From: Serratia liquefaciens
GTDB taxonomy: Bacteria; Pseudomonadota; Gammaproteobacteria; Enterobacterales; Enterobacteriaceae
Assembly: GCF_027594825.1 (NCBI RefSeq)
Contig: NZ_CP088930.1
Coordinates: 744,001-808,000, forward strand
Reading direction: 5' to 3'
DNA length: 64,000 nucleotides
The notes beneath the pieces were generated by a model that worked only from the letters and a program-made list of their open reading frames with translations, was not told the origin of the DNA and ran no database searches. Below, piece after piece: positions 1 through 64,000 of this stretch. Numbering within the stretch: position 1 is the first letter of the stretch; the number at the start of each line of letters is the position of its first letter. The position numbers were made by a program, and so were the translations under genes.

Positions 1-139
1 GGCTTCCTCGCCGGAAGACAATATTGCCAACGAAATTCTCAACGAAGCGGCGAAGAAGATCCTGGTGCAGCATCAGGACATCGACAGCACGCTGCGCGAT
101 GCCAATAAGCTGCTGGAGCGGCGGATGCGCGCCCTGTAA
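1..139 (+). CDS. ABC transporter substrate-binding protein, C-terminal end (5' truncated by window)
   Basis: The open frame runs from the window edge (codons in phase from base 2) to TAA at 137-139 and gives 45 residues ending KLLERRMRAL. The helical, charged tail (NEAAKKILVQHQDIDSTLRD) is typical of the C-terminus of extracellular solute-binding proteins of carbohydrate ABC importers. It is followed directly by the two matching permease genes, which is the usual order for such operons. The part carrying the signal peptide and ligand pocket lies outside the window, so the ligand cannot be read. Confidence 0.7.
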   Translation, partial: ASSPEDNIANEILNEAAKKILVQHQDIDSTLRDANKLLERRMRAL

Positions 140-151
140 TCGTCAGCCCGT

Positions 152-177
152 GGCGGCTTAGCGGCCGCCTTTTTTTT
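152..177 (+). terminator. Hairpin plus T-run between binding protein and permease genes
   Basis: A 6-bp GC stem (GGCGGC at 152-157 with GCCGCC at 164-169, loop of 6) is followed by eight consecutive T. This is the form of a Rho-independent terminator. Located between the binding-protein gene and its permeases, it would be a partial terminator or 3'-end stabiliser that keeps binding-protein mRNA in excess, as is known for other ABC importer operons. Confidence 0.75.
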
Positions 178-202
178 CGTTTTCCGTCGGTTCGGGGAGT
201 CT

Positions 203-1144
203 ATGCGTAAGCGATTTTTCAAAGGGCTGCTGCACGATCACCGCACCGCCTACCTGCTGCTGCTGCCGTTCATGCTGCTGTTTGCGGTGTTCAACGCCTT
301 CCCGATTTTTTTCTCGGCGTTTCTCTCATTCCAATCCTGGAACCCGGTAAAAGGCCTGAGTTCGATGAAGTTTGTCGGGCTGGATAACTTTTACTATGCC
401 TTCACCGATGACGCCTTCTGGGTGTCGCTGGTCAACACCATTAAAATCACGTTGGTGTCCGGCCTGTGCCAGCATCTGTTCGCCATCACCCTGGCTTATT
501 CACTGCTGCACATCATCGTGCGCGGCAGACGTTTTTTGAAGGCGGCGATCTTCCTGCCCTACATTACCTCTTCCGTCGCCGTCAGCCTGATCGTGTTCAA
601 CCTGTTCTCGCCGGTCGGTATGGTCAACGAGCTGTTAAGTGGATTGGCCGCAAAGCTGCACCTGAGCGCGCTGGCCACCGTGTTGCCGATCAACTTCTTC
701 GACAGCGACTGGATCCGCTTCACCATCGCCAATCAGGTGACCTGGAAGTTCACCGGTATCAACACGGTGATTTACATGACCGGTCTGGCCTCTATTTCGC
801 CGGACCTGTACGAAGCGATCGAGCTGGACGGTGCGGGCCGCTGGCAAAAATTCCGCTATATCGCGCTGCCGCTGTTGGCCCCCTTTATTTTCTTCGCCAC
901 GCTGATGACGCTGATCGGCAACATGCAGCTGTTCAATGAACCCATGATCCTGACGCAGGGCACCGGTGGCGTGGACAACAGCGGCCTGACGGTATCGATG
1001 TACGTATACAAGACCGGTTGGTCCTATCTGGATATGGGCACCGCTTCGGCCATCTCCTGGATCCTGTTCCTGCTGATTGCGCTGGTCAGTGCGCTGGTAT
1101 TTTGGGGTTTCGGCAACCGTGGAGGACTGAAGAATGATCGCTGA
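203..1144 (+). CDS. Carbohydrate ABC transporter permease (MalF/UgpA type)
   Basis: This 313-residue inner-membrane protein has an N-terminal membrane segment (about residues 15-40, LLLLPFMLLFAVFNAF) followed by further hydrophobic helices. The EAA loop, which contacts the ATPase, is visible as YEAIELDGAGRWQKFRYIALP at about 203-223. It is the first of two permease subunits and pairs with the product of the next gene, with which it overlaps by 11 bases. The ATG at 203 is preceded by GGGGAG. The length is usual for the type 1 carbohydrate importer family. The substrate is not determined by this subunit; the neighbouring aminopeptidase and glycosylasparaginase hint at a glycosylated amino compound. 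Confidence 0.93.
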   Translation: MRKRFFKGLLHDHRTAYLLLLPFMLLFAVFNAFPIFFSAFLSFQSWNPVKGLSSMKFVGLDNFYYAFTDDAFWVSLVNTIKITLVSGLCQHLFAITLAYSLLHIIVRGRRFLKAAIFLPYITSSVAVSLIVFNLFSPVGMVNELLSGLAAKLHLSALATVLPINFFDSDWIRFTIANQVTWKFTGINTVIYMTGLASISPDLYEAIELDGAGRWQKFRYIALPLLAPFIFFATLMTLIGNMQLFNEPMILTQGTGGVDNSGLTVSMYVYKTGWSYLDMGTASAISWILFLLIALVSALVFWGFGNRGGLKNDR

Positions 1145-1967
1145 GGGTCGCCGTTTCGACACCGGCAAACTGGTGATTTACCTGCTGGTATCGCTGTTCG
1201 CCTCGCTGTCGCTGTTCCCGTTCTATTGGTCGGCGTTGCTGGCGACACAGGACACCCGCAGCATCATGGGCATGTCGCTGCGCTTCGGCAGCCACCTGCT
1301 GGACAACTACCGGGGGCTGGAGCAACAGGTGCCTTTCACCCGCTCGCTGCTCAACACCCTCTATGTCACCGCCATGGCCACCTTGACCAGCGTGCTGGTT
1401 TCCGCCGCGGCGGGCTACGCCTTCAGCGTCTATCAGTTCAAGGGCAAAAAGGTGTTATTCACGACCCTCATGTTGACCATGATGGTGCCCAGCGTGGTCA
1501 ATCTGGTGCCCTACTTCTTCGTGATTAAAAGCGTTGGCCTGCTCGATCAGTTTGCCGCCGTCTGGCTGCCCGCCGGGGTGAACATCTTCGGGATTTTCCT
1601 GGTGCGGCAATACGTCAGTTCCTCACTGCCCAGCGAAATACTCGACAGTGCGCGCATGGACGGCCTGAATGAACTGCAGATATTTTTGCGTATCGGCCTG
1701 CCGCTGATGCGCCCGGCGCTGCTGACGGTGGCGATCGTGGTGGTGGTCGATACCTGGAACAACTTTATGTTGCCGCTGGTGGCATTGCAGTCGCCGGACA
1801 AGCAAATTCTCCAACTGGTGCTGCGCAGCCTGAGCGGCGCTACCGCCACGCCGTGGAACCTGGTGATGACCGGCAGTTTCCTGGCGATCGTCCCACTGCT
1901 GATCGCCTTTATCTTCTCGTCCAAACAAATGATGGAAAGCCTCACCCGTGGGGCGGTCAAAGGGTAA
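1134..1967 (+). CDS. Carbohydrate ABC transporter permease (MalG/UgpE type)
   Basis: This 277-residue inner-membrane permease is the second half of the transport channel. Five or six hydrophobic helices are evident. The EAA signature SEILDSARMDGLNELQIF (about 168-185) marks the ATPase contact loop. The start overlaps the 3' end of the previous permease and has GGAGG upstream, indicating translational coupling. It belongs to the MalG/CUT1 group by length and motif. Confidence 0.93.
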   Translation: MIAEGRRFDTGKLVIYLLVSLFASLSLFPFYWSALLATQDTRSIMGMSLRFGSHLLDNYRGLEQQVPFTRSLLNTLYVTAMATLTSVLVSAAAGYAFSVYQFKGKKVLFTTLMLTMMVPSVVNLVPYFFVIKSVGLLDQFAAVWLPAGVNIFGIFLVRQYVSSSLPSEILDSARMDGLNELQIFLRIGLPLMRPALLTVAIVVVVDTWNNFMLPLVALQSPDKQILQLVLRSLSGATATPWNLVMTGSFLAIVPLLIAFIFSSKQMMESLTRGAVKG

Positions 1968-1971
1968 ACTT

Positions 1972-3381
1972 ATGCAATTCATTGATATTTTTATTGAAAA
2001 TGGCACAGCAGCGCGCCAGCAAGTCATCCTGTTTACCGCGGCGGAAGGTTCACTGCCGGTGACGCTGCAAAACGCCGGCCTGCAACAGGCCGCCGTCGGC
2101 GTGCTTTATCCGCTGGGCGATGGTCGTTTTGCGCTCAATATCGGCCCTTCCCTGACGCCTGCGGCGCTACAGGATGCCGGTGCCGGCATCGCCGCCGGGC
2201 AAAAAGACTTCGGGCTACAGCACCTGCGTCTGACACTGGATCAAGGCTCATCGACCGGTAGAGAAACCTGGCGCTGGCTGCTGTTCGGCCTGCGTCTGGG
2301 CGCTTATCGCTATCAGCACCATGCCAACGCCCGGCTAACCGACCCAACCCATCCCCTGGCCAGCCATGATGCGACAACGCAGGCGCTGTGCGACTGGGCC
2401 AATCTGCATGCCGAGGGCGTGATCATCGGACGTGAGCTGATGAATAAGCCGGCCAATATTCTCTATCCGGAAAGCTTCGTGGCGGCCGTCGCGCAATTGC
2501 CCTTTACTCATCTGCGCAAGGAGGTGCTGGATGAGGAGCAGATGGCGCAGCTGGGCTTCGGTGGCCTGCTGGGCGTCGGTCAAGGCAGCGCCCGCGCATC
2601 GCAATTACTGATCCTCGATCACCATCCCACCAATGCACGGCATACGCTTGCGTTGGTCGGTAAAGGCGTGACCTTCGACAGCGGCGGCATCAGCATTAAA
2701 GGCGCGGCACGCATGAGCACCATGAAATTCGACATGGGGGGCGCAGCGGCGGTGGTGGGTGCCATGCGTATTATCGACGCGCTGCAACTGCCGATCCGCG
2801 TGATTGGCCTGTGCGGTCTGGTAGAAAACATGCCCTCTTCCCGCGCACAGCGCCCCGGCGACGTGGTGACCATGCACAACGGCAAGTCAGTGGAAATCAT
2901 TTCAACCGACGCCGAAGGCCGCATGGTGCTGGCGGACGTCATCAGCTATGCCCAGCAGCGCTTCCAGCCCGACTTTTTGCTCGACATCGCTACCCTGACC
3001 GGCGGCGCAGGCGTGGCGCTGGGCAAGGAGTATGCGGCCATGATGGGTAACGACGACGACTTTCTGGCGCAGGTCACCCTAGCGGGCAAGGCCAGCGCCG
3101 AGCCGGTGTGGCCGATGCCACACGGCGGCTGGTATCGCGGGGTACTGAAGTCTGAATTTGCCGATTACCGTCACGGCGGTGAAGATCCGCACGGCAGCCC
3201 CTGCGTGGCAGCGACCTTTATCGGCGAGTTCGTCCAACCGGGCCAGCGCTGGGCGCATCTGGATATTGCCGCCATGTCTACCGATATGCCGCACCGTAAG
3301 CTGTACGACAACGGCGCGTCCTCATTCGGCGTGCTGCTGCTGGCGCGATTGAGTGCCCTGCTTGCCCAGACGGAGCGCTGA
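1972..3381 (+). CDS. M17-family leucyl aminopeptidase
   Basis: This cytosolic metallo-exopeptidase (469 residues from ATG 1972) should remove N-terminal residues from peptides using two divalent metals. The M17 signature is present as STDAEGRMVLAD at about residue 311; the family normally has NTDAEGRL. The lysine/metal segment GKGVTFDSGGISIK lies near residue 230 and is followed by KFDMGGAAAVVG. I chose 1972 because it lies 4 bases after the permease stop with AAAGGG upstream; the in-frame ATG at 1948 would overlap the permease. Its position inside a sugar-type ABC operon, between permease and ATPase genes, is unusual. It suggests that the imported ligand carries an amino acid or peptide moiety. 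The Asn-to-Ser change in the signature deserves notice. Confidence 0.9.
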   Translation: MQFIDIFIENGTAARQQVILFTAAEGSLPVTLQNAGLQQAAVGVLYPLGDGRFALNIGPSLTPAALQDAGAGIAAGQKDFGLQHLRLTLDQGSSTGRETWRWLLFGLRLGAYRYQHHANARLTDPTHPLASHDATTQALCDWANLHAEGVIIGRELMNKPANILYPESFVAAVAQLPFTHLRKEVLDEEQMAQLGFGGLLGVGQGSARASQLLILDHHPTNARHTLALVGKGVTFDSGGISIKGAARMSTMKFDMGGAAAVVGAMRIIDALQLPIRVIGLCGLVENMPSSRAQRPGDVVTMHNGKSVEIISTDAEGRMVLADVISYAQQRFQPDFLLDIATLTGGAGVALGKEYAAMMGNDDDFLAQVTLAGKASAEPVWPMPHGGWYRGVLKSEFADYRHGGEDPHGSPCVAATFIGEFVQPGQRWAHLDIAAMSTDMPHRKLYDNGASSFGVLLLARLSALLAQTER

Positions 3382-3383
3382 TC

Positions 3384-4517
3384 ATGGCTTACGTAGAACT
3401 GGTTGATATCAACAAACGCTATGACAACGGCTACCAGGCCGCCAGCGACGTTAATCTGCGGGTTGAGAAAGGCGAGTTTGTGGTGCTGCTCGGCCCGTCC
3501 GGCTGCGGCAAGTCCACCACGCTGCGGATGATAGCCGGGCTGGAAACCCTCTCCTCCGGCGAACTGTTGATCGACGGCGAACGCATGAACGAGGTGTTGC
3601 CCAAATACCGTGATATCGCCATGGTTTTCCAGAGCTATGCGCTGTACCCGCATATGACAGTCTACGAAAACATGGCGCTGTCTTTGAAAATCAAAGGCAT
3701 AGCCAAGGCGGAGATTGCCACGCAGATTGCCGCCGTGGCCGGAATGCTGCACCTGACGGAGTTCCTGAAGGTCAAACCCGGCCAGCTTTCCGGTGGCCAG
3801 CGCCAGCGCGTGGCGTTGGGCCGGGCGATTGTTCGGCGGCCCAAGGTGTTTTTGTTTGACGAACCGCTCTCCAACCTCGACGCCAAACTGCGTAACCGCA
3901 TGCGTCAGGAGTTGTCTGCTCTGCATAAGGCGATCGGCGCGACCATCATTTACGTCACGCACGATCAGGTGGAAGCCATGACCATGGCGGACAAAGTGGT
4001 CATTATGAATCAGGGGAAAGTGCAGCAGATCGGTACGCCGCTGGATCTTTATCACCGGCCGGTTAATCGCTTTGTCGCCGAGTTTATCGGTTCGCCGCAG
4101 ATGAACCTGTTCGACGTTCAGATACTGGTGCAGGGCGAGCAGATCGTATTGCAGGGCGACTCTGGTTTGCTGCTGCCCTTGAGCACCGCCGAATTCCCGG
4201 CGCTGGCAGCAAGAGGAGGCGACTGGCTGACGCTGGGCTGTCGTCCGGAGGCGTGCAGCATCAGCGCACCACGGGTAGAACCCCACCTGCGTGGCACGTT
4301 GGTGTACAGTGAAAACCTGGGCGCAGAGAGCAACCTGTTCGTTCAGGGTGACAACGGTGCGCAGTACATCGTCAAGCAGCACGCACAACGGCAGTATGTC
4401 CAGGGTCAGCCGTTGGCCATTACGCTGGATACCACCGCTTTACACTTCTTTGATGCGCAAACCGGTCAACGGTTGGTACAACGCGGGGAAACAGTGTTGC
4501 CGGCCGACATTCTGTGA
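3384..4517 (+). CDS. Carbohydrate ABC transporter ATPase (UgpC/MalK type)
   Basis: This 377-residue ATPase should power the importer made by the two upstream permeases. Walker A GPSGCGKST lies at 37-45, the Q-loop Gln at 83, LSGGQ at 135-139, Walker B VFLFDE at 155-160 and the H-loop His at 193 (VTHD). The C-terminal third (about 240-377) is the TOBE/regulatory part found in MalK and UgpC. It starts 2 bases after the aminopeptidase stop, so the genes form one transcription unit. UgpC-like ATPases can serve several importers, so substrate cannot be inferred from it. Confidence 0.94.
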   Translation: MAYVELVDINKRYDNGYQAASDVNLRVEKGEFVVLLGPSGCGKSTTLRMIAGLETLSSGELLIDGERMNEVLPKYRDIAMVFQSYALYPHMTVYENMALSLKIKGIAKAEIATQIAAVAGMLHLTEFLKVKPGQLSGGQRQRVALGRAIVRRPKVFLFDEPLSNLDAKLRNRMRQELSALHKAIGATIIYVTHDQVEAMTMADKVVIMNQGKVQQIGTPLDLYHRPVNRFVAEFIGSPQMNLFDVQILVQGEQIVLQGDSGLLLPLSTAEFPALAARGGDWLTLGCRPEACSISAPRVEPHLRGTLVYSENLGAESNLFVQGDNGAQYIVKQHAQRQYVQGQPLAITLDTTALHFFDAQTGQRLVQRGETVLPADIL

Positions 4518-4578
4518 GACCATATTGCCGCTGCGAGCCCCTGTCGCAGCGCCCCGTATTCCGTAGAGTAGCTGCCGT

Positions 4579-5571
4579 ATGCCGATGAAAAAAGTCACCT
4601 CTCACGATGTCGCCCGCGTGGCCGGCGTTTCACGCACCGTGGTATCACGCGCCTTTTCCAATCAGGGCCGGGTCTCGCAAAAAAACCGCGAGCTGGTGAT
4701 GCGCGTCGCCAGCCAGTTAGGCTACGCGCCAGACGCCATCGCCCAGAGCCTGCACAGCGGCAAAACCGGCTTTGTCGCGGTGGTGGTGAACCACTTTCAC
4801 GATTTGTCCGATCTCGAGTTTTTCGATCGTCTGGTTGAACAACTGCAGAAGAGCAACCGGCAGGCGGTGATGATCCGGCTGGAAGGCATTGACGATCCGG
4901 CCAGCTACCTGAAGCAAACCATCTCTTACCATGTCGATTCTGCCGTGGTGTTCGCCGACAACATCAGCGCTCGCGCGGCTAAAGACCTGTTTCGCATCGC
5001 AACCCCCATTATGCTCAACGGTCTGGCGGGCGACGCCCTGTGCGATGCCCTCAACGCCGATGAGTCGCCCAGCCTGCAACAGCTGGCGGCGCTGATGGCG
5101 CAAAAGGGTCAACGCCGGGTGGCCCTGCTCGGTGGCCGCAGCAGCGCCCACGGCGAACAGCTGCGTCAGCAAACTTTTCTGGCTCATGCCGCACAGCAGC
5201 GGTTAGAGATTGTCGCGCAGCTGAGCGGCGACTACAGCTACCTGAGCGGATTTAACCTCGCGCCGCAGCTGCTGGGCGCGCTTGCGGCTCCGCAGGCCAT
5301 TTTCTGCACCGCAGACTCCATGGCGATGGGGGTGATGGACTATATTCGTTTGCACACTTCGCTGCAGATCCCTCAGGACGTCGCGGTTTACGGCTTCGAC
5401 GATATCCCGATGGCAGCCTGGCCGAGTTACCGGCTCACGTCGGTGCGGCGTGATATCGACGCAATGATCGCCGCCATCGTTCGGCTGGTCGAACTGCGCA
5501 GCGACAGCCCCCAGGCTGCGCCGCAGCAGATCACCATTCCCACCGAACTGGTGGTACGCGCGTCATGCTAA
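4579..5571 (+). CDS. LacI-family transcriptional regulator
   Basis: This 330-residue repressor-type protein has a helix-turn-helix at about residues 6-27 (SHDVARVAGVSRTVVSRAFS). A periplasmic-binding-like sensor domain follows to the end (YGFDDIPMAAWPSYRLTSVR is the conserved C-terminal lobe). An in-frame ATG at 4585 is an equally possible start, as no strong ribosome site favours either. It follows the ABC ATPase gene by 61 bases; that gap contains a 7-bp stem hairpin (4530-4550). It probably senses the imported compound or its product and controls the transporter and the convergent asparaginase. The 18-bp palindrome with central CG at 6664-6681 has the form expected of a LacI-family operator. 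Confidence 0.92.
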   Translation: MPMKKVTSHDVARVAGVSRTVVSRAFSNQGRVSQKNRELVMRVASQLGYAPDAIAQSLHSGKTGFVAVVVNHFHDLSDLEFFDRLVEQLQKSNRQAVMIRLEGIDDPASYLKQTISYHVDSAVVFADNISARAAKDLFRIATPIMLNGLAGDALCDALNADESPSLQQLAALMAQKGQRRVALLGGRSSAHGEQLRQQTFLAHAAQQRLEIVAQLSGDYSYLSGFNLAPQLLGALAAPQAIFCTADSMAMGVMDYIRLHTSLQIPQDVAVYGFDDIPMAAWPSYRLTSVRRDIDAMIAAIVRLVELRSDSPQAAPQQITIPTELVVRASC

Positions 5572-5574
5572 ACC

Positions 5575-5647
5575 GGTAGGGTCGAACCGGTTCGCCCCAT
5601 GTCACTCATTGATGATGCTATTGGGCGCAGCATGCCGCGCCCCTCCC
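5575..5647. repeat. Dispersed palindromic repeat, copy A
   Basis: This 73-bp element begins GGTAGGG and ends CCCCTCCC. It contains CGAACCGGTTCG and a GGGCGC...GCGCCC hairpin around AGCATGC. It matches a second copy at 33793-33867 in the same orientation, including the flanks (AACCGG before, ACAACAGAGCAC after). Its start lies immediately after the LacI-type gene stop, in the gap between two convergent genes. The two-hairpin form resembles small non-coding palindromic repeats or MITE-like elements of enterobacteria. It could also act as a bidirectional transcription terminator. Confidence 0.8.
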
Positions 5648-5666
5648 ATAACAACAGAGCACCTGG

Positions 5667-6593
5667 TCAGCGGGTCGTTATAATCTCCGCATCGCGCAAT
5701 TCCGGTGCCGCCATACCGCTTTGCCACAGCCAATACTGAATCGGCCCCGGGCAGTTAAGGCTGACGACCTTGTGGTTTCCGTCCTTATCGATGGCGTGAA
5801 TAGTCACCCCTTCGGTGTAGCCATCCTTCAGGTAATTCAGATCTTCAATCGCCTCATACACCGCCTGATCCAGCGTCATCCCCATCTTCATATACAGCAC
5901 GACTGCGCGACTGGTGCCACAGCGAATGGTCATTTCCCCGGTGTGGGTACAGGCACAGGCGCCATAGCGGCTGTCGGCATAGGAGCCGCTGCCGATGATC
6001 GGGCTGTCCCCCAGCCGCCCCGGGTATTTCCACGCCCAGCCTGACGTTGACGTCGCCGCGCTGAGCGTGCGCCCACCATCCATGGCTAAAAATACCGTGG
6101 TGTCGCGCACCCGTTCAGGATCGGTGGCATTATTGGACAGCCCTGCCAGTGGGATATTCGGCCATTTGCGAAGCTGTTCGGCATCCATCGCCTGCTCCAG
6201 TTTTTCCCACCAGACCCGTTTGGAATCGGCAATCAGGTTGTCACCCGCCAACGCGCCGATCTCAGCGGCGAAACGTGCCGCTCCGGCGCCCACCAGGATT
6301 TCATGGTTAAGATCTTCCATCACCCGATAAGCGACTTCGACCGGATGCAGGTAGCCTTGTAACGCCCCCACCGCACCGGTGCGCAAGCTATCGCCGTCCA
6401 TCACCGAAGCATCCAGCTCCATCTCACCCAGCACGTTGGGCCAGCCACCGAAGCCCACCGTACGTACGCTCGGATCCAGTTCCACCAGCTTGATGCCCTC
6501 AACGATGGCACGCAGGCCATTCTGCCCCTGTCGTAACCGTTCGGCAGACAGGCCGATACCCGGGTGTCCTTCAGAGTTTGCAATCACAATCAT
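5667..6593 (-). CDS. Ntn-hydrolase asparaginase, N4-(beta-N-acetylglucosaminyl)-L-asparaginase / isoaspartyl peptidase family
   Basis: This 308-residue type 2 (Ntn) asparaginase should mature by self-cleavage before a Thr that becomes the N-terminal nucleophile. The site is visible as RDTTVFL, with Asp164 and nucleophile Thr165. Downstream, STSG and GRLGDSPIIGSGSYAD (about 192-207) match the GRVGDSPIPGAGAYAD block that is typical of glycosylasparaginases. The protein is therefore closer to aspartylglucosaminidase than to EcAIII, although isoaspartyl peptidase activity is possible. No signal peptide is seen, so it acts in the cytosol, unlike the lysosomal or periplasmic relatives. It is convergent with the LacI-type gene and lies downstream of a perfect palindrome. 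It fits a pathway cleaving GlcNAc-Asn or similar after import. Confidence 0.87.
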   Translation of the reverse strand: MIVIANSEGHPGIGLSAERLRQGQNGLRAIVEGIKLVELDPSVRTVGFGGWPNVLGEMELDASVMDGDSLRTGAVGALQGYLHPVEVAYRVMEDLNHEILVGAGAARFAAEIGALAGDNLIADSKRVWWEKLEQAMDAEQLRKWPNIPLAGLSNNATDPERVRDTTVFLAMDGGRTLSAATSTSGWAWKYPGRLGDSPIIGSGSYADSRYGACACTHTGEMTIRCGTSRAVVLYMKMGMTLDQAVYEAIEDLNYLKDGYTEGVTIHAIDKDGNHKVVSLNCPGPIQYWLWQSGMAAPELRDAEIITTR

Positions 6594-6663
6594 AGGGTTA
6601 TGTTTCCCGCACGGTGTTCAGCGCTAAAAGAAAGGCACCGGTGATGACCGGTCATTTGCATCA

Positions 6664-6681
6664 ATGGAACACGTGTTCCAT
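6664..6681. promoter_or_regulatory. 18-bp perfect palindrome, likely LacI-family operator
   Basis: ATGGAACACGTGTTCCAT is its own reverse complement, with a central CG as in many LacI/PurR-family operators. It lies 71 bases upstream of the asparaginase start, in the divergent gap with the alpha/beta hydrolase. A shorter palindrome, ATGACCGGTCAT, sits at 6644-6655. The nearest LacI-family protein in the window is encoded at 4579-5571. Assignment of this operator to that regulator is an inference. Confidence 0.65.
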
Positions 6682-6853
6682 GGTGATTAAAAAATATCGC
6701 TGCCCATCTGAAAAGTCAAACCGAAGCGGTGAAAAGCGTGGCGTGACGCGCCTTTTGCAACAGGGCACACACCACTAAGCCCATCGACACTCTGTTCTAC
6801 TACACTGTGATCTCACCAGAAGGTTTTCATCCCCCTGTGCCAGAGGAACCAAG

Positions 6854-7828
6854 ATGTCCAAGAAAACTGTTGATCTTACCCAGCCGGCAGCACAGCACGA
6901 TATCCGTACCTTTCTTGATGCGCTGAATTCCAGTGACGCCAAACCCCTGGAACAGCTGAAGCCGAAAGAGGCGCGTAAGGTGATGGAGGGCCTGCAAAGC
7001 GGTACCGAAGTCCCTCTGCGTGAAGTCGAAATCAGCGAAAAAACTATTCGCGTCGATGGTCAGGATATCCTGCTGCACATCGTGCGGCCGGCCAAAGTAA
7101 AGGAGAAGCTGCCAGTGTTCATGTTCTTCCACGGCGGCGGCTGGGTGCTGGGAGACTTCCCGACCCACGAACGGCTGGTGCGCGATCTGGTACACAGCTC
7201 CGGCGCGGCGGCGGTGTTCGTTAACTACAGCCGATCGCCGGAAGCTCATTACCCTGTCGCCATCAATCAGGCCTACGCGGCGACCGAATGGGTGGCCGAG
7301 TACGGCGAGAAAATCAACGTCGACGGTTCACGTCTGGCGGTAGTCGGCAACAGCGCCGGCGGCAATATGGCGGCGGTGGTCAGCCTGATGGCCAAAGATA
7401 AAGGCACGCCTGCCCTGCGCAGCCAGATCCTGCTGTGGCCAGTGACCCACGCCAATTTCGATACCGAGTCTTACCACCAGTTCGGCGAGGGCTATTTCCT
7501 CACCCGCAACATGATGAAATGGTTCTGGGACAACTACACCACCGATAAAGCCCAGCGCAAAGAGATCTACGCCTCGCCGCTTAACGCCACGCTGGAACAG
7601 TTGAAAGGCCTGCCGCCGGCGCTGGTGCAAACCGCCGAACTGGACGTGCTGCGTGACGAAGGCGAAGCCTATGCCCGCCTGCTCAATGCCGCCGGGGTGG
7701 AAGTCACCTCCACCCGTTATAACGGCCTGATCCACGACTATGGCTTGCTCAACCCGATCGCCGAGGTACCGGCGGTGCACTCGGCCATCCATCAGGCCGG
7801 GCGCGCGCTGAAACACTATCTGGCCTAA
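6854..7828 (+). CDS. Alpha/beta hydrolase, hormone-sensitive-lipase (HSL/GDXG) type esterase
   Basis: This 324-residue cytosolic carboxylesterase-like protein has the oxyanion motif HGGGW at about residue 94, the nucleophile elbow GNSAGG at about 165, the acid in AELDVLRDEGEAYA and the catalytic His in GLIHDYG. These are the signatures of the HSL/GDXG family, which hydrolyses short-chain esters or acetylated compounds. AGAGGA precedes the ATG. The gene ends 2 bases before the convergent peptide-transporter ATPase gene, leaving no space for a separate terminator. The natural substrate is unknown. Confidence 0.92.
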   Translation: MSKKTVDLTQPAAQHDIRTFLDALNSSDAKPLEQLKPKEARKVMEGLQSGTEVPLREVEISEKTIRVDGQDILLHIVRPAKVKEKLPVFMFFHGGGWVLGDFPTHERLVRDLVHSSGAAAVFVNYSRSPEAHYPVAINQAYAATEWVAEYGEKINVDGSRLAVVGNSAGGNMAAVVSLMAKDKGTPALRSQILLWPVTHANFDTESYHQFGEGYFLTRNMMKWFWDNYTTDKAQRKEIYASPLNATLEQLKGLPPALVQTAELDVLRDEGEAYARLLNAAGVEVTSTRYNGLIHDYGLLNPIAEVPAVHSAIHQAGRALKHYLA

Positions 7829-7830
7829 GC

Positions 7831-8799
7831 TCAGCCGACATAATGGCAGGCCACCCGGTGACCTGCCGCCACCTGCCGTAACGCCGGGGCCTGTTCCCGG
7901 CATTGCGCAGTGGCCTGCGGACAGCGAGTGTGAAAGCGACAGCCTTGCGGTGGCTGGGCGGGGTCAGGTAATTCTCCCCGGGCCATCGCCTGCGGCTGAC
8001 GGTGCGGATCCAAACTGGGTACCGCGGCCAACAGTGCCTGAGTGTAAGGGTGCAGCGGCTGGCGAAACAGCGAATCGCGATCGGCACTTTCGACAATTTG
8101 CCCAAGGTACATTACCGCCACGTCCTGACACAGATGCTCCACCACCCCGAGATCGTGCGAAATAAACAGGAAAGTCACCCCCTGCTGTTCCTGAAGATCG
8201 GAAAACAGGTTGATGATCTGCGCCTGAATAGAGACGTCTAGTGCCGAAATCGGCTCGTCGGCGACGATAAACTCCGGCTGCAAAATCAGTGCCCTGGCTA
8301 TACCGATACGCTGCCGCTGGCCGCCGGAAAACTCATGGGGAAATCGCCCGTAATGCTGCGCCGACAACCCGCAGATTTCCAGGGTATCCATCACCCGGTC
8401 TCGCAGCTCGCTCTTTTGCACCAAGCCGTGCTGCAGCAGGGCTTCGCCAATCGCATCGCCTACCCGCATTCTCGGATTCAGGGAACTGTACGGGTCTTGA
8501 AACACCAGCTGCATCTTCGGGCGCATCGCGCGCCGCTCGCGGACGCTGAGCGCATCTAACGCCTGTCCTTTGAACAGTACCTCACCGGCGGTCTTTTCAT
8601 GCAGCCCCAGCAGGGTTCGGCCTACGGTGGTTTTACCGCTGCCGGACTCCCCCACCAGGCCAAAAACCGTTCCCCGGCGAATGCTGAAGCTGACATCATC
8701 CACCGCCCGCAGTTGCCCGGTGGTCTGACCGAATAGCCCTTCACGCAGCGGGAAATATTTCTTCAGCCCTTTCACCTCCACCAAGGGTTCAGCCGACAT
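7831..8799 (-). CDS. Peptide ABC transporter ATPase (DppF/OppF type)
   Basis: This is the second ATPase of the peptide importer, 322 residues from ATG 8799; an ATG at 8817 is also in frame. It contains Walker A GESGSGKTTVG, the ABC signature FSGGQRQRIGIARAL and Walker B FIVADEPISALD. Near the end is the cysteine-containing oligopeptide-transporter C-terminal region (PAQPPQGCRFHTRCPQATAQC). The gene overlaps the end of the DppD-type gene by 11 bases and is the last in the five-gene operon. The two ATPases act as a heterodimer on the cytoplasmic face. Confidence 0.93.
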   Translation of the reverse strand: MSAEPLVEVKGLKKYFPLREGLFGQTTGQLRAVDDVSFSIRRGTVFGLVGESGSGKTTVGRTLLGLHEKTAGEVLFKGQALDALSVRERRAMRPKMQLVFQDPYSSLNPRMRVGDAIGEALLQHGLVQKSELRDRVMDTLEICGLSAQHYGRFPHEFSGGQRQRIGIARALILQPEFIVADEPISALDVSIQAQIINLFSDLQEQQGVTFLFISHDLGVVEHLCQDVAVMYLGQIVESADRDSLFRQPLHPYTQALLAAVPSLDPHRQPQAMARGELPDPAQPPQGCRFHTRCPQATAQCREQAPALRQVAAGHRVACHYVG

Positions 8800-9775
8800 G
8801 AATACGCCCCCCGGCATTCAGGAAACAGGCGGATTGCCGCCGCCGATCGCCATACAATGGCGGAATGCCGTCACGGCAGCGAGCGCTCGCTTTGTCACAG
8901 CGTTCGGCAAAGGCGCAGTAGTCCGGCAAACTGGCCAGATCGGGCACCTGGCCGGGGATCGAATACAACCGCCGCCGCCGCTGCCCTGCCACCGGCCGTG
9001 AGGCCATCAATCCCTGGGTGTAAGGGTGCTGCGGATTGGCCAACACTTCATGCGTGGCCCCCTGCTCGACAATACGCCCGGCGTACATCACCACCAGCCG
9101 ATCTGCCATCTGGGCAATCACCCCGAGATCGTGAGTAATCAGCATCATCGCCATATTGTGTTTACGCGCCTGCTCGCGCAGCAGCGCCAGAATTTGCGCC
9201 TGCACGGTGACATCCAACGCGGTAGTGGGTTCGTCGGCAATCAGCAACGCTGGCCGGCAACTGATGGCCATGGCGATCATGATGCGCTGCAACATGCCGC
9301 CGGAAAGCTGGTGCGGATAGCTGGCCATCAGCTGTTCGGCACGCGCCAGACCAACTTCGGTAATCAGCGCCGTGGCTTCCCGCCAGGCGGCTTTCGGCGT
9401 CGCGCCCCGATGACGGATTAACGGTTCAACCAACTGCTCGCCAATCGTCAATACCGGGTTCAATGCGCTCATCGGTTCCTGAAAAATCATCGCCAAACGG
9501 TTACCGCGCAAATCGGCCATTTGCTGGGGCCGCAACTTCAACAAATCCTGGCCGTCGAAATGAATTTCACCGCCGTCAATTTGCGCCAGCGGTTGTGGCA
9601 ACAGCCCCATCAGCGCCATTGCGGTCACGCTTTTACCGCAGCCGGACTCGCCGACTACTCCCAGCGTTTGTCCGGCATGCAGGTCAAAACTCACCTGTTG
9701 CACCGCCCGTACCCGCCCCTGTTCGCCCTGAAAGGCTACCGACAGTTGATTAAAGACCACCAGCGGCTGGCTCAT
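8789..9775 (-). CDS. Peptide ABC transporter ATPase (DppD/OppD type)
   Basis: This is the first ATPase of the importer, 328 residues: Walker [15 protein letters not shown], signature [15 protein letters not shown] and Walker [13 protein letters not shown]. The C-terminal oligo/dipeptide ABC extension is present ([19 protein letters not shown]), with the cysteine cluster that follows in this family. Its ATG overlaps the stop of the preceding permease gene as ATGA, so translation is coupled. Confidence 0.93.
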
Positions 9776-10722
9776 CGTCTTACCCCGTTCATTTTTGGAT
9801 CAAGCGCGTCCCGCAGGCCGTCACCCAGAATATTAATCGCCACGACGGTGATGAAAATCGCCAACCCCGGTGGCATCCACAGCCAGGGGCGACGTTGAAA
9901 ATCGATCAGGCTGTTGGCGGCGTCCATCATGTTGCCCCACGACGGCATTGGTGGCACCACGCCCAACCCCAGGTAGCTCAGCGCCGATTCGCTGAGAATC
10001 GCATTAGCGACGCCCATGGTGGCCACCACCACCAGGATCGGAATGGTATTGGGCAGCAGGTGGCCGAAGATACGCCGCCGGGTGGACAAGCCCAGCACCT
10101 CGGTGGCCAGCATGAAGTCACGCTCGCGCAACGACAAAATTTGCCCGCGCACCAGCCGCGCCAGCGACGGCCAACCCAGCAGGCTGAGCATGATCATCAC
10201 CATGTAAATACGGTAGTCCGGCGAAACGTCCAGCTCCGACAGCATCGCGCCCATAATGATCAGCAGCGGCAGGCTGGGAATGGTCATCAACAGATCGGCA
10301 AAGCGCATAATCAGCTTATCCACCACGCCGCCAAGATAGCCGGACAGGGCCCCCAGCAGGTAACCGAGCGTGACCGACAACAGCATCGACACCAGGCCGA
10401 TGGTCAGCGAAATGCGCCCCGCCAGCAGCAGGCGGGTATAAATATCGCGACCGAGAAAATCGGTGCCCAGCCAGTGTTCTGCGCCAGGCGCCTGGTTGAT
10501 ACTCAACGCATCGCCGGCATCGTCCTGCCAGGGTGACAGCATCGGACCGAACAGGCACAGCACCGCCATCAACACCAACAGCAGCAGTGAAATCATCGCC
10601 AGGCGGTGACGCCGCAGCCGCTGCCAGGCCTGGGCGGTCGGCGGCGGCGACAGCTGCGCCAGCGCCGGGAGTTGCGCTTGCCGCCAACGGCGACGACGCC
10701 CGAAAAATAAGGATGCCAACAT
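9772..10722 (-). CDS. Peptide ABC transporter permease (DppC/OppC type)
   Basis: This 316-residue inner-membrane permease has a basic N-terminus and one membrane helix near residue 45 (LAMISLLLLVLMAVLCLFGP). The characteristic segment WLGTDFLGRDIYTRLLLAGR follows, then five more helices. The EAA-like loop SLRERDFMLATEVLGLSTRR contacts the ATPases. The motif GTDxxGRD is diagnostic for DppC-like subunits. The gene starts 2 bases after the DppB-type gene. Confidence 0.94.
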   Translation of the reverse strand: MLASLFFGRRRRWRQAQLPALAQLSPPPTAQAWQRLRRHRLAMISLLLLVLMAVLCLFGPMLSPWQDDAGDALSINQAPGAEHWLGTDFLGRDIYTRLLLAGRISLTIGLVSMLLSVTLGYLLGALSGYLGGVVDKLIMRFADLLMTIPSLPLLIIMGAMLSELDVSPDYRIYMVMIMLSLLGWPSLARLVRGQILSLRERDFMLATEVLGLSTRRRIFGHLLPNTIPILVVVATMGVANAILSESALSYLGLGVVPPMPSWGNMMDAANSLIDFQRRPWLWMPPGLAIFITVVAINILGDGLRDALDPKMNGVRR

Positions 10723-10724
10723 AG

Positions 10725-11681
10725 TTACCTCAAACGAATGCGCGGGTCGGCATAGGCATACAAAATGTCCGCCAGCAGATTGCCTAAAATGGTCAATACC
10801 GCCAGAAACAGCGTAAAGCCCATCAATACCGGATAGTCGCGCGCCGCCAGCGAATCGATATGGATATGCCCGGCGCCCGGCCAGTTGAAGATTTTTTCGG
10901 TGATCAGCGCGCCGGAAAACAGCGCGGGCAGCTCAAAGCCCAACAGGGTGATGATCGGCAACAGCGCATTACGCAGCGCATGTCGCAGGATCACCGTCTT
11001 TTCCTTCAGCCCCTTGGCGCGTGCGGTACGGATATAATCCATGCGGATCACGTCCAGCATGCTGGCGCGGAAATAGCGCGTCAGGGTACCGGCCTGCAGC
11101 ATCACCAACGCCAGCACCGGCAGCAACAGGTGCGCCGCCACGTCCAGTGCCCACGCCAATCCGCTGGCTTCGCTACCGGTGCGCAGCATGCCACCCGCAG
11201 GCAGCCAGTGCAGATCGACGGCGAACCATTTGATCAGCAACAGACAGAGGAAAAAGGTCGGGAACGACATGGCACCGAACACCGCCACGGTCACCAGATG
11301 ATCGAACAGCGAATAGGGTTTCATTGCCGAGGCCACGCCCACCGCCAACGCAATGCCCCAATACAGCACCAGCGCCACCGACGCCAGCAGGAAGGAGTTC
11401 CAGATATACTGGTTCAACAGGGTACTGACCGGGATTTGGTATTGCAGCGAGAAGCCGAGATCGCCCTGCAACAGTTGGCCGAGCCAGTGCAGATAGCGGC
11501 TGAACAGTGGCTGATCCAGCCCGTAGAGCGCCCGCAGCTCAGCCGCGCGCTGCGGCGTCAGGTTGATGTTGCCGTCGATAAAGTCGCCGGGAGTCATCGC
11601 GAAAATAAAGAAAATCAGCAGCGACGCCAGTAGCATCATCGGCAGGGTTTGCAGCAAGCGGCGCAGGATAAAATTTCTCAT
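10725..11681 (-). CDS. Peptide ABC transporter permease (DppB/OppB type)
   Basis: This 318-residue inner-membrane permease begins MRNFILRRLLQTLPMM, the classic DppB/OppB N-terminus, and carries MDYIRTARAKGLKEKTVILRHALRNALLP near residue 205, the conserved ATPase-contact loop. I chose ATG 11681, which has ACGGA at suitable spacing, rather than an ATG 15 bases upstream. It forms the channel with the DppC-type subunit. Confidence 0.93.
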   Translation of the reverse strand: MRNFILRRLLQTLPMMLLASLLIFFIFAMTPGDFIDGNINLTPQRAAELRALYGLDQPLFSRYLHWLGQLLQGDLGFSLQYQIPVSTLLNQYIWNSFLLASVALVLYWGIALAVGVASAMKPYSLFDHLVTVAVFGAMSFPTFFLCLLLIKWFAVDLHWLPAGGMLRTGSEASGLAWALDVAAHLLLPVLALVMLQAGTLTRYFRASMLDVIRMDYIRTARAKGLKEKTVILRHALRNALLPIITLLGFELPALFSGALITEKIFNWPGAGHIHIDSLAARDYPVLMGFTLFLAVLTILGNLLADILYAYADPRIRLR

Positions 11682-11729
11682 GGTGTTTTCCGTCACCGCT
11701 GCCCAAACCGGCGCAGCGGTGCCTTGCCG

Positions 11730-13418
11730 TTACTGAGCCAGTTTAACGTCCGGCAGGCTGCCGGTCAGACCGTTGTAAACGTCCGGTTTAAAGCCGGTGA
11801 CGCGCGCGCTGCTGGCGCTGAGCACTTTACGGTTACCCAGCAAGATCACCGGCGGATCCTCGGCCAATACCTGATACAGCTTATGGTATAAAGGCTTACG
11901 CTGTTCGATATCCAGCGTGGCGTTAGCCTCGCCAATCAGCTTGTCCACCTGCGGATTGTGATAGCCGGTTTCGCTGACCTGGCTGATGAAATCACGCACC
12001 CCGTCATGCGGGTCATTCAGCCCGCTGGTACTGAGCGACGCCAGATCGTAATTACCGGCCTTGCGTTGCGCCAGCAGCGCATTGAAATCCAACACCTGCG
12101 GCTTCAACAGCACGCCAATCTGCCGATAGTTGTCTTTGGCAATCGGCACCAGCGCATCGTTAATCAGCTTTTTGGTCACCAACAGCGTCAGCTCCAGCTT
12201 TTTACCGTCCTTCTGGCGAATGCCGTCCGCTCCCGGTTTCCACCCGGCCTGATCCAGCAGTTGCTTGGCTTTGTTGACATCGTAGGCGTAGGGGTTGATG
12301 CCCTGCGGATCGTATGCCCAGGATACGGGCGAGATCGGCTGATTGGCCACCGAACCGTAACCCTGGTACACCACGGTAATCAGCTTTTGCCGATCCAGAC
12401 CGTAGATCAGTGCCTGACGCACGCGCGCATCCTGCAGAGCCGGACGTTTAAAGTTGAAATCCACCCGGCTGTAGTCGCTGGAGCTGTACAAATTGATATT
12501 GGCGAAGCCAAGCAGCTTCAGCTGTTCAATGTCATCGGGCTTGGAAGTAAAGGCGTCGTAGTCGGTTTCGCCGGTCTGGAACAGCTGGAAGTTGGTTGAG
12601 GGATTGGTCACCCGGTAAATAAAGCGCGCCACGGCCGGCGTACCGAGATAGAAGTTCGGGTTGGCGTGGAACCGGATTTCCTGCCCCGGTACGTATTTAT
12701 CGTAAATATAGGGCCCGTTGCCTAACGGCTTGCCGTTCAGCGCACGCACGCTCTCCAGCTTACCGCGCTGGTATTCCTTGCCGTAATAGGCTTTCGACAG
12801 CACCGGCCCGCCGATCAGCTGCAGCGTAGTCGCCCCCGGCTGGGTGGTGGTGATTTGAAGCGTACGATCGTCGATCACCTTCAGCCCGCTGATGCTGGGG
12901 GCGGTGCCGTTCTTGTACTCCGCCCCGCCCTGAATGTGCGCCGGAGCAATGTCGGTATCTCCGTCATAGGCAGGGTCATGCAGCAGCGTCAGGGTAAAGG
13001 CGATATCTTCGGCTTTGATTGGCGAGCCGTCGCTGTAGAGCAGATTAGGCCGCAGTTTGATGGTGTAGACCCGGTTGTCCGGGCTGACCTGCCAGGACTC
13101 TGCCAGCCGCGCCACCGGTTTGCCCTGGCTGTCCAGACCAATCAGCCGGGTAAAGATCACGTCGGTGACGTTCTCATCCCAGCCATTGCTGAACAGATAG
13201 GGATTAAAATTGCCCTGAGGCTCCAGAATACCGGCCACCACGGTGTCTTTGCGCAGCTTGGCCGCCGCCGGCACCAGGCTGGCGTCGCTGGCCGGAGTAA
13301 TGCCTTCCGCCAAGGTTTCCGCCTGGGCGCTAAATGCCAGGCCCAGCGCGCAGGCGATGGCCAGCGCGGTCCGTGGTTTTTGCACCCGTTTATTCAGTTG
13401 ATTTCTTATTCTGCTCAC
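11730..13418 (-). CDS. Peptide ABC transporter substrate-binding protein (SBP family 5)
   Basis: This 562-residue periplasmic binding protein begins with GTG at 13418, preceded by GAGGGG. Its Sec signal peptide (about residues 1-33) has the hydrophobic core TALAIACALGLAFSAQAE, with likely cleavage after AQA. Family 5 features include YTIKLRPNLLYSDGSPIKAEDIAFTL (about 125-150) and the later VRQALIYGLDRQ. It is the first gene of the peptide importer operon and would set specificity for di- or oligopeptides or similar ligands. It lies downstream of a MocR-type regulator gene and an unusual inverted repeat. Confidence 0.93.
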   Translation of the reverse strand: MSRIRNQLNKRVQKPRTALAIACALGLAFSAQAETLAEGITPASDASLVPAAAKLRKDTVVAGILEPQGNFNPYLFSNGWDENVTDVIFTRLIGLDSQGKPVARLAESWQVSPDNRVYTIKLRPNLLYSDGSPIKAEDIAFTLTLLHDPAYDGDTDIAPAHIQGGAEYKNGTAPSISGLKVIDDRTLQITTTQPGATTLQLIGGPVLSKAYYGKEYQRGKLESVRALNGKPLGNGPYIYDKYVPGQEIRFHANPNFYLGTPAVARFIYRVTNPSTNFQLFQTGETDYDAFTSKPDDIEQLKLLGFANINLYSSSDYSRVDFNFKRPALQDARVRQALIYGLDRQKLITVVYQGYGSVANQPISPVSWAYDPQGINPYAYDVNKAKQLLDQAGWKPGADGIRQKDGKKLELTLLVTKKLINDALVPIAKDNYRQIGVLLKPQVLDFNALLAQRKAGNYDLASLSTSGLNDPHDGVRDFISQVSETGYHNPQVDKLIGEANATLDIEQRKPLYHKLYQVLAEDPPVILLGNRKVLSASSARVTGFKPDVYNGLTGSLPDVKLAQ

Positions 13419-13503
13419 CCGCCGCCCCTCGTTTACCCGTTGATAAATGTGACAAAATTTATCGCAGAGTAATCGGCGTCCGGGGGGCTGTCTAACAACG
13501 AAA

Positions 13504-13557
13504 CCGGCATTCTATTGCCGGAAATCGCAATATGAATTTTTCTATTGCGATTTCCGG
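13504..13557. repeat. Nested inverted repeats upstream of the peptide-importer operon
   Basis: A perfect 15-bp inverted repeat (CCGGAAATCGCAATA at 13518-13532 and TATTGCGATTTCCGG at 13543-13557, loop of 10) shares its left arm with a second hairpin (CCGGCA at 13504-13509 with TGCCGG at 13516-13521). The two structures cannot form at once. It lies between the regulator stop (13571) and the binding-protein start (13418). No T-run follows on either strand, so it is not a standard terminator. It may be an operator, an mRNA switch or a REP-like repeat. Confidence 0.75.
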
Positions 13558-13570
13558 TCACTGGGCGTGT

Positions 13571-14989
13571 TTAGCCTGAGGGTTCAAGCTGCCGGATAAG
13601 TTTGGCTAAGGTCTGAATCGCCGCTTCGTGCTTGTCGCTCCAGTCAAAAGAGGCGTTCAGGCGGAAGCAGTGGTTGAAATGGTTGCCGGTGGTGAACATC
13701 CTGCCTGGCGCGATACTCACACCTAACGCCAGCGCGCGCTGGTACAGTTCCATCGACGACAGCGCAGGATCCAGCTCTACCCACAGAAAATAGCCGCCGT
13801 CAGGCTGGCTGACCTTTACGGTAGGTGGAAAGTGATGGGCAATCGCCTGGCGCATCATGCTCTGACGCTGAGCCAGCAGCCGACGCAAGCGCCGCAGATG
13901 GGTGTCGTAGCCGCCATGCAGCAGATAATCGGCGATCGCCAACTGGGTGGGCACGCTGGTCGATACCGTGCTCATCAGTTGCAAACGCTGGATCTGCTGC
14001 GCATAGCGCCCCGCCGCCACCCAGCCCACGCGAAAGCCCGGTGCAAGGCATTTTGAAAACGACGAACAGTGCAAAATCTGCCCGCCGCGGTCTAACGCCT
14101 TGGCCGGCTGCGGGCGCTCGGCGCTGAAATACAGTTCGCCGTAAACATCGTCCTCAATCAGCGATATCTGCCGCTCGCGCAGCATGCCCACCAGCCGCTG
14201 TTTATTCTCTGCCGGCATCGAGGCGCCCAATGGATTCTGGAAGTAGGTCATCAGCCAGCAGGCCTTAATCGGGTACTGTTCCAAGGCATGTTCCAACGCA
14301 TCCAGATCGATGCCGTCCTGCGGATGGGTCGCGATCGCCACCGCCTTTAACCGCAGCCGCTCCAGCGCCTGCAATGCCCCGTAAAAGGCCGGGGACTCGA
14401 TCGCCACGTAATCCCCCGGCTGCGTCACCGCCTGCAGGCTAAGGCTCAGCGACTCCATAGCACCGGCGGTAATCACGATTTCATCCGGGGCGACCTGCAT
14501 GCCGCTCAACGCATAACGCTGGGCAATGTTGCGGCGCAACGCGTCATTGCCGGGCGGCAGGTTAGCCAGCGAACTGTGCGGGGTGAATTTGCGCGCTACG
14601 CTGCTCAGCGCCCGCGCCAGCTTCGGCTGAGCAAACAGCGTGGCATCGGGAAACGCCGAGCCGAAGGGGATAATTTCGGGATCTTTGCACGCCTGCAACA
14701 CGTCGAAGATAAAGGTGTTGATGTCAACCTGCTCACTCAACAGCAGTTTTTCCCCGCGCGCCGGCTGCGGCAGCGGTTGCGGGCGTGCCGCCACGTAATA
14801 GCCGGACTGCGGTCGCGCGACGATCCAGCCCTGACTCTCCAGCAGTTGATACGACTGCACCACCGTCATCAGGCTCAGCCCTGCACGCTTGCCGCTCTCC
14901 CGCAGCGACGGCAGCTTGTCCCCCGCCCGCCATACCCGGTTCTGGATCTGTTCACGTATTTGCTGTGCGAGCTGCTCGTATCTGGTCAT
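13571..14989 (-). CDS. MocR-type regulator: GntR wHTH fused to PLP aminotransferase-like domain
   Basis: This 472-residue protein has a GntR winged helix at about 1-70 (GDKLPSLRESGKRAGLSLMT) joined to a fold-type I aminotransferase-like domain (about 90-465). The PLP-binding lysine is in SSFSKCLAPGFRVGW, and NPLG and DDVYGELYF mark the cofactor pocket. Members of this family sense an amino compound or vitamer and control a neighbouring gene. It resembles E. coli YdcR in length and layout. It lies upstream on the same strand as the peptide importer operon and is divergent from cioAB, so either could be a target. Confidence 0.92.
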   Translation of the reverse strand: MTRYEQLAQQIREQIQNRVWRAGDKLPSLRESGKRAGLSLMTVVQSYQLLESQGWIVARPQSGYYVAARPQPLPQPARGEKLLLSEQVDINTFIFDVLQACKDPEIIPFGSAFPDATLFAQPKLARALSSVARKFTPHSSLANLPPGNDALRRNIAQRYALSGMQVAPDEIVITAGAMESLSLSLQAVTQPGDYVAIESPAFYGALQALERLRLKAVAIATHPQDGIDLDALEHALEQYPIKACWLMTYFQNPLGASMPAENKQRLVGMLRERQISLIEDDVYGELYFSAERPQPAKALDRGGQILHCSSFSKCLAPGFRVGWVAAGRYAQQIQRLQLMSTVSTSVPTQLAIADYLLHGGYDTHLRRLRRLLAQRQSMMRQAIAHHFPPTVKVSQPDGGYFLWVELDPALSSMELYQRALALGVSIAPGRMFTTGNHFNHCFRLNASFDWSDKHEAAIQTLAKLIRQLEPSG

Positions 14990-15000
14990 AGGCCTTAACT

Positions 15001-15060
15001 GTTATATGAAAAAGTGAAATAACTGTCACTATTATAGTCACTGTACTCCGTGCTTAACTT
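15001..15060. promoter_or_regulatory. Divergent promoter/operator region between the MocR-type gene and cioA
   Basis: Three ACTGT words (15002-15006 as ACTGT in reading AACTGTTATATG, then 15022-15026 and 15040-15044) flank the palindrome ACTATTATAGT at 15028-15038. MocR/GntR regulators often bind repeated short words overlapping their own promoter, so this is a reasonable autoregulatory site. The TATTATAG stretch could also supply a -10 element. No experiment-grade promoter assignment is possible from sequence alone. Confidence 0.4.
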
Positions 15061-15133
15061 GGCGCCAAGCTTTCCACAAAAAAATTGCAGCTATACTGAA
15101 GAGGTTATTTTATGTCCAACCCAAGGAGGCGCC

Positions 15134-16534
15134 ATGCTGGGTCTTGATGCACTGGAACTTGCCAGAATACAGTTCGCCTTCACCGTTTCTTTCCATATTA
15201 TTTTTCCTGCAATCACCATAGGCTTGGCCAGTTACCTGGCGGTGCTGGAAGGGCTATGGCTGAAAACACGCAATGAAGCCTATCGCGACTTGTACCATTT
15301 CTGGTCGAAAATTTTTGCCGTCAACTTCGGCATGGGGGTGGTTTCGGGGCTGGTAATGGCCTATCAGTTCGGCACCAACTGGAGCTTCTTCTCCGAGTTC
15401 GCCGGCAGTATCACCGGCCCGTTGCTGACCTATGAAGTGCTGACCGCCTTCTTCCTGGAGGCCGGCTTCCTTGGGGTGATGTTGTTCGGTTGGAACCGCG
15501 TCGGCCCAGGGTTGCACTTCTTCGCGACCTGCATGGTGGCGCTGGGCACCCTGATTTCCACCTTCTGGATCCTGGCGTCCAACAGCTGGATGCAAACGCC
15601 GCAGGGTCACGAAATCATCAACGGCCAGGTGGTACCGGTCGACTGGCTGAAAGTGATATTCAACCCGTCATTCCCGTACCGTCTGTTGCACATGTCGACC
15701 GCCGCTTTCCTGTCTTCGGCCTTCTTCGTGGGCGCTTCCGCCGCCTGGCACCTGCTGCGCGGGCGTGACACGCCGGCAATGCGCAAAATGCTGTCAATGG
15801 CGATGTGGATGGCGCTGATCGTCGCGCCGGTACAAGCCCTGATTGGTGATGCGCACGGCCTGAATACGCTGAAGTACCAGCCGGCGAAGATTGCCGCCAT
15901 TGAAGGCCACTGGGAAAACCCGCCGGGAGAGGCGACGCCGCTGATCCTGTTCGGTTGGCCGGACATGGAGCGTGAAGAGACTCGCTTCAAGCTGGAAGTG
16001 CCCTATCTTGGCAGCCTGATCCTGACTCACAGCCTGACCGAACAGGTCCCGGCGCTGAAATCCTTCCCGCCGGAGGATCGCCCCAACTCTACCGTGGTGT
16101 TCTGGTCGTTCCGCATCATGGTGGCGCTGGGCATGCTGATGATCTTCGCCGGGGTTTGGAGCCTGTGGCTGCGCTGGCGCGGCGGGCTGTACCAGTCCCG
16201 CCCCTTCCTGTACTTCATCCTGTGGATGGGGCCATCCGGGTTGGTGGCGCTGCTGGCGGGTTGGTTCACCACCGAAATCGGCCGACAGCCGTGGGTGGTC
16301 TATGGTCTGCTGCGCACCAAAGATGCGGTTTCCGCGCACGGTGACCTGCACATGAGCATCAGCCTGCTGGCGTTTATCATCGTTTACTGTTCGGTGTTCG
16401 GCGTGGGGTACTCCTACATGATGCGTCTGATCCGCAAAGGACCGCAGCAGCATGAAAGCAATGAAGACGACACGGACGGCAGACCGGCTCGCCCGCTGTC
16501 TGCGGTAAAAGAAACTCTGGATGACAGGAGCTGA
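15134..16534 (+). CDS. cioA: Cytochrome bd-type quinol oxidase subunit I (CIO type)
   Basis: This 466-residue inner-membrane haem subunit oxidises quinol and reduces oxygen to water. It starts [26 protein letters not shown], where His near residue 20 is the haem b595-type ligand seen across CydA proteins. [13 protein letters not shown] is the conserved C-terminal part. A strong AAGGAGG at 15123-15129 fixes the start at 15134. The short length and short quinol loop indicate the cyanide-insensitive (CioA) branch rather than the 520-residue CydA. It is followed 2 bases later by subunit II. Confidence 0.92.
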
Positions 16535-16536
16535 GC

Positions 16537-17544
16537 ATGGGTATTGATCTTCCGTTGATTTGGTTTGTGATCATCGTGTTCAGCACCATGATGTACGTGG
16601 TAATGGACGGCTTTGATTTGGGTATCGGTATTCTGTTCCCCTGGGTCAAGGACAGCGGTGACCGCGATGTGATGATGAACACCGTCGCACCGGTTTGGGA
16701 CGGTAACGAAACCTGGCTGGTGCTGGGCGGTGCGGCGCTGTTTGGCGCCTTCCCGTTGGCCTACGCGGTGATCCTCGATGCGCTGGCCATTCCGCTCACC
16801 CTGATGCTGTTCGGGCTGATCTTCCGCGGCGTGGCCTTTGAATTCCGCTTCAAGGCCAAGGAAGAAAAGCGGCATATCTGGGATAAGGCGTTTATCTGGG
16901 GATCTCTGTTCGCCACCTTCAGTCAGGGGGTGGTAGTGGGCGCCATCATCAATGGCTTCCCGGTCAACGGCCGCAGCTATGCCGGAGGAGCCCTTGACTG
17001 GCTGACGCCGTTCGCGCTGTTTTGCGGGTTGGGGCTGGTGGTGACCTATGCACTGCTGGGCTGTACCTGGCTGGTAATGAAGACCGCCGGTGACCTGCAG
17101 GCTCGCATGTATCGGTTGGCGACGCCGCTGCTGGTCACTTTGCTGCTGGTGTTGGCGGTGGTCAGTATCTGGACGCCGATTGCCCATCCCGAGATCGCCA
17201 GCCGCTGGTTTACGCTGCCGAACCTGTTCTGGCTGCTACCGGTTCCGGTACTGGTGTTGCTCAGCGCCTGGGGGATCCAGCGCGGCGTGAACAACGCGGC
17301 GCACTATTCGCCGTTCTTGCTGACCCTGCTGCTGGTGTTCCTCGGCCTGAGCGGCTTGGGCATCAGCATCTGGCCGCTGCTGATCCCACCGTCCATCACC
17401 CTGTGGGACGCCGCCGCACCGCCGCAAAGCCTGGGCTTTATGCTGGTCGGCGCGCTGTTCATCATCCCGATTATTTTGGTCTACACCTTCTGGAGCTACT
17501 ACGTGTTCCGCGGCAAGGTCAGCCATGAACAGGGTTACCATTGA
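16537..17544 (+). CDS. cioB: Cytochrome bd-type quinol oxidase subunit II (CIO type)
   Basis: This 335-residue inner-membrane subunit pairs with CioA. The N-terminal block MYVVMDGFDLGIGILFPW and APVWDGNETWLVLGGAALFGAFPLAYA are hallmarks of CydB/CioB. Eight or so hydrophobic helices follow, ending with YYVFRGKVSHEQGYH. It is encoded in one operon with cioA and the small membrane subunit downstream. Confidence 0.93.
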   Translation: MGIDLPLIWFVIIVFSTMMYVVMDGFDLGIGILFPWVKDSGDRDVMMNTVAPVWDGNETWLVLGGAALFGAFPLAYAVILDALAIPLTLMLFGLIFRGVAFEFRFKAKEEKRHIWDKAFIWGSLFATFSQGVVVGAIINGFPVNGRSYAGGALDWLTPFALFCGLGLVVTYALLGCTWLVMKTAGDLQARMYRLATPLLVTLLLVLAVVSIWTPIAHPEIASRWFTLPNLFWLLPVPVLVLLSAWGIQRGVNNAAHYSPFLLTLLLVFLGLSGLGISIWPLLIPPSITLWDAAAPPQSLGFMLVGALFIIPIILVYTFWSYYVFRGKVSHEQGYH

Positions 17545-17558
17545 TGAGGGAAAACAGT

Positions 17559-17708
17559 ATGCAAGATAAAACCGCAAGCGCACCGGCCCCCTGGTGGAAA
17601 CGCGTTGGCTGGCTGGTGATTATCTGGAGTGCCAGCGTGCTGGGGCTGTTCCTGGTCGCCTCGATGTTCCGCCTGCTGATGACCGCTGCGGGCATGAAGT
17701 CGGAATAA
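17559..17708 (+). CDS. Small membrane subunit of the cytochrome bd oxidase (DUF2474-like)
   Basis: This 49-residue protein (ATG 17559, TAA 17706-17708) has one hydrophobic helix after a PWWKRVGWLV start. GAGGGAAAA lies just upstream and the gene begins 14 bases after cioB. Short single-helix proteins with the W-WKR-GWL-IW pattern follow cioAB genes in many proteobacteria and play the CydX-like role of stabilising the oxidase. Function here is inferred from position and pattern. Confidence 0.8.
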   Translation: MQDKTASAPAPWWKRVGWLVIIWSASVLGLFLVASMFRLLMTAAGMKSE

Positions 17709-17805
17709 CCTGAGCGCTATCTGGCCAAGGTGTTGGGGAAATAGAAGGAAATAACCAGCGTGACCAAGGGCAGCGCACTAATTTTCAACAGCTCGAACAC
17801 TTGCC

Positions 17806-17982
17806 TTATAGGCTCGCTTTGATCCCAATAAGCGTGGGCGGTAAAAACCCCACGCTTATCATGAAGATCCCGCACAGCACCTGACGCGCCAAGCGCAAAC
17901 GTTCCATTTCATCGAACACCAACATCTGCTCCAGATAAACCCTACCGGCTTCATCGCGTAGATTGGTGTCTTCGATACTCAT
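17806..17982 (-). CDS. 58-residue hypothetical protein overlapping a ribbon-helix-helix-type gene
   Basis: Starting at ATG 17982, which overlaps the preceding stop as ATGA, this frame encodes 58 residues. A charged N-terminal half (YLEQMLVFDEMERLRLARQ) is followed by a hydrophobic tail (VLCGIFMISVGFLPPTLIGI). The coding region contains a perfect 11-bp inverted repeat (17828-17838 with 17849-17859). I do not recognise the protein. The overlap suggests co-translation with the upstream gene, possibly as a small toxin-antitoxin or regulator pair. A chance ORF after a degraded gene cannot be excluded. Confidence 0.5.
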   Translation of the reverse strand: MSIEDTNLRDEAGRVYLEQMLVFDEMERLRLARQVLCGIFMISVGFLPPTLIGIKASL

Positions 17983-18203
17983 GGGAAGATCCCCACGACT
18001 TGCCCCACGGCCTCCAACTCTTTGCCATTCTCCCGCACTATGCCAAGGGACGTCCCGTTCTGTTTCATCCAGTGCTTATCGGCTATGGCTATCAACGCAA
18101 AGGCCATCTTGATCACCTCGGTTTTCTCCATCCCATGGCGCCGGGCTATATCATTCAGATCGTCATCAATTTTATTGGATAAACGGATCGGCAAACTGCG
18201 CAT
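17979..18203 (-). CDS. Small ribbon-helix-helix-like (CopG-type) protein
   Basis: This 74-residue protein begins MRSLPIRLSNKIDDDLNDIARRHGMEKTEVIKMAFAL: a short beta strand (SLPIRLS) followed by two helices, the form of the Arc/CopG ribbon-helix-helix fold. A strong AGGAGG precedes the ATG. Such proteins act as DNA-binding autoregulators or antitoxins. It is co-oriented with and overlaps the 58-residue ORF downstream. The C-terminal part (GTSLGIVRENGKELEAVGQVVGIFP) is not a known domain to me. Confidence 0.65.
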   Translation of the reverse strand: MRSLPIRLSNKIDDDLNDIARRHGMEKTEVIKMAFALIAIADKHWMKQNGTSLGIVRENGKELEAVGQVVGIFP

Positions 18204-18321
18204 ACTCCACCTCCTGTGGCTGATTGTCAGTGATACAGAGTCTACGTGAGCCGCACGGTCTGTTCAATTAGCGAACTGCGTAACGTCTCGCAAATTCAAT
18301 ATGTTGCAAGACTTGCATTTA

Positions 18322-19428
18322 TCAACGATCAGCTGGCTTACGCCCCATCGCCCCGAGAAACCGTTGCTGCATGCCCAGTAACCTTTTCAGACTGAGGCAT
18401 TGATAATCCAGGCCGTGCTGCGCGGCCACCTCGGCAATGATCTTGGCCAGCGCCGGGTAATGCCGGTGATTCCAATGGGGGAACAGATGGTGCGTCAGGT
18501 GCAGGTTAGCCCCGCCAAGCCAATAGCCCAGCCACGACGGAGAAGCTTGCCAGTCAAAGGTGGTGGCAAAAACGTGCTGGTACCAACCGTGCGCCAGCCG
18601 TCCCTGTTCGGGGGCCTGATAAAAGTTGGCCTTGGCCCAGTGGGTACCGACAATCAGCATCACAAACACCAGTGACGACAGCATCTGGCTGAGCAGATAG
18701 GTCAGTAACACCATTCCGGCACTGACCGCCGGCGGCATCAGCCACAGAGGAATGGCCAGCGCCAGGGTAAAATGCGCCAGCTTGCCCAACAGGAAAATCC
18801 CCCACCCCTTCCGGCCCTGGAACATCATCTTCGGCGCCATACGCGTTTTACCGGCGCGATCCAGCCAGTCGAACAACCAGATGTAATAAGGGAAAGTCAG
18901 CGCCGCGACGATCGGCCAATAGTAGGGCTGCAGGCGCATAAATGCCTTGCGACGCTGGAACGGCGTTTGCCGTAATACGCCGTTAGGTTCAATATCCGGA
19001 TCGTAACCTTCGATATTGTTATAGGCATGGTGGAAGATGACGTGCCGCACCCGCCAACAGTCGGCATCCAGCCCCAAGGGCATACTGACGAAAAAGTTAA
19101 GCCAGTGATTCAACCGTGCGCGTTTGAAAACGGCATTATGCGAGGCGTCGTGCACCACATTGATCGTCAGCATCATGGCGGAAAAAATAAAGCCGACATA
19201 GCAGCCAAAGTAAGCCCAGAAATGTTGCTGCTGCAGGCTCAGCGCGTAAAAACCGGCGCACAACAGTATTAGCGCCAACAGCTTGGCGAACATTCTGCCG
19301 TCGGCAAAACGGTGATCGCCGCGCGTCGCCAGGTAGGCCTGGCTGGCCCGCATCAGGTCCTGGTGGATCTCACTCGCCTCTCGCTGGAACGCCAAGGGCG
19401 GTAGCGGTGTGGTGTCCGGCATTTTCAT
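18322..19428 (-). CDS. Membrane fatty-acid desaturase (second of a tandem pair)
   Basis: This 368-residue integral membrane di-iron desaturase-type enzyme has three histidine boxes: HDASHN at about 114, RHVIFHHAYNN at about 150 and HLTHHLFPHWNHRHYPAL at about 320. Long hydrophobic helices separate them. Family members insert double bonds in acyl chains of membrane lipids or acyl-CoA/ACP. It overlaps the first desaturase as ATGA and is clearly paralogous to it. It is the last gene of the eight-gene lipid operon. The substrate is unknown. Confidence 0.92.
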   Translation of the reverse strand: MKMPDTTPLPPLAFQREASEIHQDLMRASQAYLATRGDHRFADGRMFAKLLALILLCAGFYALSLQQQHFWAYFGCYVGFIFSAMMLTINVVHDASHNAVFKRARLNHWLNFFVSMPLGLDADCWRVRHVIFHHAYNNIEGYDPDIEPNGVLRQTPFQRRKAFMRLQPYYWPIVAALTFPYYIWLFDWLDRAGKTRMAPKMMFQGRKGWGIFLLGKLAHFTLALAIPLWLMPPAVSAGMVLLTYLLSQMLSSLVFVMLIVGTHWAKANFYQAPEQGRLAHGWYQHVFATTFDWQASPSWLGYWLGGANLHLTHHLFPHWNHRHYPALAKIIAEVAAQHGLDYQCLSLKRLLGMQQRFLGAMGRKPADR

Positions 19429-20516
19429 TGCGGTGGTTGCCCCATGGCGCGTAAAAAACGTTGCTGCTGTCGCAATAATTCACGATAGCCGATGCAGCGA
19501 TAATCCATGTTGTGACTTGCTGCCACCTCCGCCAGTATGACGGCCAGCGCCGGATAATGACGATGATTCCAGCCGGGGAACAAATGGTGGGTCAGGTGAT
19601 AATTCAGCCCGCCGGTCAGATGGTGCAGCCACTTCGGCGAGGTTTCCCAATCGCAGGCGGTGGCGAAGTTATGCCGATACCACCCCTGCGGCATCTGGCC
19701 GCCTGCCGGCAGCGCATAAAATTCAGCCTGCGCCCAGTGGGTCCCCAACAGCAAAAACACCACCCACAGCGAGGCCAGCATTTGGCTCAGCAGATAGGCG
19801 ACCAGCACCGTTGGCCAGCCGATGCCATTTTGTTGCCCCACCACCAACGGGATCGCCAGCACCAGCAACAGATGACCTATTTTCCCGGCAATGAACACCG
19901 CCCAGCCCTTGCGTCCGGGCAATACGCCCTTCGCCGCCAGCGGCGTCTTGCCCAAGCGATCCGACCAATCGAACACCAGCGCAATGTACGGCAGCGACAG
20001 CGCGGCAATCAGCGGCCAGTAAAGGTGCTGATAGCGCATATAGGCTCGCCAGCTCTGAAACGGGGTTTGGCGAAAGAAACCGTTCTCTTCCGTATCCAGA
20101 TCGTAATGTTCGACGTTGGCATACACATGGTGATAGCTGACGTGCCGGGTTCGCCAGTAATCCGGATCGACGCCCAGCGGCAGAGTCACCAGCCGCCCGA
20201 CCAGACGATTGACCCACGGCGTGCGGGCGAAGGCGTTGTGTGATGCATCGTGATTAACGTTGACGTTCAGCAACATGCCCATCATGACAAAAGCGAAGTA
20301 ACACAGCATAAAGGCCAAAGGCCGGTGCTGCATCAAACTGAGCAGGTAGAAGCCCACGCAAAGCAGCAGCAAAATCGTGGCCTTGGCCCAACGGGCCGCA
20401 TCGGCAAAACGGTGATCGTCGCGACCGCTCAGATAAGCATGCGCCCGTCGTTTCAATTCCCGATGAAACGCCTGTTCCCCCTCAGCGGGAAAACTCAGCG
20501 GCGGCAAATCAACCAT
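19425..20516 (-). CDS. Membrane fatty-acid desaturase (first of a tandem pair)
   Basis: This 363-residue desaturase has boxes HDASHN, RHVSYHHVYAN and HLTHHLFPGWNHRHYPAL in the same order as its neighbour. I chose ATG 20516 (MVDLPPLSF), with AAGGAGG at good spacing, over longer in-frame starts that lack one. It overlaps the preceding sterol-desaturase-type gene by 8 bases. Similar N-termini (PPLSF / PPLAF) and box contexts show that the pair arose by duplication and may act on different positions of one chain. Confidence 0.92.
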   Translation of the reverse strand: MVDLPPLSFPAEGEQAFHRELKRRAHAYLSGRDDHRFADAARWAKATILLLLCVGFYLLSLMQHRPLAFMLCYFAFVMMGMLLNVNVNHDASHNAFARTPWVNRLVGRLVTLPLGVDPDYWRTRHVSYHHVYANVEHYDLDTEENGFFRQTPFQSWRAYMRYQHLYWPLIAALSLPYIALVFDWSDRLGKTPLAAKGVLPGRKGWAVFIAGKIGHLLLVLAIPLVVGQQNGIGWPTVLVAYLLSQMLASLWVVFLLLGTHWAQAEFYALPAGGQMPQGWYRHNFATACDWETSPKWLHHLTGGLNYHLTHHLFPGWNHRHYPALAVILAEVAASHNMDYRCIGYRELLRQQQRFLRAMGQPPQ

Positions 20517-21627
20517 ACGCGGCCTCCTTTTGGCGTCCCCAGCCGACCGCGACAGCGCAACCGTGAACCACAATGACACCGGCCAGGCTCCACCAGAAAA
20601 CGGACTGCCCATCGGGCACTTTCAATAACCACAAGGGGAAAGCCAGCGTCACCAACAGCCAAACGCCTACGCCCCAGCGGCGACCTTCAGCCATCCCTCC
20701 CAAGGCGATCGCCCCGGTCGCCAACAGCACAAACAACGCCGCCTGCTCGCCGGTCACCCCGTCATAGCCGTAACCAAAACGATAAATATAGCCCAGCACC
20801 AGAGCAAACAGCAGCATGGCCCCGCTCACCAGGCACCCGGCGGAACAGCGGAAACGCCCGCTCTGGGTCGAAGGTTGGAAAGGCAGCTTGAAATAGCGCA
20901 TAAACGGCAGGTTACTGGCCCAAAACGGATTGGCGGAAGATTTGTCGCCACGCACGCCATAGGTAAAAGGTTCCGTCGGCAGAGCCGGGCAAAAGGTGCC
21001 AAACAGCTTGTCCCAGAAGATAAAGCTGCCGCCGAAATTCCGGTTGGAATAGGCCAGGTCTTTAACGTGGTGCACCCGGTGATGCGCCGGCGTCACCAGA
21101 ATGTGCTCCAGAAAGCCGAGTTTTGGGGTCACCGAATTATGGTTAAACAGCTGAATGCTGTAATGCAGGATAGAAACGGTGATAAACACCGACAGCGGCA
21201 CGCCCGCCAATGCCAACAGCATAAAGAACGGGATGGAGGTCAGTGACGAATACCACGAGTTGCGCACGCCCAGTGACAGATTGAAATGCTCGCCCTGGTG
21301 ATGCACCACATGCACCGCCCACAGCAGGCGGAAACGGTGGTGTAACCGGTGTAGCCAGTAAAAACCAAAATCCCAGGCCAGTATCGCAAACAACCACATC
21401 AGCACCGGCGGCCAACCGTCCAGCCAGCCCTGATTGAAATGCGTGACCACGTAGCCGTAGCAGGCAATTTCCAAACCGCGAAACAGCCACAGCATGATAT
21501 GCCCGGAGTTGAGGTTGAAAATCACGTCATGCCAATCGACGCTGCCCTTGCGCCGCCACTGCAGCCACAGGGCTTCCCCCAGCACCACCAACAGCATAAA
21601 CACGATAGGTATCACCAGATCGATCAT
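20509..21627 (-). CDS. Sterol desaturase / fatty-acid hydroxylase superfamily membrane protein
   Basis: This 372-residue membrane protein belongs to the fatty-acid hydroxylase superfamily. The histidine clusters HRLHHRFRLLWAVHVVHH (about 95-112) and TPAHHRVHHVKD (about 184-195) are the di-iron ligands of C4/C5 sterol oxidases and bacterial hydroxylases. Membrane helices lie before and after. The ATG at 21627 overlaps the PAP2 stop as ATGA. In the operon it may hydroxylate or desaturate the lipid product. Sterols are not expected in such a bacterium, so an acyl chain is the more likely substrate. Confidence 0.9.
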   Translation of the reverse strand: MIDLVIPIVFMLLVVLGEALWLQWRRKGSVDWHDVIFNLNSGHIMLWLFRGLEIACYGYVVTHFNQGWLDGWPPVLMWLFAILAWDFGFYWLHRLHHRFRLLWAVHVVHHQGEHFNLSLGVRNSWYSSLTSIPFFMLLALAGVPLSVFITVSILHYSIQLFNHNSVTPKLGFLEHILVTPAHHRVHHVKDLAYSNRNFGGSFIFWDKLFGTFCPALPTEPFTYGVRGDKSSANPFWASNLPFMRYFKLPFQPSTQSGRFRCSAGCLVSGAMLLFALVLGYIYRFGYGYDGVTGEQAALFVLLATGAIALGGMAEGRRWGVGVWLLVTLAFPLWLLKVPDGQSVFWWSLAGVIVVHGCAVAVGWGRQKEAAYG

Positions 21628-22241
21628 GACTCTTCCCCCTGCCGTACGCCCCAGCCAATCCATTGAACTCGCTGGCAGACGTAGCCCACGCCCCACGCCA
21701 ACGCCGCCCCACTGAGCAAATCCACAAACAGGTGGCGACGCAGTTGCAAGATGGAAAAGGCAATCGCCAGCCCCCAGACGATCAGCAACGCGCTGCGCAG
21801 TTTTTTATGGCTTTCCGCCGCCGCCCACACCGCCAATACCGTCAAGGCGATATGCAGTGAAGGCAGGCAGTTTTGCGACGAATCAACGCCGATCAGCGCC
21901 GCCAGCAAATCAGCACTCACCGAACCCGGCTGAACGCGCGGATAGTCCATCGTCGTCGGCCACAGCAGATAAATGGCGCCCGCCAGCAAGGCGCTAAGCT
22001 GCATGGTAGTTCTGAGCCATTTTAGTCGGTTCAACGGACAAAGCAGATAGCACAGCGGGATAATCAGGAAAAACGACAGATACAGCCAGATGGCGTGCGG
22101 GCTGAACGGGATCGCCCGGTCAACCCAGCCGGGCGTCAGCAAGTGGCCGGCACCTTGCCAGCGATCGCTGCCGTGGTAGATAACCCCGACAAATCCCCAC
22201 CCCAGCAACATCTGCCACAGGCGATAAACAACGATTTTCAT
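21624..22241 (-). CDS. PAP2-superfamily lipid phosphatase/phosphotransferase
   Basis: This 205-residue membrane protein carries the PAP2 motifs CLPSLHIALTV (PSxH) at about 120 and LRRHLFVDLLSG (His and Asp of motif 3) near 162. The first motif (KX6RP) is not obvious, which is closer to the IPC-synthase/Aur1-like branch. Six membrane helices are plausible. It could dephosphorylate a lipid phosphate or transfer a head group. ATG 22241 overlaps the stop of the adenylate-forming enzyme gene as ATGA. Confidence 0.87.
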   Translation of the reverse strand: MKIVVYRLWQMLLGWGFVGVIYHGSDRWQGAGHLLTPGWVDRAIPFSPHAIWLYLSFFLIIPLCYLLCPLNRLKWLRTTMQLSALLAGAIYLLWPTTMDYPRVQPGSVSADLLAALIGVDSSQNCLPSLHIALTVLAVWAAAESHKKLRSALLIVWGLAIAFSILQLRRHLFVDLLSGAALAWGVGYVCQRVQWIGWGVRQGEES

Positions 22242-23524
22242 CCGGCCTCCGGCAAGCGAACAATGCGGCGGCGCTTGGCATCGAACTGCGGCATGATCGC
22301 CTGCGTTTGCAGGTGCCACGCCAGTTGCTCGGTGGCAATACCTTGTTGTTCGAACAGCGCGATCAATTGCCGTTGGCAGCTCGCCAACGCCTCCGGGCTG
22401 CAATCGGCCGTCAGATACAGCTCACTGCCGCCCTGCTGCGTCAGCCGGTAATCCGCCACCGCCGGCAACGCATTGGCTATCACGCGGCGGCATAGGTCGG
22501 CGAAGACCTGCTGCGTTGCGCCCTGCCTGGCCGGCAACAGCAGTTGGTCATCGCAGCGCCCTTCGATACGATCCAATGCCATAGTCGCCTGCCCGCAGGG
22601 ACAGGGTTGTTCGCGCTTCACCAGAATATCGTCCAGGCGATAACGCACTATCGGTTGGGTACGGCGGGTAAAATCGGTAATCAACGGGGTAAAACGCCGC
22701 TCGTCGATCCACTGAGGTTCGACATGAATAAACTCTTCGTTCAGATGCAAAATGCCGTGGCTGCAGGTCGCGGCCAAAAAACCTTCGGTGGCTTGATACA
22801 CTTCCCCCACCTGCGCAAACACCCGTTGCAAACGTTGGCGATCCTGCGGTTCCAGCACTTCGGCCACTGAAATCACTTTTTTAACGCTGAGCTTGAGTTC
22901 ACCGCGTTCAACGGCATCCGCCAGGGCGCACAACACCTGGGCCGGCGCCACGATAATCGTCGGCTGTCCACGCTCAATCTGCGGCAAATGTTCGGCAAAG
23001 GGAGCGAACAGATCGTAAAACGACAGGCTCAGCCAACGGTTATTGACGCTGTGGTACAGGTTGTTGTCGGCCCGCAGGAACAGCGCGACCTTCTCCCCGG
23101 CAAATACCCCCTGCGGCAACATTTTTGCCAGCATGCCCCCGGCCCAAATCTGCTGCTCCTGGGGGCTGACGACGAACACGCCGCGCCGCCCAGAGGTGCC
23201 GGTAGATAAACCGACGCTGTAGTTGCCCACTTTAGGGCTGAAATCGCGATCGCTTTCGCTGCGCCGGGCACAGGCCAAAAGCTCCTCCAATCGCAGACCA
23301 GCGGTGTTCATCCTATCGAAATTGGCCATCATCACCGCCTTGTCCATCGTTGGCCACTCGGTCAGGGGCAATGCACTATAGGGCTGAAAATAGGGACTGT
23401 TCGCCAATACGCGCTGGGCAAAGCGCTTCAGCTGGCGCGCCTGATAGGCCTCCAGCGCCGCCCGTTGGGTAAAGCTCAGTCGCCGCGCACGCAGGTAGTG
23501 CCATAGCGTCATCAGCGGGATCAT
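22238..23524 (-). CDS. Adenylate-forming enzyme, F390-synthetase/PaaK-like
   Basis: This 428-residue cytosolic protein of the PaaK/coenzyme F390 synthetase branch of the ANL superfamily should activate a carboxylate with ATP as an acyl-adenylate and perhaps as a thioester. Visible are the P-loop STGTSGRRGVF at about 110, the segment YQATEGF, YRLDDIL at about 296 and EGRCDDQLLL at about 320, which are the adenylate-binding and hinge motifs. The N-terminal helix (YLRARRLSFTQRAALEAYQ) fits PaaK-like proteins. In OleABCD pathways the OleC ligase acts on a beta-hydroxy acid; this enzyme could do the same here. ATGA overlap with the preceding gene. Confidence 0.87.
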   Translation of the reverse strand: MIPLMTLWHYLRARRLSFTQRAALEAYQARQLKRFAQRVLANSPYFQPYSALPLTEWPTMDKAVMMANFDRMNTAGLRLEELLACARRSESDRDFSPKVGNYSVGLSTGTSGRRGVFVVSPQEQQIWAGGMLAKMLPQGVFAGEKVALFLRADNNLYHSVNNRWLSLSFYDLFAPFAEHLPQIERGQPTIIVAPAQVLCALADAVERGELKLSVKKVISVAEVLEPQDRQRLQRVFAQVGEVYQATEGFLAATCSHGILHLNEEFIHVEPQWIDERRFTPLITDFTRRTQPIVRYRLDDILVKREQPCPCGQATMALDRIEGRCDDQLLLPARQGATQQVFADLCRRVIANALPAVADYRLTQQGGSELYLTADCSPEALASCQRQLIALFEQQGIATEQLAWHLQTQAIMPQFDAKRRRIVRLPEAG

Positions 23525-24327
23525 AAATCCCCCTCATGACACAGGCGGATCTCCGCAGCGCCGCCAAGATAGAGCTGGTTGAGTGCGCCCAGGGTGTCGT
23601 AATAGCTGCGCGGATTGTCCATGATCAGGTTAGCCAACCGCGAAGGGCCACGCAGTTGCTGATAGTTCAGCGGCGACCAGGCGGCATCGCTGGCCAGCAG
23701 CGTCCAGCCGGCATCGGTCAGCACAAAGGCCCCAAGGTGCCCGGCGGCGTGCCCTGGCAGCGGCACGATAACAATTTCTCCGCCGCTGCCCGGCAGCACA
23801 TAGCCCTGTTGGAAAGGGGCCAATGCGGCAGGCAGGCTTTGCAGGGGAAATCCCTCGACGAACTGCAGCGCAGATTCAAAACCTTCCGGAATCAATCCGG
23901 GCACAAATGCCCTTTTCAACGCGGCAAAACCGCGCAGCTCTCGGGTTTGCTGCCACCCTTCGCCGGAGCAAATCATCTTCAGGCTGCTGAAGTCTCGCAG
24001 ACCGGCAATGTGGTCCGCATGAAAGTGCGAAATGATCACCGCCTCGATATCGCCAGTGTTCAGCCCCAGACTGCGCAACTGTTCCAACAGGGCCTGCTGC
24101 GGGCTGAAATAAACCGGCGTCACCTGGCGATAAAGCCGAAAAATGCCGCTGGCGGTGTAATGCTCAAAATGGCTGGCATAACCGGTATCCCACAGCCAGC
24201 GGCGCTCGCCGACTTCCAGCAGATAGGCCCGGGAAGGAAATTTACAGGTGCGCATCGCCGAACCGCGCAGCGCCATGCAGCCCAGATGAGTGCAATAACC
24301 GATTTCAAACGTCATGATGTTAGCCAT
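23521..24327 (-). CDS. Metallo-beta-lactamase-fold hydrolase
   Basis: This 268-residue metallo-hydrolase has the metal motif HFHADHIAG at about 103-111, His within PLPGHAAGHLGA at about 178 and Asp in LLASDAAW at about 199. The pattern is close to N-acyl homoserine lactonase-like members. It could hydrolyse a thioester, lactone or beta-lactone intermediate. This is the position that OleB (an alpha/beta hydrolase) occupies in olefin pathways, but here the fold is different. ATG 24327 has AGGGGA upstream and overlaps the SDR stop by 8 bases. Confidence 0.88.
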   Translation of the reverse strand: MANIMTFEIGYCTHLGCMALRGSAMRTCKFPSRAYLLEVGERRWLWDTGYASHFEHYTASGIFRLYRQVTPVYFSPQQALLEQLRSLGLNTGDIEAVIISHFHADHIAGLRDFSSLKMICSGEGWQQTRELRGFAALKRAFVPGLIPEGFESALQFVEGFPLQSLPAALAPFQQGYVLPGSGGEIVIVPLPGHAAGHLGAFVLTDAGWTLLASDAAWSPLNYQQLRGPSRLANLIMDNPRSYYDTLGALNQLYLGGAAEIRLCHEGDL

Positions 24328-25336
24328 CTGCGATCATCCCCTGCTGCTTTAACCACTGCGCCGTCAGTTCGATCCCCTGCTCCAGACTGTAGCGCGGCCG
24401 ATAACCCAGCACCTCTATCGCCCGGGTGTTATCCAGCGTCATGTCGAAATAGGCCGCCGCAACGCTGTAGCGGGTCAGCATCGGTTCTTTACGGGTGACG
24501 TGGGCCAACAGCTCCATCCCCGTAGCAACGCCCGACAATAAGGGATATGGCACCGCCTCGACGGCGTATTGCCAGCCCAACTGCCGGTTGAGCAGTTGGT
24601 GCAACATATCGGCCAGGCGCTGCGGCTGTTGGTTGGTGATATTGAAAATGCTGCCGGACGGTAAACCTGGTTGACGGCTGGCCAGATCCATCGCATGCAC
24701 CACGTTGAGCACAAAGGTGAGATCCAGATAAGCGGAACCGCCGCCCGGCAAACGCAGCACGCCTTTATCGCGCCGCAGCTGCGCCAGTATCCTTGGCACG
24801 ATGACCCGGTCATGGGGACCGAACAGGCCGCGAGGGCGCAAGATCAGGTAGGTGGTGTGCGGAAAGGCGGACACCTCCGCCGCAATGCTCTGTTCGGCAG
24901 CAAACTTGCTGGCGGCATAATGATTGGCGAAGCGTCGGGAAATATCCGCCTCGGTGACGTTGTGGCGGTGGCTGAAATCGAAATAAACCGCCGGCGTCGA
25001 AATATGGATAAACCGCTGAACCCCGCAACGTCCGGCGGCGCCGGCGAGTTTTTCCGTCACGCGGGTATTGGCCTGATCAAACGCCTCGCGGCTGCCCCAG
25101 GGTGAAGATTTTGCGGCACAGTGCCAGACGATGTCATGGCCTGCGATTAATTGCTCACACTGCTCGTCCCCGGCCACGGTCAGGTCCAGCGCGGTAAACC
25201 TGGCGCCCAGTGCCGCCAACTGCCGCCCCGCGGCAATATCCCGCCCGGTGGCATGCACCTGATGCCCGGCGGCCAACAGCCACTCGGCGGCGTTGCGCCC
25301 CAGCCCGCTGGTCGCTCCGGTCACCAGCACCTTCAT
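24320..25336 (-). CDS. NAD(P)-dependent SDR epimerase/dehydratase (3-beta-HSD/OleD-like)
   Basis: This 338-residue extended short-chain dehydrogenase has the Rossmann motif TGATSGLG at residues 6-13, catalytic YAASK at about 153 and LRPRGLFGPHD near 180. Such enzymes include 3-beta-hydroxysteroid dehydrogenases and OleD, which reduces beta-ketoacyl chains. Next to a ketosynthase III it would reduce the freshly made 3-keto product. Start overlaps the ketosynthase stop as ATGA. Confidence 0.9.
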   Translation of the reverse strand: MKVLVTGATSGLGRNAAEWLLAAGHQVHATGRDIAAGRQLAALGARFTALDLTVAGDEQCEQLIAGHDIVWHCAAKSSPWGSREAFDQANTRVTEKLAGAAGRCGVQRFIHISTPAVYFDFSHRHNVTEADISRRFANHYAASKFAAEQSIAAEVSAFPHTTYLILRPRGLFGPHDRVIVPRILAQLRRDKGVLRLPGGGSAYLDLTFVLNVVHAMDLASRQPGLPSGSIFNITNQQPQRLADMLHQLLNRQLGWQYAVEAVPYPLLSGVATGMELLAHVTRKEPMLTRYSVAAAYFDMTLDNTRAIEVLGYRPRYSLEQGIELTAQWLKQQGMIADG

Positions 25337-26340
25337 GGCAGCAGTACCATGCCGCCCAACGTCAAACCGGCGGCGGTGCCGATCAGCATCACCGGACGTT
25401 CGGCGTTCAACCTGCCGGTTATTGCCGCTTGGTGCAGGGTCGAAGGAATGGAAGCCGCCACCTGATTGCCCCGGTAACGATAGATATCCACCAGGGCCTG
25501 CGGGGAAACATGCAGCCGCTTGCGCATATGCTCCAAAGAGAGATGGCTGGCCTGATGCGGCACCACGGTAGCAATTTGTGCCAGGTTCAGCCCCGCGGCC
25601 GACAGCAAGCGGCCAAGGAAGCTTTCGATCAGCGCCGAAGCCTGGCGGAACAGCTGCTTGCCCTTCATATGGAACAGAAAGTCACTGTCATTCATGCCGG
25701 CGCGCGGGTTGCGGCGCGTACCGCCGGCTCTGATCTCACAAAGATCGCTGCCTTCCGGGTGGGTTTCCATCAGGTAGGACAAAATGCCGCTACGCCCGTC
25801 ACCTTGCTCGACAATAGCGCAGGCCGCACCATCACCGAAGATCAATGAAGACTCTTCATCCTCCCAGTCGATACCGCGCGAAGCGATATCGGCAGAGACA
25901 ATAGCAATGCGCCGATAAACGCCCGTATTGAGCAACCCTGCCGCCACCTGCAGCGCGGAGATAAAACTGACGCAGCTGGTGTTGATATCAAAGCCCGCGA
26001 TCCCCGGCCGCAGTCGTGCCAGTTTAAGAATATGGGCGGCGCTGAAAGGCAATGCCTGCACCGCGATGGCCGAGGCAGAGATCAGCAGATCGATGGAATC
26101 TCGCGGGATCGCATGCCGGGCAAGGGCATCATCCAGCGCAGCGACGGCCAATTCGGCCTGGCTGGCCTCGTTGTCGGCATGGAAACGATGAATAATGCCC
26201 GAACGTTTTTCCACGTAACCGGCTGACTTATTCAGGCGACGGTCCAGCGCCGAGGATTCGACGCACTGCGGCGGCAACGCCGCACCGGTCGCAATAATTT
26301 TAAGAGGCAATAAGCTTTGGGAAAGGCTATTTAGGGTCAT
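25333..26340 (-). CDS. 3-oxoacyl-ACP synthase III family ketosynthase (OleA-like)
   Basis: This 335-residue thiolase-fold condensing enzyme has the complete Cys-His-Asn triad: Cys123 in NTSCVSFISAL, His262 in VVPHQAS and Asn292 in GNQVAASIPST. KIIATGAALPPQ opens the fold. Members of this superfamily start fatty acid or polyketide chains (FabH) or join two acyl chains head to head (OleA). It is the first gene of an eight-gene overlapping operon. A 322-base gap upstream should hold the promoter. No good ribosome site is visible before the ATG at 26340. The genes for standard fatty acid synthesis are absent nearby, so a specialised lipid is likely. Confidence 0.9.
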   Translation of the reverse strand: MTLNSLSQSLLPLKIIATGAALPPQCVESSALDRRLNKSAGYVEKRSGIIHRFHADNEASQAELAVAALDDALARHAIPRDSIDLLISASAIAVQALPFSAAHILKLARLRPGIAGFDINTSCVSFISALQVAAGLLNTGVYRRIAIVSADIASRGIDWEDEESSLIFGDGAACAIVEQGDGRSGILSYLMETHPEGSDLCEIRAGGTRRNPRAGMNDSDFLFHMKGKQLFRQASALIESFLGRLLSAAGLNLAQIATVVPHQASHLSLEHMRKRLHVSPQALVDIYRYRGNQVAASIPSTLHQAAITGRLNAERPVMLIGTAAGLTLGGMVLLP

Positions 26341-26662
26341 TATCGTTGTTCAGCCTGCTTGTCCATTATTCCGTTGGCCAACTATCAAGCGCGGTTAATG
26401 ATTCAAACCCCGCTATCCTCAGCCATACACTTGTTTGACATCAGCATAAAGAAAAACCCAAGTGGCATTCTTACTGATTGATTCCGTTCATTTAACTGAG
26501 CCGATAAATCACGTCTGTTTATCCGGCCACAGCCTAGAGCAAGGTTGAACGGAGGTCTACAGGAACTCACTCAGGGGAGATAAATTAAGAATAGGCGGAA
26601 AACAACCGAGAGGCAGAAAAGCGGCAACACCTGGCAGGCATTGCCGCTATGTAGGCGAGGAA
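26341..26662. other. Intergenic region: promoter of the lipid operon and 3' end of the nar operon
   Basis: This 322-base gap between the narI stop and the ketosynthase start holds the narI-side terminator (see 26616-26648). The rest is comparatively AT-rich, as expected for the promoter of the minus-strand lipid operon. I see no convincing -35/-10 pair, no known operator and no ORF of note. Confidence 0.6.
26616..26648 (-). terminator. Intrinsic terminator after narI
   Basis: AGCGGCAA (26620-26627) pairs with TTGCCGCT (26641-26648), separated by 13 bases that can themselves pair as TGCC/GGCA. On the minus strand the stem is followed by TTTTC. It lies 15 bases downstream of the narI stop and would end the narGHJI transcript. 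Confidence 0.65.
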
Positions 26663-27340
26663 TTAACGGCGGTTACGCACCAGTTGGTAGCGACGGGTCA
26701 GGTATTCCACCGGCACGCTCCAGATATGCATCAGGCGGCAGAACGGGAACAGCACGAACAGCGTCATGCCCAGCACCATATGTAATTTGAAGATCAACGC
26801 AACGCCAGCCAGATGCTGTGACGCTCCGGCGTGGAAGGTCACCACCGCCTGCGCCCAGGCCACCAGCTTCATCATCTCGCTGCCGTCCATATGCTGGGCG
26901 GAGAACGGAATGGTCAGCAGCCCCAGACACACCTGCACCACCAACAGCGTCAGGATCATTATGTCGGCAAAACTGCTGGTCGCACGCACCCGCGGGTTAG
27001 TCAGGCGACGTTTCAGTAACAGCGCCCCGCCGACCAGCGTCATCACGCCGCAGGCACCGCCGGCAATCATCGCCAGCTTCTGTTTCACGTCGATCGGCAG
27101 GAAAGCTTCATACATCCAGTGCGGCGTCAGCATGCCGAGGAAGTGCCCGGCGAAGATACCCAAAATACCGATATGGAACAGGTTGGAAGCCAACCGCATG
27201 CCCTTTTTATCCAGCATTTGGCTGGAGCCGGCACGCCAGCTGTACTGCCCGTAATCGTAACGCAACCAGCTGCCTATCAGGAAAATCGCTCCCGCCAGAT
27301 AGGGGTAAATATCGAAGAAGAATTGATTTAAAAATTGCAT
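26663..27340 (-). CDS. narI: Respiratory nitrate reductase gamma subunit
   Basis: This 225-residue inner-membrane di-haem cytochrome b passes electrons from quinol to NarH. Five hydrophobic helices and the haem-ligand histidines ([17 protein letters not shown] near 55-70 and [11 protein letters not shown] and [12 protein letters not shown] near 187-212) are as in E. coli NarI, whose length is also 225. It begins 2 bases after narJ. Confidence 0.97.
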
Positions 27341-27342
27341 GA

Positions 27343-28065
27343 TTAGCGTCCTTTGGTTCCGGTTAGCGCATCCGTCAGGTCCAGGTACTGTGGCGCCACC
27401 GCGCCGGCAAAGCGTCGCTGATGCGCCGTTTGCTGTGCCGAAGCGCAGCCTTCCTCACCGAGAAACTTGATCTGCTCCTCTTCCCAGACCGCATCCAGCG
27501 CCTGCGGCGTGTCGTCCCTGGCTTCCCCCGCCACCTGGCTTTCCAGGCTGGCGCTTTTTACCTCGGTGCCGGACAGCGTCAGCAACAGGTCGAACAACAC
27601 CGCATACGGGCTCTCTCTCTGCTGCAAACGTGCGCCCAACAGCGCCAGGATCGGCGCGATATCCTGCAATCCCCCGCGCGCTTCGGCCTGGTTGCGGCTG
27701 GCCAGGTATTCCAGATACAGCGGCAAAAAGTCCGGCAGCTCGCGGCTGTCGATCTCCAGCCCCGCGTCACGGTATTGCGCCATCAGGTCGACCATCGCCT
27801 GGCCGCGATCGCGCGATTCACCATGCACGTGCTCAAACAGCAGCAGCGAGGTGGCGCGGCCACGATCAAACAGTTCGCAGTATTCGGCCTGCACGTCCAG
27901 CAACGGACGAGCACAAAAACGGCGAATAAACAGGATCAGCTGCGCGCTGTGGTGTAAATCCAGTTCGCTGGCCGGCTCCAGCGCCTCGACCAACGCCTGC
28001 TGATGGTCAAACAGCGCCTGCTCCGGGTAGTCCAGCAGCCGGGCAATCACTTTCAGGCTGATCAT
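27343..28065 (-). CDS. narJ: Nitrate reductase assembly chaperone
   Basis: This 240-residue cytoplasmic chaperone binds NarG during molybdenum-cofactor and FeS-cluster insertion and is not part of the final enzyme. The all-helical N-terminal domain ([18 protein letters not shown]) and [31 protein letters not shown] block, split here as [18 protein letters not shown] and [12 protein letters not shown], are diagnostic of the NarJ family. ATGA overlap with narH. Confidence 0.96.
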
Positions 28066-29606
28066 GAGGCATCCTCCTGGCGAGTGGTTTTTTGCGTCAC
28101 ATCAATGGCGTCAATGCGGCGGCTGTTGAACAGATTGAATTTACCGTCGCTGCCGTGGCAGCCGTCACCAAAGCTGAAACCGCAACCTTTGCTTTCCGGG
28201 AAGGCTTCACGTGCCAACTCGCGGTGGCTGGACGGGATCACAAAGCGGTCTTCATAGTTGGCGATCGCCAGATAACGGTACATTTCCTGCGCCTGCGCTT
28301 CGGTCAACCCCACCTGCTCCAGCGCACTGGTGTCCAGTACGCCGTCAACGGTTTCCGCCCGTTTGTAGTGGCGCATTGCCAGCATGCGTTTGAGTGCCAA
28401 CAGCACCGGCGCGGTGTCCCCGGCGGTCAGCAAGTTGGCCAGATATTGCACCGGGATACGCAGGCTTTCCACGTCCGGCAATACGCCGCTGTGCGCCAGC
28501 TCACCGGCATCGGCGGCGGATTGTATCGGTGACAGCGGCGGGACGTACCACACCATCGGCAACGTGCGGTATTCCGGGTGCAGCGGCAGCGCCAGCTTCC
28601 AGTCCATTGCCATTTTATACACCGGCGACTGCTGCGCGGCCTCGATCACGCCTTGCGGAATGCCGTCCTGCAACGCCTGGGCAATCACCGCCGGGTCGTG
28701 CGGATCCAGGAAGATATCCAACTGGCGCTGATAGAGATCCTGCTCGTTCTCGGCAGCGGCGGCCTGCTCAATGCGATCGGCGTCATACAGCAGCACGCCC
28801 AGATAGCGGATACGGCCAACGCAGGTTTCCGAACACACCGTCGGCTGGCCGGATTCGATACGCGGGTAGCAGAAGATGCACTTCTCGGACTTGCCGCTCT
28901 TCCAGTTGAAATAGATTTTTTTGTACGGACAGCCGGTCAGGCACATGCGCCAGCCACGGCATTTATCCTGATCGATCAGCACAATGCCGTCTTCGCCACG
29001 CTTGTAGATGGCGCCGCTTGGGCAAGTCGCGACACAGGCCGGGTTAAGGCAGTGTTCGCACAGGCGCGGCAAGTACATCATGAAGGTGTTTTCGAACTGG
29101 CCGTACATCGCCTTCTGCATATTGTCGAAGTTTTTGTCCTGCGAGCGTTTCTCGAATTCGCCGCCGAGGATCTCCTCCCAGTTCGGGCCGCTTTCGATCT
29201 TCTTCATACGCTGGCCGGTGATCAGCGAGCGCGGACGGGCGATCGGCTGATGCTTCCCCTGCGGCGCGGTATGCAGGTTCTGATAGTCGTAGTCGAAAGG
29301 CTCGTAGTAATCGTCCAGCGCAGGCACGTCCGGGTTGGCGAAAATCTTCGACAACAGGCCGACGCGGCTACCCATACGCGGTTCCAGCTTGCCGTTGATT
29401 TTACGGATCCAACCGCCCTTCCACTTTTCCTGATCTTCCCAGGCGTGCGGGTAACCGACGCCGGGTTTGCTTTCGACGTTGTTGAACCAGGCGTACTCCA
29501 TACCCTCGCGGCTGGTCCAGACGTTCTTGCAGGTCACCGAACAGGTATGGCAACCGATGCATTTGTCCAGGTTCAGCACCATGCCGACTTGTGAACGAAT
29601 TTTCAT
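28062..29606 (-). CDS. narH: Respiratory nitrate reductase beta subunit
   Basis: This 514-residue iron-sulfur subunit carries electrons from NarI to NarG. Four cysteine sets are visible: CIGCHTCSVTC at about 16, CEHCLNPACVATC near 184, CRGWRMCLTGC near 217 (Trp replaces a Cys, giving the 3Fe-4S cluster) and CIFCYPRIESGQPTVCSETC near 244. Length matches the family (about 512). ATGA overlap with narG. Confidence 0.97.
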   Translation of the reverse strand: MKIRSQVGMVLNLDKCIGCHTCSVTCKNVWTSREGMEYAWFNNVESKPGVGYPHAWEDQEKWKGGWIRKINGKLEPRMGSRVGLLSKIFANPDVPALDDYYEPFDYDYQNLHTAPQGKHQPIARPRSLITGQRMKKIESGPNWEEILGGEFEKRSQDKNFDNMQKAMYGQFENTFMMYLPRLCEHCLNPACVATCPSGAIYKRGEDGIVLIDQDKCRGWRMCLTGCPYKKIYFNWKSGKSEKCIFCYPRIESGQPTVCSETCVGRIRYLGVLLYDADRIEQAAAAENEQDLYQRQLDIFLDPHDPAVIAQALQDGIPQGVIEAAQQSPVYKMAMDWKLALPLHPEYRTLPMVWYVPPLSPIQSAADAGELAHSGVLPDVESLRIPVQYLANLLTAGDTAPVLLALKRMLAMRHYKRAETVDGVLDTSALEQVGLTEAQAQEMYRYLAIANYEDRFVIPSSHRELAREAFPESKGCGFSFGDGCHGSDGKFNLFNSRRIDAIDVTQKTTRQEDAS

Positions 29607-32600
29607 TTTGCTTTCTCCTGCTGGCTGCCCTGCGAGTCGTCGTTGCCTTCACCGTCTAACCAATCGATGCGGTTCATTTTGCGTACCACCACAAACTCGT
29701 CGCGGTTGGAGCCGACGGTGCCGTAATAGTTGAAACCGTAGGCCAGCTGCGCGTAACCACCGATCATATGGGTCGGTTTCGGGCAGACGCGGGTCACCGA
29801 GTTGTGAATGCCGCCGCGCTGGCTGGTGATTTCCGAGCCGGGAATGTTCACGATGCGTTCTTGCGCGTGGTACATCATGGTCATGCCGGCAGGAATACGC
29901 TGGCTGACCACCGCCCGAGCGGTCAGTGCGCCGTTGGCGTTAAAGGCTTCGATCCAGTCGTTATCCTCAATGCCCAGATCTTTGGCGTCGTCTTCGCTCA
30001 TCCAGACGATCGGCCCACCGCGCGACAGGGTCAGCATCAGCAGGTTGTCGCTGTAGGTGGAGTGAATGCCCCACTTCTGGTGCGGCGTCAGGAAGTTCAA
30101 CGCCTTCTCTTTATTGCCGTTCGGCTTCTGGTTCAGCAACGGCTGCGCGGCGCGAGTATCGATCGGCGGACGGTACACCAGCAGGCTCTCGCCAAAGGCG
30201 CGCATCCACTCGTGGTCCTGATACAACTGCTGGCGGCCGCTGATGGTGCGCCATGGGATCAGCTCATGCACGTTGGTATAACAGGCGTTATACGACACGT
30301 GTTCATCTTCCAGCCCTGACCAGGTGGGGCTGGAAATGATTTTGCGCGGCTGGGCCTGAATATCGCGGAAGCGGATTTTTTCGTCTTCCTTGTTCAGCGC
30401 CAGGTGGCGGTGATCGCGTCCGGTCATTTTGCCCAGAGCTTCCCACGCCTTGACCGCCACCTGCCCGTTGGTTTCCGGTGCTAACGTCAGGATCACTTCG
30501 GCGGCATCAATGGCGCTTTCAATTTTCGGCCGCCCCGCTGCCGGGCCTGCGGTTTTGACGTAGTTGAGCTTTTTCAGGAAGTCGACTTCGTCCTGGGTGT
30601 TCCAGCCAATGCCTTTCCCGCCGTTGCCCAGCTTATCCAGCAGCGGCCCCAGTGAAGTGAAACGCTCATAGGTGGCTGGGTAATCGCGCTCCACCGCCAT
30701 GATATGCGGCGCGGTTTTGCCGGGGATCAGTTCACATTCGCCCTTTTTCCAGTCTTTGACGCCGTAAGGCTGCGCCAGCTCGGCGGCTGAGTCATGCTGG
30801 ATCGGCAGCGTCACCACGTCGGTTTCCTGCCCCAGATGCCCGACACAGACTTCGGAGAAGGCTTTGGCGATGCCCTTGTAGATTTCCCAGTCGCTCTTGG
30901 AGTCCCAGGCCGGATCGACCGCCGCCGACAGCGGGTGAATAAACGGATGCATATCCGAGGTATTCATGTCGTCTTTTTCGTACCAGGTGGCGGTCGGCAG
31001 CACGATGTCGGAATAGAGGCAGGTGCTGGACATGCGGAAATCCAGGGTCACCACCAGATCCAGCTTGCCTTCGCCGCCGTTATCCCGCCATTCCACTTCC
31101 TGCGGCTTGGCACCGCCCTGCTGGCCCAGATCCTTGCCCTGAATGCCGTTTTCGGTGCCCAACAGGTATTTGAGCATGTACTCATGACCCTTGCCGGAGG
31201 AACCCAGCAGGTTAGAGCGCCAAACGAACAGGTTACGCGGGAAATTCTGTGGGTTGTCCGGCTGCTCGGCGGCAAAGCCCAGCGTCCCTTTCTTCAGGGC
31301 GTCGACGGTGTACTCCACCGGCGATTGTCCTGCGGCTTGCGCCTGCGCCGCCAAATGCAGTGGGTTGGTGCCCAGCTGTGGTGCGGATGGCAACCAGCCC
31401 ATGCGCTCGGCACGCACGTTGAGATCGATCAGGCTCCCGCCGAAGCGTGATTTGTCCGCCATCGGCGACAACAGCTCTTCGGTTCCCACGGTTTCATAAC
31501 GCCACTGGCTGGAATGGTTATAGAAGAACGAGGTGCTGTTCATATGACGCGGCGGACGTTGCCAGTCGAGGCCAAATGCCAGCGGCAGCCAGCCGGTCTG
31601 CGGCCGCAGCTTTTCCTGGCCGACGTAGTGCGCCCAGCCACCACCGCTCTGGCCAACGCAGCCGCAGAAGATCAGCATGTTGATCAGCCCACGGTAGGTC
31701 ATGTCCATGTGGTACCAGTGGTTGATACCGGCACCGACGATAATCATCGAACGGCCATGAGTTTTCTCGGCGTTGTCGGCAAATTCGCGCGCAATGCGGA
31801 TGATGTTGTGGCGGGAAACGCCGGTGATCTGCTCGGCCCAGGCCGGGGTATAGGCTTTGACGTCGTCGTAGTCGGTAGCGCAGTTGGCGTCATTCAGGCC
31901 ACGCTCAAGGCCGTAGTTGGCCAGGGTCAAATCGTACACGCTGGTCACCAGCGCTTCGCTGCCGTCTGCCAGGCGCAGGCGTTTGACCGGCAGCTTGTGC
32001 AGCAGGATCTCGTCCAGCGCCACGCTGTTGAAGTTCCCGCCCTCGGCAGCGCCGCTTTTGATGCCGCCAAAGTAAGGGAACCCCACCTCGGCCACTTCGT
32101 CATGCGCGCCCAGCAGGCTGAGTTGCAACTCCACTTCCTGCTGGTCCTGACCGGCGCGTTGCTCCAGGTTCCATTTGCCCTGTTCGCCCCAGCGGAAACC
32201 GATCGACCCCTGTGGAGCAACCAGCTCGCCGCTGCGTTGATCAATGGCAACGGTTTTCCATTCAGGGTTATTTTCTTGCCCCAGGCCGTCGACCAAATCG
32301 GCGGCGCGCAGCAGGCGACCGGCGGCATAATGCCCCTCTTCGCGCGGCTCCAGCATAACCAGCATCGGCATGTCGGTATAACGACGCACGTAATCGCGGA
32401 AATAGCCCACCTCACGATCCAGGTGGAACTCTTTCAGCATCACGTGGCCCATCGCCAGCGCCATGGCGCTGTCGGTGCCCTGCTTCGGATTCAGCCACTG
32501 GTCGCACAGCTTGGCGACTTCGGCGTAGTCCGGCGTGACCGCCACGGTTTTGGTGCCTTTATAACGGACTTCAGTGAAGAAGTGCGCGTCCGGGGTGCGC

Positions 32601-33379
32601 GTCTGAGGCACGTTGGAACCCCAGGCGATAATGTAGGAAGAGTTATACCAGTCGGCGGATTCCGGCACGTCGGTCTGTTCGCCCCAGGTCATTGGCGAGG
32701 CCGGCGGCAAGTCGCAATACCAGTCGTAGAAGCTCAGGCAGGTGCCGCCAATCAGCGACAGATAACGGGCGCCGGCGGCGTAAGAAACCATCGACATCGC
32801 CGGGATTGGCGAGAAGCCAATAATGCGATCCGGACCGAAGGTTTTGGCGGTGTAGACGTTGGAAGCAGCGATCAGCTCGTTAACCTCCTGCCAGCTGGAA
32901 CGGACGAAACCACCGCGCCCGCGCGCCACTTTGTAGCTTTTGGCTTTTTCAGGATCGCTGACGATCGAGCCCCAGGCCTCGACGGGATCGCTGTGCAGCG
33001 CCTTGGCTTCGCGCCACAGTTTGATCAGGCGTTTGCGCATCAATGGGTATTTCAGCCGGTTGGCGCTGTACAGATACCAGGAATAGCTGGCGCCACGTGG
33101 GCAGCCGCGCGGTTCATGGTTTGGCAGATCGGGACGGGTACGTGGGTAATCGGTCTGCTGGGTTTCCCAGGTGACCAGGCCGTTTTTCACATAAATTTTC
33201 CAGCTGCAGGAGCCGGTGCAGTTGACCCCATGGGTGGAGCGCACAATCTTGTCGTGCTGCCAACGGCTGCGGTAGCCGTTTTCCCAGTCGCGGTTGGTGT
33301 TCAACGTCTGGCCATGATCGCCAGAAAAGGGTTCCGCCAACTGCTTAAAATAGCGGAATCGGTCTAGAAACTTGCTCAT
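29603..33379 (-). CDS. narG: Respiratory nitrate reductase alpha (catalytic) subunit
   Basis: This 1258-residue cytoplasmic molybdenum-bisPGD subunit reduces nitrate to nitrite. The N-terminal FeS (FS0) ligands appear as THGVNCTGSCSW plus PRGCPRGASYSW, and YNSSYIIAWGSNVPQTRTPDAH contains the region of the molybdenum-ligating Asp. MSKFLDRFRYFKQ retains the vestigial twin-arginine-like start. AGGAGA precedes the ATG. A perfect FNR box lies about 210 bases upstream, with an ERIC repeat between it and the gene. The operon order narGHJI is standard. Confidence 0.97.
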   Translation of the reverse strand: MSKFLDRFRYFKQLAEPFSGDHGQTLNTNRDWENGYRSRWQHDKIVRSTHGVNCTGSCSWKIYVKNGLVTWETQQTDYPRTRPDLPNHEPRGCPRGASYSWYLYSANRLKYPLMRKRLIKLWREAKALHSDPVEAWGSIVSDPEKAKSYKVARGRGGFVRSSWQEVNELIAASNVYTAKTFGPDRIIGFSPIPAMSMVSYAAGARYLSLIGGTCLSFYDWYCDLPPASPMTWGEQTDVPESADWYNSSYIIAWGSNVPQTRTPDAHFFTEVRYKGTKTVAVTPDYAEVAKLCDQWLNPKQGTDSAMALAMGHVMLKEFHLDREVGYFRDYVRRYTDMPMLVMLEPREEGHYAAGRLLRAADLVDGLGQENNPEWKTVAIDQRSGELVAPQGSIGFRWGEQGKWNLEQRAGQDQQEVELQLSLLGAHDEVAEVGFPYFGGIKSGAAEGGNFNSVALDEILLHKLPVKRLRLADGSEALVTSVYDLTLANYGLERGLNDANCATDYDDVKAYTPAWAEQITGVSRHNIIRIAREFADNAEKTHGRSMIIVGAGINHWYHMDMTYRGLINMLIFCGCVGQSGGGWAHYVGQEKLRPQTGWLPLAFGLDWQRPPRHMNSTSFFYNHSSQWRYETVGTEELLSPMADKSRFGGSLIDLNVRAERMGWLPSAPQLGTNPLHLAAQAQAAGQSPVEYTVDALKKGTLGFAAEQPDNPQNFPRNLFVWRSNLLGSSGKGHEYMLKYLLGTENGIQGKDLGQQGGAKPQEVEWRDNGGEGKLDLVVTLDFRMSSTCLYSDIVLPTATWYEKDDMNTSDMHPFIHPLSAAVDPAWDSKSDWEIYKGIAKAFSEVCVGHLGQETDVVTLPIQHDSAAELAQPYGVKDWKKGECELIPGKTAPHIMAVERDYPATYERFTSLGPLLDKLGNGGKGIGWNTQDEVDFLKKLNYVKTAGPAAGRPKIESAIDAAEVILTLAPETNGQVAVKAWEALGKMTGRDHRHLALNKEDEKIRFRDIQAQPRKIISSPTWSGLEDEHVSYNACYTNVHELIPWRTISGRQQLYQDHEWMRAFGESLLVYRPPIDTRAAQPLLNQKPNGNKEKALNFLTPHQKWGIHSTYSDNLLMLTLSRGGPIVWMSEDDAKDLGIEDNDWIEAFNANGALTARAVVSQRIPAGMTMMYHAQERIVNIPGSEITSQRGGIHNSVTRVCPKPTHMIGGYAQLAYGFNYYGTVGSNRDEFVVVRKMNRIDWLDGEGNDDSQGSQQEKAK

Positions 33380-33413
33380 CCGGAATTCTCCTGAGGGCTT
33401 TTTAATATTTTTT

Positions 33414-33536
33414 TACCCTATGGATTTCAAGTCACAGCCAGGCGGCCAGCTCACTCATCTCCAGGCGCTTACTCAAGTAAGTAACTGGAGTGAGCGAGCG
33501 CAGGTAACAACGCTGCGGCTTGAAATACGACGGGTA
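33414..33536. repeat. ERIC element (enterobacterial repetitive intergenic consensus)
   Basis: This 123-bp element has the ERIC outline: TACCC...ATGGATTTCAAG at one end and CTTGAAAT...GGGTA at the other. The central part reads CTCCAGGCGCTTACTCAAG then TAAGTAACTGGAGTGAGCG, matching the binding sites of the classical ERIC1R and ERIC2 primers with few changes. It can fold into a long hairpin. It sits between the predicted narG transcription start and the narG start codon, so it is probably transcribed as part of the leader. Confidence 0.9.
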
Positions 33537-33587
33537 ATGACATTGCTCAATCTGCCGCCAGCCTACTGAGGCCAGAAGTTGGGCAAA

Positions 33588-33601
33588 TTGATTGCGATCA
33601 A
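33588..33601. promoter_or_regulatory. FNR binding site of the narG promoter
   Basis: TTGATTGCGATCAA is a perfect match to the FNR consensus TTGAT-N4-ATCAA. For a class II promoter the start of transcription would be about 41.5 bases downstream on the minus strand, near 33553. The narG start codon is at 33379, giving a leader of about 174 bases that includes the ERIC element. Confidence 0.88.
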
Positions 33602-33638
33602 GAGAACGGAGGGAGAATAACGGCGGCAGTGGCGTGGA

Positions 33639-33645
33639 TACCCCT
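33639..33645. promoter_or_regulatory. Possible NarL heptamer upstream of narG
   Basis: TACCCCT fits the NarL heptamer pattern TACYYMT and lies about 45 bases upstream of the FNR box. NarL with FNR is the known control of narG in E. coli, and narXL is present at 53.3-55.8 kb. A seven-base match alone is weak, and arrangement with other heptamers was not established. Confidence 0.4.
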
Positions 33646-33792
33646 AAAGTATCATGGCAAGCATTGGGTTTAATTAATTGAAAATATTATAGAAATGATG
33701 ATTCAGATGTTCAAGGGGATATGCTGCGGGGTAAGTCGGGGTATTTGGGGGTAGGAAGCGGACTGCTGACAAACACTCGAAAAGGCCAAACC

Positions 33793-33867
33793 GGTAGGGG
33801 TCGACCATGTTCGACCCGATTTAACTCATTGATTATGCTATTGGGCGCAGCATGCAGCGCCCCTACC
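33793..33867. repeat. Dispersed palindromic repeat, copy B
   Basis: This 75-bp element has terminal inverted ends GGTAGGGG and CCCCTACC, an internal GTCGA...TCGAC stem and a GGGCGC...GCGCCC stem around AGCATGCA. It is homologous to copy A at 5575-5647; the shared stretch TGCTATTGGGCGCAGCATGC is identical in both. This copy has the better-paired ends. It lies outside the ERIC/FNR region, nearer the EPS block boundary. Confidence 0.82.
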
Positions 33868-33959
33868 ATTAAACAACAGAGCACTTTGTCTACGGCCTCA
33901 AGCGGACTGACGCCCGCTTCCTGTTTGGCGAAGTGAGGGTTACTGGAATAAAAAACGCA

Positions 33960-35213
33960 TTAGCCTAAATCCATCTCATGCCCTATCCACTCGCCGCTGT
34001 CGCGGTTGATAAATTGCAGATACTGCTCATATTCCTGCTCGCCATAGAACAGGTTCAGCAGCGGGGTTTTATAGAACGACTGCCACATCTGCCCCAGCAT
34101 GATCGGGCGGCGCGGGACATAAATGTTCTCTATCAGGTTATAACCGGTGGCCATCAGCATAAAGCACAGGAAGAAGTAGTTGAATCTGCCGCGGATGAAC
34201 GATCCCCGATGGGCCACGTAATAAAACAGCAAGAACACCGAGGCCACGCTGGCATAACGGCTGGCCGCCTGCAGCGAGCTGGAACACAGGAACACAAACA
34301 CCACCAGCCAGGCCGCGTAGTTCTTGATGTCCCCCGCCTGGTTGCTCATGGGGTTACCCAGCATAAAGACACCCAGAAACAGCGCCGGGAATAACACGAT
34401 CAGGAAGTTAATCATGCCGTTGGCATTGCCGGATGTCAGGTAGTCGCTGGCGTACATGCCGGAGGTATAGACGTCGGAGTAACTGTTGATGCCGGAGATC
34501 GTAATATGGGAAACGATAAACGGCAGCGCAAACTTGGCGGTCAGGAAGGCAATGGCGCTGAACACCACCGTCAGCAGGCGGTTCAGGCGCATCACCCGGC
34601 TGCACAGGAACACGCCCACCAGCAGCATGCTGGAAAAGTGGGTCAGCATGGCGAACAGCATCAGGCCGGCGGCAAGCGGGCGGTTGAGCTTATGGCAAAA
34701 CAGCACCATCGCCAGGGTCATCACCGCCATCGAGAAGCCAAAGCGTAACCCCATGGCAATGATAAACGGGTTAATCAAAAACAACACCGCCAGATGCAGC
34801 AGCACAAACTGCCGCGCCGTGAACACCTTGCCGGAATGCAGCATGACGATATTCAGCGCGCTGAGATAGCAGTAAACCGACAGCGCGACGTACAGCCCCG
34901 GAATAATGAAAAACGGGATGCCCAGCGTTTTGAAAATATAGAAATTGGCGTATAGCACCACGTCCACCTTGCCCTGAATAACATCACTCAGGCGGGTCGC
35001 CGAGTTGATGGCATCGTAGTTGGCAAAGTGGCGGTAAAGATCCGCCAGCGGCGGGATTTTAATGAAGAAAAAGAAAAAACACAGCGCAATCAGCAAATAA
35101 GCCGCCGAGTTCTTCTTTCCTGCCCGCAGCGTTCCTATGCTGTGCAGCAAAGCGAAAAGCGGTACCGTCAGCAACAGCACGCTGCCGATCAGCGTCGAAC
35201 GTTCAAAGCGCAT
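33960..35213 (-). CDS. EpsG-family exopolysaccharide polymerase (Wzy-like)
   Basis: This multi-span membrane protein of 417 residues (from ATG 35213, which has GAGG 6 bases upstream; ATG 35219 is alternative) has around ten to twelve hydrophobic helices. Between helices 2 and 3 is the segment DLYRHFANYDAINSATRL, typical of EpsG/Wzy-type polymerases, which join repeat units in the periplasm. It is the last gene in the minus-strand EPS block. Polymerases vary widely in sequence, so the call rests on topology, this loop and location. Confidence 0.82.
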   Translation of the reverse strand: MRFERSTLIGSVLLLTVPLFALLHSIGTLRAGKKNSAAYLLIALCFFFFFIKIPPLADLYRHFANYDAINSATRLSDVIQGKVDVVLYANFYIFKTLGIPFFIIPGLYVALSVYCYLSALNIVMLHSGKVFTARQFVLLHLAVLFLINPFIIAMGLRFGFSMAVMTLAMVLFCHKLNRPLAAGLMLFAMLTHFSSMLLVGVFLCSRVMRLNRLLTVVFSAIAFLTAKFALPFIVSHITISGINSYSDVYTSGMYASDYLTSGNANGMINFLIVLFPALFLGVFMLGNPMSNQAGDIKNYAAWLVVFVFLCSSSLQAASRYASVASVFLLFYYVAHRGSFIRGRFNYFFLCFMLMATGYNLIENIYVPRRPIMLGQMWQSFYKTPLLNLFYGEQEYEQYLQFINRDSGEWIGHEMDLG

Positions 35214-35269
35214 AATCATCCTCTGAAAGGGGGAGTCTCTTAAGGGTAACGGAGCACGCGAAACGCAGC

Positions 35270-36172
35270 TCAGAACGGCACGCCGCGGAAAAACACATTG
35301 CGGATGATATTTTTCATATACACCCCCGCCATCAAGCCGCTATTGACGTAAACAATGCCCTTCAGCCCATAGAAAACGCCGGCCAGGCGACTCTTGCCGT
35401 CGGTAATGATGCGCGAAGTAATGCAGGTATGGCGCAGGCGCATGATCTTGCGTGCCCGGGGTGAAACCTGTGGCATCAGCCGCTGCTCAAACTGCATTTT
35501 ATTGCGGTAGCCAATAATGCCCTTCGGACTGGAGGTGATGCGTTCGCCATCATGGTCGTTGTGCACCGCCAATCGTTCATGCAGCGTGCCGATCTTCGCT
35601 CCGGCCGCCAGCAGCCGGTAGAGGAAGATATGGTCCTGGTAGCGAGGCGTGTTGAAAAAGCCGCGCACCGCAATCGCCGTACTGCGTCGCATCATGATCA
35701 TCGGCGTGTAGGCTACGCCGGCCAGCATAAAGTCCTCCAGCCCTTCGCAGCGCGCGCGGTAGTAATGCTCGGCGCCGATCTGCCCGTTTTTCAGAATATC
35801 CATATCGCACAGGCTGACGTCGTAATCGCCCTGCTGCATAAACGCCAGTTGGCGGGCGATTTTCTGTGGATGATAGTAATCGTCGTCATCCAGAAAGCTG
35901 ATGTACTGCCCGCTCGAACGCAGGATCCCGCTGTTACGTGCCAGCGCGCCGCCGCCATTGCGCCTGCGCGGGTAATAGATAATATCCCCCCGCTCAATGT
36001 AGCCGGCAAGGCACTCGCGGGTCGCCAGGCGATGAGCGTCGCCCTGCGGGTTGTCATCCACCACGATGATTTCCAACGGGCGATGGGTTTGTGCCAATAC
36101 GCTATCGATGGCGCGAGCCAGCAGTTCGCTGCGGCCATGGGTGGGTATGATGACGCTGACGGTGATACTCAT
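35270..36172 (-). CDS. Family 2 glycosyltransferase
   Basis: This 300-residue GT-A enzyme has the nucleotide-sugar fold: SVIIPTHGRSELLARAIDSV at about 6-25, VVDDNPQGD near 37-45 and FLDDDDYYHP at about 92-101 (the DXD metal motif). It adds one sugar to the lipid-linked EPS repeat unit on the cytoplasmic side. Donor and acceptor cannot be read from sequence. A 102-base gap with two hairpins precedes it. Confidence 0.9.
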   Translation of the reverse strand: MSITVSVIIPTHGRSELLARAIDSVLAQTHRPLEIIVVDDNPQGDAHRLATRECLAGYIERGDIIYYPRRRNGGGALARNSGILRSSGQYISFLDDDDYYHPQKIARQLAFMQQGDYDVSLCDMDILKNGQIGAEHYYRARCEGLEDFMLAGVAYTPMIMMRRSTAIAVRGFFNTPRYQDHIFLYRLLAAGAKIGTLHERLAVHNDHDGERITSSPKGIIGYRNKMQFEQRLMPQVSPRARKIMRLRHTCITSRIITDGKSRLAGVFYGLKGIVYVNSGLMAGVYMKNIIRNVFFRGVPF

Positions 36173-36274
36173 AGTTTTATTCTGCCTGTTGGGGGCGAAA
36201 GAGTCGCCCCAATTGACATGGGTGCAGCATGCCGCTGCTTTAACGAAAACGGGAAAGAGGCGAATGGTGCGCCG
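36173..36274. other. Intergenic hairpins between two glycosyltransferase genes
   Basis: Two stem structures are visible: one near 36189-36212 pairing TTGGGGGCGA with TCGCCCCAA (one bulge), and GCAGC (36224-36228) with GCTGC (36234-36238). Neither is followed by a T-run on the minus strand. They may be RNA processing or stability elements inside the EPS transcript. Confidence 0.45.
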
Positions 36275-37261
36275 CTAGCCGCGCAGGTTGTACAGCCGGG
36301 CCATCAGGTAGTAAGCCAGCGGGCTACGGTAAAACAGCCGGTTTTTACGGCTCAGCATTTTACGCTCCTCGCCGCGCAGGCCGGAATAACGGCGCTTCAG
36401 CTCGCGGGTTTCGCGCAGCGCGTCGCGCGCCCCGAAGAAATCCAGCCCCACCAACAAACGCGCTTTCAGCGTGGTGACGTAGAGGATCGAGTAAAGCCCA
36501 TGTCCCAGCCCCTGCCGTCGCCCGCTGTCAGCGCCGTCGAGTGCGTAATCCAGATCGTCCAGATCGCGTCGCTTTGGCGCGCGCGTAATGCCGTTAGGGT
36601 TGGCGCGGTATCCCACCAATGGCGTATCACAGACCACGATGCGATCGGCCTTCAGGTAAAGCTGTGGGATCAGCTGAATATCTTCAAAGTTTCGCCCCGC
36701 CGGGAAGCGAGCCTCATCGAACAGCGTTTTGCGATAAATCCGCGCCCAGGCGAACCACATGCTGCGGTTAAAGCTGTCTGCCAGCAGCGCCATATGGTCA
36801 TCACGCTGCTGCGGAGCCGCATTGCCGGGCACGATAGCCATGGTGCCCTCTGGTTGGATCTTACCGTTATTGAAGGTTGAAAAGCGCTGGGCGTTGAAGG
36901 CCACGATGTCGGCCAAGGGGTTATCCGCCAGCAGGCGGCCCAAAATGCTGAAGTAGCCCTCCAGCAGCACATCGTCGGAGTCCAAAAAACCAACGTAGCG
37001 CCCCTCTGCATGGTCAATGCCGTTGTTGCGCGCCTGGCTCAACCCCTGGTTTTCCTGACGCAGAATGCTGACCCGCCGCCTGTGCTGCGGATAGCGACAC
37101 AGCACTTCCTCGGCAATGCCGATGGCGCCGTCCGGGCTGCCGTCATCCACGATGATCGCCTCCGCCCAGTCAGGCAGCTGTTGCAACACCGAATCCAGGC
37201 ACGCCTCGATATAAGCCTCAACCTTGTACACCGGAATAATCAGGCTCAGGGTAATATTCAT
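36275..37261 (-). CDS. Family 2 glycosyltransferase
   Basis: This 328-residue GT-A protein has LSLIIPVYKVEAYIEACLDS (about 5-24), VDDGSPDGAIGIAE near 39 and FLDSDDVLLEGYF near 94, the donor- and metal-binding motifs of family GT2. The C-terminal basic stretch (ALRETRELKRRYSGLRGEERKM) may contact the membrane. It belongs to the EPS block; specificity unknown. Confidence 0.9.
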   Translation of the reverse strand: MNITLSLIIPVYKVEAYIEACLDSVLQQLPDWAEAIIVDDGSPDGAIGIAEEVLCRYPQHRRRVSILRQENQGLSQARNNGIDHAEGRYVGFLDSDDVLLEGYFSILGRLLADNPLADIVAFNAQRFSTFNNGKIQPEGTMAIVPGNAAPQQRDDHMALLADSFNRSMWFAWARIYRKTLFDEARFPAGRNFEDIQLIPQLYLKADRIVVCDTPLVGYRANPNGITRAPKRRDLDDLDYALDGADSGRRQGLGHGLYSILYVTTLKARLLVGLDFFGARDALRETRELKRRYSGLRGEERKMLSRKNRLFYRSPLAYYLMARLYNLRG

Positions 37262-37267
37262 GACCGG

Positions 37268-39154
37268 TTATCCTTTCTTTTCTGTTTCACGTTGTACCCA
37301 TACCGCACGGCTGCCCATCGACGGCAACTCGGCCTCAATCTGCCGCTGCCCCTGGGCCTGCCAACCTGCAGGCAGATCAAACCTTGCCGACATCTGGCGA
37401 TAGTAAGGGTTGGCGATCAGCACCAGGCCCCGTTCGCCTTGGATAAACAGACGGGCCGGGATGGCGGTATTGTTGCCTTGCAACAAGCTGCTTTCACCGG
37501 AAAGCAGGTAAGGCTCAAAGCTGACAATCTGCTGCGCTACGCCGGCGACGCCGCGCCAGATAGCATCAAATTCCTGCTGGCTGAACCCGCCGCGCTGGCG
37601 CTTGTAAAACAGATCGGTATAGGAATAAAACAGGATGCCTCTGGCCCCGCCGATCAACCCCAACCAGGCCTGATTGCGGATCTCCGCCTCGGTAGGCTGA
37701 CGCGGTTTGCGGTCAGGCGCGTAAGCGGCATGATCCATAATCTGCATCACCAGCCACGCCCCTTTGGCCTGGCGCGCCACCTGACTGGTAATACGGCTGT
37801 ACTCCAGCGTCCGCGTCAGATCGGCGTCTCTGCCGACCGGATAAGGGTCGCTGGCCAGCACGTCCGAACTGTTGAAATAGGCATTGAGAGTTCCGGTCTT
37901 GTCCAACACCTGGAAGGTCAGATGGTCAGGATCCAGCTGCTTGACCTGCAGGTGTTTTTGCTCAATCTGCGGCACATATTCCGGGCCCAGTTCGTCGTTG
38001 ATGTACCAGGCGAGCAGGTTGGGTTGATGCTTGAACTTCTCCACATAGCTGGCCGTCAGCTGCGGATAGCTCATCTTGGTTTCCGGTGCGAAGCGGGTAC
38101 CGGCGTACATGTCCTTGAGTGAAAAAATCACCTGCAAACCGTATTGCTGGGTTTTGCGGAAATAGTTATAGGGGTCGCGTCCGGTGCCATAGTTGTAATT
38201 GAGCAAGGTATTGAAACCGGCATCGCGGATGCGCGTCAGATGCTCGTCCGTCGCCATCTCGCCGTACATGTAGATGCCGAGCGGGAAGAAGCGCTTGCCT
38301 TGCTTCAAAACGTAACCCTGAGCATCCAGCGCGACCTTAGGCCGCGGGCGACCGACGCTGATCGGCATTTCGCTGCGCTGACTGCGTTGCGAAGCCACGT
38401 CCGTCACCTGCTGCTGCAAACGATACTCGCCGGCGGCCAGATCGGCCGGCAGTGGGAATTCCACCTTTTGCTGTTCACTGATGGCGTAACGGCGGCTGTC
38501 ACGTTTCACTGCGGTGTTTTTGTCATCGACCAGGGTGCTGTCCACCTGCACCTGCTGCGGATCCACCACTTCAATCAGGCTGGATGCCGCGCCGTTACCG
38601 CTGCGCATCTGGTACAACTCCGGTGCCACGGGCTGCAGGCAGGCGTAAACATCGTCAAACCAGGCACTGCCGGTGGTGCCCTGACGCAGATAAACGCCCA
38701 GCACCACCTTCACCGCCCGTGGCGGCACCCGAAAATCGCCGGTCACCGGCTGCCAGCCGCTGGTACCCAGCAGCCCCTGCGGATAGCTGCCCGCCAAAAA
38801 ACGCCCGCGGTCGTCATAACTTTCGACAAACACGCCGGCGCCCTGATTTTCGCCCTTGCCCCTGAGGTTTTCACCGCGTACCCAGGCACCGAAAGCCAGC
38901 TGTTGACCCGGTTTGACCGACAGACTTTGCAGCATGTTGTGGTAGTTGGCCGGGTTGTGATTTTGATAAAACAGGCTGCGCTGACCGCCGTGGCCCCCCG
39001 CCACCACCTGCGCCGAGGCCAACGACCACCCGGCGCCCCCCTGCTCGAAGCCGGGATCCTTGAGCAGGTTGCCGTCGCAGCCGGCCGCATTGGCCAGCCC
39101 TGCCCAGCCGGCGCCTGCCAGCAGGCAGGCTAAGGTTAGCTTGCTGAAATTCAT
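37268..39154 (-). CDS. Secreted CBM-like plus TIM-barrel glycoside-hydrolase-like protein
   Basis: This 628-residue protein has a Sec signal peptide (about residues 1-24, LTLACLLAGAGWAGLANAAG). A carbohydrate-binding-like beta-sandwich follows (about 25-170; LLKDPGFEQGGAGW and AWFDDVYACL are typical of CenC-type modules), then a TIM-barrel region (about 275-560; FPLGIYMYGEM to GILFYSYTDLFY). YINDELG near residue 396 is a candidate acid/base Glu. I see no clear second catalytic Glu. It sits in the EPS operon, overlapping the previous glycosyltransferase stop as ATGA. A role in trimming or releasing the EPS in the periplasm or outside is the best guess. Confidence 0.75.
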   Translation of the reverse strand: MNFSKLTLACLLAGAGWAGLANAAGCDGNLLKDPGFEQGGAGWSLASAQVVAGGHGGQRSLFYQNHNPANYHNMLQSLSVKPGQQLAFGAWVRGENLRGKGENQGAGVFVESYDDRGRFLAGSYPQGLLGTSGWQPVTGDFRVPPRAVKVVLGVYLRQGTTGSAWFDDVYACLQPVAPELYQMRSGNGAASSLIEVVDPQQVQVDSTLVDDKNTAVKRDSRRYAISEQQKVEFPLPADLAAGEYRLQQQVTDVASQRSQRSEMPISVGRPRPKVALDAQGYVLKQGKRFFPLGIYMYGEMATDEHLTRIRDAGFNTLLNYNYGTGRDPYNYFRKTQQYGLQVIFSLKDMYAGTRFAPETKMSYPQLTASYVEKFKHQPNLLAWYINDELGPEYVPQIEQKHLQVKQLDPDHLTFQVLDKTGTLNAYFNSSDVLASDPYPVGRDADLTRTLEYSRITSQVARQAKGAWLVMQIMDHAAYAPDRKPRQPTEAEIRNQAWLGLIGGARGILFYSYTDLFYKRQRGGFSQQEFDAIWRGVAGVAQQIVSFEPYLLSGESSLLQGNNTAIPARLFIQGERGLVLIANPYYRQMSARFDLPAGWQAQGQRQIEAELPSMGSRAVWVQRETEKKG

Positions 39155-39894
39155 TGTCTTTTCATCACCGCGCTGTACAGATAGGAGAAGAACAGATAAC
39201 AGGACTTCTGATAGGAAAGCCCCAGATGGCGGCGATATATCTGCCACTGCCAATCGGCCGCGCGGAATTTATTGCCGGACAGCGACTGTGCGGAGAGGCG
39301 ATAAAAAGCCAGGGGTTCGGGGATGCAGTAAGCCATGTGGTTCCGCGCCTTCTCCAGCACCGACAGCCACATAACATAATCCTCATGACCCACTTTGCTC
39401 TGGTACACCTTGCCGACCTGACGCTGGTTGTACATGCCAGTCAGGTTGCCGATCCAGTTGCTTTTCAACATGTCTTTATAGGCGATGATCTCACCGGCGC
39501 CACGGTAGTTTTTCACTCGCGTCGGGTCATCTTCAAAGGTGTAATAATGGGAGCACACCACGTCGTAGCGGTTGGTTTTGAGGATCCCGACCTGGCGCGC
39601 CAGCTTGTTCGGGTGCCAGACGTCATCGCTGTCGCAGAACGCAATATAATCGCCGCGTGCGGCTTCAATCGCGATATTTCGGGTCTCGGCCACGCCCTGA
39701 TTGGTGTCGTTGCGGATGTAAGTCAGACGATCGTGGATGAACGGTTTCACCACCTCGGCGGTATGGTCGGTGGAAGCATCGTCGATCACATACAGGTGAT
39801 AATCCTGGTATGTCTGGTTCAGCACCCCGAGGATCGACTCTTTGATAAAGCCTGCGGCATTGTAAGCCGGCATGATGACTGAAACTTTTTCCAT
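39151..39894 (-). CDS. Family 2 glycosyltransferase
   Basis: This 247-residue GT-A enzyme from ATG 39894 (GGAGG 5 bases upstream) begins EKVSVIMPAYNAAGFIKESI. VIDDASTDHTAEV lies near 35 and IAFCDSDDVWHPNKLARQVG near 82, the latter holding the DXD metal motif. Its length and motifs resemble enteric LPS/EPS glycosyltransferases. It starts 1 base after the GT4 stop. Confidence 0.9.
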   Translation of the reverse strand: MEKVSVIMPAYNAAGFIKESILGVLNQTYQDYHLYVIDDASTDHTAEVVKPFIHDRLTYIRNDTNQGVAETRNIAIEAARGDYIAFCDSDDVWHPNKLARQVGILKTNRYDVVCSHYYTFEDDPTRVKNYRGAGEIIAYKDMLKSNWIGNLTGMYNQRQVGKVYQSKVGHEDYVMWLSVLEKARNHMAYCIPEPLAFYRLSAQSLSGNKFRAADWQWQIYRRHLGLSYQKSCYLFFSYLYSAVMKRQ

Positions 39895-39895
39895 C

Positions 39896-40957
39896 TTAAC
39901 CTCCAGCAATAAGCTGTTGCCATTGGGGATAAATACGCTCGGGAATGAACTGCTGCGCCCGTGCCAACGAGTGAAGGGAAAAGCGCTGACGCAACTCAGC
40001 GTCGTCAATCAGCGCCAGCGTGCATTGGCTGAAGGCCTCGATGTCGCCCTCCGCCACCAGATAACCGTTCTCACCGTTATCGATCAGCTCCGCCGGGCCG
40101 GTCTGGCAGTCAAAGGCCACCAGGGGCAGGCCAAAGCTCATCGCTTCAATCAACACCATCGGCAAGCCTTCGTAACGCGAGGTCATCAGCAACATGGCGG
40201 CCTGACGATAGTGACCGGCGATGTCCGCCGTTGCCGGCAGCAGCTTCACCCGCTGGCCCAGGCCGGCCGCGTCAATCTGCTGTTGCAGTGGCCCCCGGTC
40301 CGGGCCGTCGCCGACGATATGCAGTTGCCAATCCCCCGCAAGCGGGGCGATCCGCTGCCAGGCGGCGATCAGCCGGTCGAACCCTTTCTGTGGGCATAAC
40401 CGCCCCACCGCCAGCGCCACCGGCTGTTGCAGCGCCGGTTGCGGCGGTTGTACCGGGAATGGTGAAACGTTCTCGATCACCCGGCATTTACGGCTGGGCA
40501 CCCAGCGGCTGATGGTGGCCAAATCTTTCTTCGTCAGCAGTACCGTGCGGTCGCCCAGCCGGTAGACCAGCACCTTCAGCCACTTCATCGGCCAGGCATA
40601 CTGGTGGAAACTGACGTGTTCACTCAGCAACAACCGGCTATTGGGGCACAGCAAGCGCAGGTACGGCACCATGATCGACGACAGTTTTCCCATCGAAACG
40701 GTGATAATTGCGTCATAGCGGCCGCGTCGTAAAAACCATGCCAATCGCCAGGGCCACAACAGCGTTCTGCCCGGCATAAAGCGCAAGGTCACTGACTCGT
40801 CCAGCGGGTAAAATGCCCGGTCGCCGCTGATCGACACCAGATCCACCTGATGCCCCAGACGTGTCGTCAGCGCATTGGCCAGGCTGCTGGCCACCCGCTC
40901 GGTACCGCCTTTTTCGGCGATGTTCTCAATCACAATCGCTACTTTTCGTTGCTGCAT
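39896..40957 (-). CDS. Family 4 glycosyltransferase
   Basis: This 353-residue GT-B protein has an N-terminal glycine-rich loop (IAEKGGTERVASSLANAL, about 12-29) and the donor-binding motif SRYEGLPMVLIEAMSFGLPLVAFD, seen here as SRYEGLPMVLIEAM (about 259-272) and SFGLPLVAFD. GRLCPQKGFDRLIAA near 194 is the domain-linking segment. It is a retaining glycosyltransferase for the EPS repeat unit. Confidence 0.91.
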   Translation of the reverse strand: MQQRKVAIVIENIAEKGGTERVASSLANALTTRLGHQVDLVSISGDRAFYPLDESVTLRFMPGRTLLWPWRLAWFLRRGRYDAIITVSMGKLSSIMVPYLRLLCPNSRLLLSEHVSFHQYAWPMKWLKVLVYRLGDRTVLLTKKDLATISRWVPSRKCRVIENVSPFPVQPPQPALQQPVALAVGRLCPQKGFDRLIAAWQRIAPLAGDWQLHIVGDGPDRGPLQQQIDAAGLGQRVKLLPATADIAGHYRQAAMLLMTSRYEGLPMVLIEAMSFGLPLVAFDCQTGPAELIDNGENGYLVAEGDIEAFSQCTLALIDDAELRQRFSLHSLARAQQFIPERIYPQWQQLIAGG

Positions 40958-40958
40958 G

Positions 40959-41864
40959 TCATCTCCGAAATCCCTCGCGGGCGGTACGCAACAGTCGCCC
41001 GCCGAGTGGAAACAGCCCCAGTCTGGCCAGACAGTCTCCGTACAGTTTGATCGCCCTGAATTTGCTGCTCAGGGCATCGCGCTCGGTGCGCGATGAGTAG
41101 TAGGTGAAGGCCTGCAGGTTTTCGCTGTACAGCGAGGCCAGCAGGTGTTTGCAGGCAAAACCGCTGATATAGCGGCCGCTGGCATTAAGGTAAGCATCGA
41201 TAAACTGCTCGCTGGCATCGATGTTCATCCGGCAGCGGTCCGTATCGGCATCGCCGCAGCGGATAAACACGCCGCGCCCCTCGTCGAAGGCCACCCTGGC
41301 CCCCAGATTGGTGGCGTCGACCAAAAATCCCCAGTCTTGATACTTGTAGAGGAACTCCGGAAATAAAAAACGTCGGTCTTCCTTCTTACGCAGGCTGATG
41401 GTTGAGGTGCGAATATCACCCATATCGAGAAATAAAAAATCCGCTCCCGCCACACCTTCTTTATAATCGAAGCGATAGCTGCGAATATTCTTATCACTTA
41501 CCGTGACGTAGTTACCGAAGATAATGTCTATTCGGGTGTCATGATGACGTTTCAGACGCCGGATAATATAGTTGGTATTAAACGAATCCTCCGGCTCGAG
41601 AAAAAAAACCACGTCCGAACGTGCTAACCGAAAACCGACATTGCAAGAGGCTGCCGTATTACGCCGTACTTTACTTTCATGCAACCGCGCCCGGCGATTA
41701 GCGACCAGCAGGCTGCGTATATTATCCAACTCTTGTTTGTCCGACGCATTATCAACCACGATAATTTCGTAGTCGAAACCGGAGCAGGCATTGGTCATCC
41801 TGACTAATGTGGTGGCCAAACTGGCTGAGTTATTAAAAACGGGAATGACAATCGATAAGTCCAT
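40959..41864 (-). CDS. Family 2 glycosyltransferase
   Basis: This 301-residue protein begins MDLSIVIPVFNNSASLATTL and has VVDNASDKQELDNI near 36 and FFLEPEDSFNTNYI near 91. The last replaces the usual DXD with EPED, so the metal motif is atypical. It is otherwise a GT2 fold. The gene begins 138 bases downstream of the TupA-like gene, a larger gap than elsewhere in the operon. Confidence 0.87.
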   Translation of the reverse strand: MDLSIVIPVFNNSASLATTLVRMTNACSGFDYEIIVVDNASDKQELDNIRSLLVANRRARLHESKVRRNTAASCNVGFRLARSDVVFFLEPEDSFNTNYIIRRLKRHHDTRIDIIFGNYVTVSDKNIRSYRFDYKEGVAGADFLFLDMGDIRTSTISLRKKEDRRFLFPEFLYKYQDWGFLVDATNLGARVAFDEGRGVFIRCGDADTDRCRMNIDASEQFIDAYLNASGRYISGFACKHLLASLYSENLQAFTYYSSRTERDALSSKFRAIKLYGDCLARLGLFPLGGRLLRTAREGFRR

Positions 41865-42002
41865 TTATTACCTCAACAATATATTATCATTTGGCAAAAC
41901 AATGCTAACGCCAACGGAATAACTTGTTATCCCAGAATATCCTTGTCCGGTTACACCCCCGTCCTGACGCGGTGAAATACGCGCAGCCTACCGGTGACTC
42001 AA

Positions 42003-42851
42003 CTACTCCTGGAAATAACCTCCCCATTCCTGTTCAATAATTTCCGGTGTGAATCGTTGCAGGCCGGCTCCGGGAGTAAATGTTAACTCGCCAAAATAGA
42101 TCCTTTCCTGCACCTGATAAAAATCCACTCTTACGTAAGAAAACTGTTCTGCCACCTGGCGTGCCAGCTTCAGCATCTGATCCAGGCGACAGGGTTTATC
42201 CATAGGCACTTCGCTGTTGGGCACCCCCATGCGGATTTCGGTGCGGTTCCATTGGGCATCGAAAAAATCACGGCGGTGGTCAATAAAGCGCTGGTAATCA
42301 ATCTGGATGAAAAAACGCACTTCCCCGTTGCGGTTAAAACAGTGGATCTTGATGTCATTCGGGGTTTTGCCGTCCTCCAGCAACATTTTCTCCACCATGA
42401 TGCGCGGCGAAATATCCTTATAATGACGTTCGCGATAGACCTGATAAAAGTTCTGTCGCAGCCAGCTGTTGGTCAGCACCCGCAATTCATTAAAGCTGGT
42501 TTGACTTTTATCAAATACCAACTTGTTATAACCGCTGCCGTGATTCGCCTTAATCACAAAGGCGTCAGGCAATGACTGGTACATTTCCTCAGTTAATTTT
42601 TCACCCTGAGCATAGAGTTCAATCAGGTATTCTTTCCCCCAAAGGTTTTCAATATACTCCCTGACCAGGTACTTATCGGACAATTGAGTATACATTGCCA
42701 AAGGATAGACTTTCCTGCGCATCAGTTTCTCGCTATACCCCATCGGTTTAGCCAAATGCGGTAGCTTGTGAAAAAACAAAGCGTATTTTAGCTGATGATA
42801 TAATGCGTCGGGTATATTACGGTAAAAACCCTTCACCAGATTATTTAGCAT
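42003..42851 (-). CDS. TupA-like ATP-grasp protein
   Basis: This 282-residue protein matches the TupA-like ATP-grasp family: GYSEKLMRRKVYP near 38, LPDAFVIKANHGSGYNKLVF near 95-114 (nucleotide grasp loop), NDIKIHCFNRNGEVRFFIQ near 164 and YVRVDFYQVQERIYFGELTFTPGAGL in two blocks near 238-262 (metal/ATP part). TupA is linked to teichuronopeptide synthesis, and relatives occur in many capsule clusters where they may ligate an amino acid or modify a sugar. It overlaps the flippase gene by 11 bases. Confidence 0.85.
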   Translation of the reverse strand: MLNNLVKGFYRNIPDALYHQLKYALFFHKLPHLAKPMGYSEKLMRRKVYPLAMYTQLSDKYLVREYIENLWGKEYLIELYAQGEKLTEEMYQSLPDAFVIKANHGSGYNKLVFDKSQTSFNELRVLTNSWLRQNFYQVYRERHYKDISPRIMVEKMLLEDGKTPNDIKIHCFNRNGEVRFFIQIDYQRFIDHRRDFFDAQWNRTEIRMGVPNSEVPMDKPCRLDQMLKLARQVAEQFSYVRVDFYQVQERIYFGELTFTPGAGLQRFTPEIIEQEWGGYFQE

Positions 42852-44130
42852 AAAGTTCTCGCACCTTCCCTATTAGTTGCGGTAAACAGCGGTAGCAGGT
42901 GACCTGCAACCGGGTAATTTGTCCTTTTCTAAAAAAGCCATTAAGTACAAAAAATGAAATAAATTCGGTGATAAACGTTGATATCGCCGCGCCCAAAATG
43001 CCATAACGCGGGATCAACACCAGATTCATCAGCACGTTGACCAAAGCGGCCAATGGCATTTTTATCGCGATAAACCGATAACCGCCAAACAACACGATCG
43101 CCCGGTAAGAGACGGTGCCCATCACCGAGAACAGCGATGTCACCGAGCACAGCGCCAGAATGGTGGCGGTTTCGCGGTAACTGTCGCCAAACATCAGCTT
43201 CACTATCGGGCCAGGGAATAGCGACAGCAGTAATATCACCGGCATCGAAAGCAGCAGCACCACAAGATACAGCAGCCGGATCCGCCCTTCCTGCTCGGTC
43301 AGGGAACCGGCGTTGGCCACCCCCGGCATCATCGAGGTAATCAGCGCAATGGGCACAAAGACCCATCCCTGACTCAGGGTGATGGCAGCGCTGTACAGCC
43401 CGACGCTGTGTTCCCCGAGATAGTTACCGATCATGATCTGGTCGATACGCGTATAGATGACAATCGATAGCCCGGACACGGCCAACGGCAGCCCGACCTT
43501 CAGCAGATAGCGGCCATAGCGCCGTTGATGACGCAGGCTGATGGGCCGCATTCCCCCTTTCTCGCGGCGAAACAGCAACCAACGTACCCCATAGGGGATC
43601 AGGCTGCTCAGCACATAGGGCACCGCAAACCATTCCAGCGGCAGCTTGGCATGCACCAGCGCCAGCCGCACCACGATCGACAGCAGCAGCGCCACATTGT
43701 TGATCAGCGTGTTGAGCTTCGATTTCAACAGGGCGTCATAATAGATTTTGTAAACGTCCTGCACCGAGAAATAAGCGCTGGCCAGCATCAGCGCCATCAT
43801 GATCTGGCTGGTGCGATCCTGCGTTAACAGCGCCCAAGCCATCAGCGGCACCGCGATCAGCGCAAAGAGTTGCCGCCGCAGACGCATAGAGGCCAGCATC
43901 AACCGAATGCCGCTGTGCCGTTGGCGGGCGACACGGTTGAACAACACCGCGTCGGCCCCCAGTTGCACCAGCGGAACCGCGATGGCGATCACCGACAGCA
44001 AATAGTTAATCAGCCCGTACTGCGCCGGCCCCAGATAGCGCGCGACGTAAACCGAAACGAAAATCCCCGACAGGCTCAGCGATACTCGCTCCAACATTAA
44101 CCACAGGGAGTTCATCAGCATCGCTTTCAT
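42841..44130 (-). CDS. wzx: Lipid-linked repeat-unit flippase (Wzx family)
   Basis: This 429-residue membrane protein has about 12 to 14 helices and begins LMNSLWLMLERVSLSLSGIFVSVYVARYLGPAQYGLINYL, split here as LMNSLWLMLERVSLSLSG and VSVYVARYLGPAQYGLINYL; ARYLGPxxYG is the Wzx signature. It moves the lipid-linked oligosaccharide from the cytoplasmic to the periplasmic face. The ATG at 44130 follows the wzc stop by 4 bases. Confidence 0.92.
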   Translation of the reverse strand: MKAMLMNSLWLMLERVSLSLSGIFVSVYVARYLGPAQYGLINYLLSVIAIAVPLVQLGADAVLFNRVARQRHSGIRLMLASMRLRRQLFALIAVPLMAWALLTQDRTSQIMMALMLASAYFSVQDVYKIYYDALLKSKLNTLINNVALLLSIVVRLALVHAKLPLEWFAVPYVLSSLIPYGVRWLLFRREKGGMRPISLRHQRRYGRYLLKVGLPLAVSGLSIVIYTRIDQIMIGNYLGEHSVGLYSAAITLSQGWVFVPIALITSMMPGVANAGSLTEQEGRIRLLYLVVLLLSMPVILLLSLFPGPIVKLMFGDSYRETATILALCSVTSLFSVMGTVSYRAIVLFGGYRFIAIKMPLAALVNVLMNLVLIPRYGILGAAISTFITEFISFFVLNGFFRKGQITRLQVTCYRCLPQLIGKVRELYAK

Positions 44131-44134
44131 AGGG

Positions 44135-46315
44135 TTACTGAACCTTTTCCTGATGGCTGGGGTAAGCAAAGGCATAGTAGCCGGCATCGGTGGCGGTCTT
44201 TTTCACCATGCCGTTGAGGATCACCCCTTTAATGGCAACGCCATTCTGTTCGAAACGTCGGATGCTGGTCTCAATCTGTCTGACGGTGTTGACCTCAAAA
44301 CGCACCACCATCAGCGCCGTACCGGCGTGATGCCCAACAATCGCCGCGTCGGTCACCGCCAGTACCGGTGGCGTGTCGATCAGCACCAGATCGTAATTCT
44401 GCCCTGCCCAACGCAGGAAATCGGCAAAGCGTTGGTGCATCAGCAGTTCGGACGGATTGGGCGGCACCTGGCCACGCGGCACGAAATCCAGATTGGCGAT
44501 GTCGGTCTTCTTCACCGCCATTTCTGGCGCAATCAGCCCGGACAGCATATCTGACAGGCCGGCCTTGGCGCTGTTGATCAACCAACGATGCAGAAAGCCT
44601 TTGCGCATGTCGGCGTCGATCAGCAGCACCCGCTGCCCTGCCTGAGCGATCACCACCGCCAGGTTGGTGCTGGTAAAGCTTTTCCCGCTGGCCGGGCTGG
44701 CGCCGGATACCATCAGAATATTGTTTTTGGCCTCCATCATGGCGAAGTGCAGGCTGGTACGCAGGCTGCGGATGGCCTCAACGGACAGATCTTCCGGTTC
44801 CTCCTGCGCCAGGATCGGCAGTTTATCGCTGCTGTGTTTGGTCAACAGTTGCTGTTGAATACGGTTACGTTTCTGCTGCCAGGGCGAAAGCGGCACCGTG
44901 GCATACACGCTGATACCGCGCTTTTCCAGCGTATCGGTGTCGCTGATGCCACGGTGGAGCGCCGCACGCAACACCACCACCGACGCCGACAGCACACCGC
45001 CCATCAGCAGCGCGAAGAAGACGATCATCGCTTTCTGCGGCTGTACCGGACGCAGGCCGGTTTCCGCCTCATCAATGATGCGAATGTTGCCCACGGTTCC
45101 GGCCTTGCTGATGCTCAGCTCCTGCTGTTTGTTCATCAACTGCATGTAGACCTGCTGATCCACCTGCACGTCGCGGGTTAAGCGCAAAATTTCCTGCTGG
45201 GTTTTCGGCAGGGTTTGCACCTGTTTACCAAGCCGCGCTTTTTCCGCCTCCAGCGTGGCGCGTTTTTCCAACAGGGCGCGATAGGCCGGATGTACCCGGG
45301 TATAAAGTTTGGAAATTTCCGCCTCTTTGAAGGTCAGCTCATTGAGTTGCCCTTCAAGCTGCACCTGGGTGTCCAGCACCGACTTGGCCTCCAGCGACAG
45401 GTCTACCGAGTCATTCTGCTGGCGGAATTGATTAAGCTGATTCTCGGCGTTATTGAGCGAGGTCTGGGTCCGTGGCAACTGCTCGTGCAGGAAGGCCAGC
45501 ATGCGCTGGGCTTCTTCGGTTTTCCGATCCACATTCTGCTGCAGGTAGTTATCGGTGATGCTTTTGAGCACCGCTTCCGCACGCTGCGGATCCTCCCCCG
45601 CCAGGCTGAAGGTCATGATGCCGCTTTCCTTGCCGCCAGGCGCGACATCCAGAATATTGCGCAGATCGTCCACCGCTTTTTGGCGCGGCACGTTAACCAC
45701 GGTGAAGGTGGTGCCCGGCAGTGCCTCAAGCTCGCTCACGTTGACCGACCAACCGCCCTGCTGCAGCGTTTGCCCTACAACGCCGCTGAACAAGGTTTTG
45801 CCGTCATGGCTCAGGCTGTAATGCTGTGGGTCATCAACGGTCAGGGTCAGTTCCTGGCCCTGCATCACCGCCGGCACCTTCATCGAGGAAATACGCAGTA
45901 CCGGTGTCACTTCGCCGCTCAGGCGGGCGATGCCCTTGCCGAACAGCGGGAAATAGTCCGGACTGATGCGCACCGTCAGGCCGAGGTCGTCGACGGTTTT
46001 GCCAATCACGTAGCGTGATTTTGCCAGCGACACCTCGTCCTGGGTCGCCGAATTCTGACCGACTCCGCCGATCGAACTGTCCAGCGTTTCGCGCAGCAGC
46101 GAGTCGCCCGAAAGTTGTTTTTCCACCTGCACCAAAGCCGTGGCCTGATAGATTGGCGTTGCCATCAACGCATAGGCACAGCCCAGGATCCCGGCTACGC
46201 CGGTCACCAGCAGAATGCGCCAGCGGTTGTCCCACAGCGGGCCAATCAGGCGCTCCCACTCCAATTTGTCGTCCTGTTCGGCCATCACAATCGGCAATGC
46301 ATTGTTCTTCATCAT
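44135..46315 (-). CDS. wzc: Wzc-type polysaccharide co-polymerase and tyrosine autokinase
   Basis: This 726-residue inner-membrane protein (ATG 46315, AAGGAAG upstream) has an N-terminal membrane helix (RILLVTGVAGILGCAYAL) and a long periplasmic helical domain. A second helix lies near 430 (AMIVFFALLMGGVLSASVVV). The cytoplasmic BY-kinase has Walker A SGASPASGKSFTSTNLA, Walker A' VLLIDADMRKG and Walker B LVLIDTPPVL. The tail GYYAFAYP carries a Tyr cluster for autophosphorylation. It sets chain length with Wza. No Wzb phosphatase gene is next to it. Confidence 0.94.
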   Translation of the reverse strand: MMKNNALPIVMAEQDDKLEWERLIGPLWDNRWRILLVTGVAGILGCAYALMATPIYQATALVQVEKQLSGDSLLRETLDSSIGGVGQNSATQDEVSLAKSRYVIGKTVDDLGLTVRISPDYFPLFGKGIARLSGEVTPVLRISSMKVPAVMQGQELTLTVDDPQHYSLSHDGKTLFSGVVGQTLQQGGWSVNVSELEALPGTTFTVVNVPRQKAVDDLRNILDVAPGGKESGIMTFSLAGEDPQRAEAVLKSITDNYLQQNVDRKTEEAQRMLAFLHEQLPRTQTSLNNAENQLNQFRQQNDSVDLSLEAKSVLDTQVQLEGQLNELTFKEAEISKLYTRVHPAYRALLEKRATLEAEKARLGKQVQTLPKTQQEILRLTRDVQVDQQVYMQLMNKQQELSISKAGTVGNIRIIDEAETGLRPVQPQKAMIVFFALLMGGVLSASVVVLRAALHRGISDTDTLEKRGISVYATVPLSPWQQKRNRIQQQLLTKHSSDKLPILAQEEPEDLSVEAIRSLRTSLHFAMMEAKNNILMVSGASPASGKSFTSTNLAVVIAQAGQRVLLIDADMRKGFLHRWLINSAKAGLSDMLSGLIAPEMAVKKTDIANLDFVPRGQVPPNPSELLMHQRFADFLRWAGQNYDLVLIDTPPVLAVTDAAIVGHHAGTALMVVRFEVNTVRQIETSIRRFEQNGVAIKGVILNGMVKKTATDAGYYAFAYPSHQEKVQ

Positions 46316-46343
46316 CGGTCTTCCTTTAGTCACCGTTACGGGG

Positions 46344-47477
46344 TTACCAGTTACGTACCCGCAACGTGGCCTCACTGAGGTCGTTGAAGCTGGAAATGGT
46401 CGGTACCAGCTGGCTAATCAAGCGGTTCCAGCGAGCGACCGGTGCCGCGGTGACGTACACCACGTCGTAAGGCTCCAGCTGGAATTCGGTGCCCATCGCC
46501 AGTGCCGCGGCATCAGACAGGTCGAACTGGTACAGCGACGCCAGCCGTTTTGGCTGCTTGCCGCCGTTCGGACGGATCACGAACACCCCGGTGGCATCGG
46601 CCACCGTCTGGCTGATCCCTTCGGAACTGCCCAGGGCTTCGGTCAGCGTCATGCCGCTGCGGTCCATTTTCAGCGTCGACTGCTTGCCGACTTCGCCCAT
46701 CACAAACACTTTCAGTTCGTCGTTGCGCGGCACATAGAGGATGTCGCCAGGCGTCAGCAGGTGGTTTTGGCTGATGTCACCGCGCTGCATCAGCGCCTGC
46801 AGCGAAATCGGCTGTTCTTTGCCCTGATGCGTCAGCACCACGTTGCGCCAGTCGGCGTTGTCGGTCAGCCCGCCGGCGGCGTTGATCGCATCCAGAATGG
46901 TCAGCGGTACGTTGGTCACGGCCTGCTGCCCAGAGGTTTTCACTTCCCCGGTGACATACACCTTTTGTGAACGGAAGGCGGCGATGCTGACGTCCACCTG
47001 TGGGCTTTCCACATAGGTTGCCAGGCGGCTGGCAATCTGGTTGCGCACTTCGGTAACGGTTTTGCCCACCACCTGCACCCTGCCGATGTACGGATAGAAG
47101 ATGGCACCATCGGCATGCACCCAGTTGCCGGTATCGCTGGCGCTGCGATATTGCCCTGCCGGGGTGGTCAGCTCTGGGTGATCCCAGACGGTAACGTTGA
47201 GCACGTCGCCAACGCCGATACGGTACTGATAGCTTTGCAACCGCTGATCCAACGCCAGGTTGGGTCGCGCTACCGGTTCTATGCGACGCATTTTTTCCAG
47301 CAGCATCGGCGTGACGCGATACACCTGAACCTGTTTATCCAGATCGAAATCGTCGTCTTGTTGAGTCACTGTGTCTTTGCCATGGGTCGGCAGGTGTGAA
47401 CCCGGAAAAGCGGTGCAACCACTGAGCAAGACGCTGGACAGCACCAGTGGCATCAAATGAGGCAAATGAAGGTTCAT
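46344..47477 (-). CDS. wza: Polysaccharide export outer-membrane lipoprotein (Wza family)
   Basis: This 377-residue outer-membrane lipoprotein has the lipobox LLSGC with Cys21 ([11 protein letters not shown]). The polysaccharide export domain follows ([20 protein letters not shown], about 97-116), then SLBB domains near 170-330 and a C-terminal amphipathic helix ([19 protein letters not shown]) as in E. coli Wza, which has 379 residues. It forms the export channel. A terminator hairpin precedes it in the operon. Confidence 0.95.
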
Positions 47478-47489
47478 AACGGTACCGTG

Positions 47490-47515
47490 AAAAACGGGCC
47501 GCCATTGCGGCCCGT
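47490..47515 (-). terminator. Strong intrinsic terminator between the initiating transferase gene and wza
   Basis: On the minus strand, ACGGGCCGC pairs perfectly with GCGGCCCGT (9 bp, 4-base loop), followed by TTTTT. It sits 8 bases after the transferase stop and 13 bases before the wza start. Taken with the ops element upstream of the transferase, it suggests transcription to wza and beyond depends on antitermination. Confidence 0.87.
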
Positions 47516-47522
47516 GGGAGGA

Positions 47523-48572
47523 TTAACGATCGGCGGTAGGGTTATCGGTAAAAACTCTGGCCTGACGGGGTTCATGCAGCAGGACAAAATAACCGAAGAA
47601 GCAAAATACAAAGGCCAGCAGCATCAGGTGATCGGGCAGTTGCAGCACTTCGCTGCAGATGCCGACGCAGGCCAGCGTCACCGCCAACATGCAGCTCATG
47701 CTCAGCGCCTGGCGCGCATTGAGGCCACGGCGCATCAGAATATGATGCAGGTGATCGCGCCCAGCCTTAAAGGGACTCTGTCGACGCAGCAAACGACGCG
47801 TCATCACCGTCACCATGTCCATCAGCGGAATGGCAATCAGCCACAGTGCGGTCACCGGTCGCATCACCGCGTCTTCGCCCTGCGTGGCGGCAATCAGCAA
47901 CCACAGCACGCTAAACCCAATCACCATGCTGCCGGCATCCCCCATGAAAATCTTGTTGCGTGCACCAAACACGCTGAGGTTGAACAGCAGGTAGGCCGCC
48001 AGCGCCGCAATCAGGCTCAGACACCACAACGCCTGCTCTTCATGCCCGGCCAGCCCGAACAGGATGGCCAGCGCCATAAACGTGACGCAGGACAGCGCGC
48101 CCAGTTGGCCGTCGATGCCGTCAACCATGTTATAGGCGTTGATCGCCCCCCACACCGCCAACGGCGTGATCAACAAGGCCGCGTAACCCAGCTGCAGTTC
48201 CTGATGACCCCACAGGTAACCCAAAGAAGTGAGTTGCATCCCTGCCGCCAGCATCATCGCCAGCGCAATCCCTCCCTGCACGATGACGCGTGGCGTCACC
48301 GGCAGATCAAAGCGGTCATCCAGAACGCCCAGCAACACCAGCGCCGTGATGCTCAGCAAGTAGGTGGTACTGTGCGGCAACCATTCGGGCTGCCAAAAGG
48401 TCACCAGCGTCATCACGAGGTAAATGACAATCCCGCCAACCAGCGGAACATGCCCCTGATGACGCTTGCGCGCATTGGGTTTATCCACTAACCCCACCGC
48501 CAACGCGGCGCGGCGGGCAATAACCACCAGCACCAGCGCCAAAATAAATATCACGCTCAGTTGATATAACAT
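47523..48572 (-). CDS. WecA/MraY-family polyprenyl-phosphate glycosyl-1-phosphate transferase
   Basis: This 349-residue, roughly 11-helix inner-membrane transferase starts repeat-unit synthesis by moving a sugar phosphate to undecaprenyl phosphate. Visible motifs are DDRFDLPVTPR (about 99; DDxxD), NAYNMVDGIDGQLG near 153, FMGDAGSMVIGF near 210 and GRDHLHHIL near 273 (HxHH). GGAGGAAC precedes the ATG. It belongs to the WecA/MraY (PNPT) group and not the WbaP/WcaJ (PHPT) group used for colanic acid and amylovoran. It is the first gene after the ops element. Confidence 0.92.
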   Translation of the reverse strand: MLYQLSVIFILALVLVVIARRAALAVGLVDKPNARKRHQGHVPLVGGIVIYLVMTLVTFWQPEWLPHSTTYLLSITALVLLGVLDDRFDLPVTPRVIVQGGIALAMMLAAGMQLTSLGYLWGHQELQLGYAALLITPLAVWGAINAYNMVDGIDGQLGALSCVTFMALAILFGLAGHEEQALWCLSLIAALAAYLLFNLSVFGARNKIFMGDAGSMVIGFSVLWLLIAATQGEDAVMRPVTALWLIAIPLMDMVTVMTRRLLRRQSPFKAGRDHLHHILMRRGLNARQALSMSCMLAVTLACVGICSEVLQLPDHLMLLAFVFCFFGYFVLLHEPRQARVFTDNPTADR

Positions 48573-48591
48573 TGTTCCTCCAGCGAATAAG

Positions 48592-48630
48592 CACGCTACC
48601 GCCCTTGAGTTACAGCTCCCAATGCGCTAT
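48592..48630 (-). promoter_or_regulatory. JUMPstart region with ops element
   Basis: On the minus strand the leader reads GGAGCTGTAACTCAAGGGCGG then TAGCGTGC. GGCGGTAGCGTG (48592-48603) is a full ops match and GAGCTGTAA...CAAGGGCGGTAG follows the JUMPstart consensus. Ops in nascent DNA recruits RfaH, an antiterminator for long surface-polysaccharide operons. It lies 20 bases upstream of the transferase start and downstream of the epimerase gene, which is therefore outside the RfaH-controlled unit. Confidence 0.88.
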
Positions 48631-48752
48631 TAACAAAAATAAAATTGACAGCCCCAGGATATAAGTCAGCATCAGCCAATCCCGTTTAATACAGATTTAT
48701 CTGCTTGTCAGAGGCGTAAAATAAATAACCCTAACTCGTAATAAAGTTATCT

Positions 48753-49709
48753 CTAGGAAAACTCATGCTTAATTGTTTTTTCGATTGCCGAATCAAGTTC
48801 GACCGGCGCCACGAAATCACATTGCACATTGCTTTTAAATTGTGTTCTGGCACAGAATTTCTGCACCCGGACGCGGCTAATAGGAAATTTTCGGCGACTT
48901 ATTTTACTCACCACATCTAATGCCGTTGCCCCGCAGATCCCAAATACGTAAGGAATGCGAATAGTCTTATTATTTCGGCCTAGTGAAGAAGAAATAACGT
49001 CCACCAGCTGATTCATGGTGAAGTCAGGCTTATCAACATAATTGCTGACCTGATAAGTGGCCTGTTGATCCAGTGCGTACTCGAGTCTGGCGGCAATATT
49101 CTCAACGTAGGCCATGGACTTCATATTATTGCCGCTGCCTATCATCACAAAGCGGCCGCTGGCAATTTGGCGGAACAGGTTATAAACGTTGCCGCGATTG
49201 TTTTCGCCAAACACCACCGTCGGGCGGATGATGGTTAATTTGTTACTGCCATCGGCTTTCCGCCAGGCTTCGTAGACATATTCCGCTTCCAATTTGGATT
49301 TGCCGTAATGGTTAAAGGGCTCGAAAACCCCTTCTTCGCCGGTTTCCCGGGTCACGAAACCATAGACCGCCACGGAGGAGGTAAAGATAATCTGTTGGAT
49401 ATTCAGCGCCGATGCTGTCATGCAGACATTGCGCGCCCCATCAACGTTAACCTGATAATACAGTGAGATAGGATCAACATTATCCTGATGCTCAGCCGCA
49501 AGGTTGATCACGGCGTCACACCCTGCCAACGGCTCCTGCAGGGTCTGGGGCTGGGTTACATCGCCAAACTGATAGAGCTCGGGAAAATGCTCGCTCCGCT
49601 TTTTATCCACGATGGTCAACACCAGGTCGTCACGCGCACTCAGGCGCTTAACCAAACGCGTTCCGATAAAGCCGGAACCCCCGATGATCGCTACTTTACG
49701 CTTATCCAT
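48753..49709 (-). CDS. NAD-dependent sugar epimerase/dehydratase-like SDR
   Basis: This 318-residue extended SDR has the Rossmann motif GGSGFIGTRLVKRLS at 10-24 (GxxGxxG), catalytic YGKSK near 143 and IRPTVVFGENNRGN near 174. Length and motifs match WcaG/GalE-like enzymes that make nucleotide sugars. It lies upstream of the ops element and so probably has its own promoter. The exact reaction is not evident. Confidence 0.87.
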   Translation of the reverse strand: MDKRKVAIIGGSGFIGTRLVKRLSARDDLVLTIVDKKRSEHFPELYQFGDVTQPQTLQEPLAGCDAVINLAAEHQDNVDPISLYYQVNVDGARNVCMTASALNIQQIIFTSSVAVYGFVTRETGEEGVFEPFNHYGKSKLEAEYVYEAWRKADGSNKLTIIRPTVVFGENNRGNVYNLFRQIASGRFVMIGSGNNMKSMAYVENIAARLEYALDQQATYQVSNYVDKPDFTMNQLVDVISSSLGRNNKTIRIPYVFGICGATALDVVSKISRRKFPISRVRVQKFCARTQFKSNVQCDFVAPVELDSAIEKTIKHEFS

Positions 49710-49892
49710 AATTTGTCACTCAGCCCGGTTTATCCATTATTCCCCACCGCACCATTGAGGCAGGACGCTAATTCGCGTTAGAACATGGAAACCAGACTGG
49801 ACAAAACGAACCCGGCTTTCAAATAACAAATAATGAAATAAAAATATGTGCCAAATGTAAAATTATCGACAAAGGTGAAATATCATCGCGTG

Positions 49893-50792
49893 CTAATTTT
49901 TAACATCGTAAGCGACCTGATATTCCATGGTTTTATTCGGCAGTATGAGATTAATCTTACCCGTCCCTTGCGCATCCGAAGTTTCGTATTTCACCGGCTG
50001 TTTCAACCTTCCTTGTTTAGGATCGACGCATTCGATGGTGGCCTGCTCCAGACTTTCCCCCTGATACAGGCAAAGCAGGGTTTGCGGACTGTTGGTGCGG
50101 GAGTTATTCAGCGTCAGCGTCAGCACTACACGGGTATTGTTTTGAATATCATTGATAATCGGCGGGCGGGTTTGATTCCCCAGCACGTAGGAGAAATGTG
50201 AAATAATGAGCAACGATACGAATACCGACAGGTATTTCACAACTCTGACGGCGGGTACGGAGAAAAAACCCGCTGAAGCCGGTATCTTTTTTCTGATTGA
50301 TGTATTTTTAAGCGTTACTGGCGTTGCCGGAGGATCAACAGGAGCCATATTTTCATCATTGAGCTCTATTTCGTCAGCTAAAGTTTCATCCTGCTTATCG
50401 TTACTTTCGGAAAGTTCCGCTTGAATATCTTTATTATCGTTATTGTCGACACCCCATATTTCATCGTCGACATATTCCTCCTCTTCAGAAATAAAGTGAA
50501 AAACGGCCTTGTTCTCCACCTTATAACCTAAACGAGGAATGGTTCTGATAAGTGTATGCTCAGCATCGCCGATCTTTTGACGAATTGATTTAATTGTTTG
50601 ATTTATCGTTGAATCCGAACAATAAGTCCCTTTCCAAATGTTTTCTATAATTTCCGTACGGCTAACCAGTTCTGGGGATCTGGCGACAAGAAGTGAAAGT
50701 ATCTGATACTCCTTCCAACGTAGGCGAAATTTTTCCCTGGACGGTGTCAGAACATCTAGATTCCTAATCTTTATTCTTTTATCAAGATTCAC
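49893..50792 (-). CDS. ToxR/CadC-like membrane-anchored winged-helix regulator
   Basis: I chose GTG 50792 (AAGGA 7-8 bases upstream); a GTG at 50825 lacks a ribosome site. The 299-residue product starts with an OmpR-type winged helix (about 1-95; TPSREKFRLRWKEYQILSLL and STINQTIKSIRQKIGD). An acidic linker follows, with one membrane helix (about 184-205, VVKYLSVFVSLLIISHFSYV) and a C-terminal periplasmic domain of about 90 residues. This is the ToxR/CadC layout, in which a membrane sensor binds DNA directly. The gene is AT-rich in its 5' part. It is adjacent to the EPS region, making it a candidate regulator of it. Confidence 0.88.
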   Translation of the reverse strand: MNLDKRIKIRNLDVLTPSREKFRLRWKEYQILSLLVARSPELVSRTEIIENIWKGTYCSDSTINQTIKSIRQKIGDAEHTLIRTIPRLGYKVENKAVFHFISEEEEYVDDEIWGVDNNDNKDIQAELSESNDKQDETLADEIELNDENMAPVDPPATPVTLKNTSIRKKIPASAGFFSVPAVRVVKYLSVFVSLLIISHFSYVLGNQTRPPIINDIQNNTRVVLTLTLNNSRTNSPQTLLCLYQGESLEQATIECVDPKQGRLKQPVKYETSDAQGTGKINLILPNKTMEYQVAYDVKN

Positions 50793-51572
50793 TTTTAATT
50801 TCCTTAGCGTGCCTGTCCTGCACACTTTGTATAGAAATATGAAAAAATGTTCAAGAAATTAAATGTAAACTCAACAGGTTGCATTCATGGGATATTTATT
50901 TTTATAAAAAATTACTGATTTCATTTTTTACAACACCTCTCAAAAGGAGGCTATGTTTCTTTGAATGTCTTTATTTCCCTGTTGGAAACATGGTTTCTTA
51001 TCATGATTTCCGGCAATAAAACTGGATTATCTTATTGTTTTAAAACAAAAACTATACGCATGTTAAAAAAATGTTATTTAAATGAAATTATGAAATTTCA
51101 TCCCACCATCAAACAATATCATCTGTTTTTCCACCTAATCTGATTGTCAGATAGCCTACAAAAAGCCTGCTAAAACAGAATGAGAGTTATCTGATTTAGT
51201 CCCTCTCGGAATGCTTAGTTAAAATATAGCATCAAATACAAAGGTGTATTGTTAACTTGATGAAATGAATCTCCGCCAGAGTGAAGAAACAGAATTTCAT
51301 TGCCACGCAAGGCAGCATTCACAGTGCGTTATTTCCGTAAGGAGTTCGACGTAGAAATGAAAAAATAATGTCGGAATAACATTTTTCGCAAAGACAGGAA
51401 AAAATCAAAGTGGAAGAGATATATCTATAAACAAAGGAAAAAGCAGTGCGTAATAATAAGAATATTACCTAAAACTACGAGGATTTCACTGGGGAGGTAA
51501 AAAGCTTCACTTAAAATGTGGGATAAAAAGCGCCTCCCCTGACGGGCAGGCGCAGAAGTTGTCAGTACGTGG
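50793..51572. other. 780-bp AT-rich intergenic region between the ToxR-like gene and narK
   Basis: This stretch is markedly AT-rich compared with the rest of the window. Short ORFs such as the 60-codon frame at 50961-51143 show no ribosome site or recognisable motif. The narK terminator lies at its far end. It marks the other boundary of the EPS insertion in the nar locus and looks like recently acquired or silenced DNA, which in enteric bacteria is often bound by H-NS. Confidence 0.6.
51525..51553 (-). terminator. Intrinsic terminator after narK
   Basis: GCGCCT (51530-51535) pairs with AGGCGC (51548-51553), with an inner CCC/GGG pairing and a TGAC loop. On the minus strand the hairpin is followed by TTTTT. 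It ends 20 bases after the narK stop. Confidence 0.82.
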
Positions 51573-52967
51573 CTATCTTTTACGGCCGTAAACGAACCAG
51601 GTCACCAACACGCACACAACATAAAACACCAGGAAGATTTTCATCGCGCCCGCCGGCGAACCGGTCAGCGTCAGCGAGGTACCGAAAGCCTGCGGAATAA
51701 AGAAACCACCGGCAGCACCAATCGCTGAGATGAAGCCCAATGCAGCGGCAGAATCAGTGACGGCCTCGCGCTGAGCACTTTCATCACTGCCCCCGGCCGC
51801 CTTAACCCGGTCGACGGTGATTTTGCGAAAGATAACGGCAATCATCTGGAAGGTAGAGCCACTGCCCAACCCGGCGGTGAGGAACAACAGCATAAAGACG
51901 CTGTAAAACGCGATAAACGATCCTGCGTGCCCTGCCCCCGGTAAGGTGAGGAACAGCAAGGCGGCGAACACCGCCATCAGCACAAAGTTAATCAGCGTGA
52001 CGCGGATACCGCCAAAGCGGTCGGATAACGCGCCTCCCACCGGTCGTGCCAGCGCCCCCAGGAAAGGTCCAAAGAAGGCATAGTGCAAAATGACCACGTC
52101 CGGGAACTGGGTTTTAGACAGCATGGCGAAGCCGGCGGAAAAACCGATAAAGGAACCAAAGGTGGCGAGGTACAGCAGGCTCAGCACCCACAGGTGGCCC
52201 CGTTTGAGCACCGGCAACTGCTGACGCAACGACGCTTTAGAGGCCGCCAGATCGTTCATACCGAACCAGGCCGCCAGCGTGCCGACCAACAAGAAGGGTA
52301 CCCAGATCCAGGCCGCATTTTCCAACCACAGTGAACTGCCGTCCGGCTGCTGCTGCGCCGTCCCGCCAAATACGCCGAAGACAGCGACGGAGATGACCAG
52401 CGGAGCCACCAACTGCATCACGCTCACACCCAGATTACCCAAGCCACCGTTCAGGCCTAAAGCGCCGCCTTGCTTAGCCTTGGGAAAGAAGAAACTGATA
52501 TTGGCCATGCTGGAAGCAAAGTTGGCACCGGCAAAGCCACACAGCAATGAGATAATGACAAACATGCCATAAGGGGTAGTGGCATCCTGTACCGCGAAGC
52601 CCAGCCACAGGCAGGGTACCAGCAGGAAGCAGGTACTGATGGCCGTCCAGCGACGCCCGCCGAACATCGGGATAACAAATGAATAAGGGACGCGCAGGAT
52701 GGCACCCGAAACGGAAGGTAGCGCGGTAAGCAGGAACAGCTGATCGGTGGTGAAATTGAATCCTACCTTGTTCAAATTGACCGCCACTGCGCTAAACAAC
52801 ATCCAGACGCAGAAGGCCAATAGCAGGCAAGGAATGGAAATCCACAGGTTGCGGTTAGCAATGCGTTGGCCGCGCTGCTGCCAAAATGCGGCATCCTCAG
52901 GCTGCCAGTCCTGAATAACCGCGCCTGTTTTTTTTGATTTTGATAATGACGTTGCTGATTGCGACAT
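51573..52967 (-). CDS. narK: Nitrate/nitrite transporter
   Basis: This 464-residue major facilitator protein (start ATG 52967, TGAGG upstream) exchanges nitrate and nitrite across the inner membrane. The nitrate signature GFAGANFASSMANISFFFP (about 146-164) and a second copy GLGSGSTFQMIAV near 366 are present, as in NarK/NarU. Twelve helices are likely. A perfect FNR box lies 63-76 bases upstream. In E. coli narK adjoins narG; here 18 kb of EPS and regulator DNA separates them. Confidence 0.95.
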   Translation of the reverse strand: MSQSATSLSKSKKTGAVIQDWQPEDAAFWQQRGQRIANRNLWISIPCLLLAFCVWMLFSAVAVNLNKVGFNFTTDQLFLLTALPSVSGAILRVPYSFVIPMFGGRRWTAISTCFLLVPCLWLGFAVQDATTPYGMFVIISLLCGFAGANFASSMANISFFFPKAKQGGALGLNGGLGNLGVSVMQLVAPLVISVAVFGVFGGTAQQQPDGSSLWLENAAWIWVPFLLVGTLAAWFGMNDLAASKASLRQQLPVLKRGHLWVLSLLYLATFGSFIGFSAGFAMLSKTQFPDVVILHYAFFGPFLGALARPVGGALSDRFGGIRVTLINFVLMAVFAALLFLTLPGAGHAGSFIAFYSVFMLLFLTAGLGSGSTFQMIAVIFRKITVDRVKAAGGSDESAQREAVTDSAAALGFISAIGAAGGFFIPQAFGTSLTLTGSPAGAMKIFLVFYVVCVLVTWFVYGRKR

Positions 52968-53330
52968 AAAAAACCTCAGACACAGGGTGATAACTTCGCT
53001 CACCCTAGGCGGCGCCCCCTACGGCAAAGTTGATGTAAATCAACCCGGATGCAGGTAGCCGGATGCCGGAAAATGCTCGCCATCCCTTTATGAGTAACCC
53101 GCTAACGTCGCTAAAAACAAAACAAATCAAGCGATTGAAAATCCCCCCGTACCGCCGCCACGCACCCACAATGCGAGGTGGAAACTAATGGGTACTTCGT
53201 TAGAGGTATGGGGTTATGCCTGGGTATGATGAAAAATAACGCGGAATCGTTACCACCTTCGCTGGCACCACCTGCTTTCGCCCTCTGGTTTCCAGCCGTT
53301 ATTTTGCTATGCGCCGGGGATCCAAAGCCT
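52968..53330. promoter_or_regulatory. Divergent narK-narX control region
   Basis: This 363-base gap serves narK (minus) and narXL (plus). It contains a perfect FNR box (53030-53043). ATGGGTA at 53188-53194 (TACCCAT on the other strand) fits the NarL heptamer pattern TACYYMT, and nearby CATACCC and ATACCTC words could be further weak sites. The arrangement is the same as in E. coli, where NarL and FNR act in this region. Confidence 0.7.
53030..53043. promoter_or_regulatory. FNR binding site of the narK promoter
   Basis: TTGATGTAAATCAA is a perfect FNR consensus. A class II start would lie near 52995 on the minus strand, leaving a 28-base leader before the narK ATG at 52967. Confidence 0.88.
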
Positions 53331-55115
53331 ATGAAACGCCTGTTAGCTCCGCTTTCCATCGTTAACCAGGTGGCCATTTTGATGTTGCTGCTTGGCATAC
53401 TGGGCGTGGCCGGCATGAGCATTTCCGCCTGGATGTCACAGAGCATTCAGGGCAACGCCCACGCCATCAACAAAGCCGGTTCACTGCGGATGCAGAGCTA
53501 TCGCCTGCTGGCAAAGGTGCCGCTGGATGCGCGCAGCGAAATCCTGATACGCGAACTGGATCAGGATGCAAACAGCCCCGACCTGCAACGCCCGCTGGAA
53601 CAAGAAGGCTTGACCGAACAGTTTCAGGCGCTGCACGACTACTGGCGACTGACGCTGCTGCCGCAATTGCACCAGGCCCGTCAACCGACCGACGCAGCCC
53701 CTCAGGTGGCACATTTCGTCTCCCTGCTGGATGCGCTGGTCTCGGACATCGACCGCCATACCGAGCGCCGGTTGCTGACGGTGACGCTGGTACAGGCGGT
53801 GTTTATCGCCCTGACGCTGTTGCTGTTGGTGGGCACCATTTGTTACCTGCGCCGGCGCCTGCTGCATCCCTGGCGGCAATTGGTGGCGATGGCGTTGTCG
53901 GTGGGCCGCGGCGATTTCAGCCACCGCTTCACTCAACGTGGCCACCAGGATGAAATGGCCTCGCTTGGCGGCGCGTTAAACACCATGTCCGACGAACTGG
54001 CCACCATGTACAGCGGGCTGGAGCAACGGGTGGCGGAGAAGACCGCCGATCTTCAGCAAAAAAATCAGGTATTGAGCTTTTTGTACCGCGCCAGCCGCCA
54101 ACTGCACGCCAATGAACCGCTGTGCAGCCGCCTGACGCCAATACTCAATCAGTTGCAAACCCTGACGCCGTTGCGCGCCATTCAGGTGCGGCTGTATGAA
54201 AACAACAGTCAGGAGCAGTTTGTGCAGTTGAGCGGCAACCAGCCGCTGCGGCCGGAATACTGCAATAACCCGGTGTGCAGCGCCTGCCTGAACGACGACG
54301 AGCAACAGCATGCCAGCCACCCATCACTGAGCTGGAGCCTGAGCGACAAGCTGGGAGATTATGGGGTGATTGTCGCGCAACATGCGCCACAGCGCCCGCT
54401 GAATGACGACCATAAGCAGTTGATGAACACCCTGGTAGAGCAGTTGACCAGCGTGCTGGCGATTGAACGCCAGGTTGACCACCAGCAACAACTGATGCTG
54501 ATGGAAGAGCGTGCGGCGATAGCGCGTGAACTGCATGACTCCATCGCCCAGTCGCTGTCGTGCCTGAAGATGCAACTCAGTTGCCTGCAAATGCAGGGCG
54601 CGGAACTTTCCCCCGCCAACCTGGGGCTGGTGCAACAGATGCGAGAGGAACTGAACATTGCTTATCGCCAACTGCGCGAGCTGCTGACCACCTTCCGCCT
54701 GCGGTTGACGGAGCCGGGGCTGCTGGCAGCGCTGCAGTCGACGGTGCAGGAGTTTGGTCAACGGCTCGGTATTCCCATCAGCCTCGACTATCAGTTAACG
54801 CCGCGCACGGTGCCCACCTATCAGGCTATCCACCTGTTGCAAATTGCCCGTGAAGCGTTAAGCAATATCCACAAGCATGCCCAGGCCAGCCAGGTGAGCA
54901 TTCAGGTGATCAATCAACGGGGCGAAGTCACCCTGAGCGTCTGCGATAACGGCTGCGGCCTGCCGCAAGATACCCTTCGCCCCGACCACTACGGCCTGAT
55001 CATAATGCGCGATCGCGCCAAAAGCCTGCACGGCCGCTGCGAAATTTTGCCCCGCAACGGCGGCGGCACCGAGGTCCGGGTGGTATTCAAACCGGACAAC
55101 CACGCCATCGACTAA
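53331..55115 (+). CDS. narX: Nitrate/nitrite sensor histidine kinase
   Basis: This 594-residue inner-membrane sensor begins [21 protein letters not shown]. coli NarX has 598 residues. The periplasmic P-box [13 protein letters not shown] near 48 binds nitrate. A second membrane helix follows near 160 ([14 protein letters not shown]), then HAMP, a central Cys-containing module ([11 protein letters not shown]) and the kinase. The phosphorylated His is in [12 protein letters not shown] (about 401), and NIHKHAQ and NGCGLP form the ATP site. It is divergent from narK and 11 bases upstream of narL. Confidence 0.95.
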
Positions 55116-55126
55116 TGGGAGAAACC

Positions 55127-55777
55127 ATGACGACCGAAACTGCCGCCACCATTTTACTGATTGACGACCACCCGATGCTGCGCAACGGCGTAAAACAGCT
55201 TATCGGCATGGACCCGCGCCTGCAGGTGATTGCCGAAGCCGGCAACGGTGAACAAGGTGTTTCGCTGGCCGAGGAGCACGATCCTGACCTGATCCTGCTC
55301 GATCTGAACATGCCGGGCATCAACGGGCTGGAAACGTTGGATCGCCTGCGCATGACCGCGCTTTCTGGCCGCATTGTGGTGTTTAGCGTGTCGAATCACG
55401 AAGATGACGTGGTCAGCGCGCTAAAACGCGGCGCAGACGGCTACCTGCTGAAAGATATGGAGCCGGAGGAGTTGTTGAAGGCGCTGCACCAGGCGGCCGC
55501 AGGCCAGATGGTCTTAAGCGAGGCGTTAACCCCGATTCTGGCCGCCAGCCTGCGCGAAAACCGCCCGAGCGCCGAACGGGATATTCAGCAACTGACGCCG
55601 CGCGAGCGCGATATTCTCAAACTGATTGCCCAGGGGCTGCCGAACAAGATGATCGCCCGCAAGCTGACCATCACCGAAAGTACCGTCAAGGTGCACGTCA
55701 AACACCTGCTGAAGAAAATGAAGCTGAAATCGCGCGTTGAGGCCGCCGTGTGGGTTCTGCAGGGTAAAAACGGTTAG
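55127..55777 (+). CDS. narL: Nitrate/nitrite response regulator
   Basis: This 216-residue response regulator (ATG 55127, GGGAG upstream) has the same length as E. coli NarL. Receiver residues are visible as LLIDDHPM (acidic pair), LDLNMPGI (phosphoacceptor Asp near 59) and VFSVSNHED; the C-terminal LuxR-type helix-turn-helix is [20 protein letters not shown] and [14 protein letters not shown]. It binds TACYYMT-type heptamers. The 3' end overlaps the convergent ychO stop by 4 bases. Confidence 0.95.
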
Positions 55778-57279
55778 TCAGCGCCGTTCAACGGCCCGGT
55801 CTCTGCCGGAATGGTGGGCGTTTGCAGCATTTTGGGCGGCGGCAAACCCTCGTCGCCCCCGGAAGAGGCTGTCAGCGGTGGCGCCACCTGCAGTTGTATC
55901 CAGTTGGAAGTCACCAACTGCTGCTTGTCGTCTTCCAGCGTGACCGATAAACGGTAGCGGTTTTCCGCCCCCGGCGTGTCATCCCACTGCGGCACAATCA
56001 GACTCCAGCCGTTCGGATCGTTGCTGTTTTGCGACGACGTCAGGCTCAGTGCCTGGGTATCCCCCTGCCAACTGACGCGGGTGATTTTATTGGTGGTTTT
56101 AATCTCCAGCTTCAACGGCAGCGTTTCCCCCGGTTGCAGGCTCCAGGGCGGCGTGGCCAGGAAGACCTGCAGCGTTTTACGCTGGCGGAACTCCATTACC
56201 GGGACATTTTTCCGTTCGATATTGTCATAGCGGCTGCCGCGCAGCGATTTGGCCTGGGCCACATACTCCGGCGATATCTGCTTTACCAGCGGTACGCCAA
56301 GACGATAGCTCAGCGCCAGTTCAACCTGATCCTGGCTCAGCCCGCCTTCCCCCATCTTGTGCAGCGCTTTCACCGTCACCAGCGGCACCGGCGTGTAATT
56401 CACCCCCAATTGCATCGCTCGCGGGTCGTTTTGTTTTTTACCGCTGCCAAACAGGTTCACGTTCTCCCCCCAGTACTGTTCGTAGCTGAGAGAGCCGCCG
56501 ATCTGGCGGTAAAACGGCAGATAGCCTTGGGTGGTGATGTCGTAACCGCTTGCCGGACGACTGAGAAATTCGGCGTTATCGTTCTGTTGCGCCAGTGCCG
56601 ATAACGGATAGTAATAATTGGCGGAAAAACGCAGGAAGTCGCCCCAGGCTTCGGCCCCCAGGCTGGCGCGGTTATGATTGCGTTTGAAGTCGCTGTCGAG
56701 CACCGTGTTGTAGCCCAGCAGCCAATCGCCGGCGACCCAACGCTGTCCAACGCCAAAGTTGCCCAACGCCCCTTCGGTTTGCTGCAGCAGGCCGAGCTGG
56801 CTGTAAGTCAGCAGCCCGTTAACGTCATACAGAGGGCTGAACAACTGGCCGCTGCTGCCGGAAAAATTCCCCTGTTCGGACATAGTCAGCGACAGTTTGG
56901 CGGTCCCCAGCGGTGACAGCAGCTCTTGCGCCTGTTGTTGCAGCACCTCGCCGGCTTGCCCCACCGCGTAACTCTCGGCGCGGGTACGCACCTGCTGGCC
57001 GGAAACGTTATTCAGGTTACGTTCCCCCAGCTGTTTGGCCATGGTGGCCCACTCTTTCTCGCGTTCGGCGTCATTCGAGGTATTGCCGCCCAGCTCCGGC
57101 AAAGTGTCGTCCGTATTCGCTTGATGGCTAACGGAAGGCGGCGCAGGGGGAGATTCGGCACCGGCGGGCAAGCTGCCCAGCAGCCACGCCAACGCCACCG
57201 CCGGTAAACAGGCAGGGGCCAAGAAGGTATGAACGGTTTTCTTCACTCTGTCACTTGCTTTAGGGATAGCTTCAATCAT
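55774..57279 (-). CDS. ychO: YchO-family inverse autotransporter / invasin-like outer-membrane protein
   Basis: This 501-residue protein has a signal peptide-like start ([26 protein letters not shown], about 16-41, shown as [18 protein letters not shown]), a periplasmic segment and an inverse-autotransporter beta-barrel domain (about 90-330, [20 protein letters not shown] to [11 protein letters not shown]). An Ig-like C-terminal region follows. The same gene lies beside narL in E. coli (464 residues), so synteny supports the name. Substrate or adhesion role is not known. Confidence 0.88.
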
Positions 57280-57804
57280 TACACCACCGCCGTTCCCTCA
57301 TCCCGAGAGTGGGCGGATAAACCTTTTTTGCTGCGGCCACTCCAGGCAGCAGAACAACGACCTTTGCACAGCGAACAACCAGGGTATTGGCCCTGTCGGC
57401 ACCGGGGCGCCAAAGTGCATCATGAATCCCAAAGTCTAATCGGTTTCTGATGATAAACCATCAGATAAACCTCAGTTTATCTTGTGACAACGTCACCAAT
57501 ACGATTTATATCACTTTACCAAGAGGGGTCAATCCCGATCGCGCCCAAACATTGGCATTCGGGCAGGATAAATTCACTAAATTTCATCGCAGATTTTGCC
57601 TGATTGATCAGCATTCATCTTTTCATAAAACACGGTAATGCTTTGATTATGCGTGGAAACCCTCAATTTCAGCGTATTTTACCTGGCTATAAACAATGCT
57701 TTGCGATCGCCTGCGCAAAGCGCGTCCTTACCTGGCACCTGCTCTGCTGTAAAACTCATTTTGCCGCTATTTTGAACGCTAATTTCAGTTCAGCAAGGAT
57801 GCTT
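57280..57804. other. 525-bp intergenic region between ychO and the prepilin-peptidase-like gene
   Basis: It holds the promoter of minus-strand ychO and of the plus-strand gene. Two small palindromes are visible: AGATAAAC (57463-57470) with GTTTATCT (57475-57482), and GTGAC-AAC-GTCAC (57484-57496). They could be operator or terminator elements. No convincing gene is present. Confidence 0.55.
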
Positions 57805-58521
57805 ATGTTTAACCCCCCGCAGTGGGATCTGTGGTATCGCGGCCTGCTTATTCCGGCCATGTTACTGTCGGCGGTCATCGCCAGATGGCTCATGCATTCC
57901 GTGTCTCAGGATCTGGGGCAACGCCTGCCGCCGCTAAAAACCCGCACTCTGATGTTGATAGCCATCAGCGCCGGGCTGACGGCATTGCCTTTTAACCTCA
58001 CACCGCTGCAGCAAACAGGACTGCTGCCGGTGGCAACCCTGTTGATCGCGCTGGCCTGCATCGACTGGCGGTACCGATTATTGCCCGATCGCCTGACGCA
58101 GCCGCTGTTATGGGCCGGGCTGCTGGCCAATCAGCAAGGCTGCTTTACCTCGTTGAACGAGGCGGTGACCGGGGCCACCGCCGGCTATCTGTCATTGTGG
58201 TTGCTTAACGCCGGTTATCGCTGGCGGCGAAAAAAAGAGGGCATTGGCCAGGGCGATTTTAAAATGCTGGCGGCCCTGGGGGCCTGGAGCGGCTGGTCTG
58301 CCCTGCCCATGTTGGTTACCGGCGCGGCAGTGGCAGGCTTATGCGTTGCGACGTTGGCCTGTTTACGCCGCAGCCCCGGCAGAGATGCCCCGCTGCCGTT
58401 CGGCCTCTATCTGGCCCTTTCCGGCTGGTTTACCCTGCTTTCGCTGGCCGACATGGATATCACGCCCTTCATCAAGGGAAATTCTCTCATTTCAGCTTAT
58501 TTCACCCCAATGGCCGATTAA
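57805..58521 (+). CDS. Prepilin peptidase-like protein (A24 family, lacks methylase half)
   Basis: This 238-residue inner-membrane protein (ATG 57805, AAGGA at 57795-57799) has about seven hydrophobic helices. The two A24 catalytic Asp motifs are visible as IDWRYRLLPDRL (about 93) and GQGDFKML (about 149; GxGD). The N-terminal zinc-binding and methyltransferase domain of PilD/GspO is absent, so it is the short form. No pilin or type II secretion gene lies in the window, so its partner is unknown. Confidence 0.82.
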   Translation: MFNPPQWDLWYRGLLIPAMLLSAVIARWLMHSVSQDLGQRLPPLKTRTLMLIAISAGLTALPFNLTPLQQTGLLPVATLLIALACIDWRYRLLPDRLTQPLLWAGLLANQQGCFTSLNEAVTGATAGYLSLWLLNAGYRWRRKKEGIGQGDFKMLAALGAWSGWSALPMLVTGAAVAGLCVATLACLRRSPGRDAPLPFGLYLALSGWFTLLSLADMDITPFIKGNSLISAYFTPMAD

Positions 58522-58621
58522 TACCGTCGCCGGCGCTGTTATAGCCGACTGTTGGCCAGGCTGTTATAGCGAGCCGCTCTCTGCGCCACTATGCTTTATT
58601 TAAGCAAACACAGGAGGCTGT

Positions 58622-59188
58622 ATGATCGGTCGTGGTTTCTCCGCACTCGCGCTCAGCGCGGCATTACTTACCGGTTCGCTGTCGTTCACGGCACAGGCCG
58701 CCGGCACCTTTACCCTCAGCTCATCGGCGTTTCAGGACGGTGGTATGCTGGCGCAGAAATACGCCGGAGCTACACCGGGCAATGCCAGCTGCACCGGCGA
58801 CAACGTTTCACCTCCGCTGAGCTGGACCCACCCGCCGGCGGGCACCACCAGCTTCGCCCTGCTGCTGTCCGACCCCGAAGGCCGCGCCGGTTTGGGCGTT
58901 AGCCATTTGGTGGCTTATGGCATCCCGGCCACGGCCAGCGGTTTCGCCGAAGGCGACCTCACGCAGGGCAAAGGCTTTATCGGTGGCAAGAACTCACCGG
59001 GCACCGCGGTATATCACGGTCCATGCCCACCGGCGGGTTCAGGCTTGCACCACTATACCTTCGTGCTGATCGCCACCGATCTCCCGCCTCATGCGCTGGG
59101 GCCAGGATTAACTCGCGAACAGCTGTTGGAAAAATTGCAGGGCCACGCCAAGGGCGGTGCGGGTATCATCGGTCGCTTCGGTCAATAA
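58622..59188 (+). CDS. Periplasmic YbhB/YbcL-family PEBP-like protein
   Basis: This 188-residue protein has a Sec signal peptide (about 1-27, FSALALSAALLTGSLSFTAQ then AA) and the PEBP/Raf-kinase-inhibitor-like fold motifs LSWTHPPAGTTSFALLLSDP near 62-81 and YHGPCPPAGSGLHHYTF near 130. AGGAGG precedes the ATG. Enteric YbhB/YbcL proteins are of similar size; ligands are not firmly known. It ends 4 bases before the convergent methyltransferase stop, with a small ACCGC/GCGGT hairpin between. Confidence 0.88.
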   Translation: MIGRGFSALALSAALLTGSLSFTAQAAGTFTLSSSAFQDGGMLAQKYAGATPGNASCTGDNVSPPLSWTHPPAGTTSFALLLSDPEGRAGLGVSHLVAYGIPATASGFAEGDLTQGKGFIGGKNSPGTAVYHGPCPPAGSGLHHYTFVLIATDLPPHALGPGLTREQLLEKLQGHAKGGAGIIGRFGQ

Positions 59189-59192
59189 CCGC

Positions 59193-60008
59193 TCAGGCGG
59201 TCAGCGCTGGTTCAGGCAACGCGGCAATGACGTTCGTCGTACGGTAGAGGCTGACCACCTCACCAATCACCAGCAAGCTGGGTGAAACGGGCCGCTGTTT
59301 GGCGATCAACGCCGGTAATGCTGATAATGTGCCAATCAATACTCGTTGGCGCGGTAACGTGCCGCGTTCAACGATCGCCAACGGCGTCTGTGGCGCCATA
59401 CCATGGCGTATCAGCTGCGCGGTAAGCGTTTCACTCAGGCTCAGCCCCATATAAAACACCAGAGTCTGGCCCGCGGTAACCAACCCTCGCCAGTCCAGGT
59501 CGACTTCGCCATTGCGGCAATGCCCCGTCACAAAGCGTACCGACTGTGCGTAATCGCGGTGGGTCAGCGGAATGCCGCTCACCGCCGCACAACCGCTGGC
59601 AGCGGTGATGCCCGGCACCACATGGCACACCACACCATGGCGTTGTAAATGCACCATTTCCTCCCCGCCGCGGCCAAAAATAAAAGGGTCACCGCCTTTT
59701 AAGCTCACCACTCGATTACCGGCCTGTGCCAACTCCACCAGCAGCGTGTCTATTTCGGTTTGCGACAGGGTATGGCATCCCATCGATTTCCCCACGTCGA
59801 TACACAGGGCCTTTTTCGGCAATAAAGCCATTACCGCCGGGGAAACCAGCCGATCGAACACCACCACGTCGGCCTGCCGGATCACCCTCAGTGCCTTTAA
59901 AGTCAGCAGTTCCGCATCCCCCGGCCCGGCGCCCACCAACCACACCTCGCCGCTGCGTACCGGCTGCTGCCTGTCTCCAGCCCGCATCAGTCTCTCTATC
60001 GCGATCAT
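59193..60008 (-). CDS. cobA: Uroporphyrinogen-III C-methyltransferase (SUMT, siroheme synthesis)
   Basis: This 271-residue enzyme (ATG 60008, GGAGGG 7 bases upstream) methylates uroporphyrinogen III at C2 and C7 to precorrin-2, the first step toward siroheme. GEVWLVGAGPGDAELLTLKA near 33 and GGDPFIFGRGGEE near 115 are the SUMT motifs, with VVPGITAASGCAA near 138. Nitrite reductase upstream needs siroheme, which explains the operon position. The CysG oxidase/ferrochelatase half is absent. Confidence 0.92.
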   Translation of the reverse strand: MIAIERLMRAGDRQQPVRSGEVWLVGAGPGDAELLTLKALRVIRQADVVVFDRLVSPAVMALLPKKALCIDVGKSMGCHTLSQTEIDTLLVELAQAGNRVVSLKGGDPFIFGRGGEEMVHLQRHGVVCHVVPGITAASGCAAVSGIPLTHRDYAQSVRFVTGHCRNGEVDLDWRGLVTAGQTLVFYMGLSLSETLTAQLIRHGMAPQTPLAIVERGTLPRQRVLIGTLSALPALIAKQRPVSPSLLVIGEVVSLYRTTNVIAALPEPALTA

Positions 60009-60021
60009 TTCACGCCCTCCG

Positions 60022-62673
60022 CTAAGCCACCCGTTGGGATGCATGTTGTTGAATCAATTTTTTCAGCTCAGGCAAGCAGGAACCGCAGTTAGTCCCGCAT
60101 TGCAGGCTCGCACCCAGCGCTTGCGTGCTGTGACATCCCGCCCGAATCGCAGCGATGATGTGGTTCTCTCCTACGCCGAAACAGCTGCAAATCGTGGCCC
60201 CCGCCGCCTGTTCACCGGGTGCGCCGCGCCCTGCCAACAACGCCAGCCGCTGCGGCCCGCTGGCAGGTGCCTGTTCAAATGCATTGAGGATCGCCGGCCG
60301 ATCGAGCACCGGTGCATGGCTGCGCACATAAAACGCCAGCTGTACCTCCCCCTGTCGCCAGCCAAGCAGGTGCAAGCCACGCTGCGCCAACTGTGCCGTC
60401 TGCAGCGTCAGGCCCTCCAGCGTGAAATGCCGCCTGAGCCAGGCTTGCCAGTCTTCCACCGGTTGCTGCCCTGCCATGATGTAGTGAGTCAGGCCGTCCT
60501 GCGCCACCCGGCTCCAGTAAATCCCCTTGGGGGCGGCAATCTCGGTGCGTAGGAAAATCTCTGCCTGCCAGCTCACCGGCCAATGACTGACCCGCACCGG
60601 GGCATGCTTGCTTTCCGGTTGGCCGGAGTCGACATCCACCACCGGTGGAATCAAAGCGTCAACTCGCCCCTGCGCGGTAAACTGCCCATTCCAGTGCATC
60701 GGCACAAACACGCTGCCACGTCGCTGCCCAGGGTTACACTGCGCACGCGCCAGCATCCAACTGTGAGGGGAACTGAGCCGCACCAAGCTGCCGTCGATGA
60801 TGCCCTGTTCGGCAGCGTCCTGAGGATGCATCTCGCAAAACGGCTCGCTCAGATGACGCATCAGCCGCGCAGCTTTGCCGGTGCGCGTCATGGTGTGCCA
60901 TTGATCTCGGATACGACCGGTGTTTAACACCAGGGGGTAGCGTGACGACACGGCATTGTGCGGCAGGCGCGGCGTTACCGGCAGCAATCGCGCCCTGCCG
61001 TCCGCATGGAAAAAACGTCCTTCGCTGAACAAACGTCGGCAGCCGGTGGGGTGCTGCGCATTGAGCGGCCACTGCACCGGCTTCATCCGCAGCCATTGCT
61101 GCCGATCCAGTCCTGCCAGCAGGCCAATGTCGAACGCCCGTGCCCCCTCATTTTCAAAACCGGACAGCGCCGCGTGTTCGCTGAAAATCTCACAAGGATG
61201 ACGGTAGCCAAACGCCGCACCATAGCCCATACGCTGCGCCACCTGGCTGAGGATCCACCAGTCGGCGCGAGCTTCTCCCGGCGGCGGTAAAAATGCGCGC
61301 TGCCGTGAGATGCAGCGTTCGGAGTTGGTGACGCTGCCTTCTTTTTCCCCCCAGGCCAGCGCCGGCAGACGAATATGCGCCAGTTCGGCGGTATCGGTCG
61401 CCGCCATCACTTCGGACACCACCACCAGCGGGCACTGCTTCAACGCCTGGCGTACCGCATCGGCATCCGGCAGGGAAACGGCCGGGTTGGTCCCCATAAT
61501 CCATACCGCCTTTACCTGGCCGGTGGCTATCGCCTGGAACAGATCTACCGCGTTCAACCCCGGCTGCCGGGCTATGCGCGGTGCCTGCCAGAAACGCTGC
61601 ACCCGGTCTATATCCTCAGCGTTGAACCCCATATGCGCCGCCAGTTGGTTGGCCAAGCCGCCCACTTCTCGCCCGCCCATGGCATTGGGTTGGCCGGTGA
61701 TCGAAAACGGGCCGCTGCCCGCCCGGCCAATGCGTCCCCCCGCCAGATGCAGGTTAATAATCGCATTGCACTTGTCCGCCCCGCTTGCCGACTGGTTGAT
61801 GCCCATCGAATAGAGCGTCACCCAGTCACGGGACGCAGTCAGCAGTTGGAAGAATGCCAATACCCTGTTCAGGGGCAGCCCGCAAAACTCCGCCACTCGT
61901 GACGGCGACCAGGGGATTGCTGCCGCCAACGTGGCCTCTACGCCGTTGGTATGCCGTTGCAAAAAAGCTTTATCCAATCCGCCGTGCTCGGCCAGCCAGT
62001 TCAGAGCACCGGTAAACAGCGCCGCGTCGCTGCCGGGCCGCAGCGGCAAATGTAAATCGGCAATGTCACAGGTCGCCGTCTCACGTGGATCAATCACCAC
62101 CACCCGCATCTGCGGACGTTGCCGACGCGCCTTTACCAACCGCTGATAAACCACCGGATGCGCCCAGGCAGTATTGGAGCCGGTCAGAATCACCAGATCG
62201 GCCTGCTCGAGATCCTCATAGCAGCCAGGTACCGCATCGGCACCGAACGCCCGTTTGTAGCCGACCACTGCCGAAGCCATACACAGCCTGGAATTGGTGT
62301 CGATATTGGCGGCACCAATGAATCCCTTCATCAGTTTGTTCGCCACGTAATAGTCTTCGGTCAGCAGTTGGCCTGAGGCATAAAACGCCACCGCCTGCGG
62401 GCCATGCTGTTCGATAATGCGGCTAAAACGCAGCGCCACCTGATCGAGCGCCTGTTCCCATCCCACTGGCTGCCCTTCAATCTGTGGTTGCAACAGGCGG
62501 CCCGCCAGATCCAGAGTTTCCCCCAGCGCGCTGCCTTTTACGCACAGTCGCCCCTGATTGGCCGGATGCTCAATATCGCCGCTGACCGCGAACGCACCTT
62601 CGCTCTGTCGATCGACGGTCACGCCACAGCCAACGCCGCAGTATGGACAGGTGGTGCAATGCGCGGCGCTCAT
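60022..62673 (-). CDS. nasA: Assimilatory nitrate reductase, catalytic subunit
   Basis: This 883-residue cytoplasmic molybdenum enzyme reduces nitrate to nitrite for nitrogen assimilation. The N-terminal [4Fe-4S] site is CTTCPYCGVGC (about 6), followed by the molybdenum-bisPGD fold (SRLCMASAVVGYKRAFGAD, MGTNPAVSLPDADAVR and PLVLNTGRIRDQWHTMTRTG). A C-terminal [2Fe-2S] BFD-like domain (CSCFGVGENH and CGTNCGSCLPELK) matches the Klebsiella NasA form. It overlaps the nitrite reductase stop as ATGA. Confidence 0.95.
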   Translation of the reverse strand: MSAAHCTTCPYCGVGCGVTVDRQSEGAFAVSGDIEHPANQGRLCVKGSALGETLDLAGRLLQPQIEGQPVGWEQALDQVALRFSRIIEQHGPQAVAFYASGQLLTEDYYVANKLMKGFIGAANIDTNSRLCMASAVVGYKRAFGADAVPGCYEDLEQADLVILTGSNTAWAHPVVYQRLVKARRQRPQMRVVVIDPRETATCDIADLHLPLRPGSDAALFTGALNWLAEHGGLDKAFLQRHTNGVEATLAAAIPWSPSRVAEFCGLPLNRVLAFFQLLTASRDWVTLYSMGINQSASGADKCNAIINLHLAGGRIGRAGSGPFSITGQPNAMGGREVGGLANQLAAHMGFNAEDIDRVQRFWQAPRIARQPGLNAVDLFQAIATGQVKAVWIMGTNPAVSLPDADAVRQALKQCPLVVVSEVMAATDTAELAHIRLPALAWGEKEGSVTNSERCISRQRAFLPPPGEARADWWILSQVAQRMGYGAAFGYRHPCEIFSEHAALSGFENEGARAFDIGLLAGLDRQQWLRMKPVQWPLNAQHPTGCRRLFSEGRFFHADGRARLLPVTPRLPHNAVSSRYPLVLNTGRIRDQWHTMTRTGKAARLMRHLSEPFCEMHPQDAAEQGIIDGSLVRLSSPHSWMLARAQCNPGQRRGSVFVPMHWNGQFTAQGRVDALIPPVVDVDSGQPESKHAPVRVSHWPVSWQAEIFLRTEIAAPKGIYWSRVAQDGLTHYIMAGQQPVEDWQAWLRRHFTLEGLTLQTAQLAQRGLHLLGWRQGEVQLAFYVRSHAPVLDRPAILNAFEQAPASGPQRLALLAGRGAPGEQAAGATICSCFGVGENHIIAAIRAGCHSTQALGASLQCGTNCGSCLPELKKLIQQHASQRVA

Positions 62674-64000
62674 GGCGTGACGTCCGCCGTTTCCGGCCGT
62701 CTGCTCGTTGCCCCCAGCGGCTGGCTGCATACCCACACGCGGCCCGCTTCTACCCGCACCGGCCAGGCGGTTACCCCATTTTCTGGATTGTCCACGCAGA
62801 TGCCGTCACTCAGGCGGAAGCGTTGCTTGTACAGAGGGGAAATCACCACCGGCTCGCCCGCTACATCACCGATCAAGCCACGCGCCAACACGTTGGCATC
62901 GCTGTCCGGCTCCTTGTTTGCCAACGCATAAACCCCGCAGTCCGGAAGATGAAACAGCGCAATTTGCCGTTGTCCCAAACGGGCGGCAATGCCGGCATGG
63001 GACGGAATATCCGTCAGCGCGCAAACATCCTGCCACTGTCCACCAGTGCCGGCGGCGGGTTGCACCTCGATCACCTGGGCCCGTTCCTCTCCCAGCGCCG
63101 GGCGACGCTGGCCGCGATCCGTCTGCCAGACAATCGCCTCGTCAGGCTGTTCGCTATTGACGAACGGACGGAACAGCTTCAGCCGATCCGGGCTGGCGAG
63201 CGTGGTTTGCCATTCACACTGGTAGACGCTCACCACCCTCTCCATTTCGGCATCCAGTTCGCGGCCAATGCCCAGGCTGTCTTGCAAAACCACCTGGCGC
63301 AGGTAGTCCAGCCCACCCTCCAGGTTATCCATCCAGGTGCTGGTGCGCTGCAGGCGATCGGCGGTACGGATATAGAACATAAGGAAACGATCGACGGTGC
63401 GGATCAGCGTGTCAGTATCAAGATCGCTGACAAACAGATCCGCATGGCGCGGTTTCATGCCGCCATTGCCGCACAAATAGAGGTTCCAGCCTTTGTCGGT
63501 GGCAATCACCCCCACGTCTTTGCTCTGCGCCTCTGCGCATTCTCGCGTGCAACCGGAAACCGCCATCTTGATTTTGTGCGGCGAGCGCAGCCCCTTGTAA
63601 CGATGCTCCAACGCGATCGCCAACGCGGTAGAATCCTGCACGCCATAACGACACCAACTGGAACCGACGCACGACTTCACCGTACGTAACGACTTGCCGT
63701 AGGCATGCCCGGTTTCAAAACCGGCATCGACCAACTGCTGCCAAATCTCCGGCAGTTGCTCCAGCCGCGCGCCAAACATGTCGACCCGCTGCCCGCCGGT
63801 AATTTTGGTGTAGAGCTGATAACGCTGGGCGATTTGACCAATGGCAATCAGCCCTGCCGGGGTGATTTCACCGGCCGGTACCCGTGGGACCACCGAATAG
63901 GTGCCGTCTTTCTGGATATTGGCGAAGAAACGGTCATTGGTGTCCTGCAGCGGCAAATGCTCCGGTTTCAACAAATATTCGTTCCAGCACGACGCCAGAA
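62670..64000 (-). CDS. nirB: Fused NirB-NirD nitrite reductase (5' part outside window)
   Basis: The frame runs from the window edge (first residues read LASCWNEYLLKPEHLPL) to TGA at 62670. It contains the siroheme/[4Fe-4S] half of NirB (KSCVGSSWCRYGV and SGCTRECAEA supply the cluster cysteines; YTKITGGQRVDMFGA is the conserved core). It then continues as a NirD-like Rieske-fold domain (about the last 130 residues, WQDVCALTDIPS to VEAGRVWV) without the usual Rieske Cys/His ligands. The fusion resembles enterobacterial assimilatory NasB/NirB types. It reduces nitrite to ammonia. Confidence 0.93.
   Translation of the reverse strand, partial: LASCWNEYLLKPEHLPLQDTNDRFFANIQKDGTYSVVPRVPAGEITPAGLIAIGQIAQRYQLYTKITGGQRVDMFGARLEQLPEIWQQLVDAGFETGHAYGKSLRTVKSCVGSSWCRYGVQDSTALAIALEHRYKGLRSPHKIKMAVSGCTRECAEAQSKDVGVIATDKGWNLYLCGNGGMKPRHADLFVSDLDTDTLIRTVDRFLMFYIRTADRLQRTSTWMDNLEGGLDYLRQVVLQDSLGIGRELDAEMERVVSVYQCEWQTTLASPDRLKLFRPFVNSEQPDEAIVWQTDRGQRRPALGEERAQVIEVQPAAGTGGQWQDVCALTDIPSHAGIAARLGQRQIALFHLPDCGVYALANKEPDSDANVLARGLIGDVAGEPVVISPLYKQRFRLSDGICVDNPENGVTAWPVRVEAGRVWVCSQPLGATSRRPETADVTP

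What the first reader, a model, noticed from the sequence alone, without database searches (positions are those of the whole stretch)
18322..26340. Eight-gene overlapping operon for a probably undescribed lipid
Ketosynthase III (complete Cys-His-Asn triad), SDR, MBL-fold hydrolase, F390/PaaK-type adenylate-forming enzyme, PAP2 protein, sterol-desaturase-type oxidase and two desaturases are read in one direction. Each overlaps the next by 4 to 8 bases (five as ATGA). The first four classes mirror the OleA-OleD-OleB-OleC logic of head-to-head olefin or beta-lactone synthesis (condense, reduce, activate, hydrolyse), but an MBL-fold enzyme replaces the alpha/beta hydrolase and a PaaK-like enzyme replaces OleC. 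The three oxidases and the PAP2 protein would then tailor and place the product in the membrane. No known pathway with this exact set is recalled.
Basis: partly seen in the sequence, partly recalled or inferred. Interest (0 to 1): 0.88.

Follow-up and report, generated by a model that had tools for sequence, protein, structure and literature searches.

The report
Widespread operon for an undescribed lipid
Eight tightly packed genes in this Serratia-like genome belong to a widely shared but apparently undescribed set of enzymes that probably joins two fatty chains and adds a polar head to make an unusual membrane lipid; a version of it is carried by the probiotic E. coli Nissle, so the idea can be tested easily.

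Summary
The eight-gene overlapping operon is real (minus strand, 26340 to 18322). It is not an Ole pathway: the ketosynthase keeps Cys-His-Asn but has Leu or Ile where OleA has its catalytic Glu (85 of 86 copies, one a fragment), and it forms one clade with the chain-fusing ketosynthases MxnB and CorB, apart from FabH and OleA. The first four genes (KS, SDR, MBL hydrolase, TIGR02304 adenylating enzyme) form a conserved cassette, together in 80 of 80 fetched loci and also in Bacillota and Fusobacterium records. Tailoring varies: 64 of 80 loci carry the PAP2 protein, whose predicted fold is closest (modestly) to ceramide head-group transferases; 16 carry a GT21/HpnI-like glycosyltransferase; 74 have at least one. 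Most likely reading: a hydroxylated, probably twin-chain lipid made by head-to-head fusion, desaturated and hydroxylated in the membrane, then given a phospho- or sugar head, with no sphingolipid synthase in the cluster. A seven-gene version is in 672 of 5,426 complete E. coli genomes, including Nissle 1917 and ST131 records. Nine searches of an open-access library (listings partly capped) showed no paper on it. The product is inferred, not shown.

The parts
25333..26340 (-). Ketosynthase III (KS), 335 aa; Cys123-His262-Asn292; Leu97 at the OleA-Glu117 position
24320..25336 (-). OleD/3beta-HSD-like SDR reductase, 338 aa; best NCBIfam model OleD at 141.9 bits, far below its cut-off of 580
23521..24327 (-). 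MBL-fold hydrolase, 268 aa; best models are lactonases (4-pyridoxolactonase 55.6 bits, cut-off 325); HxHxDH in 81 of 81 copies
22238..23524 (-). Adenylate-forming enzyme, TIGR02304 (590.7 bits, cut-off 251.9), PaaK-like predicted fold
21624..22241 (-). PAP2 (PAP2_3) membrane protein, 205 aa; PSLH and RHxxxD motifs; predicted fold nearest to ceramide head-group transferases
20509..21627 (-). FA_hydroxylase/sterol-desaturase type membrane oxygenase, 372 aa; only NCBIfam model OlsE (83.3 bits, cut-off 475)
19425..20516 (-). Fatty-acid desaturase 1, 363 aa
18322..19428 (-). Fatty-acid desaturase 2, 368 aa
26341..26662 (-). 322-bp gap between the narI-like gene and KS, possible promoter region; not analysed

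Best explanation
A biosynthetic operon for a polar, probably twin-chain membrane lipid. (1) KS: head-to-head Claisen fusion of two acyl thioesters from fatty-acid metabolism, at least one of them a beta-ketoacyl chain, as for MxnB/CorB (inferred from clade and residues; no carrier protein among the eight genes). (2) SDR: reduction of the keto group to a hydroxyl (inferred from OleD likeness). (3) MBL enzyme: hydrolysis of the thioester or of a spontaneously formed lactone/pyrone (inferred). (4) TIGR02304 enzyme: adenylation of the freed carboxylate for transfer (family shown; substrate unknown). (5) Desaturases and hydroxylase: oxygen-dependent changes to the chains in the membrane (families shown, sites unknown). 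(6) PAP2: transfer of a phospho head group onto the lipid hydroxyl, like ceramide phosphotransferases; in other species a GT21-type enzyme puts a sugar there instead (inferred from fold and from the alternation of the two).
Confidence: 0.48

Rival explanations
1. Ole-like route to olefin or beta-lactone: KS as OleA, SDR as OleD, adenylating enzyme as OleC, MBL as OleB.
For: SDR best NCBIfam model is OleD, 141.9 bits; the four-step logic could be parallel.
Against: OleA base Glu is Leu/Ile in 85 of 86, one fragment; KS outside the OleA branch; no alpha/beta hydrolase family among the eight proteins, and the adenylating enzyme reaches Pfam AMP-binding only below its cut-off (20 against 29.9 bits). 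An olefin would offer no hydroxyl to PAP2 or GT21 (inference).
Confidence: 0.08
2. FabH-type chemistry: KS extends an acyl chain with malonyl-ACP, SDR makes the 3-hydroxyacyl thioester, MBL releases a 3-hydroxy acid, and the adenylating enzyme attaches it to another molecule; a single-chain acylated lipid results.
For: KS matches FabH-type models well though below cut-offs (PRK07204 315 of 402, TIGR00747 187.8 of 292.1 bits) and has the standard triad; identity to FabH (29%) is close to that to MxnB (31%).
Against: The genome has another KSIII, presumably its FabH; the core KS lies outside the FabH clade, with the chain-fusing enzymes.
Confidence: 0.26
3. A diffusible signal or antibiotic-like metabolite (pyrone, butenolide or amino-acid conjugate) rather than a membrane lipid; the adenylating enzyme, and elsewhere ATP-grasp and GNAT enzymes, make an amide or ester.
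For: ATP-grasp beside or inside the core in Pontibacillus, Paenibacillus, Paraburkholderia and L144, GNAT in Paenibacillus and Paraburkholderia; nearest structures of the adenylating enzyme include natural-product AMP-ligases such as NatL2 and AjiA1.
Against: In the 80 loci the recurrent partners are membrane desaturases, hydroxylase, PAP2 and GT21.
Confidence: 0.18

Closest known systems
MxnB/CorB (myxopyronin and corallopyronin chain-fusing ketosynthases)
   Same: Same KS clade, Cys-His-Asn, hydrophobic residue at the OleA-Glu position, Q-x-[LIV]-P
   Different: Only 31% identity; here a cassette with SDR, MBL and adenylating enzyme, and no polyketide synthase among the eight genes
OleABCD olefin/beta-lactone pathway
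   Same: Class-level logic condense, reduce, activate, hydrolyse; SDR is OleD-like
   Different: KS lacks the Glu base; MBL fold instead of alpha/beta hydrolase; TIGR02304 enzyme; lipid-tailoring genes attached
Sphingolipid head-group enzymes (SMSr, Aur1/IPC synthase; ceramide glucosyltransferase family GT21)
   Same: PAP2 model folds closest to the first group; module B has a GT21-domain enzyme
   Different: No PLP-dependent enzyme in the operon; acceptor lipid unknown; the GT is also HpnI-like
TIGR02304 F390 synthetase-related proteins
   Same: Full member, 590.7 bits against a cut-off of 251.9
   Different: The model's name gives no function; none was found in the papers seen

Membership tests
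OleABCD pathway | OleA catalytic Glu (E117/PpyS E105) | tested here: not met
   Leu 82, Ile 3, one gap (fragment L040) of 86 KSs
OleABCD pathway | KS groups with OleA | tested here: not met
   OleA pairs with other_L205; the 15 core KSs used group with MxnB/CorB
OleABCD pathway | OleD equivalog score | tested here: not met
   141.9 bits, cut-off 580
OleABCD pathway | OleB-type alpha/beta hydrolase in the operon | tested here: not met
   no such Pfam family among the eight proteins
OleABCD pathway | OleC-type beta-lactone synthetase | tested here: inconclusive
   TIGR02304 member, AMP-binding below cut-off; no direct comparison with OleC was made
MxnB/CorB-type chain-fusing KS | Same clade apart from FabH | tested here: met
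   97/89.7 support, 39-row tree
MxnB/CorB-type chain-fusing KS | Condenses two acyl/beta-ketoacyl chains | not testable with these tools
   needs an enzyme assay
TIGR02304 | Score over curated cut-off | tested here: met
   590.7 against 251.9 bits
Ceramide head-group transferase type PAP2 | Closest fold | tested here: inconclusive
Ceramide head-group transferase type PAP2 | Two His and one Asp of the PAP2 active site | tested here: met
   PSLH and RHxxxD in 65 of 65; shared by PAP2 phosphatases too
Ceramide head-group transferase type PAP2 | Transfers a head group | not testable with these tools
   needs an assay
Bacterial sphingolipid pathway | Serine palmitoyltransferase in the cluster | tested here: not met
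   none of the eight proteins matches a PLP-enzyme family; the rest of the genome was not searched for one

The most novel reading that the evidence does not exclude
A sphingolipid-independent way for bacteria to make ceramide-like lipids: two fatty chains fused head-to-head by a MxnB/CorB-type ketosynthase, reduced, activated, and then capped by ceramide-type phospho-, glyco- or sulfotransferases; spread over Pseudomonadota, Bacillota and Fusobacteriota and present in about an eighth of complete E. coli genomes.
Probability: 0.28. Interest if true: 0.92.

Novelty: new variant of a known kind. Interest (0 to 1): 0.75.

Why it matters
E. coli, Serratia, Pectobacterium, Pseudomonas and Xenorhabdus are well studied, yet a conserved lipid-building operon in them appears undescribed in the library searched. 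If it makes a ceramide mimic or another twin-chain lipid, it adds a lipid class to familiar bacteria (Nissle 1917 and ST131 records carry it), gives TIGR02304 a function, and can be tested with one deletion and a mass spectrometer. A Pseudomonas syringae pv. actinidiae transposon mutant in a 'coenzyme F390 synthetase' appears in a table of a paper whose abstract reports 91 reduced-virulence mutants (PMC9823363, passages); I did not test that this gene is a member of the family.

Tried and rejected
Rejected: OleA-type KS. Malleicyprol-type chain fusion (PMC12304814, passages): a modular condensation and reductase system, no match. Ladderane paper (PMC2649909, passages): F390 synthetase only as an annotation in Desulfotalea. 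Led nowhere: PDB sequence search with the hydroxylase (no hit up to E 1) and with the PAP2 profile (PgpB E 0.06, LpxE 1.8). Paper searches: one search found no paper; ten papers with 'F390 synthetase', of which passages of two were read, the rest seen as listing; one search listed 5 of 6,540, 20 of 65, 10 of 15; some searches listed all they found. Listings show titles and abstract starts only. The KS protein search lists 120 of 3,188 hits; the names I saw are generic. First KS tree put OleA on a very long branch and left the place of MxnB/CorB among the core KSs open, so a second was built.

Sampling: the search for related loci kept the best 80 of 358 relatives, so counts lean to Enterobacterales and Pseudomonas; its patterns include YQATEGF, so that motif is conserved by construction. 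A1 used P0004 and 17 of the 120 hits listed, of 2,415 found. TIGR02304 over its cut-off: 26 of 198 genomes in the family sample, 2 of 369 in the class, 7 of 398 in the phylum, the window's own genome counted in each; control, 1 of 14 named genomes, Deinobacterium chartae, whose neighbourhood I did not look at. L148 and L136 look like decayed cores.

Full report
Observation. Pfam and NCBIfam give: KSIII; OleD/3beta-HSD-like SDR; MBL hydrolase nearest to lactonases, below their cut-offs; TIGR02304 adenylating enzyme at 590.7 bits (cut-off 251.9); PAP2_3; FA_hydroxylase; two FA_desaturases. The window lies in a 5.35-Mb single-contig genome with one TIGR02304 match; close named relatives of that enzyme are Serratia. 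The genome has two matches to the KSIII C-terminal model, this KS and one I take to be FabH (its neighbours by eye).

The core cassette. A scan of genome contigs with the adenylating enzyme gave 358 relatives; the best 80 were fetched. KS, SDR, MBL and adenylating enzyme are together in 80 of 80. Of six distant stretches, L143-L147 hold all four (the SDR of L144 in two frames), L148 has no KS. Of 62 plasmid-collection records with a match, nine were opened and eight scanned: 8 of 8 hold all four. They are clustered in Paracoccus, Ketogulonicigenium, Pontibacillus, Paenibacillus, Paraburkholderia, Burkholderia and, in another order, Fusobacterium, and scattered in Pseudomonas Leaf58. In Pontibacillus and Paenibacillus an ATP-grasp gene sits between KS and SDR.

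The tailoring modules. Among the 80 loci, 64 carry PAP2 and 60 the hydroxylase; 58 of these 60 also have a desaturase, 37 both kinds, and L049 and L099 none. Sixteen carry a second set with an OleD-like SDR, a GT21-domain glycosyltransferase, a small protein without a Pfam match (13 of 16) and a GT1-like glycosyltransferase (15 of 16). PAP2 only 58, GT21 only 10, both 6, neither 6. The six are Snodgrassella (L035) and five Xenorhabdus, of which L103 is cut short. Four other Xenorhabdus have PAP2 upstream of the KS and no hydroxylase. Only the L086 module was scanned against Pfam; the rest were assigned by clustering. The GT's best NCBIfam model is HpnI, 88.7 bits, below its cut-off. A GT and a small protein of the same kinds sit in the Fusobacterium cluster (158.1 and 65.2 bits). 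A sulfotransferase and a TetR gene run divergently from the core in Paracoccus and Ketogulonicigenium; a Rieske oxygenase follows in L144. I infer that these partners act on a hydroxyl or carboxyl of a common product.

The ketosynthase. Across 86 core KSs (window, 80 loci, L143-L147) Cys is present in 85, His and Asn in 86. The OleA Glu position is Leu in 82, Ile in 3 (L143, L144, L147) and missing in the L040 fragment; MxnB and CorB have Val, FabH Phe, OleA Glu. The five more KSs aligned from Bacillota, Fusobacterium, Ketogulonicigenium and Paraburkholderia also have Leu or Ile. Kresovic et al. (PMC4578411; parts 1 and 2 of 3 of the text read) report that exchange of this Glu in PpyS abolished the product and propose that MxnB/CorB, which lack it, may do without because their alpha carbon lies between two carbonyls. 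In a 39-row tree the fifteen core KSs used plus MxnB and CorB form one clade, 97/89.7, against FabH, OleA and fourteen other KSIII. Whether MxnB/CorB lie inside or beside the core KSs is open, and Kresovic et al. placed them inside the FabH clade. Identities to the window KS are 31% (MxnB, CorB), 29% (FabH), 22% (OleA). On balance the KS most likely works like MxnB/CorB (review PMC4901931, passages), fusing two chains head to head with at least one beta-ketoacyl partner.

PAP2 and the head group. AlphaFold2 gives a confident model (pLDDT 91). Foldseek's first three hits are inositol phosphorylceramide synthase, human SMSr and Aur1, E 4e-4 to 9e-3. VIA-align gives SMSr 14.2, Aur1 13.7 and IPC synthase 13.7 over 194-203 residues, then LpxE 12.6 over 149, with the tool's warning on helical folds. 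The motifs PSLH and RHxxxD are in 65 of 65. With GT21 as the other common partner I read this as head-group attachment to a ceramide-like acceptor. This is the most inferred step.

Distribution and literature. 672 of 5,426 complete E. coli genomes match; 671 hold at least 80% of the seven-gene operon of E2348/69, which has one desaturase and lies between narI and tRNA-Tyr/purU. Nissle 1917 and ST131 records are among those listed; K-12 was not looked at singly. A narG-like gene lies in 22 of the 80 stretches, as in the window. Nine library searches showed no paper on the cluster; listings were partly capped and closed-access papers are not covered.

Verdict. Real, coherent, widespread and apparently undescribed. 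Polar, probably twin-chain lipid 0.48; FabH-type single-chain lipid 0.26; small metabolite 0.18; Ole-type 0.08. Against the draft, the first went from 0.50 to 0.48, the second from 0.25 to 0.26, the third from 0.17 to 0.18, the novel case from 0.30 to 0.28 and interest from 0.76 to 0.75, because the check brought in the HpnI score, the weak PAP2 E-values and the small identity gap.

Noticed in passing
window 15050-17544 (+) and 26663-33379 (-): The operon lies between cytochrome bd-type oxidase genes and a narGHJI-like operon (both named by eye; relatives in E. coli are annotated nar). A narG-like gene is in 22 of 80 loci. Oxygen-using lipid enzymes between two low-oxygen respiratory loci is odd.
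   Followed up: partly
L086 13328-13897 and 12 other of the 80 loci; L188 4181-4828: Small protein family with no Pfam or NCBIfam match for the two members scanned; goes with the GT21 gene from Enterobacterales to Fusobacterium. An LxGSCGL motif is invariant in the 13 but not in the Fusobacterium copy.
   Followed up: partly
L192 (NZ_CP141085.1, 385,579 bases): A record called an E. coli plasmid carries narGHJI, the operon, purU, rssAB and galU: chromosomal sequence, either a large excised piece or an assembly fault.
   Followed up: no
L188 (NZ_CP084075.1): A 2.1-Mb 'plasmid' of Fusobacterium vincentii with one annotated feature is probably the chromosome.
   Followed up: no
L148 7657-10527; L136: Shortened or broken core genes in two genomes of the same family, suggesting loss of the pathway.
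   Followed up: no
window 50001-52000: GC falls to 0.42 against about 0.58 around it; a possible DNA-binding regulator (49893-50825) and an epimerase-like gene (48753-49709), named by eye, lie at its edge.
   Followed up: no
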